DNA from: Gammaproteobacteria bacterium
GTDB lineage: Bacteria > Pseudomonadota > Gammaproteobacteria > Steroidobacterales > Steroidobacteraceae
Length of the DNA: 32,567 nt
Direction of reading: 5' to 3'
Assembly: GCA_027317845.1 (NCBI GenBank)
Contig: DAHVQK010000051.1
Location: 1-32,567 of the forward strand
The notes under the pieces are model-generated. The model was not told where the DNA came from. It worked only from the letters and a program-made list of their open reading frames with translations, and made no database searches. The translations under genes and the position numbers were made by a program. Below are positions 1-32,567 of the stretch, piece after piece (positions within the stretch are counted from its first letter, which is position 1; each line of letters begins with the position of its first letter).

Positions 1-25
1 CCTGACCACCCGGAGGAATTGACTG

Positions 26-544
26 ATGAAGCGATTCGCAGGCGTAATTGCTGTCACGTTGATGCTGACTGGATTGGCGTGCTGGATCGCGGCGCCGTCG
101 CAGGCCGCCACGGCGGCGAAGATCTCCTTCGCGAGGGGCTCGCCGCTCCTCAAGGAGAAGCCGCTCAAGATCGTCGCGATGGCCCCCAAGGGATCGCTCC
201 ACAACCCGTACGACGGCAACGCGAAGATGGCCAAAGAGGGTCATGCGCTGTTCATGAGCTACGGTTGCAGCGGCTGCCATGGCGGTGGCGGTGGCGGTGG
301 CATGTGCCCGCCGCTCATCAACGGTGTCTGGATCTACGGCGGAAGCGACGACACGCTGTTCCGCCTCATCTCACTCGGCTCGCAGAAACTCACTCAGAAG
401 GGATACCAGCGGGAGGCCCTGGAGAATGTGGTGGGTCCGATGCCCGAGATGGGAGTCGTGATCAAACAGTCGAGCGATCTATGGAAGATCATCACCTGGA
501 TTCGATCGGCGTACGACGGCCCCCCGAATCACAAGTACCACTGA
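26..544 (+). CDS. c-type cytochrome associated with PQQ-dependent alcohol oxidation
   Basis: N-terminal signal peptide; single CxxCH heme motif (SYGCSGCHGGGGGGGMCPPL); sits upstream of PQQ-system genes. Confidence 0.85.
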   Translation: MKRFAGVIAVTLMLTGLACWIAAPSQAATAAKISFARGSPLLKEKPLKIVAMAPKGSLHNPYDGNAKMAKEGHALFMSYGCSGCHGGGGGGGMCPPLINGVWIYGGSDDTLFRLISLGSQKLTQKGYQREALENVVGPMPEMGVVIKQSSDLWKIITWIRSAYDGPPNHKYH

Positions 545-551
545 TCGGCGC

Positions 552-1787
552 GTGACCGTGCGGCGCGCACCGGGCGGTTTCGGGTTGTTCGCGCTGGCCG
601 TGCTGGCCGGCGCGAGCCTCGCCTTCGTGGCGCCCGCGGCGCCGGTGCAGGCGGCGGTGCGGTCCTTCTCGATCACCTTCCTGCGCAAGACCTATCATTT
701 CAACAAGGAGGTCCTGCCGTCGCTCCTCGAGACTCATCCCGCCGATCTCGGGGTGTCCGGCTCCGAGGAGGCGACCTCCGAGCTCAATACCGCCGGCAGG
801 TTCATCGGCTGGCATTTCACCTTGAATGTCGTCACCGTGCCGGAGGGCGGCAATCTCGCGGCCACGGCGCAACGGCTCCTCGCGCACGGCCCCAGGGTCA
901 TCATCGCCGACCTCGAGGCGAATGATCTCCTCGCTCTCGCGGACCTGCCGGCGGCGCGGAACGCCTTGATCCTCGACATGAGGACGATTGATGACAGCCT
1001 CAGGCAGCGCCAGTGCCGCGCGAATGTCTTTCACATCCTGCCGAACCAGGCGATGCTCACCGATGCGCTGGCGCAATATCTGGTGTGGAAGCGCTGGAGC
1101 CGATGGTTCATCATCCAGGGGCCGACGGCGGGGGATGCGGTGTACGCGGCGGACATCCGCCGCTCGGCGACCCGCTATGGGGCCCGGGTCGTCGCCGAGA
1201 AGACCTACCGTTACAACCCCGGCTCGCGCCGCAGCGACACCGGCTATCAGCAGATCCAGACCCAGATGCCGCTCGCGACCGAGGCCTCGGGCGATTACGA
1301 TGTGATCTTCGTCGCCGACGAGACCGATCTGTTCGGCGACTACCTGCCCTACAACACCTACGCCGCCCGACCGGTGGTGGGCACGCAGGGGCTGGTGGCG
1401 AGCGCCTGGACCCCGGCCTACCAGGAATATGCGGCGCTGCAGATGCAGCAGAGGTTCGATCTCTTCGCCCATCGCGGCATGACCGAGCGTGACTACGGCG
1501 GCTGGCTTGCCGTCAGAATCATCGGCAACGCCGTCATGCGGGCGGGAATCACCTCTCCTCTCGCCATGCGCAAATACCTCAGATCGAAAGACTTCCTGGT
1601 TGCCGGCTACAAGGGGCAGGGGCTCACCTTTCGCCGCTGGGACAACCAGTTGCGTCAGCCGGTGCTGCTCTCGACGCCCCTCATGACCGTCTCCATGTCG
1701 CCGCAGCACGGGTTTCTCCATCCGGGGTACACGACCGATACCCTGGGGTTCGATGAGCCGGAGACGAAATGCCATCTCGGACACTGA
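552..1787 (+). CDS. ABC transporter periplasmic binding protein of the PQQ-dependent alcohol dehydrogenase system (PedA/LutA-like)
   Basis: GTG start, signal peptide, branched-chain amino-acid-receptor-like fold pattern; followed immediately by a YVTN beta-propeller gene as in ped/lut clusters. Confidence 0.75.
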   Translation: MTVRRAPGGFGLFALAVLAGASLAFVAPAAPVQAAVRSFSITFLRKTYHFNKEVLPSLLETHPADLGVSGSEEATSELNTAGRFIGWHFTLNVVTVPEGGNLAATAQRLLAHGPRVIIADLEANDLLALADLPAARNALILDMRTIDDSLRQRQCRANVFHILPNQAMLTDALAQYLVWKRWSRWFIIQGPTAGDAVYAADIRRSATRYGARVVAEKTYRYNPGSRRSDTGYQQIQTQMPLATEASGDYDVIFVADETDLFGDYLPYNTYAARPVVGTQGLVASAWTPAYQEYAALQMQQRFDLFAHRGMTERDYGGWLAVRIIGNAVMRAGITSPLAMRKYLRSKDFLVAGYKGQGLTFRRWDNQLRQPVLLSTPLMTVSMSPQHGFLHPGYTTDTLGFDEPETKCHLGH

Positions 1788-2758
1788 CCGGGCGTCGCGC
1801 CGCGCTGCTCCTGCCCGCCCTCGTGCTGTGCTCCCTCGCCGCGGGAGCCCGTGCGAGCGAGCTGTTCGTCTCGAACGAAATCGATGATACGGTGACCGTG
1901 CTCAACGGCGAGACGTACCAGAGGATCGCGACGATTCCCACCGATCAGCGGCCGAGGGGCATCTTTGCGACGCCGGACCACAGGTACGTGCTGGTGTGCG
2001 ACGGCGATTCGAGCAACATCGACGTGATCGATGCGAAGACGTTGAAGGTCGTGCGCAGGATCGGGACCGGGCCTGACCCTGAAACGCTCGCAATGTCCCC
2101 CTCGGGGGACAAGGTCTACGTGTCCAATGAAAACAACGCCCTGGTCACGGTCATCAATTTCGCCACCGGCAAGTGGATCAAGCAGATCCCGGTCGGCATA
2201 GAGCCCGAGGGGCTTGCAGTGAGTCGGCACGGGCGGACCGTGGTGGTGGTCTCCGAGACGACCAGCATGGCCCATTTCATCGATACGAGGACCTGGAAGG
2301 TCGCGGCCAACATCCTGGTCGACACGAGGCCGAGGATCGCGCAATTCACCCGCGACCAGCGCTATCTGTGGGTTTCCTCCGAGGTCGGGGGGACGGTCTC
2401 GGTCATCGACCCGCGCACCCATCGCATCCTTCACATCATCAATTTCCACATACCGGGTGTGGACCGGGAATACATCGGACCCGTCGGCGTGCGCTTCACG
2501 CCCGACGATCGCACGGCGTTCGTGGCCCTGGGCCGCGCCAACCGGGTCGCCGTCGTCGATGCGCGGACGTACGAGGTCGAGAAGTATATTCTGGTCGGCC
2601 AGCGGCCCTGGCAGATCGCCTTCAGCCCGGGCCACAAGAGGCTCTTCGTCGTCAACGGTCTCACCAATGACCTGACGATCATCGATGTGTCCTCCGAGGA
2701 GGCGGTGAAGTCCGTTCCCGTCGGCCGTCTGCCCTGGGGGATCGCGGTCATCCCGTGA
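1769..2758 (+). CDS. YVTN-family beta-propeller protein, PQQ-dependent catabolism-associated
   Basis: Signal peptide; repeated blades such as 'ELFVSNEIDDTVTVLNGETYQRIATIPT', 'KVYVSNENNALVTVINFATGKWIKQIPVG'; start overlaps the upstream stop by 19 bp. Confidence 0.85.
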   Translation: MPSRTLTGRRAALLLPALVLCSLAAGARASELFVSNEIDDTVTVLNGETYQRIATIPTDQRPRGIFATPDHRYVLVCDGDSSNIDVIDAKTLKVVRRIGTGPDPETLAMSPSGDKVYVSNENNALVTVINFATGKWIKQIPVGIEPEGLAVSRHGRTVVVVSETTSMAHFIDTRTWKVAANILVDTRPRIAQFTRDQRYLWVSSEVGGTVSVIDPRTHRILHIINFHIPGVDREYIGPVGVRFTPDDRTAFVALGRANRVAVVDARTYEVEKYILVGQRPWQIAFSPGHKRLFVVNGLTNDLTIIDVSSEEAVKSVPVGRLPWGIAVIP

Positions 2759-2780
2759 GCCGCCTGCCGGGCGCCACGGC

Positions 2781-3557
2781 TCACTTGGGCGCGCTGGTCG
2801 CGGCGGAGCCGATGAGTTCCCGGTGGTGGCGCAGGACTTCATCGCGCAGCAGCTCGATCTCGGGGCCGCTGTGGCGCTGGCTGCGCGCGAGGCTCACCTC
2901 CACCTCGCCCACCACGTGGGCCGGCGGAGCGGAGAGCAGCACGAGACGGTCCGCGAGCACCAGCGCCTCGCGCAGGTCGTGCGTGACGAACAACACTGTC
3001 GTGGGCCGGGCGCGCCACAGCGTGAGCAGGAGCTCGCGCAACTGCTCCACCGTATCGTGATCGAGCGACACGAAGGGCTCGTCCATGAGCAGCAGGTCCG
3101 GCTCGATCGCAAAGGCGCGCGCGATCGCCACCCGGCGGCTCATCCCGACCGACAGCTGTGGCGGATAGAGATCCTGCGCCCCGGGGAGGCCGACCGCCGT
3201 CAGCATGTCCTTGACGACGGCATCGGCGCGATCCGGGGGCAGCACCAGCGCGATGTTCTCGTAGACGGTGCGCCAGGGAAGCAGCCGCGGCTCCTGAAAG
3301 ACGTAGCCCACCCGCGCCGGGCGGCCGTCGGGGCGCGGCGCAAGCCTCACTTCCCCGACATAATCGCGGTCGAGCCCGGCCACGATATTGAGAAACGTCG
3401 TCTTGCCGCAGCCCGAGGGACCGACGAGGGCGACGAGCTCGCCCGCCGCGATCCTGAGCGAGAGACCCGCGAGGGCCTCGTGAGACGCTGCGCCGCGCGC
3501 CCGCGCATAGCGTTTCTCGCGGATCTCGGCGAGCAGGGCCGGCGTCACGGGCGCCAT
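2781..3557 (-). CDS. ABC transporter ATP-binding protein (nitrate/sulfonate/taurine type)
   Basis: Walker A GPSGCGKTT, Q-loop FQEPRLLPW, LSVGMSRR signature, Walker B LLLMDEPF, H-loop VTHD. Start taken at MAPVTPALL; the longer ORF to 3959 is an out-of-place extension. Confidence 0.9.
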   Translation of the reverse strand: MAPVTPALLAEIREKRYARARGAASHEALAGLSLRIAAGELVALVGPSGCGKTTFLNIVAGLDRDYVGEVRLAPRPDGRPARVGYVFQEPRLLPWRTVYENIALVLPPDRADAVVKDMLTAVGLPGAQDLYPPQLSVGMSRRVAIARAFAIEPDLLLMDEPFVSLDHDTVEQLRELLLTLWRARPTTVLFVTHDLREALVLADRLVLLSAPPAHVVGEVEVSLARSQRHSGPEIELLRDEVLRHHRELIGSAATSAPK

Positions 3558-4324
3558 CGTCCGGCGCGCCGCTCGAGCGGCTGGAAGAGCACCCACTCGA
3601 TCAGCTGGATCACCGCCACGAAGGCGATGGTGTAGGCGAGGATGCCCGTCACGTCGAACTGCTGGAAGTAGAGCTGGATCTCGAAGCCGACACCGTTGCT
3701 GCGCCCGAGGAGCTCGACGATCAACACGATCTTCCACACGAGGGCGAGGCCCGAGCGGGCGGCCGCGAACAGATAGGGGTAGAGCTGCGGCAGGATCACG
3801 TGCCGAAGCGTCCGCCACCGGCCGACATGAAAGCTCTGCGCCATCTGCGAATAGTTCCGATCGAGCGCGCGGGCGCCTTCGCGCAGCGTCACGGCGACGG
3901 CCGGGATCTTGTTGACCGCCACGGCGCCGATCGCCGCCGCCTCGGTGAGCCCGAACCACACATAGGCCAGCACGATGATGACGAGCGCCGGGAGATTCAG
4001 CAGCAATACGAGCCAGCTGTCGAACAGGACGTCCAAGGTCCTAGAGCGGCCCATCACGATGCCGATCGCGGTGCCGACGGTCATCGCCACGAGAAAGGCG
4101 GCCGTCACCCGCGCCAGGGTGATGCCGAGATTGAACGGCAGCGTGCCATCGGCGCACAGGCGCGCGAGCTCGATGAATACGGCGCTCGCCGAAGGCAGCA
4201 TGCGGCTGTGCAGCGACTCGGCGGCGAGCTGCCAGATGGCGATGAGCAGGGCGATCGAGCCGATACGCTGCGCCAGCGAGAAAGCCCGCAGCCAGAAGGC
4301 GCGCTGCGCGGCGCTCGAGCTCAT
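3545..4324 (-). CDS. ABC transporter permease (NitT/TauT, SsuC-like)
   Basis: Polytopic protein with EAA-like loop ('EGARALDRNYSQMAQSFHVGRWRTLRHVILPQLYPYLFAAARSGLALVWKIVLIVELLG'); overlaps the ATPase start by 13 bp. Confidence 0.9.
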   Translation of the reverse strand: MSSSAAQRAFWLRAFSLAQRIGSIALLIAIWQLAAESLHSRMLPSASAVFIELARLCADGTLPFNLGITLARVTAAFLVAMTVGTAIGIVMGRSRTLDVLFDSWLVLLLNLPALVIIVLAYVWFGLTEAAAIGAVAVNKIPAVAVTLREGARALDRNYSQMAQSFHVGRWRTLRHVILPQLYPYLFAAARSGLALVWKIVLIVELLGRSNGVGFEIQLYFQQFDVTGILAYTIAFVAVIQLIEWVLFQPLERRAGRWRP

Positions 4325-5299
4325 TCAGTAACGCACCGATTCGAGGAACGTGCCGGGCTGCAGGGTGGAGCTCGAGCCGACCAGTGTTCTGCCCCCGAGG
4401 CGTGCGAAGAGGGCGTAGAGGGCTTCGGCCTCATGGCGCTCACGCGTGCCCCAGTGCAGTGGAATGCCGGCCCGGAAACCCTTGCGCAGCGCCGCGAGCT
4501 GCGCCGGGTCGCGCGCCCCGGTTCTCGGTCCGAGCCAGCGCCACTCGGCATCCGATGTCGCGAGGATCGACTCCGCCTGACGCGTGGCGCGCACGAAGCC
4601 GGCCAACGCGCGGGGATGCGCCCTTGCCCACCGATCGGACACGACATACCCCACGAGCGGGATCGGGACTTTGAAGCCGAGCTGGCGCAGCGCATCGCTC
4701 ATCGGCAGGACCACCGGAAGGCCCCGGCTCGTCAGCTGCGCGGCGAAATTCCAGTACGTCAGCACGGCATCGAGGCGACCGGCCAGGAGCTCCTGATTGA
4801 GCAGGGGCGGGGAGCCGTAGGAGACTCGCGCATCGCGTGCGAGGTCGATGTGCCGCGCGCGCGCGAGCGCTTGCAGGATCACCCAGCTCTTATCGAGTGG
4901 GCTGCCGGCCACGCCGAGCCGGCGATGGCGCAGGTCGGCGAGGCGATGGATCGGCGCGCCGCGTGCGGCCACCAGCGCGCCGAGATCGGTCGAGAACGGA
5001 AAGAACGTCCAATGCGCGCCGGAGGCGCGTTCACGGGAAACCCACAGCCAGTCCGACACCGCGCAATCGACGCGCCCGGCCTGCAGCGCCACCAGGGTCG
5101 CCGGGGTGCTCGCCAGCGCCAACTTGTCGATGCGGATGCCGTTCGCCCTGTCGAGTCCGTGATGCGCGATGACATCCATCACCCAGTTCACGGTGCCGAA
5201 CTTCAAGACCGCGATGCGCAGTGTGGGCGCCGCCCGCGCGATCCCGGGCCCGAGGGCGGCCACGAGAAGCAGGACGATATATCGGCGGACGCAGCGCAA
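4325..5299 (-). CDS. ABC transporter substrate-binding protein (NrtA/SsuA/TauA-like)
   Basis: Signal sequence RYIVLLLVAALGPGIARA then 'TLRIAVLKFGTVNWVMDVI...'. Stop abuts the permease start. Start uncertain: TTG 5299 with upstream GGGGGAA preferred; ATG 5404 is the alternative. Confidence 0.8.
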   Translation of the reverse strand: MRCVRRYIVLLLVAALGPGIARAAPTLRIAVLKFGTVNWVMDVIAHHGLDRANGIRIDKLALASTPATLVALQAGRVDCAVSDWLWVSRERASGAHWTFFPFSTDLGALVAARGAPIHRLADLRHRRLGVAGSPLDKSWVILQALARARHIDLARDARVSYGSPPLLNQELLAGRLDAVLTYWNFAAQLTSRGLPVVLPMSDALRQLGFKVPIPLVGYVVSDRWARAHPRALAGFVRATRQAESILATSDAEWRWLGPRTGARDPAQLAALRKGFRAGIPLHWGTRERHEAEALYALFARLGGRTLVGSSSTLQPGTFLESVRY

Positions 5300-5609
5300 C
5301 GGTCGTGTTCCCCCGCGGGCCAGCGGCCCTTCCGGGCGTGTCGCCCAGGATCGTGCATCGCCGCAACAGGCCAGACAAGCCCTGCGGCGGTGAGACGATC
5401 GCATTATGGCATACTGTTCCCGATACGACACAGATCGGTCCGCCGCGGGGATCGGGCCCTGTTTTCGAATGCGCCGTTGGCGGGCCGGGGGGATTTGTTG
5501 TCCAATGCCTGATGGCGGGACGCAGCGCCGCAGGCCTCGGTCCGACCCGTGTGCCGGGCGCGCGGGTGCGCCCCGGGCGGCGGCATTGTCGGCCGTGAGA
5601 CGATGAGGC

Positions 5610-6404
5610 GTGATGTTGGAGGTCAAAACACAGACGGGAGACGCCGGCGCCGCGGGCCCAACGGCCCGGGAGGCGCCGCCGCTGGTCGTTGAGGGACTCA
5701 GTCACGCGTTCGGCAAGCGGCAGGCCTTGCGAGAGGTATCTTTCCGACTCGAGCGCGGCGACCGGACGATGCTGCTCGGTCTCAATGGCGCCGGCAAGAC
5801 GACACTCTTCTCACTCATCACCCGCCTGTACAATCATCGCGGCGGCTCGATCCGGATCTTCGGGTGGGAAATTCAGCGCAAACCCTCGGAGGCGCTCGCC
5901 CGGCTCGGCGTCGTGTTCCAGCTCCCGACCCTGGATCTCGAGCTCTCGGTCGCGCAGAATCTCTTCTATCACGCCGCCCTGCACGGCCTGCCGCGCCGTG
6001 AGGCAGCGGCGCGCTTGAAGCGTGAGATAGAGCGTGTCGGACTGACCGATCGGCTCCGCGAGAATGCGCGCACATTGAGCGGCGGACAACGGCGTCGCGT
6101 GGAGATCGCGCGTGCCCTGATCCATCGGCCGAGGCTCCTGCTCCTCGATGAGCCGACGGTGGGGTTGGACGTCGCGAGCCGGCAGTTCCTGCTCGATCAT
6201 GTCCGCATGCTGTGTCGTGAGGAGGGGCTTGCGGCCCTGTGGGCGACACACCTGATCGATGAGGTCGATGACGAGGCGCGCGTGATCGTGCTGCACCGGG
6301 GCCAGGTCCTTGCGGAAGGGCCGGTTCCGGAGGTGATCCGCCGCGCGAATGCCACATCGATGCGCGAGGCGTTCGATAAGCTGACCGGCGAGCACCTCGA
6401 ATGA
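5610..6404 (+). CDS. ABC transporter ATP-binding protein of the PQQ-alcohol dehydrogenase system (PedB/LutE-like)
   Basis: Walker A LGLNGAGKTT, signature LSGGQRRRVEIARAL, Walker B LLLLDEPTVGLD, 'ATHLIDE'. Confidence 0.88.
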   Translation: MMLEVKTQTGDAGAAGPTAREAPPLVVEGLSHAFGKRQALREVSFRLERGDRTMLLGLNGAGKTTLFSLITRLYNHRGGSIRIFGWEIQRKPSEALARLGVVFQLPTLDLELSVAQNLFYHAALHGLPRREAAARLKREIERVGLTDRLRENARTLSGGQRRRVEIARALIHRPRLLLLDEPTVGLDVASRQFLLDHVRMLCREEGLAALWATHLIDEVDDEARVIVLHRGQVLAEGPVPEVIRRANATSMREAFDKLTGEHLE

Positions 6405-7207
6405 AGCCCGTCCATTACTACCGCTGCATGCGCGGCATCGTGTGGCGCGAGGCGTTGCGCTTCCTCAACCAGCGCGGCAGGTTTCTTGCGGCCCTGGTGC
6501 GCCCGCTGGTGTGGCTGCTCATCTTCGCCACCGGATTTCGCTTCGTGCTCGGCGTGTCGATCATTCCGCCTTACCAGACCTACATCCCGTACCAGGTCTA
6601 CATCGCGCCGGGTCTCATCGGCATGATCCTGATGTTTCAAGGCATGCAGAGCTCGCTGTCGATGGTCTGGGACCGCGAGACCGGCAGCATGCGCACGCTG
6701 CTGGTGAGCCCGCTGCCGCGCTGGTACCTTCTGCTCTCGAAACTGATCGCGGCGGTCATCGTCTCGGTCCTGCAGGCGTACGTCTTCCTGATCATCGGCT
6801 ATTTCTGGGGCATTCACCCGCCGCGCTGGGGCTACCTCACGGTGCTCCCGGCCCTGATCCTCTCGGGCATGATGCTGAGCGCACTCGGCCTGTTCCTGTC
6901 GTCGGTGATCCGTCAGCTCGAGAATTTCGCGGGCGTCATGAATTTCGTGATCTTCCCGATGTTCTTCGCCTCATCCGCGCTGTATCCGCTGTGGACCGTG
7001 AAGCAGGCGAACGAGAAGCTCTACTACCTCTGCATGGCGAACCCCTTCACACACGCGGTCGAGCTGGTCCGCTTCGCGCTCTACGAGAAGTTCAACCATG
7101 TGTCATTCGCCGTCGTCGGCGGGTGTCTTGTCCTCTTTGCGGTCCTCGCGATCGTGGGTTACGACCCCGGGCGAGGCCTCATCGCCCGTCGCCAGGGGGG
7201 CGAGTGA
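6401..7207 (+). CDS. pedC: ABC-2 type permease, PedC-like
   Basis: ABC-2 permease features ('QGMQSSLSMVWDRETGSMRTLLVSPLPRWYLLLSKLIAAV'); start overlaps the ATPase stop (ATGA). Confidence 0.85.
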   Translation: MKPVHYYRCMRGIVWREALRFLNQRGRFLAALVRPLVWLLIFATGFRFVLGVSIIPPYQTYIPYQVYIAPGLIGMILMFQGMQSSLSMVWDRETGSMRTLLVSPLPRWYLLLSKLIAAVIVSVLQAYVFLIIGYFWGIHPPRWGYLTVLPALILSGMMLSALGLFLSSVIRQLENFAGVMNFVIFPMFFASSALYPLWTVKQANEKLYYLCMANPFTHAVELVRFALYEKFNHVSFAVVGGCLVLFAVLAIVGYDPGRGLIARRQGGE

Positions 7208-7234
7208 GTCTCGCGAGGCGCGCCGCGGGCGGCC

Positions 7235-9643
7235 TCAGAAGCGGATTCTGATCCCGCCGAAGATCTCAAGCGGCGCCCCGGGGCTTTCGAACCGGTTGTC
7301 CACTCCGGGACCGTTGGTGAGGGCGTTCGCGGGAATGCCCGGGGCTCCGACGCCCGTCGGATCGCTGAGGATTCCCCAGGTCGCGTACCTGCGATCGAGG
7401 AGATTGTCGATCGTGGCAAAGAGCTCCACGCGCCGCAGGGGGTGGTAGCTCGAGTGCAGGCCGACCAGGACGTAGCCCGGAATCGGCGCCAGCTGATTGG
7501 ACTCGTCTCCGACGTAGTGGACGCTGCTCACGATGTTGATGCTGGCGCCGACACTCCATCGGGGCAGCACCGAGTAGTCTGCGCCGAGCTTCCAGCGGTT
7601 CTCGGGGATCCCGGGCAGATTGTCACCGGGACTCACCTGGATACTGCCGGTCGCATTGCGGAACGGGTTGAACCGCGACAGGAATCGCTGCGCGGTGAGG
7701 AACGTTGCCTTGATGAGGCTGTAGTTGGCGTACGCGGACCAGCGGGGCGCGTGAAAATCAAGCCCGAGCTCCACCCCCTGCCGGCGGGTGTCGCCGATGT
7801 TCTGGAAGTAGCCCGAGGCGTGCGAAGTCGCGATGGCGTGGATGTCCTCGTACAGCACCGTGCGGAACACGCTCGCATTCCAGTCGAGCACCCCATCGAG
7901 GCCGGGCAGGCGCACCCCCCGGCCGCGCAGGCCGAACTCGGCCGCGTGGGAGACGACCTGGGCGAGCGGCGGGTCTCCCGAGAGACTCGAGGGCAGCACG
8001 CAGGGGGCGTTCGGGTTCGCGCACTCGAGTTCGCCCGGGGTCGGGACGCGGTTGTTCACCGAGTACTGGCCGTAGACGGTGAGGGAGGGCAGGAGTCTGT
8101 AGGTGGCGCCGAGGGAGGGGTTGAAGTGCACAAACCGGTTGAAGCCATTCAGGTTCGCGCCGAGCCGGTCGGCGATGTTGTCATGGGCGAGGTTGTAGCG
8201 GCCGCTCGCCGTGACGGCGAGGGAGCGTGTCACGTTGAACGTGTCGGTCAGGTAGGCCCCGATGCTCTTGTTCACCGAGGTGGCCGATACCGGCGTCGCA
8301 TCGCTGTTCGCAATGGCGCCGGGAGAGTTCTCGGGAGTGACGACGAGGAGGCTCGAGGGCAACACGATGAGCTGGGGATCGAGCCGGCCGACCTGGGCGC
8401 CCGCATAGTAGTTCGTCGAGGCATAATCCACGGCGACGCCGGCGGTGAAATGATTGGCGTGACCGAAGATCCCGCCGCCGTTCGAGGCCTGCAGCGTGAT
8501 GCCGCGGCCGAAGGTGTGCAGGAACTCGAAATCGTTCTCGCCGATGTACAGGGTGCCGCCGGCCGATAGGTCCGGCAGCGGCTGGCCGGAGGAGTTGGCG
8601 AGGGGGATGAGCCCGCCGGGCTGGCAGAGGGCCCCGGGGAAGCTCGTGCAGCTCGTGTACTCGGTGGTGTTGCCATTGGTGACCTGCTGGGCGAAGTCGC
8701 GAGAATAGATCACCGTCTGCAGCGCCCAATGGCCGGGGAGCGCGAGCGTGCCGTCCAGGGTCAGGAACTTCAGCCGGTTCTCATTCCCCTGCGGTCCGGT
8801 GAAGACGAGCGAGCGATTCACCGCGAGCTCCTGCACCGGCACCGCGCTTTGACCCTTGAGCAGGTTGTCGTCCCAGGCGTAGCTCAGGTCGAGCGTGCCG
8901 GCGCTCCCATGGAGGCTCGCCACGGCGTACAGGTCGCGCAGCTGGTCGCTCGAGAACTTGCGCCACCCCTTCCAGTTGAGGCCGCGGCCCGCCACGTAGA
9001 AGCCGAATATGCCGGAGTGCACGCCGTATTGGGCGCTCATCTGCTGGCGGTGAAACGAGCCGCCCGAGAGCTCCAAGTCCCCGCCCTGGTGGGTGAAGCC
9101 GTTCTTCATGGTGACGGAGATCGCGCCGCCGAGCGCGTTGAGTCCGTAAACCGCGCTCGAGCTCGTCACTTCGACCCGCTGGATCGCGGTAGGCAGAATG
9201 ACATCCCAGTCGACGGTGTCGCCGAACGCCTCGTTGACGCGCACACCATCCACGTAGACGGCGAGGCCCTCGGGTGTTCCGGCCACCGATGAGGCCTCGA
9301 ACCCCCGATACAGGATATCCGGCTGGAACGGATCGACGATGTTGTCGTTCACGTTGATGCTGCCGAGGCGCGAATCGAGCGCGGTGGTCAGGCTGGCCGT
9401 GCCCTGGCGGGCGAGGTCGGCGGCGGACAGGAGCTGCACGTTGCCCGCAATGGCATCGAGCGGAATCCTCGAGCCTGCAAGCGGTGTTGCGCTGATCACG
9501 ACCTCCCTGAGGCCTCCCGGGCCGAGCGGGGAGTTCGCCGCGTGAGCGGCACCGCAGCCGGCGATGAGCGCGCCGAATGTCGTGAGCCCGGGGAAGAAGC
9601 CGCGAGGGGATCGGCCGCGTGTCTGATGGCGCATTGTCGGCAT
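7235..9643 (-). CDS. TonB-dependent outer-membrane receptor
   Basis: Plug domain ('REVVISATPLAGSRIPLDAIAGNVQLLSAADL ... YRGFEASSVAGTPEGLAVYVDGVRVNEAFGD'), long beta-barrel, C-terminal 'EIFGGIRIRF'. Start at MPTMRHQTR; the ORF extension to 10033 runs through the regulatory region. Confidence 0.9.
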   Translation of the reverse strand: MPTMRHQTRGRSPRGFFPGLTTFGALIAGCGAAHAANSPLGPGGLREVVISATPLAGSRIPLDAIAGNVQLLSAADLARQGTASLTTALDSRLGSINVNDNIVDPFQPDILYRGFEASSVAGTPEGLAVYVDGVRVNEAFGDTVDWDVILPTAIQRVEVTSSSAVYGLNALGGAISVTMKNGFTHQGGDLELSGGSFHRQQMSAQYGVHSGIFGFYVAGRGLNWKGWRKFSSDQLRDLYAVASLHGSAGTLDLSYAWDDNLLKGQSAVPVQELAVNRSLVFTGPQGNENRLKFLTLDGTLALPGHWALQTVIYSRDFAQQVTNGNTTEYTSCTSFPGALCQPGGLIPLANSSGQPLPDLSAGGTLYIGENDFEFLHTFGRGITLQASNGGGIFGHANHFTAGVAVDYASTNYYAGAQVGRLDPQLIVLPSSLLVVTPENSPGAIANSDATPVSATSVNKSIGAYLTDTFNVTRSLAVTASGRYNLAHDNIADRLGANLNGFNRFVHFNPSLGATYRLLPSLTVYGQYSVNNRVPTPGELECANPNAPCVLPSSLSGDPPLAQVVSHAAEFGLRGRGVRLPGLDGVLDWNASVFRTVLYEDIHAIATSHASGYFQNIGDTRRQGVELGLDFHAPRWSAYANYSLIKATFLTAQRFLSRFNPFRNATGSIQVSPGDNLPGIPENRWKLGADYSVLPRWSVGASINIVSSVHYVGDESNQLAPIPGYVLVGLHSSYHPLRRVELFATIDNLLDRRYATWGILSDPTGVGAPGIPANALTNGPGVDNRFESPGAPLEIFGGIRIRF

Positions 9644-9715
9644 GGTGTACGGGAATGCGCGGGACGCGCAAGGGAGTTGCGCCTGGTGGCCGCTGTGGGC
9701 GCGGCCGGCGGCGGC

Positions 9716-9732
9716 CACTGCGCCGCGCAGTG
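9716..9732. promoter_or_regulatory. Palindrome 1: CACTGCG-CCG-CGCAGTG (candidate activator site)
   Basis: Perfect 7-bp arms, 3-bp spacer, in the divergent TonB-receptor/ADH intergenic region. Confidence 0.6.
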
Positions 9733-9746
9733 TTCCAATACGGAAC
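9732..9746. promoter_or_regulatory. Inverted repeat GTTCC-AATAC-GGAAC
   Basis: Perfect 5-bp arms; abuts palindrome 1; a further GGAACA half-site lies at 9761-9766. Confidence 0.35.
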
Positions 9747-9802
9747 GGAGCATCGCGAATGGAACAGCAGGATGCGACGCGGGACGCGGTGTGCTCAGCA
9801 GT

Positions 9803-9821
9803 CCACTGCGCGGCGCAGTGG
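9803..9821. promoter_or_regulatory. Palindrome 2: CCACTGCG-CGG-CGCAGTGG (candidate activator site)
   Basis: Perfect 8-bp arms; the 17-bp core is the reverse complement of palindrome 1; centre-to-centre distance 88 bp. Confidence 0.6.
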
Positions 9822-9947
9822 CCGTTCGCGTGCGGCAAGGAGCCGCAGTTTGTCCTGGATTGCCCGCGCGGCGCCCGCTGGCGAGGCCTCCGTGCCCGCA
9901 TCTCATTCCAACCGAAGTCAGCCGCCGGCATCGCCTGTGTCGCGCCG

Positions 9948-9963
9948 TGGCATGAGGCTTGCA
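9948..9963 (+). promoter_or_regulatory. Sigma-54 (RpoN) -24/-12 promoter for the PQQ-ADH
   Basis: TGGCATGAGGCTTGCA: GG-N10-GC spacing, one mismatch to TGGCACGNNNNTTGCW; about 75 bp upstream of the ADH start codon. Confidence 0.75.
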
Positions 9964-10038
9964 CACTGACCCACCCAGACGGGCCGCGCGCAAGCCGGTC
10001 CCGGTCGTACAACCTTAGAACAGAGGGGAACAACGAGT

Positions 10039-11751
10039 ATGACCAGGTTTCAAGCCTTCCTTCCGCGGCGCTCCCTGTGGCGGATCGCCCTCTCCGCGGT
10101 CCTGCTCGCGCCGGCCGCGGGAGCCTTCGCCGCCGGCTATCCGGTGGTCACCAACGCACGGCTGCTGCACGCCGCGAGCGACAACGGCTGGCTGATGTTC
10201 CTTCGCGACTATACCGGTGACAGTTATGCGCCGTTCCGCCAGATCAATACGCGCAACGTGTCCGGCCTGAAGCCGGCGTGGGATTACAAGATCGGCATGA
10301 AGCAAGGCTTCGAAGGGTCCCCGATCGTCAATGGCCGCTACCTGTTCGTCACGACGCCGAAGGATCACCTGATCGCCTTCGATGCGGTGACGGGCAAGGT
10401 GCTCTGGAAGTACCAGAAGAGCCTGGCCGGCGTCGGACTGAAGACGGTGTGCTGCGACGTGGTCAACCGGGGTGTGGCGCTATACGGGAACAACGTGTAC
10501 ATGGCGACACTGGACAATTACGTTGTCGCCCTGAACGCGCAGACCGGCAAGGTCGTGTGGCAGAAGCAGATCAAGCCGGCGGACGTGGGTTATGCGATGA
10601 CGCTGGCGCCGCTTACTCTTGAGGGCATGGTGATCGTTGGAACCTCAGGTGGCGAGTACGGCGCGCGCGACTTCGTCGTGGCGCTCGATGCCAGGACCGG
10701 ACGCGAGATCTGGCGCCAGTACACGGTCCCCTCGCCCGGGCAGCCGGGCAGCGATACCTGGCCCAAGGGCGAGATTTACCAGCACGGTGGCGGGTCGGCG
10801 TGGCTTACGGGCACCTACGATCCCTCGAGCGACACCCTGTTCTGGGGAGGAGGGAATCCCGGGCCGTGGCTCGCCAAGCTTCGCCCCGGCAAGAACCTGT
10901 TCACGGATTCCCTGCAGGCGTTCAATCCGCGCACCGGCCAGCGCAAGTGGTACTACCAGTACACGCCGCATGACTCCTGGGATTACGATGGCGTCAACAC
11001 GCCGATGATCACCAGCCTGACTTACCACGGCAGGCGCTACCAGGCCATCGTCCATGCCGACCGCAACGGCTGGCTGTATGTCATCGACCGTCGCACGCAC
11101 AAGCTGATCTACGCGGTGCCCTTTGCCCACGCCATCTCGCTCGCAGGCTTTCGCGACGGCCTGCCCTATACGGACGATGCGGTGCGGCCGGCGGTGGGGA
11201 AGCAGATCTTCACGTGCCCGAGCTTCCTCGGCGGCAAGAACTGGTGGCCCGCGTCGGTCGATCCCGCCACGCACATGGTGTACGTGCCGACGATCCATAC
11301 CTGCATGACCATGAAAGGTGCTCCGACGTTCTACAAGCCGGGTCTGCCCTATCTCGGGGAGACCTTCAAGGTCGTACACGACCCGAACGACTCGAATTGG
11401 GGTGCCCTGCAGGCGTTCGATCTCGATACCGGCAAGCGGGCATGGAACCACGAGACCCGGCTCCCCTGGGATGCGGGCGCGATGAGCACCGCCGGCGGGC
11501 TGGTGTTCAGCGGGACTCCCCAAGGACACCTTCTGGCGCTCGATGCGCGCACGGGCCAGGTGCTCTGGAGGAGCCCGAAGCTCTCCTCGGGTATCATCGC
11601 TCCGCCGGTGACCTACCGAGTCGATGGCAGGCAGTACGTGGCCATTCTCGCCGGCTGGGGTGGCGCGACTCCCATCTGGGGCGGCGACATGGTCAAAAGT
11701 GTCGCCAACATCCCGGTCGGTGGTCACTTGTACGTCTATTCTCTGAATTAG
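10039..11751 (+). CDS. PQQ-dependent alcohol/methanol dehydrogenase, lanthanide-type (XoxF/ExaF/PedH-like, clade unresolved)
   Basis: Signal peptide; vicinal cysteines KTVCCDVVNRG; W-docking-like repeats ('ALDARTGREIW', 'AFDLDTGKRAW'); HDSWDYDGVN motif; E206 (GGEYG) and N273 (GGGNPGPW). Confidence 0.95.
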   Translation: MTRFQAFLPRRSLWRIALSAVLLAPAAGAFAAGYPVVTNARLLHAASDNGWLMFLRDYTGDSYAPFRQINTRNVSGLKPAWDYKIGMKQGFEGSPIVNGRYLFVTTPKDHLIAFDAVTGKVLWKYQKSLAGVGLKTVCCDVVNRGVALYGNNVYMATLDNYVVALNAQTGKVVWQKQIKPADVGYAMTLAPLTLEGMVIVGTSGGEYGARDFVVALDARTGREIWRQYTVPSPGQPGSDTWPKGEIYQHGGGSAWLTGTYDPSSDTLFWGGGNPGPWLAKLRPGKNLFTDSLQAFNPRTGQRKWYYQYTPHDSWDYDGVNTPMITSLTYHGRRYQAIVHADRNGWLYVIDRRTHKLIYAVPFAHAISLAGFRDGLPYTDDAVRPAVGKQIFTCPSFLGGKNWWPASVDPATHMVYVPTIHTCMTMKGAPTFYKPGLPYLGETFKVVHDPNDSNWGALQAFDLDTGKRAWNHETRLPWDAGAMSTAGGLVFSGTPQGHLLALDARTGQVLWRSPKLSSGIIAPPVTYRVDGRQYVAILAGWGGATPIWGGDMVKSVANIPVGGHLYVYSLN

Positions 11752-11758
11752 GTCCGCC

Positions 11759-12259
11759 GTGAGTGTCCGTTTGCTGCAAATCTGCGCTTATGCGCTCGTT
11801 CTCACCGCGCTGCTCCCGCGGCGCGGTGAGGCGGCATCGCCCCCGCCGGCGTTGTACACACGGTCCCAGGCGCTCCAGGGGGCGTCGGCGTTCGAGTGGA
11901 AATGCGCCTCATGCCACGGGCATCACCTGCAAGGTGGCGTGGGGCCGGCGCTCGAGGGCCCGATCTTCGCCTCGGCGAAATCGGACTTCACCATCCAGCA
12001 GGTCTACGAGTTCCTCTCAGTGGAGATGCCCGCGTACGCGCCGGGTTCGCTCACCCGCACACAATACCTCGACATCACGGCCTTTCTCCTGCGGCAGAAC
12101 GGTTACCCGGCGGGGGTGAGGGCGCTGACGGATCGGATTGCCAGCCATTGCACGGTGCCGTTGCTCTATCGGCCTGCCGCCAAAGCGTCCCCGAAGGTTG
12201 TGAAGTCGAAGGCGCTGGCGGGTAAGCCGTTGATCGTTCCGCGGGTGAATGCGCCCTGA
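11759..12259 (+). CDS. c-type cytochrome, probable electron acceptor partner of the PQQ-ADH
   Basis: GTG start, signal peptide, CASCHGHHLQGGVGPALEGP heme motif; directly downstream of the ADH. Confidence 0.85.
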   Translation: MSVRLLQICAYALVLTALLPRRGEAASPPPALYTRSQALQGASAFEWKCASCHGHHLQGGVGPALEGPIFASAKSDFTIQQVYEFLSVEMPAYAPGSLTRTQYLDITAFLLRQNGYPAGVRALTDRIASHCTVPLLYRPAAKASPKVVKSKALAGKPLIVPRVNAP

Positions 12260-12265
12260 GCTGAG

Positions 12266-12287
12266 CCGCCGGCCGGGCAGCCGGCGG
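12266..12287. other. Stem-loop CCGCCGGC-CGGGCA-GCCGGCGG after the cytochrome gene
   Basis: Perfect 8-bp GC arms, 6-nt loop; no U-tract, so not a canonical intrinsic terminator. Confidence 0.45.
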
Positions 12288-12469
12288 TCGGGCGGTGCGT
12301 CGACTGCTCCGAAATGCAACACCGGGCGGCCGCCCCCGGGGCGGCCCATTGCGCCGGAAGGCCGGATGCGGTATTCCACGATGGACATTCGTTCGAGGCG
12401 CGAACTAAGGTCGTAATCACCGTAGAACCGGTCCAAGAGCGGGCACCCGATGCCGCTCGAGGGGGGGGG

Positions 12470-14470
12470 ATGAGATTTGAATCTGCAGCTGCGCAAGAGC
12501 CATCGCCTCCGGCGGGCGCGGGTGAGCGCACGAAGGTCGTCTCGCTGTGGCACGAGAGGGCGCGCCGCCTGGGGTTGAGCGAGCGGCAGCGGCCGGACTT
12601 CGGTGCGCTGGCGCGGGGTGAGCTCGCAAGGCTCGTCGAGCAGCATCACGCGCTCTACCGGCATGCCCTGCCCGTGATGGAGGTGCTGCACCAGCAGATC
12701 CTCAACACCCACAGCATGGTGATTCTCACCGACCAGCGCGGTCTCATCGTGCACTCGCTCGGGGACGCGGATTTCCTCGAGAAGGCCGAGCGGGTGGCGC
12801 TCAAGCCCGGCGTGCTCTGGTCCGAGGACAGCAAGGGGACGAACGCCATCGGCACCGCGCTCACCGAGCGACGCGCCACGCTGGTGCACGGGAGCGAGCA
12901 TTTCCTCGCGGTGAACCGTTTCCTCACCTGCTCATGTTCGCCCATCCGCGATCCGCGCGGCGAGGTGATCGGAACGCTCGATGTTTCGGGGCCCCAGGAA
13001 AGCTATCACGCCCACACCATGGCGCTGGTGCGCATGTCGACGCAGATGATCGAGAATCACCTGTTCGTCGATCGCTTCGGCGAGGCGCTGCGCATTCACT
13101 TCCACAGCCGCCAGGAGCTAATGGGGACGCTGCTCGAGGGCATCGCGGCCTTCGATGAGGGAGGACGCTTCCTCGCCGCCAATCCAAGTGGTCTCACGCA
13201 GCTCGGGATCGGTCCCGAGAGCGCCTCGGCGCACAGCCTGCAGTCCCTGTTCGGCCTCGATGTCGGGGTGTTGCTCGGCAGATGCCGGGGCGAGTCGCTC
13301 CTGCGCCTGCATTTGCGCAATGGCACGCCCGTGGTGGGCCGGGTCGAGTTTCGCGCGCGCGCCGAGGCGCCGACCTGCGGAATCGAGCCGCTCTGCGGCG
13401 CGGAGCCGGGTCTGCCGGAGCAGGGCGCGAGTCCCGCGACGCCCCGTGGCGCCCGGGTGTCTCAGGCCTCAGGCACCCCGCGCGCCTCGAGGAAGCCGAC
13501 CGGTGGACCCTCGCTCGCCGATCTCGACACCGGAGATCCGGTCATCGCCGAGGTGCTCGCCAAGGTGCGCAAGGTGCAGGCGCATGACATTCCCATCCTC
13601 ATTCTCGGGGAGACCGGCACGGGCAAGGAGCTCCTGGCGCAGGCCATCCACAACGAGTCCGCGCGCCGGCATCAACCCTTCGTCGCGGTCGACTGCGCCT
13701 CGCTTCCCGAGTCCCTGATCGAGGCGGAGCTGTTCGGCTACGAGGAGGGCGCGTTCACCGGGGCTCGCCGCCGGGGCAGTCCGGGCAAGATCCTGCTCGC
13801 CAACGGCGGAACGTTGTTTCTGGATGAGATCGGCGAGATGCCCCTGGCGCTGCAGACACGACTGCTGCGCGTGCTGCAGGAGCGGGCCGTACGGCCATTG
13901 GGCGGACAGCGGCCGATCGACGTCGATATCGCGGTCATCTGCGCCACGCATCGCAACCTCAAGGACATGATGCGCCGGGGCGAGTTCCGCGAGGATCTGT
14001 ATTACCGGCTGAACGGTCTGGTGGTGCGGTTGCCCGCGTTGCGGGAGCGGCGGGACCTCGAGGAGCTGATCCGCCGGATCCTGAGCGCGCAGTGCGCGAC
14101 GGCGTCTTCCCTCTCGCCCGAGGTGTTGGCGCTCTTCCGGGCCTGCCGCTGGCCAGGCAACATCCGGCAGCTGACCAACGTGCTGCACATCGCGGGCGTC
14201 ATGGCCGGGGCGGGCCCGATCGGGCGGGCCGAGTTGCCGGAGGATTTTCTCGACGATCTGTCGGTGCCTGAGCCCCAGGCGCAGCCGCCGCGTGCCGCCG
14301 CGCCGGGCGAGGTGAAGTTGAGGGAGCTGCACCTCGCCACGGTCGCCGCGGTGCTCGAGCGCAACGCCGGCAATGTCTCGGCGGCGGCCCGCGTGCTCGG
14401 GGTCTCGCGCAACACCGTCTACCGGGCGTTGAGGAGCCAGGCGCCCGCTCCGGCGCCGTCCGTGGAGTAA
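12470..14470 (+). CDS. Sigma-54-dependent transcriptional activator, AcoR-like (GAF - AAA+ - Fis HTH)
   Basis: AcoR-type N-terminus ('LKPGVLWSEDSKGTNAIGTALTERR...'), GETGTGKE Walker A, GAFTGA loop, C-terminal Fis HTH ('NAGNVSAAARVLGVSRNTVYRAL'). ATG 12470 chosen; the ORF opens at 12314. Confidence 0.92.
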   Translation: MRFESAAAQEPSPPAGAGERTKVVSLWHERARRLGLSERQRPDFGALARGELARLVEQHHALYRHALPVMEVLHQQILNTHSMVILTDQRGLIVHSLGDADFLEKAERVALKPGVLWSEDSKGTNAIGTALTERRATLVHGSEHFLAVNRFLTCSCSPIRDPRGEVIGTLDVSGPQESYHAHTMALVRMSTQMIENHLFVDRFGEALRIHFHSRQELMGTLLEGIAAFDEGGRFLAANPSGLTQLGIGPESASAHSLQSLFGLDVGVLLGRCRGESLLRLHLRNGTPVVGRVEFRARAEAPTCGIEPLCGAEPGLPEQGASPATPRGARVSQASGTPRASRKPTGGPSLADLDTGDPVIAEVLAKVRKVQAHDIPILILGETGTGKELLAQAIHNESARRHQPFVAVDCASLPESLIEAELFGYEEGAFTGARRRGSPGKILLANGGTLFLDEIGEMPLALQTRLLRVLQERAVRPLGGQRPIDVDIAVICATHRNLKDMMRRGEFREDLYYRLNGLVVRLPALRERRDLEELIRRILSAQCATASSLSPEVLALFRACRWPGNIRQLTNVLHIAGVMAGAGPIGRAELPEDFLDDLSVPEPQAQPPRAAAPGEVKLRELHLATVAAVLERNAGNVSAAARVLGVSRNTVYRALRSQAPAPAPSVE

Positions 14471-14870
14471 GCGGTCAGGGCCTGGGGAGGGGGCAGCAGC
14501 CGATGGAGCTGCGCGCTCGATGTCCGGCACGAGTCGCGGCCGGGGGAGGCGCGCATCGTGGCGGGACATCCGCCGATCGTTTTCCTCGAGGCACTTTTCC
14601 GGCGGCCCATGCAGGGTGAGCGGAGCGGCACGCTCCTGGTGGGCATGGAGTGTGAAGTTCCCGCTGAGTTTCTCCGCGTCCTGTTTCGGACCCTGGTTCA
14701 GGGTGCGCACCGCCTTCTGCGGGAAGGGAAGCCCGGTCAGCCGTCTGAGCTCGGCATCTGACAACACCGGCCGGTCGGTCTTCTCGGGGACGTACTCGAT
14801 GTATGTGTCGGTGAAGAATCGCGCGAGGAGGCGGCGATGCTCGGCAGAACCCATCCTGGGCGTCGAGGTC

Positions 14871-15854
14871 TCAAGGTCTGCTGGAGCCCCGGACGTGTTG
14901 CAACTCCTTTCTGCCTTCGATCCAGTACCAGGATAGCAACGCCGGGGCCCCGAAGAGAATCTCCCGCATGCGCTTGGCGAGCGACAGCGCGAGCGCGAGA
15001 TCTCCGTCGATGCCGAGCAGGTGTCCCACGCCGATGAGCGTCGCCTCCTGCACGCCCAGTCCCGCGGGCACGAGGAAGATGAAATTGCGCGCCACCTGCG
15101 TCAGGCTCTCGATCGCAAGGGCCGCGCCATACCCCACGGGATGTCCGAGCCAGCGCAGCGCCAGCCAGGTCTCGATGACCGAGGAGAGGAGCCCGGCGAA
15201 CTGCCAGCCGAGGGTCCCCAGGAGGCGCGCCGGCTGGTTGATGAGCGCGCGAATGGCCGCATCGAGATTCGCGGACTTTCCGTTGAGAAAGCTCAGTGTC
15301 TCCTCACCGAGCATCCGCACCGCCAGCTTCTCCAGGCGCTCGAACACCGAGCCGTTGCGCAGCAGCACGGCGGCGAGCAGGATCACCGGCAGACTCGCGC
15401 CGAGGCCGATCAGCGCTTCACTCACCGAATGCACCGTGTGCGTCACGCGCAGCAGGCAGGAGATTCCCAGGGCGACGAACAGGTATTGGCTGAACAGGGT
15501 GATCAGCGTCTCGGTGGTCACGCTGGCGGCCGCCACCACCCCGTCAGTCCCCTTGGCGGCGAGCAGCCGGATCCCGACGAGCTCTCCGCCGATGTTGGCC
15601 ACAGGCAGCAGGCGGTTGACCGCCTCGCGCACGCTGGCGATCCAGAACAGCGTGCCCGGTGCAACCCGTTCCTCGAGCAGCGCCTGCCAGCCGCGCGAGT
15701 CGAGCGCGATGGGCAGGGTGTGCAGCGGTACGAGCCACAGCAGCACCCATCCGGCGCGCACGAGGGGTGTCAGGATGGCGGTGCCCTCGTGAGCGATCAG
15801 GCCAATCAGCAGAGCGAGGCCGGCGATGAGGGCGATGCGGACGGCGAGTCTCAT
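14871..15854 (-). CDS. hpnL: Hopanoid biosynthesis-associated membrane protein HpnL
   Basis: LPG-synthase-TM-like polytopic protein ('FLVPAGLGVQEATLIGVGHLLG'); start overlaps the hpnK stop. Confidence 0.85.
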   Translation of the reverse strand: MRLAVRIALIAGLALLIGLIAHEGTAILTPLVRAGWVLLWLVPLHTLPIALDSRGWQALLEERVAPGTLFWIASVREAVNRLLPVANIGGELVGIRLLAAKGTDGVVAAASVTTETLITLFSQYLFVALGISCLLRVTHTVHSVSEALIGLGASLPVILLAAVLLRNGSVFERLEKLAVRMLGEETLSFLNGKSANLDAAIRALINQPARLLGTLGWQFAGLLSSVIETWLALRWLGHPVGYGAALAIESLTQVARNFIFLVPAGLGVQEATLIGVGHLLGIDGDLALALSLAKRMREILFGAPALLSWYWIEGRKELQHVRGSSRP

Positions 15855-16723
15855 GCGGCGCGCGGGGACCTCATGGGTTCCTGGGCGCGCACCAGGCTGA
15901 GAAACCCTCCGGTGGCCGAGCCCGAGGCGGCAACCGCTGCGCGCACGCGGGGGCTGAGCAGCGCATCGAGCTCCTCGCGGTGGCGGTATTGGCTCATCGC
16001 CGGCGTCAGGGCGCCACGGGTCCCAGGATGCAGATAGATTTCGCTCACCCCGTCGGGCAGTTGGGTGAGGATCCGGAGCAACGCCGCCTCGTCCATCGCG
16101 CCACTGTCGGTCACGCCGAAGACCTGGTCGTTGTGGGTCACTCCCGCGGCGCGCAGGCGGCGCTTCATGAGTGCGAGCCATGGCGTGAGCAGTCTCGAGG
16201 CCGCCCCCTTCAGCGGGCCCGCCCGGCGCGCGACCCAGACGGGCTCCCTGGGCAGTCTCACGGCCGCGAGTCCAAACTCACGCCCGATGCGCAACGCCAT
16301 CTCGAGCAGTGTCGGATGCAGGTGGAAGTGCTTGTGGGCGTTGACATGGTCGAGCGGCAGGCCCGTGCGGGCAAATGCCTCGAATTGAGCGCGGATTTCC
16401 GCCTCGAGCTGGCGGCGGACAGTGGGCATCGCGAAGAAACGCAATCCCTGGCGTGCCATGGAGTCCCGGAAGCGTCCCGAGGCGTCGACCAGCGCCGGGA
16501 TGCGCCCAGGCGGCAACACCGAGCGCCCATCGGCGAGCACCAGATGCAATCCGACCGCAAGTCCAGGCAGCGCTCGCGCTCGCCGCACGGCATCAGCGGC
16601 TGCAGGCGCGCCCACCATCAGACTCGCCGTGGTGAGCACACCTTCGCGGAAGGCCATCTCGACGGCTTCGTTGACGGCCTCATGCAGGCCGTAGTCATCG
16701 GCGGTGATGATCAGGAACTTCAC
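15851..16723 (-). CDS. hpnK: Hopanoid biosynthesis deacetylase HpnK (YdjC-like)
   Basis: 'LIITADDYGLHEAVNEAVEMAFREGVLTTASLMV', 'HVNAHKHFHLHPTLLEM' metal-binding patterns; cluster position. Confidence 0.88.
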   Translation of the reverse strand: MKFLIITADDYGLHEAVNEAVEMAFREGVLTTASLMVGAPAAADAVRRARALPGLAVGLHLVLADGRSVLPPGRIPALVDASGRFRDSMARQGLRFFAMPTVRRQLEAEIRAQFEAFARTGLPLDHVNAHKHFHLHPTLLEMALRIGREFGLAAVRLPREPVWVARRAGPLKGAASRLLTPWLALMKRRLRAAGVTHNDQVFGVTDSGAMDEAALLRILTQLPDGVSEIYLHPGTRGALTPAMSQYRHREELDALLSPRVRAAVAASGSATGGFLSLVRAQEPMRSPRAA

Positions 16724-16766
16724 GCAGGTCCGCTCGCCGGATCACTCTCGTGCTCCGGCCCCGCAG

Positions 16767-18191
16767 TCACGCCTCGTGCGCGCGCAGGAAGCGGAAGAAC
16801 TCCACGCCCTCGCGCAGCCGCCGCTTGGTCATCTCCCAGCTGCGCAGCATCTCCCCGGTGAGTTCGGCGATCTTGCGCGGCCGGAAGTAGAACCGTTTGT
16901 AGAAGGTCTCGATCCCGTGATAGATCTCTTTGGCCGAGAGGTGCGGGTAGCTGATGGGCGAGAGCTGCACGCCGCGGTCGTTGACCAGGTTGAGGTCCTC
17001 GTGCGCGGTGATCCAGCCGTTCTCGACCGCTTCGGCATAGAGCTGCGTGCCGGGGTAGGGGGCGGCGAGGGAGACCTGGATGGTGTGTGGATTGATGTCC
17101 ATCGCGAACTGGATGGTCTCGCGGATGGTGTCGCTGGTCTCACCCGGCAACCCCAGGATGAAGGTGCCGTGGATGGTGATGCCCAACTTGCGACAGTCGC
17201 TCGTGAAGCGACGCGCGATGTCGGTGCGCAGGCCCTTCCTGATGTTGTGCAGGATCTGGTCGTTGCCCGACTCGTAGCCGACCAGCAGCAGGCGCAGGCC
17301 ATTGTCCTTCATGATCTTCAGCGTCTCGTAGGGGACGTTGGCCTTGGCGTTGCACGACCACGTGACCCCGAGCTTGCCGAGTCCGCGGGCGATCTCCTCC
17401 ACGCGCGGGCGAAAGTCGGTGAAGGTGTCGTCGTCGAAGAAGATCTCCTTCACCTGCGGCATGTTCTCCTTGATCCAGCGCACCTCGTCGACGACGCTCT
17501 GGGCGCTGCGCACCCGGTAGCGATGGCCGCCGACCGTCTGCGGCCACAGGCAGAAGGTGCACTTGGAGCGGCAGCCCCGTCCGGTATAGAACGATACGTA
17601 GGGGTGCTGCAGGTAACCGATGAAGTAGTTCTCGATGGTGAGATCGCGCTGGTAGACCGGAGTGACCCACGGCAGATCGTCCATGTTCTCGATCATGGCC
17701 CGGGCGGGGTTGTGCTCGATCTGTCCGTCTGGCCTGCGGAATGAGAGGCCCATGATGGTGGGGAAGGGCCGCCCCTCGGCGACTTCCTTCAGCGTGTAGT
17801 CGAATTCCTCGCGGGCCACGAAGTCGATGGCACGCGAGGCTCCGAGGGAGCCCGCCGGATCCACCGCCACCTTCGCTCCCACCATGCCGACGAGCAGATT
17901 CGGGTTCTCCTCCTTCAGGAGTTCGGCCACCTTGGCGTCGGTGGGGAAGGAGGGGGAGCTGGTGTGCATGACGATGAGGTCGTATTGACGCGCAAGCGGC
18001 AGCACATCGGCCATGGACAGCCCATCGGCCGGGGCATCGAGCAGGCGGCTGCCGGGCACGAGCGCCGCCGGCTGCGCGAGCCACGTCGGATACCAGAACG
18101 AGCGGATCTCGCGCTTCGCCTGGTAGCGCGCGCCGGCGCCTCCGTCGAATCCGTCGAACGACGGAGCTTGCAGAAACAGCGTCTTCATCAT
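16767..18191 (-). CDS. hpnJ: Hopanoid biosynthesis radical SAM protein HpnJ
   Basis: Radical SAM motif GCRSKCTFCLWPQTVGGH, B12-binding-like N-terminus; start at MMKTLFLQAPSFDGFDGGAG. Confidence 0.9.
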   Translation of the reverse strand: MMKTLFLQAPSFDGFDGGAGARYQAKREIRSFWYPTWLAQPAALVPGSRLLDAPADGLSMADVLPLARQYDLIVMHTSSPSFPTDAKVAELLKEENPNLLVGMVGAKVAVDPAGSLGASRAIDFVAREEFDYTLKEVAEGRPFPTIMGLSFRRPDGQIEHNPARAMIENMDDLPWVTPVYQRDLTIENYFIGYLQHPYVSFYTGRGCRSKCTFCLWPQTVGGHRYRVRSAQSVVDEVRWIKENMPQVKEIFFDDDTFTDFRPRVEEIARGLGKLGVTWSCNAKANVPYETLKIMKDNGLRLLLVGYESGNDQILHNIRKGLRTDIARRFTSDCRKLGITIHGTFILGLPGETSDTIRETIQFAMDINPHTIQVSLAAPYPGTQLYAEAVENGWITAHEDLNLVNDRGVQLSPISYPHLSAKEIYHGIETFYKRFYFRPRKIAELTGEMLRSWEMTKRRLREGVEFFRFLRAHEA

Positions 18192-18201
18192 GAGTACGTC
18201 C

Positions 18202-19371
18202 TCAGGTAATCGGGCGGGCCGAGCCGTCGCGGGCCACGCGGTAGCGCTGCTGCCGCCAATGGACGTCCCGCGCCGCGAAACCCCAGCACCAGAGCGCAAA
18301 GCCGAGCACATCGCCCACCGCCAGCGCCAAAATCCGTCTCCAGAGTCCCGCACGGTCCGATTCCGGCGCCTGCGCCGCAGGTCCTGGAGCGTAAACCAGT
18401 AAATGTAGCATTACCCGCACCGCCACGGTTGCGCCCAAAAGAGTGAGCGCCGTTGCGCCCCCGCTGAGCGCCCAGCCGAGCGCCGCGACCGGCACGCCGA
18501 AAGTCACTCCCGCGGAGGCGTATCCCCCTGGGCGTACCGCGCGGATGGTCCGCAGCCATCGGGTCTCGTGCCGCGCCAGCTGCCGGAAGGTGCGCTCATC
18601 GACCAGGGTCTGCACCTCGATGTCCGAGAGCACGGTGGCCAGGCCCAGCCGCCGGCTCAGCTCACCGATCCGATAGTCGTCGGCGAGCTGATCGGCGATG
18701 GCGGGGAAGCCCCCGATGGCCGTGAGCGTCTCGCGCCGCAGCGCGATGGTGGCCCCGAATGCGAAGGCTCGCGAGCCGAACAAGGCTGCCACTCGCACCG
18801 AGGGCATGAACCAGTCGTTGACGAACAGCGCGCCGAGCTCGGACCAGAGCTTTGCCTCGCTTGGGCGGTGGGCCGGCCGCCCCCGGTACGGGCAGGTGAC
18901 GATGCCGACCCGCGGGTCCGCGAGCGGCGCGCACACCCCCTCGAGGTAGCCGGGCGGCACGTGCACGTCGCTGTCGGCCAGCACCAGCCACTCATGGCGG
19001 GCCGACTCCATCATATTGATGAGGTTGCTGACCTTGGCGCTGTGACCGTGGCGGCGGGGGTCAACCACCACGTCGATGTCGAGCGCGGGAAATTCCCGCT
19101 CGAGCCGGCGGACGGCCTCGAGCGCGGGGTCCGTCGGGTCCTGCAGACCGAATATAATCTGCACCCGGTCCGGATAGGCTTGCCGGCACAGGGAGCGCAA
19201 ACCCTCGTCGAGATGCGGTTCCGCCCCGCATAACGGCTTGAGCACGGTCACGGGGCGCAAGGCGCCGGACGCTGAGGCCGCCGTTTTGTTGCGCCCAAGC
19301 GTCACTGCCACTGAGGCGATGATCAGGTAGCCCAGTGCGGCGGCGGCAAGAAGGAGACCCAGGGCGGTCAT
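18202..19371 (-). CDS. hpnI: Hopanoid biosynthesis glycosyltransferase HpnI
   Basis: GT21-like: 'PVTVLKPLCGAEPHLDEGLRSLCRQAYP', 'DSDVHVPPGYLEG', 'RHETRWLRTIR'; start at MTALGLLLAAA. Confidence 0.88.
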   Translation of the reverse strand: MTALGLLLAAAALGYLIIASVAVTLGRNKTAASASGALRPVTVLKPLCGAEPHLDEGLRSLCRQAYPDRVQIIFGLQDPTDPALEAVRRLEREFPALDIDVVVDPRRHGHSAKVSNLINMMESARHEWLVLADSDVHVPPGYLEGVCAPLADPRVGIVTCPYRGRPAHRPSEAKLWSELGALFVNDWFMPSVRVAALFGSRAFAFGATIALRRETLTAIGGFPAIADQLADDYRIGELSRRLGLATVLSDIEVQTLVDERTFRQLARHETRWLRTIRAVRPGGYASAGVTFGVPVAALGWALSGGATALTLLGATVAVRVMLHLLVYAPGPAAQAPESDRAGLWRRILALAVGDVLGFALWCWGFAARDVHWRQQRYRVARDGSARPIT

Positions 19372-19523
19372 GCTCGGACCCGTTACAGTGAACGTGGAGG
19401 CGGCTATCATGTCCAAAACCATCCCCACGCTGCGGACTGCTCCATGAGCGAGAGAGCCAGAGGACTTCGGGCCCATGAACGGCGCATAGGGTACACGGTC
19501 GGGCGTGCACGAGGGATGGCATA

Positions 19524-20135
19524 ATGGATCGGGACAGTGGCGAACCGGATATGTTGCAAGGGAGCGACAATGGGGTCGGCGCGGAGGCGCTGATCCTGGT
19601 GGATGAGACGGATCGCGAGGTCGGCCATGCCAGCCGATCCCGCTGCCACGAGGGCAGGGGATTGCTGCACCGGGCGTTCTCGCTGTTCATCTTCAATGAC
19701 CGGGGCGAGCTGTTCATCCAGCAGCGCTCGGCGGCGAAGCGGCTCTGGCCGTTATACTGGTCGAACAGCTGTTGCAGTCATCCCCGGCGCGCCGAGAGCA
19801 TGGACGGCGCGATCCATCGGAGGCTGCACGAGGAGCTCGGGCTCGATTGCCTATTGCACTTCCTGTTCAAGTTCCAGTATCAAGCACAGTTTGACGGCGC
19901 CGGGGCCGAGCATGAGCTGTGCTCGGTGTACATCGGGCGCAGCTCCGCACCCGTGCGTCCCAACCGTGAGGAGATCGCGGCCTGGCGCTGGGTGAGCCCG
20001 CGCACGCTCGACCGGCAGATGCAAGAAGAGGGCGGTGAGCGCTTCACGCCCTGGTTCAAGCTCGAATGGGAACGGATCAGGCGCGACCACGGGCAGGCGC
20101 TGCGCGCGCTCGAGGGTTCCGCGGCGGCACGATAG
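19524..20135 (+). CDS. idi: Isopentenyl-diphosphate delta-isomerase, type I
   Basis: NUDIX-like; 'LFIQQRSAAKRLWPLYWSNSCCSHPR', 'RRLHEELGL', 'EHELCSVYIG'. Confidence 0.9.
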   Translation: MDRDSGEPDMLQGSDNGVGAEALILVDETDREVGHASRSRCHEGRGLLHRAFSLFIFNDRGELFIQQRSAAKRLWPLYWSNSCCSHPRRAESMDGAIHRRLHEELGLDCLLHFLFKFQYQAQFDGAGAEHELCSVYIGRSSAPVRPNREEIAAWRWVSPRTLDRQMQEEGGERFTPWFKLEWERIRRDHGQALRALEGSAAAR

Positions 20136-20161
20136 ACAGGGGCTTCGTCTTTACGGAGCCA

Positions 20162-20180
20162 GCCGGTCGATGAGACCGGC
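20162..20180. other. Hairpin GCCGGTC-GATGA-GACCGGC in the idi-hpnH intergenic region
   Basis: Perfect 7-bp arms, 5-nt loop, 20 bp upstream of hpnH. Confidence 0.5.
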
Positions 20181-20200
20181 CCAACCATGGGAGTCGGATT

Positions 20201-21358
20201 TTGGGTATTCCTCTGATTCAACAGTACCGGGTCGCGCGGTACATCCTCGGACGCAAGCTCCGGGGGGTCAAGCGCTACCCCCTGGTGCTGATGCTGGAGC
20301 CTCTGTTCCAGTGCAACCTCGCGTGCGCCGGTTGCGGCAAGATCGATTATCCGAAGGAGATCCTGCAGAAGCGCCTGTCGCTCGAGGAGGCGCTGCACGC
20401 GGTCGAGGAGTGCGGCGCGCCGATGGTCTCGATTCCCGGCGGCGAGCCGCTCATCCACAAGGACATGCCGCGCATCGTCGAGGGCATCGTCGCGCGCAAG
20501 CGCTTCGTGTACCTCTGCACCAACGCGATCCTGCTCTCCAAGCACATCGAGGAGTACCGGCCTTCCCCCTATCTCACCTTCTCGGTGCACCTCGACGGCA
20601 ACCGCGAGCGCCATGACGAATCGGTCTGCCAGGAGGGGGTGTTCGACAAGGCGGTGGCCGCGATCCGGCTCGCCCGCTCCAAGGGTTTCCGCGTCACGGT
20701 CAACTGCACCCTGTTCCAGCAGGAGAACCCGGACGACGTGGCCGACTTCTTCGACATGGCGATGACGCTCGGCGTCGAGGGCATCACCGTCTCCCCGGGC
20801 TACAGCTACCAGCACGCACCCCGTCAGGACGTGTTCCTCGGCCGCAGCGCGAGCAAGCAGTTGTTTCGCGAGATCTTCAAGCGCGGCCGCGAGCGCCATG
20901 CCCGCTGGTCGTTCAATCACTCGTCCATGTTCCTCGATTTCCTGGCCGGCAATCAGAGCTACCAGTGCACGCCCTGGAGCACACCGACCTACAACATCTT
21001 CGGCTGGCAGCGCCCCTGCTATCTGCTGACCGACGAAGGCTACGCGAGGAGCTACGCCTCGCTCATGGAGGATACGGCGTGGGAGCGCTACGGCGTCGGG
21101 CGCAATCCGAAGTGTAACAATTGCATGGCGCATTGCGGTTACGAGGGCACGGCCGTGGATGACGCCTTCGCCCATCCGCTGAAGGCGCTCATGACCTCGC
21201 TCCGCGGCCCGCGGCTCACCGGCGCGATGGCCCCGGACCTGCCGGTCCTCTACGAGGAGCCGCCGCTTGCGGCCGCGAGGCCGGCGGAGGTGATCATTCC
21301 GCTCGATAAGGTGGGTAGCAGCGCGAACCGGGAAGGCCGCCGTGTCAGCGGCGCTTGA
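20201..21358 (+). CDS. hpnH: Radical SAM adenosylhopane synthase HpnH
   Basis: TTG start; 'YPLVLMLEPLFQCNLACAGCGKIDYP' (CxxxCxxC), 'SIPGGEPLIH'. Confidence 0.95.
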   Translation: MGIPLIQQYRVARYILGRKLRGVKRYPLVLMLEPLFQCNLACAGCGKIDYPKEILQKRLSLEEALHAVEECGAPMVSIPGGEPLIHKDMPRIVEGIVARKRFVYLCTNAILLSKHIEEYRPSPYLTFSVHLDGNRERHDESVCQEGVFDKAVAAIRLARSKGFRVTVNCTLFQQENPDDVADFFDMAMTLGVEGITVSPGYSYQHAPRQDVFLGRSASKQLFREIFKRGRERHARWSFNHSSMFLDFLAGNQSYQCTPWSTPTYNIFGWQRPCYLLTDEGYARSYASLMEDTAWERYGVGRNPKCNNCMAHCGYEGTAVDDAFAHPLKALMTSLRGPRLTGAMAPDLPVLYEEPPLAAARPAEVIIPLDKVGSSANREGRRVSGA

Positions 21359-22247
21359 GACCTTTGGCGCGCAGCTCGAGGCCTGGCGCGCGCGGATGGA
21401 GGGGGCTCTCGAGAGGCGTCTGCCGCGCGCGGACGAGGTGCCGGTGCGGCTGCATGCCGCCATGCGCTACAGCGTGCTCGGAGGGGGCAAGCGGGTGCGC
21501 CCGATTCTGCTCCTCGCCACCGCACGCGCCCTCGGGCTGAGCGAGGAGCAGGTCGAGGCCGCCGCCTGCGCGCTCGAGCTGGTGCATGTGTATTCGCTGG
21601 TGCACGATGACATGCCGGCGATGGACGACGATGATCTGCGCCGCGGCCGCCCGACCTGCCACAAGGCATACGATGAGGCGACCGCGCTCCTGGTCGGAGA
21701 TGCCTTGCAGTCGCTCGCCTTTGAGCTGCTCGCGCACGATCCGGCGCTGCCTGCCGATCCGGCCGTCCGGGTGCATCTGGTGGGCCTGCTGGCCGATGCC
21801 ATCGGCAGTCTCGGGATGGCCGGTGGGCAGGCGATCGACCTCGAGTCCGAGGGAGCGAAGCTCGGCATCGAGGAGGTCGAGCGGATGCACTCGCTCAAGA
21901 CCGGGGCCCTGATCCGCGCCAGCGTCATGATGGGTGCGGCCTGCCGGTCGGGGCTCGATGAGGCCGCCGAGCGCGCGCTCGCGGGCTTCGCCGGTCCCAT
22001 CGGGCTCGCCTTCCAGATCCAGGATGACCTGCTCGATGTGCTCGGCGACACCGCCACCCTCGGCAAGGCCGCGGGCGCTGATCGAGCACACGAGAAGTCC
22101 ACTCACCCCTCCATCATCGGCATACCGGCCTCGCAGGAGCGGGTGCGCCGGCTGCACCAGCAGGCTTTGGAATCGCTCGCACCGTTCGGCGGCAACGCCG
22201 ATGCGCTGCGGGCGGTGACCGAGTGGCTGCTGGCGCGGCGAAACTGA
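21342..22247 (+). CDS. ispA: Polyprenyl synthetase (farnesyl diphosphate synthase)
   Basis: GGGKRVRP, first DDxxD region 'LVHDDMPAMDDDDLRRGRPTCH', second 'FQIQDDLLDV'. GTG start overlaps the hpnH stop by 17 bp. Confidence 0.92.
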   Translation: MSAALETFGAQLEAWRARMEGALERRLPRADEVPVRLHAAMRYSVLGGGKRVRPILLLATARALGLSEEQVEAAACALELVHVYSLVHDDMPAMDDDDLRRGRPTCHKAYDEATALLVGDALQSLAFELLAHDPALPADPAVRVHLVGLLADAIGSLGMAGGQAIDLESEGAKLGIEEVERMHSLKTGALIRASVMMGAACRSGLDEAAERALAGFAGPIGLAFQIQDDLLDVLGDTATLGKAAGADRAHEKSTHPSIIGIPASQERVRRLHQQALESLAPFGGNADALRAVTEWLLARRN

Positions 22248-22262
22248 TCGCCCTTCGCCGCC

Positions 22263-23384
22263 ATGCAGCCCGAATTCGCCCAGTCCGACACGGCGTACCA
22301 GGAAGCGATCCTGCCGCACGTCTCGCGCACTTTCGCGCTCACCATCCCGCAGCTGCCGCCGGCGCTGCGCACGGCGGTCACCAGCGCTTACCTGCTCTGC
22401 CGCATCGCCGATACGATCGAGGACGAGCCGTCGGTGTCCGCGGCCGACACTTACGCCTGCCTGTGCCGATTCACCGCGGTGGTCCAGGGGAAGGAGGACG
22501 CATCGCGTTTCGCGCTCGATGTGACACCCAGGCTCTCCGATCACACGCTGCCGGCCGAACTCGATCTGCTTGCCAACACGGCGCGGGTGATTCGCGTACT
22601 GCGCGGCTTCGATGAGCGCCAGCGCGGCGCCATCTGCCGCTGTATCGAGGTGATGAGTCACGGCATGCATCACTTCCAGCGCACTGCGAGCCTCCAGGGG
22701 CTCGCCCGCTCCACCGATCTGGATGCCTATTGCTACTACGTGGCGGGCATCGTCGGGGAGACTCTGACAGAGCTCTTCTGCGGATACTCGCCGCAGATCG
22801 GTCGCCATTACGAGGAGCTCTACGCGCTTGCGCCGTCCTTCGGCCAGGGTCTGCAGATGACCAACATCCTGAAGGACGTCTGGGAGGATCGCGGCCGGGG
22901 GGCCTGCTGGTTGCCGAGAGAGGTGTTCAGCCGTCATGGCGTGGACCTCGCCACGCTCACCCCGGAGCGCTCGGATGAGCGTTTTCACGCGGGGATCCTC
23001 GAGCTGATCGGCGTGGCGCACGCGCATCTGCGCAACGCGCTCGCCTTCACTCTGCTCATTCCCGCGCAGGAGGTGGGAATCCGGCGTTTCTGCCTGTGGG
23101 CGGTCGGACTTGCGGCCCTCACGCTGCGCAGGATCCAGGAGACTCCCGGCTATACGAGCGGCCGTCAGGTGAAGGTGTCGCGCCCGGCGGTGGCGATGAC
23201 CCAGTCCCTCACCAATCTCTCGGTGCGCAACGACCGGATGCTGCGCCAGCTCTTTGAGCGGGCGACGCGCGGGTTGCCGCTCGCGCCGGGTCCGGTGCCC
23301 CTCAGACCCGCCGAGGTCTATGCCGGCGTGGCCGATGCGCGCCATCAGCCTCCTTCCGTGCAGCTTGGAGGCACGGCTTCTTGA
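22263..23384 (+). CDS. Squalene synthase (one-enzyme Sqs type)
   Basis: 'VSRTFALTIPQLP', 'LCRIADTIEDE', 'YCYYVAGIVGETLTELF', 'MTNILKDVWEDRGRGACWLP'. Confidence 0.85.
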   Translation: MQPEFAQSDTAYQEAILPHVSRTFALTIPQLPPALRTAVTSAYLLCRIADTIEDEPSVSAADTYACLCRFTAVVQGKEDASRFALDVTPRLSDHTLPAELDLLANTARVIRVLRGFDERQRGAICRCIEVMSHGMHHFQRTASLQGLARSTDLDAYCYYVAGIVGETLTELFCGYSPQIGRHYEELYALAPSFGQGLQMTNILKDVWEDRGRGACWLPREVFSRHGVDLATLTPERSDERFHAGILELIGVAHAHLRNALAFTLLIPAQEVGIRRFCLWAVGLAALTLRRIQETPGYTSGRQVKVSRPAVAMTQSLTNLSVRNDRMLRQLFERATRGLPLAPGPVPLRPAEVYAGVADARHQPPSVQLGGTAS

Positions 23385-25357
23385 ACGATGACGCACGAAC
23401 GGTGGAGCTCGCCGACGGCTTTCTGCGCGGCGAGGCCGAAACCTCCGCGGCAACGGCGCCGCCGAGTCTCGAGCAGGCGATCGGCGCGGCGCGCGATGCG
23501 CTCATCGGGCTGCAAAGCGGCGACGGGCATTGGCTCTTCGAGCTCGAGGCGGACTGCACCATCCCGGCCGAATACATCATGATGATGCATTACCTGGATG
23601 AGATCGATGAGCGCCTGCAGGGCAAGCTCGCGGTCTACCTGCGGGCCCATCAGGCCGCGCACGGCGGCTGGCCGCTCTACACCGGCGGAGAGCTCGATCT
23701 GTCGTGCACCGTCAAAGCCTATTTCGCCCTGAAACTCGCGGGCGATGATCCGCAGGCGCCGCACATGCGGCGCGCCCGCGAGGCGATCCTCGCCCGCGGC
23801 GGCGCGGCGCACGCCAACGTCTTCACCCGTATCGCACTCGCGCTGTTCGGCGAAGTCCCCTGGCGAGCCGTACCCTACATCCCGGTCGAGATCATGCTGT
23901 TGCCGAGGTGGTTCCCGTTCCATCTCGAAAAAGTGTCCTACTGGTCACGCACGGTGATGGTGCCGCTGTTCGTGCTGTGCACGCGCAAGCCCGTGGCCCG
24001 CAATCCGCGCAGGGTGCACGTGCGCGAACTGTTCACGGTCCCCGCGGAGGAGGAGCGCCACTACTTCCGCCTGCCCCAGCAGGGCAGATGGCTGGCACGG
24101 ATCTTCTTCGCGCTCGATCGCATGGGCCGGATGATCGATCCGCTCGTCCCGGCCGCGATGCGCGCGCGGGCCACCCGCCTCGCGGAGCAGTGGACGCTCG
24201 AGCGCCTGAACGGCGAGGATGGGCTCGGGGCCATCTTCCCGGCGATGGTGAACGCGCTCGAGATGATGGTGCTGCTCGGTTATGCGGCGGATGATCCCCG
24301 CCGGGTGACCGCCAAGCGCGCCATCGAGAAGCTGGTGGTGGAGCAGGCCGACCGCGCCTATTGTCAGCCCTGCGTCTCGCCGGTGTGGGATACCGGTCTC
24401 GCCTGCCTCGCGCTGCAGGAGGCGGGTGATGATCGGGCGCTCGCCTCGGCGGTGCGCGGCCTCGACTGGCTCGCCGCCCGGCAGGTTCTCGATGACATCG
24501 GCGACTGGCGCATCAAGCGCCCGCACCTGAAGGGCGGGGGCTGGCCGTTCCAGTTCGGCAATGCGCACTACCCCGATCTCGATGACACCGCGGTGGTCGC
24601 CTGGGCCATGCACCAGGCCCATGAGCGCTCCCCGGGGCGCTACCCGGTGGCCATCGAGCGCTCGCTCGAGTGGCTCGCGGGCATGCAAAGCCGCAATGGC
24701 GGTTTCGCGGCTTTCGATGTCGACAACACACACTACAACCTCAACCTGATCCCCTTCGCCGATCACGGCGCGCTGCTCGATCCGCCCACCGCTGATGTCA
24801 CGGCGCGGGTGGTGACGGTGCTCTCGCACGCCGGCCGGCCCCAGGATCGCCCCGTCATTGCGCGGGCGGTGGCCTACCTCAGGGACGAGCAGGAGAAGGA
24901 CGGCTCGTGGTTCGGCCGCTGGGGCACCAACTACATCTACGGCACCTGGTCGGTGCTGGCGGCGCTCGAGGCGGCCGGCGTCGCGGCCGCGGATCCGGCG
25001 GTCCGCCGGGCGGTGGCGTGGCTGCTTGCGCGTCAGAACCGCGACGGCGGCTGGGGTGAGAGCAACGATAGCTACGATCCGGCGCGCCGCGGCGAGCGGG
25101 GCTTCGAGAGCACGCCGTACCAGAGCGCCTGGGCGGTGTTGGGATTGATCGCCGCCGGCGAGGTCCGCCACGATGCCGTGCGGGCGGGAGTCGACTACCT
25201 GCTGCGCACTCGGCAGGACGGCCTCTGGCGGCATCCGAGCTTCACGGCGCCGGGCTTCCCGCGCGTGTTTTATCTCAAGTATCACGGTTACAGCGCCTTC
25301 TTCCCGCTCTGGGCGCTCGCGGCGTATCGCAGGCGGTCGGGGTCCGGACAGCCTTGA
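23381..25357 (+). CDS. shc: Squalene-hopene cyclase
   Basis: DxDD motif 'YPDLDDTAVVAW', 'FDVDNTHYNLNLIPFADHGALLDPP', multiple QW motifs ('GSWFGRWGTNYIYGTW'). TTG start. Confidence 0.97.
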   Translation: MNDDARTVELADGFLRGEAETSAATAPPSLEQAIGAARDALIGLQSGDGHWLFELEADCTIPAEYIMMMHYLDEIDERLQGKLAVYLRAHQAAHGGWPLYTGGELDLSCTVKAYFALKLAGDDPQAPHMRRAREAILARGGAAHANVFTRIALALFGEVPWRAVPYIPVEIMLLPRWFPFHLEKVSYWSRTVMVPLFVLCTRKPVARNPRRVHVRELFTVPAEEERHYFRLPQQGRWLARIFFALDRMGRMIDPLVPAAMRARATRLAEQWTLERLNGEDGLGAIFPAMVNALEMMVLLGYAADDPRRVTAKRAIEKLVVEQADRAYCQPCVSPVWDTGLACLALQEAGDDRALASAVRGLDWLAARQVLDDIGDWRIKRPHLKGGGWPFQFGNAHYPDLDDTAVVAWAMHQAHERSPGRYPVAIERSLEWLAGMQSRNGGFAAFDVDNTHYNLNLIPFADHGALLDPPTADVTARVVTVLSHAGRPQDRPVIARAVAYLRDEQEKDGSWFGRWGTNYIYGTWSVLAALEAAGVAAADPAVRRAVAWLLARQNRDGGWGESNDSYDPARRGERGFESTPYQSAWAVLGLIAAGEVRHDAVRAGVDYLLRTRQDGLWRHPSFTAPGFPRVFYLKYHGYSAFFPLWALAAYRRRSGSGQP

Positions 25358-26172
25358 TGCACTCGCCGGGAGCGGTAGTGGGCGCAGCGGCTACCCGGGC
25401 AGGCGGCCACGAGGGATCGCATGAGCCGATCGGGCGCGTAGGCATCGTCGTCGCGCTCGCGCGTGAAGCGCGTGCGTTCGCCCCGGATATCGCCTCCAGA
25501 GACGCACTTCAGGACGGATCGGTGCATGGGCTCGCGGACGCCATGCTGACGGTGAGCGGCATGGGGTGGGATGCGGCCGCCGCGGCGGCGCGCCGGCTGG
25601 TGCAGGCCGGCGCGATGGCGCTGGCCAGTGTCGGTACCGCCGGGGCGTTGGACCGCGCACTCGAGAGCGGCGCGATCATGTTGCCGGAGGAGGTGGTGGC
25701 TCCAGAGGGTGATGCGCTCCCCACGCACGCGCTCTGGTGGCAGGCGCTGTCGCAAGTGTTGCCGCGTGGTCAGGTGTACGCGGGCCGCCTCCTCACCACG
25801 CGGCTGCCGCTCGGCCTGCGGCTCGACAAGGCCATCGCCCGGCGGGAAACGGCCTGCGTGGCGCTGGACATGGAGAGCGCGGCCATCGCCCAGGTGGCCG
25901 CCGGGGCGGGGCTGCCGTTCATCGCCGTGCGGGTGATCGTGGATACGGCCGGTGAGGATCTGCCGGGCGCGGTGCTCGCCGCGAGCGCTCAGGCGAAGGT
26001 CTCGACCGGAAGGCTCCTCGCGGGGCTCGCGCGCGCACCGTGGGAGGTCGGCGCGGTGATCCACCTCGCCGGGCGCTTCAGGACCGCCTGCGCCGTGTTG
26101 TCCGGGATCGGCGAGCCGGGTCTGCCGGCCCGCCGGGCATTGACCGAGTTGAACTGGGAGAGGCCACGTTGA
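25354..26172 (+). CDS. hpnG: Hopanoid-associated phosphorylase HpnG
   Basis: Nucleoside-phosphorylase-like ('VSGMGWDAAAAAARRLVQAGAMALASVGTAGALD', 'ALDMESAAIAQVA'). TTG 25354 or ATG 25357 start. Confidence 0.85.
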   Translation: MMHSPGAVVGAAATRAGGHEGSHEPIGRVGIVVALAREARAFAPDIASRDALQDGSVHGLADAMLTVSGMGWDAAAAAARRLVQAGAMALASVGTAGALDRALESGAIMLPEEVVAPEGDALPTHALWWQALSQVLPRGQVYAGRLLTTRLPLGLRLDKAIARRETACVALDMESAAIAQVAAGAGLPFIAVRVIVDTAGEDLPGAVLAASAQAKVSTGRLLAGLARAPWEVGAVIHLAGRFRTACAVLSGIGEPGLPARRALTELNWERPR

Positions 26173-27176
26173 GAGCGTTGGTGACGGGCGCCACGGGTTT
26201 CGTGGGAGCGGCTTTGGCGAGAACGCTGTGCGCGGCGGGCTGGCAGGTGCGCGTGCTGGTGCGCGCGGCCTCGGACCGGCGCAACCTCCGTACGCTGTCC
26301 GTCGAGCCGGTGGTCGGGGATCTGACGGATGCGAGCTCGCTCGAGCGCGCGGTCGAGCATTGCGACGCGGTATTTCATGCCGCCGCCGATTACCGTCTCT
26401 GGGTGCCCCAGCCCGAGCAGATGTATCGGGCCAATGTCGAGGGCACACGGAATCTTCTCGAAGCGGCGCATCGCGCCGGTGTGCAACGCATCGTGTACAC
26501 GAGCAGTGTCGCGACCATCGGTCTGCCCCCGGACGGCGGGCTCGGCACGGAGGCGACGCCCGTCGGCCTCGCCGACATGGTCGGCCACTACAAGCGCTCG
26601 AAATTCCTGGCCGAGCGCCAGGCGCTCGAGGCGGCCGAGCGCGGTGTGCCGGTGGTCATCGTCAATCCCGCCGCGCCCGTGGGGCCGCGCGACATCAAGC
26701 CCACGCCGACCGGGCAAATCATTCTCGATGCGGCGCTCGGGCGCACCCCGGCCTATGTCGACACCGGCCTCAACGTCGTTCACGTCGATGATGTCGCGAT
26801 GGGGCACGTGCTCGCCTACCACCACGGACGGCTCGGCGAGCGCTACATCCTCGGGGGGCAGAATCTGCCGTTGCGCGATATCCTGATCGAGGTGACGCGC
26901 CTCGCCGGGCGCCGCCGGCCGCTCCTGCGGCTGCCGCACGGAGTGGTGCTGCCGATCGCCTATGTGGCGGAGTTCCTTGCGAAGCTCACCGGCAAACCCA
27001 CCCGTGTCACGGTCGACAGTGTGAGGATGGCGCGCAAGTACATGTACTTCTCGAGCGAGAAGGCGGTGCGCGAGCTCGGCTACCGCTTCCGGCCGGCCAC
27101 CCTCGCCTTCGAGGATGCGCTCAAGTGGTTCCGCGAAGAAGGGTATCTCGGCAAGGGTCTCAGAACGGGTAGTTGA
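26169..27176 (+). CDS. hpnA: Hopanoid-associated NAD-dependent epimerase/dehydratase HpnA
   Basis: TTG start; Rossmann 'LVTGATGFVGAALARTLCAAGWQVRVLVR', 'YKRSKFLAER' YxxxK. Confidence 0.9.
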   Translation: MRALVTGATGFVGAALARTLCAAGWQVRVLVRAASDRRNLRTLSVEPVVGDLTDASSLERAVEHCDAVFHAAADYRLWVPQPEQMYRANVEGTRNLLEAAHRAGVQRIVYTSSVATIGLPPDGGLGTEATPVGLADMVGHYKRSKFLAERQALEAAERGVPVVIVNPAAPVGPRDIKPTPTGQIILDAALGRTPAYVDTGLNVVHVDDVAMGHVLAYHHGRLGERYILGGQNLPLRDILIEVTRLAGRRRPLLRLPHGVVLPIAYVAEFLAKLTGKPTRVTVDSVRMARKYMYFSSEKAVRELGYRFRPATLAFEDALKWFREEGYLGKGLRTGS

Positions 27177-28530
27177 TCCCGGTGAACACCGCGATGCCTT
27201 CGCTCCCCTTGCCGATGTCGACATAGCCGACCACCGAGGGCGGGGCGATACCGCGGAACCCCACGCCCACGACGTTGTGCAGATGATTGAGCGGCAGACC
27301 GTTGCTGTGGAAGACGCGGCCGGAGTCGATGAAGGGCGTCACCTGGATGTCGATGTGAGTCGAGAGCGCATCGAAGGACAGCACGGTCTTGCGCAGCTCG
27401 AGATTGGCGACGAAGGCGTCGCGATCGTAGAAGCGGGAGGTTCCGTAACCGCGCAGCGGCTGCGAGCCGCCGATCATGTCCTCATCGCCCCCCAGGCTGC
27501 TCAGCGCCCAGAACGGCACGTGATGCGCCGTGGGCTCGTAGTGCAGACCCACGTGGGTCGCCACGGTGAGGGTGCGGCTCGGGGACCAGTAGAAGTGCCC
27601 GTCCAATCCCGCCTCGGTGAACAGGGAGTCGCCCACGTCCACATTGCGGCTCGCGACACCGCCAAAGAAGGTGACATACATTCCACGCGTCGGAATGACG
27701 ATGTCGTTGCGCGTGTCGTAGATCAGCGAGACGCGATTCAGCAGCTCGTGCGTGGTGCCCAGTCCCAGGATGTCCGTGAAGCGCCGGGTGATCGAGGGCA
27801 GGTGAGGCAGCAGACCCGCGCTGATCTTCACTTTCTTCACGATGAAGGTGTAGGCGAGCTGCCAGGCGTGTGTGATGTTCCAGCCGAAGGTCGCGTTGGC
27901 CCACATCTTCTGGGCGGTGTAGACGGTCTGGTTGATGCGCAGCGAGTTGTTGCCAAAACCGTAGAAGCGCGGCGTGCCGCTGCGGTCGTACACGGTCTCG
28001 ACGCTCATCGACCAGGGGCTCTCGCGCAGCAGTCCGGTCTGCAGCAGCCCATCGAACCAGCTTTCCACGTGCTGACTCGCTCCGCCCGTGAGGTACCACT
28101 GCGAGTTCGGCGAGGGGTATTCGAATATCCGTCCATCGACGCCCCAGCCGAAATACGGGTTGTGGTTGATGTCCGGGGCGATGATGCGCGTGATCTGGTT
28201 CTGGGCATTGGTGTGCAGCACGGTCGGGATGATCCCGAGCGTCGTGCCGCTCAAGGGGTCGACGGCGGTGAGCGGCACCGGCAGCACCGGCCAGGTGGTC
28301 GGATTGAGCCAGTTGATCCGGCTCCTGTGCGGCTGCGCCTTGACCGTGCTCAGGCGGGCGGCGGTGGCGGCCGCGGCGGCGGTGGCGGCCGCGGCGGCCG
28401 TGGTGGCCGTGGTGTCCGGCGCGACGGGACCGGCGAGCGGGGTCGGTGGGCTCGCGGCGCAGGCGGCGCGCACCAGGCATGTGAGGGCGGCCGTGGCGAG
28501 CGCGGTCCGGGGAGCTCGGCGGGAATGCAT
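27160..28530 (-). CDS. BamA/D15-like (Omp85 family) outer-membrane beta-barrel protein
   Basis: Signal peptide; 'YDTRNDIVIPTRGMYVTF', 'GGSQPLRGYGTSRFYDRDAFVANLELR'; C-terminal beta-signal 'GINYPF'. Confidence 0.8.
   Translation of the reverse strand: MHSRRAPRTALATAALTCLVRAACAASPPTPLAGPVAPDTTATTAAAAATAAAAATAARLSTVKAQPHRSRINWLNPTTWPVLPVPLTAVDPLSGTTLGIIPTVLHTNAQNQITRIIAPDINHNPYFGWGVDGRIFEYPSPNSQWYLTGGASQHVESWFDGLLQTGLLRESPWSMSVETVYDRSGTPRFYGFGNNSLRINQTVYTAQKMWANATFGWNITHAWQLAYTFIVKKVKISAGLLPHLPSITRRFTDILGLGTTHELLNRVSLIYDTRNDIVIPTRGMYVTFFGGVASRNVDVGDSLFTEAGLDGHFYWSPSRTLTVATHVGLHYEPTAHHVPFWALSSLGGDEDMIGGSQPLRGYGTSRFYDRDAFVANLELRKTVLSFDALSTHIDIQVTPFIDSGRVFHSNGLPLNHLHNVVGVGFRGIAPPSVVGYVDIGKGSEGIAVFTGINYPF
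28361..28414. repeat. 18-bp tandem repeat, 2 exact copies (GCGGTGGCGGCCGCGGCG) plus one diverged copy
   Basis: Direct reading; encodes the Ala/Thr-rich segment 'TTATTAAAAATAAAAATAAR' of the outer-membrane protein. Confidence 0.85.
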
Positions 28531-28759
28531 TGGGGACGGTAGCGGGCTCATGCCACTTCCAGACGATCGGTGCGCCCTCTGCGGCAGCGGGAATGCGCGG
28601 AGGACCACCAGGGACTCCTCATGGGATCAAGCGGGCCGCTCCGGCACACGACCGGCTCCTCGCCGGCGCGGACGACTGTGACGGGATGCGGGCGAGCGGC
28701 GGATTATATCGAGGTGAGGCGGATTGGGGCATGATTGTGCAGAGCTTTCGTGACGGACG

Positions 28760-29911
28760 GTGCCCGTGACTCTTGTGGATCTCGCCGCGGCGTTGCCGCT
28801 GGCCATCTGGACATACCTCCTGCTGTTTCGCGGTCGTTTCTGGGCGCCGCAGGAGCTCCCACGGTCGGTGCGGGAGGTGCGCGCCAAGGTCATCGCCGTG
28901 GTGCCCGCCCGGGACGAGGCGGCAACGATCGGACGGGCGGTGCGATCGCTCCTCGGGCAGGACGTGCCGCTGCGCGTCATCGTGGTGGACGATGGCAGCA
29001 CCGATGGCACCGCGGATGTGGCGCGTGCCGGCGCGGTGGCCGCCGGCGCGGCCGGGCGATTGACTGTGCTGCAGGGCGCGCCCCTGCAACAGGGCTGGAC
29101 CGGAAAACTCTGGGCGATGTCACAGGGCGTCGTGGCGGCAACACGGTTCGACCCGGATTACCTGCTGTTCACCGATGCCGACATCGAACACGACCCGCGC
29201 ACGATCGCCGCGCTCGTCGCATACGCCGAGGAGCGGCGGCTCGACATGGCGTCGCTGATGGTGAGGCTGTCGACCGCCACGCTCGCCGAGCGCTGTCTGA
29301 TTCCGGCCTTCGTGTTCTTCTTCCTCAAGCTCTATCCGCCGCGGTGGATCGCCTGCGCGCGCTCCAAGGTCGCGGGGGCTGCCGGGGGTTGCATCCTCAT
29401 CCGGCCGGAGGCGCTCGAGCGGGCGGGGGGACTTGCCGCCATACGCGGCCGGATCATCGACGATTGCGCGCTGGCGGGGGCGGTCAAGGCGAGCGGCGGG
29501 TCGCTCTGGCTCGGACTGACCCGCAGCACCCGCAGCCTGCGCATCTACGGCAGCTTCGGGGAGATCGGCGCGATGATCTCCCGCACCGCGTTCAACCAGC
29601 TGCGCCACTCGTGGTGGGTGCTCGGGGGGACGCTGCTCGGGCTGTTGATCGCCTATCTCGCCCCAGTGCTGCTCGTGGGGGCGCGCGAGCCGGCTGCCGC
29701 CTGCGCCGCGGCGGCCTGGACATTGATGACACTGTGTTATCTGCCGATGGTGCGCTTCTACCGTCTCTCGCCGCTCCATGCGCTGCTGTTGCCGGCGGTC
29801 GCGCTGTTCTACGCCGCGGCCACGGTGCACTCGGCGGTGCGGTTCGCCCTGGGCAAGGGGGGGCAGTGGAAGGGCAGAGCGCAGGATGTGCGCGTGCAAG
29901 ACGGCGTCTGA
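28760..29911 (+). CDS. hpnB: Hopene-associated glycosyltransferase HpnB
   Basis: GTG start; GT2 pattern 'KVIAVVPARDEAATIGRAVRSLLGQDVPLRVIVVDDGSTDGT', 'LFTDADIEHDP'. Confidence 0.88.
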   Translation: MPVTLVDLAAALPLAIWTYLLLFRGRFWAPQELPRSVREVRAKVIAVVPARDEAATIGRAVRSLLGQDVPLRVIVVDDGSTDGTADVARAGAVAAGAAGRLTVLQGAPLQQGWTGKLWAMSQGVVAATRFDPDYLLFTDADIEHDPRTIAALVAYAEERRLDMASLMVRLSTATLAERCLIPAFVFFFLKLYPPRWIACARSKVAGAAGGCILIRPEALERAGGLAAIRGRIIDDCALAGAVKASGGSLWLGLTRSTRSLRIYGSFGEIGAMISRTAFNQLRHSWWVLGGTLLGLLIAYLAPVLLVGAREPAAACAAAAWTLMTLCYLPMVRFYRLSPLHALLLPAVALFYAAATVHSAVRFALGKGGQWKGRAQDVRVQDGV

Positions 29912-29913
29912 TC

Positions 29914-30699
29914 ATGGAGGCGGCGGCCGGGCGGATCGATCTGTGGTGCACCTTCCTCGGCGAGGTCGAGGCGGCGCTCCTGCCGCGGTATCGGGCATTG
30001 CTTTGCGCGCCGGAGCTCGAGCGCATGGAGCGCTTCCACTTCGCCCCGGACCGGCACCGGGACCTGGTCGCCCGCGCGCTCGTGCGCACGGTGCTCTCGC
30101 GCTACGCGCCGCTCCCGCCGTCGCAGTGGCGGTTCTCGGCCGATGCGAGCGGGCGGCCACGGATCGTCAATCCCCCGGCCGGTCTCGAGCTCGATTTCAA
30201 TCTGTCGCACTCCGCCGAGATGGTCGTGCTCGCCGTCTCCGACCGCGCGGTCGGTGTCGATGTGGAGCACATCGCAAGAGATTCCGACATCGATCGGCTG
30301 GATCGCTGTTTCTCGGCCACGGAGCGGGCGGGCCTGCTCGCCCTCGCGCCGCCGGGCCGGCGCCGGCGGTTCTTCGAGCTCTGGACGCTGAAGGAGTCGT
30401 ATCTCAAGGCGAGGGGGGTGGGTTTGCGGCTGCCGCTCGATGCTTTCGCGTTCGGTTTTCCGGGCGAGCGCGGCTTGCGGCTCTCCTTCGCGCCGCCCAT
30501 CGAAGACTGCCCGCGGCGGTGGCGCCTGCGGCAGTTCACGCCGCGCCCGGATTATCTCGTGTCGGTGTGCGGTGAGCGCAGCGAGAGGCCTGGCCCGATC
30601 AGCGTGTATGAGTTGGTGCCGCTCGCGTGGCAGCGCGTGCTGGAGGTGGACTTTTTGCGCTCGAGCGATGAGGGACCGCCGCCGGGGCACGGGCCTTGA
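29914..30699 (+). CDS. 4'-phosphopantetheinyl transferase, Sfp type
   Basis: 'RAVGVDVEHI', 'FFELWTLKESYLKARGVGL', 'DFNLSHSAEMV'; starts 2 bp after the hpnB stop. Confidence 0.9.
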   Translation: MEAAAGRIDLWCTFLGEVEAALLPRYRALLCAPELERMERFHFAPDRHRDLVARALVRTVLSRYAPLPPSQWRFSADASGRPRIVNPPAGLELDFNLSHSAEMVVLAVSDRAVGVDVEHIARDSDIDRLDRCFSATERAGLLALAPPGRRRRFFELWTLKESYLKARGVGLRLPLDAFAFGFPGERGLRLSFAPPIEDCPRRWRLRQFTPRPDYLVSVCGERSERPGPISVYELVPLAWQRVLEVDFLRSSDEGPPPGHGP

Positions 30700-32428
30700 G
30701 CTCACGCTCCCTCGCCATCATGGCCATGCGCTGCGCGCGGTAGGGGCTGCCGGGGTACCACTCGGGCCACTGCCCGCTGTTGGCGAGATCCTCGCCCAGC
30801 TGGTAGAGCGTCTGAATGTCCTCCAGCACGCCGCTCAGGTCCCAATGGGGATTAAATGCATCGGACGGCGAGGCGTAGCGGTGCAGCAGGAAGTCGCGTG
30901 AGGCGGCTTCGCCGGCGCTGCGTCCGCCGTCGACCAGATCGAGCCCGGGACCGGCGAGCAGCGCCGGCACGCCCGCGCGGGCGAAGCTGTACTGATCGGA
31001 GCGGTAGTACATCCCGATTTGCGGCGCGGCATCGGGCGTGGGCGTGCGCCCTTGCAGCGCGAGCATCTGCCGCAGGTCGTCCTCGAGCTGCGACTGGCCG
31101 GCGCCGAAGACTGTCATGTCGCGCGCGCGACCGAGCACGGGCCACGCGTCGATGTTGATGTCGGCGACGGTCTTCGCAAGGGGAAAGACGGGGTGGGCGA
31201 CGTAGTAGCGGGAGCCCGCCTGGCCGGCCTCCTCGAGCGTCGGCATGAGGAACAGCACGCTGCGCTCGGGACGCTTGCGGTGCGCGAAGGTGTCGGCGAT
31301 CTCGAGCAGGGCCGCGAGGCCGCTGCCGTTGTCGATCGCGCCGTGGAAGATCTCGGGGCGGCCGCGCGCCGCGCGCCGCATGCCGAGCTGGTCCCAGTGG
31401 GCGCTGTAGATCACCACTTGACCGGGGTGGCGGCTGCCTTTGAGAAGCGCGAGCACGTTGTCCGACCACGAATAGCTGACCGCGCTGCGCAGGACGATCG
31501 ATGCGCTGGCATCGAGCGTGACGGGCTCGAAGCCGCGCTGTGCCGCCTCGTCCATCAGCGTATCGAGGTTGACGCCGGCGGCGCGGAACAGCCGTCGAGC
31601 GGCGGCCTGCGTGAGCGAGCCGGCCACCGCGAGTCTCGGCCCCGGCGCTGCGCTCGCCGGCAGCGCCTGCTGGGGTTCGCTCGCGGCGTTGCGAACGGCG
31701 GTCCAGGGCAGGCCGGAGGCCGCGGTGGTGTGGATGACGAAGCAGGCGGTGGCGCCCATGCGTGCCGCCTGCGCGAATTTGTAGAGGCGCCGGCCATAGC
31801 GGCTCGCGGCGCGCCCGTTGAACCGCTGTGGATCACCGGTCGTCTCCCCGGGGTCGCGGCTGAGCACGATCACGGTCTTGCCCCGCACGTCCACGCCCTG
31901 ATAGTCGTTCCAGTGCCACTCGGGGGCATCGATCCCGTAGCCCATGAAGACGATGGGCGAGTTCTTGAGCACGACCAGCGGTCTCGCCTGCTGCGTGCCC
32001 ACCACCATGTCCGTACCGTAGGCAAAAGACTCGACGCCGTGCGGCAGGCTCACCTTGAGCCGCACCGCCGGATCGAGCAGCCGGGTCGAGACCACCGGCA
32101 CGGCCTGGAACCACGAGCCGCGGTTGCCCGGCTCGAGATGCATGTGCCTGAGCTGCTCGACGAGGTAGCGCGTGGTGCGCACTTCGCCACGGGTGCCGGG
32201 CTTGCGGCCCTCGAAGGCATCCGAAGAGAGCGCCTTGACGATGCGAAGAAAGTCCTCGTCGTTGATCTGCGGCGCGAGGGTGACGGCCATGGGCGGCGGC
32301 GTGGCGGACGTGGCGGTCGTCAGCGCAGCGGTGGGGCCCGGGCTCGAGGTGCGCCCGCGGCACCCCATCAGGACGAGGGCGAGCAGGCTGGCCAGGGCGG
32401 CGCGGCGCATGCGGGCTCGTTCGTGCAA
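30599..32428 (-). CDS. M28-family metallopeptidase, predicted lipoprotein
   Basis: Lipobox-like LALVLMGC; 'VIYSAHWDQLG', 'GAIDNGSGLAALLEIADTF', 'MPTLEEAGQAGSRYY'. Confidence 0.85.
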   Translation of the reverse strand: MHERARMRRAALASLLALVLMGCRGRTSSPGPTAALTTATSATPPPMAVTLAPQINDEDFLRIVKALSSDAFEGRKPGTRGEVRTTRYLVEQLRHMHLEPGNRGSWFQAVPVVSTRLLDPAVRLKVSLPHGVESFAYGTDMVVGTQQARPLVVLKNSPIVFMGYGIDAPEWHWNDYQGVDVRGKTVIVLSRDPGETTGDPQRFNGRAASRYGRRLYKFAQAARMGATACFVIHTTAASGLPWTAVRNAASEPQQALPASAAPGPRLAVAGSLTQAAARRLFRAAGVNLDTLMDEAAQRGFEPVTLDASASIVLRSAVSYSWSDNVLALLKGSRHPGQVVIYSAHWDQLGMRRAARGRPEIFHGAIDNGSGLAALLEIADTFAHRKRPERSVLFLMPTLEEAGQAGSRYYVAHPVFPLAKTVADINIDAWPVLGRARDMTVFGAGQSQLEDDLRQMLALQGRTPTPDAAPQIGMYYRSDQYSFARAGVPALLAGPGLDLVDGGRSAGEAASRDFLLHRYASPSDAFNPHWDLSGVLEDIQTLYQLGEDLANSGQWPEWYPGSPYRAQRMAMMARERELKARAPAAVPHRSSAKSPPPARAATRAAPTHTR

Positions 32429-32460
32429 TCCGATGGCCTCCAGCCCGGTGGGAAGACTCG

Positions 32461-32477
32461 GCAGGGTCGCACCCTGC
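32461..32477. promoter_or_regulatory. Inverted repeat GCAGGGT-CGC-ACCCTGC upstream of the M28 peptidase gene
   Basis: Perfect 7-bp arms, 3-nt spacer, 33 bp upstream of the predicted start codon. Confidence 0.4.
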
Positions 32478-32567
32478 GTGGCTTACGCCGTGCGGCGCGG
32501 GTGTTCATGATACGGGGATCGCCCTCGGTCCGGGGGTTACGAAATGTTCATCGTGAGCGCGCCCGCC

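Follow-up and report, generated by a model that had tools for sequence, protein, structure and literature searches.

Does the quinoprotein encoded within the window (the whole stretch of 32,567 nucleotides analysed) depend on a lanthanide, and which genes would supply and control such an enzyme? An earlier note had predicted lanthanide dependence from the translated gene, crediting it with a complete lanthanide-type ligand signature. The gene and its signature are located as follows.

10039..11751 (+): soluble PQQ-dependent alcohol dehydrogenase (ADH), lanthanide-type (TIGR03075; alignment to 6zcw, 4mae and 1flg; ligand read-out)
10981..10989 (+): lanthanide signature, codons 315-317, D-Y-D (sequence and structure alignment)

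The ADH open reading frame is real, begins with ATG and encodes 570 amino acids that matched TIGR03075 with 563 bits (cut-off 480) and Pfam PQQ at 9e-72. GGEYG occupies codons 204-208 (E206), N273 lies within GGGNPGPW, and HDSWDYDGVN spans codons 311-320 (D315 and D317). Direct alignment to solved structures placed the catalytic D315 and the lanthanide ligand D317 on the WD[FY]D motif of PedH (6zcw) and XoxF (4mae), and E206, N273, D315 and D317 all aligned with the metal ligands of these two enzymes. The alignment confirmed the earlier note's claims that the ligand set is complete at these codons and that the catalytic Asp is followed two residues later by a second Asp, which falls exactly on the lanthanide-coordinating position. 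An alignment with Asp317 off that position, which the note had named as grounds for refutation, was not obtained. The contrast that it drew between Asp at this +2 position in XoxF and PedH and a non-acidic residue in MxaF was also borne out. MxaF of Methylobacterium nodulans, a control recognised via its mxaF-J-G-I operon, has Ala there (WDYA), and an assignment of the ADH to MxaF was rejected. In structure alignments the +2 residue is Ser in ExaA (1flg, WDFS) and Thr in the type II quinohaemoprotein ADH (1kv9, WDFT). ExaA and MxaF depart from the ADH ligand set only at the position of D317, and E206 and N273 were invariant in a 22-row alignment. The protein also carries an adjacent cysteine pair, C138-C139. 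It is a type I soluble enzyme lacking the C-terminal haem c domain, as its 570 residues contain no CxxCH and gave no cytochrome match in Pfam. An AlphaFold2 model from 14 sequences had a mean pLDDT of 63 and low values at residues 206-208, 273-288 and 312-319, too weak for active-site geometry.

The D-x-D motif is the accepted sign of lanthanide dependence; among marine PQQ dehydrogenases, 61% have Asp at +2 (PMC11996626). Of 32 more distant homologues obtained in this analysis, all from outside the clade of the query, 21 have it as well. Because the motif was aligned by homology, a random match is not the concern; the high base rate is, and the signature alone would make an ordinary annotation. 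Within the clade, Asp at +2 was kept in all 13 non-identical members (>50% identity to the ADH), which is consistent with selection on the site.

Independent context came from the genes upstream.

26..544 (+): second c-type cytochrome, heading the transporter cluster (Pfam Cytochrom_C; TIGR03872 42 bits, cut-off 148)
552..1787 (+): PedA1/LutA-like periplasmic binding protein (TIGR03863 431 bits, cut-off 414)
1769..2758 (+): PedA2-like YVTN beta-propeller protein (TIGR03866 422 bits, cut-off 287)
5610..6404 (+): PedB/LutE-like ABC ATPase (TIGR03864 336 bits, cut-off 302)
6401..7207 (+): PedC/LutF-like ABC permease (TIGR03861 397 bits, cut-off 241)
7235..~9643 (-), start codon inferred: TonB-dependent receptor, divergent to the ADH (Pfam TonB barrel and Plug)

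Positions 552-7207 hold a complete PedA1A2BC/LutABEF-type lanthanide ABC transporter, all four proteins of which exceeded curated cut-offs. PedA1A2BC is essential for lanthanide-dependent growth in Pseudomonas putida (PMC6839425), and the homologous LutE/F are required in Methylorubrum extorquens (PMC7391723). Taken together, the ligand alignment and this independent transporter context make lanthanide dependence the best-supported reading, and the prediction of the earlier note is upheld as a prediction: judged from sequence, the ADH is very probably a lanthanide-dependent PQQ enzyme with probable lanthanide import genes beside it. The association with the transporter did not extend across the genus, where PedC was present in 4 of 12 genomes with the ADH and 11 of 46 without it (p = 0.49), and is thus confined to the closest lineage. 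Inserted within the transporter cluster on the opposite strand (2781-5626) is an NMT1/taurine-nitrate-type ABC transporter comprising binding protein, permease and ATPase; a binding protein-permease-ATPase set also adjoins the PedH-like ADH of an Azospirillum locus (L049).

The TonB receptor is probably a LutH-like outer-membrane receptor for lanthanides or lanthanide chelators. Among its best plasmid matches was a receptor of M. nodulans (35% identity, 94% coverage), whose gene is followed by one response-regulator gene and then by a gene for a four-EF-hand protein with DPDxDG loops. By its sequence, this last protein is likely a lanmodulin. It is encoded on the M. nodulans plasmid (L070, 15167-15571) between the LutH-like receptor and an mxa operon, and is annotated only as EF-hand. 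No lanmodulin was found in the window. An alternative identity of the window's receptor as PqqU was rejected (NF041535, 74 bits against a cut-off of 1200).

Downstream of the ADH lie a cytochrome and a regulator, and the region upstream of the ADH contains candidate control elements.

11759..12259 (+): small c-type cytochrome with one CxxCH (Pfam Cytochrome_CBB3 1.7e-8; adjoins the ADH in relatives too)
12314..14470 (+): sigma-54-dependent activator of AcoR/DhaR-like architecture: GAF, AAA+ with GAFTGA, Fis HTH (Pfam Sigma54_activat 1.5e-67, GAF, HTH_8)
9948..9963 (+): sigma-54 -24/-12 promoter TGGCATGAGGCTTGCA, upstream of the ADH (conserved in the clade)
9731..9747 (no strand): probable upstream activator site, inverted repeat TGTTCC-N5-GGAAC(A) (conserved in relatives)

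The cytochrome at 11759-12259 is the probable electron acceptor of the ADH; it had no good match to MoxG/XoxG (TIGR03872 only 22 bits, cut-off 148). The order transporter-receptor-ADH-cytochrome-activator was the same in L004, whose ADH is 97% identical, and in L005, the relatives nearest to the window. In Burkholderia multivorans, a TonB receptor and an ADH, each homologous to that of the window, are arranged divergently, with a homologous sigma-54 regulator and pqqABCDE nearby. On its other side, the ADH system of the window adjoins a hopanoid biosynthesis cluster (14871-27176), in which HpnL, HpnJ and HpnH were above cut-off and squalene-hopene cyclase and others were recognised by reading.

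The product of 12314-14470 is probably the activator of the ADH operon, and regulators 53-54% identical to it adjoin the ADHs of Burkholderiaceae. A TGGCAYG..TTGC -24/-12 element was present upstream of the ADH in all 14 clade loci examined, as well as in B. multivorans, against a chance expectation of 0.22 per window. In the 14 loci its distance from the reported start of the ADH match is 91-219 bp; in Burkholderiaceae, where this match begins after the signal peptide, the element is in reality closer to the start codon. The TGTTCC-N5-GGAACA repeat, or a close version, occurred further upstream than the promoter in most relatives, with a weak copy in L014, and none of 300 shuffles reached it in eight loci. 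Two perfect palindromes, CACTGCGC-N-GCGCAGTG, lie at 9716-9732 and 9804-9820, 88 bp apart, and the assembled genome contains no further exact copy. They were rejected as the operator because relatives have degraded versions or none, and the TGTTCC-N5-GGAACA repeat was therefore preferred. The conserved promoter and the downstream activator gene provide good evidence for predicted sigma-54 control of the ADH operon.

A tree of 52 rows grouped the ADH with Caballeronia, Paraburkholderia phymatum and MAGs from its own genus in one starred clade. This clade had the ExaA/PedH group as its sister and stood a long way from XoxF; the ADH belonged neither to XoxF nor to the PedH/ExaF clade (ADH type 2b). 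Because a long-branch Paracoccus sequence takes part in this sister relation too, the fine placement is uncertain. The clade spans mine-type gammaproteobacterial MAGs and Burkholderiaceae, and the host bacterium, whose genome is 63% complete, is related to uncultured mine-site lineages. The clade enzyme occurred at ≥70% identity in 12 of 58 genomes of the window's genus and, in a class-wide sample of 369 genomes, in only one other, there at 58%. This patchy spread suggests horizontal transfer. To our knowledge no enzyme of the clade has been assayed with lanthanides, and the searches made here found none. Two relatives carry two different lanthanide-signature ADHs near each other (L006, 2511-4361 and 6670-8376; L014 likewise); one ADH of each pair groups with XoxF and is accompanied by a MoxJ-like gene, and the other belongs to the query clade. 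Caballeronia zhejiangensis A33_M4_a, the strain whose plasmid is L047, features in work on an insect-symbiosis island that carries a PQQ-ADH, PQQ genes and a sigma-54 Fis regulator (PMC9088363).

The ligands would also be compatible with a metal-promiscuous ADH, in which D317 permits a lanthanide but the cell mainly uses Ca2+ or either metal. The motif has been read as indicating 'at least facultative' lanthanide use (PMC11996626), and several genomes have the ADH without the PedC transporter. Furthermore, the Ca-type PedE retains 60-80% activity at 10 mM lanthanides (PMC10409515), so metal specificity is not perfectly readable from one residue. PedH, however, has the same ligand set and is active only with lanthanides (PMC5487730), and in this lineage a predicted lanthanide transporter and a probably LutH-like receptor adjoin the gene; we consider promiscuity unlikely.

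An XoxF-type methanol dehydrogenase serving methylotrophy is less probable again, and we hold it to be very unlikely. The WDYDGVN signature is identical and the ADH is 39% identical to XoxF 4mae, but the tree set its clade apart from XoxF, no XoxJ-type gene adjoins the ADH in the window, and in relatives the neighbouring gene encodes an ExaC acetaldehyde dehydrogenase. Hardly credible is a loss of PQQ-dehydrogenase activity, as in the 'acido-empty-quinoprotein' group: the 386.7 bits to TIGR04528 fell below its cut-off of 650, whereas TIGR03075 was passed, and there is strong conservation of the metal ligands, Cys-Cys pair and tryptophan motifs, none of which is disrupted. Lanthanide dependence thus remains the preferred reading.

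Genes near the ADH cluster of relatives bear on cofactor supply and substrate. PqqU-like receptors were encoded near it in L007 (14347-16545, -) and L012 (14336-16600, -), with 660 and 642 bits; as these scores are below the cut-off of 1200, each is a divergent member. Across the genus, a PqqU-like gene was present in 12 of 12 genomes with the ADH and 17 of 46 without it (p = 0.0001, without correction for relatedness). PqqC was absent from 8 of the 12 ADH genomes, including G022, G053 and G060 (96-99% complete). G050, the genome most closely related to that of the window, does have PqqC. The absence of PqqC together with the presence of a PqqU-like receptor suggests PQQ scavenging, which is likely in some relatives (see PMC12124388) and probably does not occur in the window's own genome. 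G022, G053 and G060 are candidate PQQ auxotrophs using lanthanide enzymes. An ExaC acetaldehyde dehydrogenase, above cut-off, adjoins the ADH in L007 and L012; from this and from the relatedness to ExaA/PedH, we infer that the ADH probably acts on ethanol and other short-chain alcohols.

The preferred reading can be put as a model. The ADH would be exported as a soluble enzyme whose active site contains PQQ and a light lanthanide held by E206, N273, D315 and D317, with D315 acting as the catalytic base. PQQH2 would hand its electrons to the neighbouring cytochrome c (11759-12259), which would feed them into the respiratory chain. The metal would enter through the neighbouring LutH-like TonB receptor and the PedA1A2BC-like ABC transporter. 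The downstream AcoR-type activator, acting through the upstream inverted repeat, would turn on the operon at the sigma-54 promoter in response to an inducer that is probably an alcohol or aldehyde. More speculatively, and with rather less than even confidence, we propose a separate lineage of lanthanide ADHs in mine-site gammaproteobacteria and Burkholderiaceae that uses a sigma-54 activator in place of the known lanthanide switches, and in which several species rely wholly on imported cofactors: the metal through TonB/ABC uptake, and PQQ, whose synthesis is missing, scavenged through a PqqU-like receptor. If true, the preferred reading would extend predicted lanthanide use to non-methylotrophic bacteria known from metagenomes of mine sites, in which rare earths probably have a higher solubility. 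It would also offer a clear, testable gene set of transporter, receptor, enzyme, cytochrome and regulator, and a sigma-54 circuit for a lanthanide enzyme, unlike the PedS2/R2 and MxaY systems.

Among characterised systems, the lanthanide ethanol dehydrogenases PedH (P. putida) and ExaF (M. extorquens) share with the ADH the soluble PQQ-ADH type, the four ligands, the adjacent Cys pair and a PedA1A2BC-type transporter in the neighbourhood. The ADH is 39% identical to PedH and belongs to a sister clade. PedH is controlled by PedS2/R2 and AgmR, whereas the query locus has a sigma-54/AcoR-type regulator; its ADH also adjoins a probably LutH-like TonB receptor, a component that P. putida does not have (PMC6839425). 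XoxF methanol dehydrogenases have the D-x-D metal site in common with the ADH (39% identity to SolV XoxF) but differ in clade and cytochrome, and no XoxJ-type gene lies next to the ADH in the window. The Ca-dependent ExaA/PedE and MxaF share the fold, E, N and catalytic D but have Ser or Ala where the ADH has Asp317. Like the PedA1A2BC/Lut uptake system, the window has all four ABC components and a TonB receptor near the ADH; it differs by the opposite-strand NMT1/taurine-type insert, and no lanmodulin was found in it. The Burkholderiaceae PQQ-ADHs of the query clade (B. multivorans, Caballeronia, P. phymatum) are 56-57% identical, with Asp at +2, a homologous sigma-54 Fis regulator and a sigma-54 promoter. 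The stretches read around these Burkholderiaceae ADHs showed no PedABC. B. multivorans has a homologous TonB receptor, as at the query locus, and unlike it has pqqABCDE and an acetate-CoA ligase nearby. Against these systems the enzyme class is a known one; the clade, its sigma-54 control and the cofactor-scavenging relatives are less explored.
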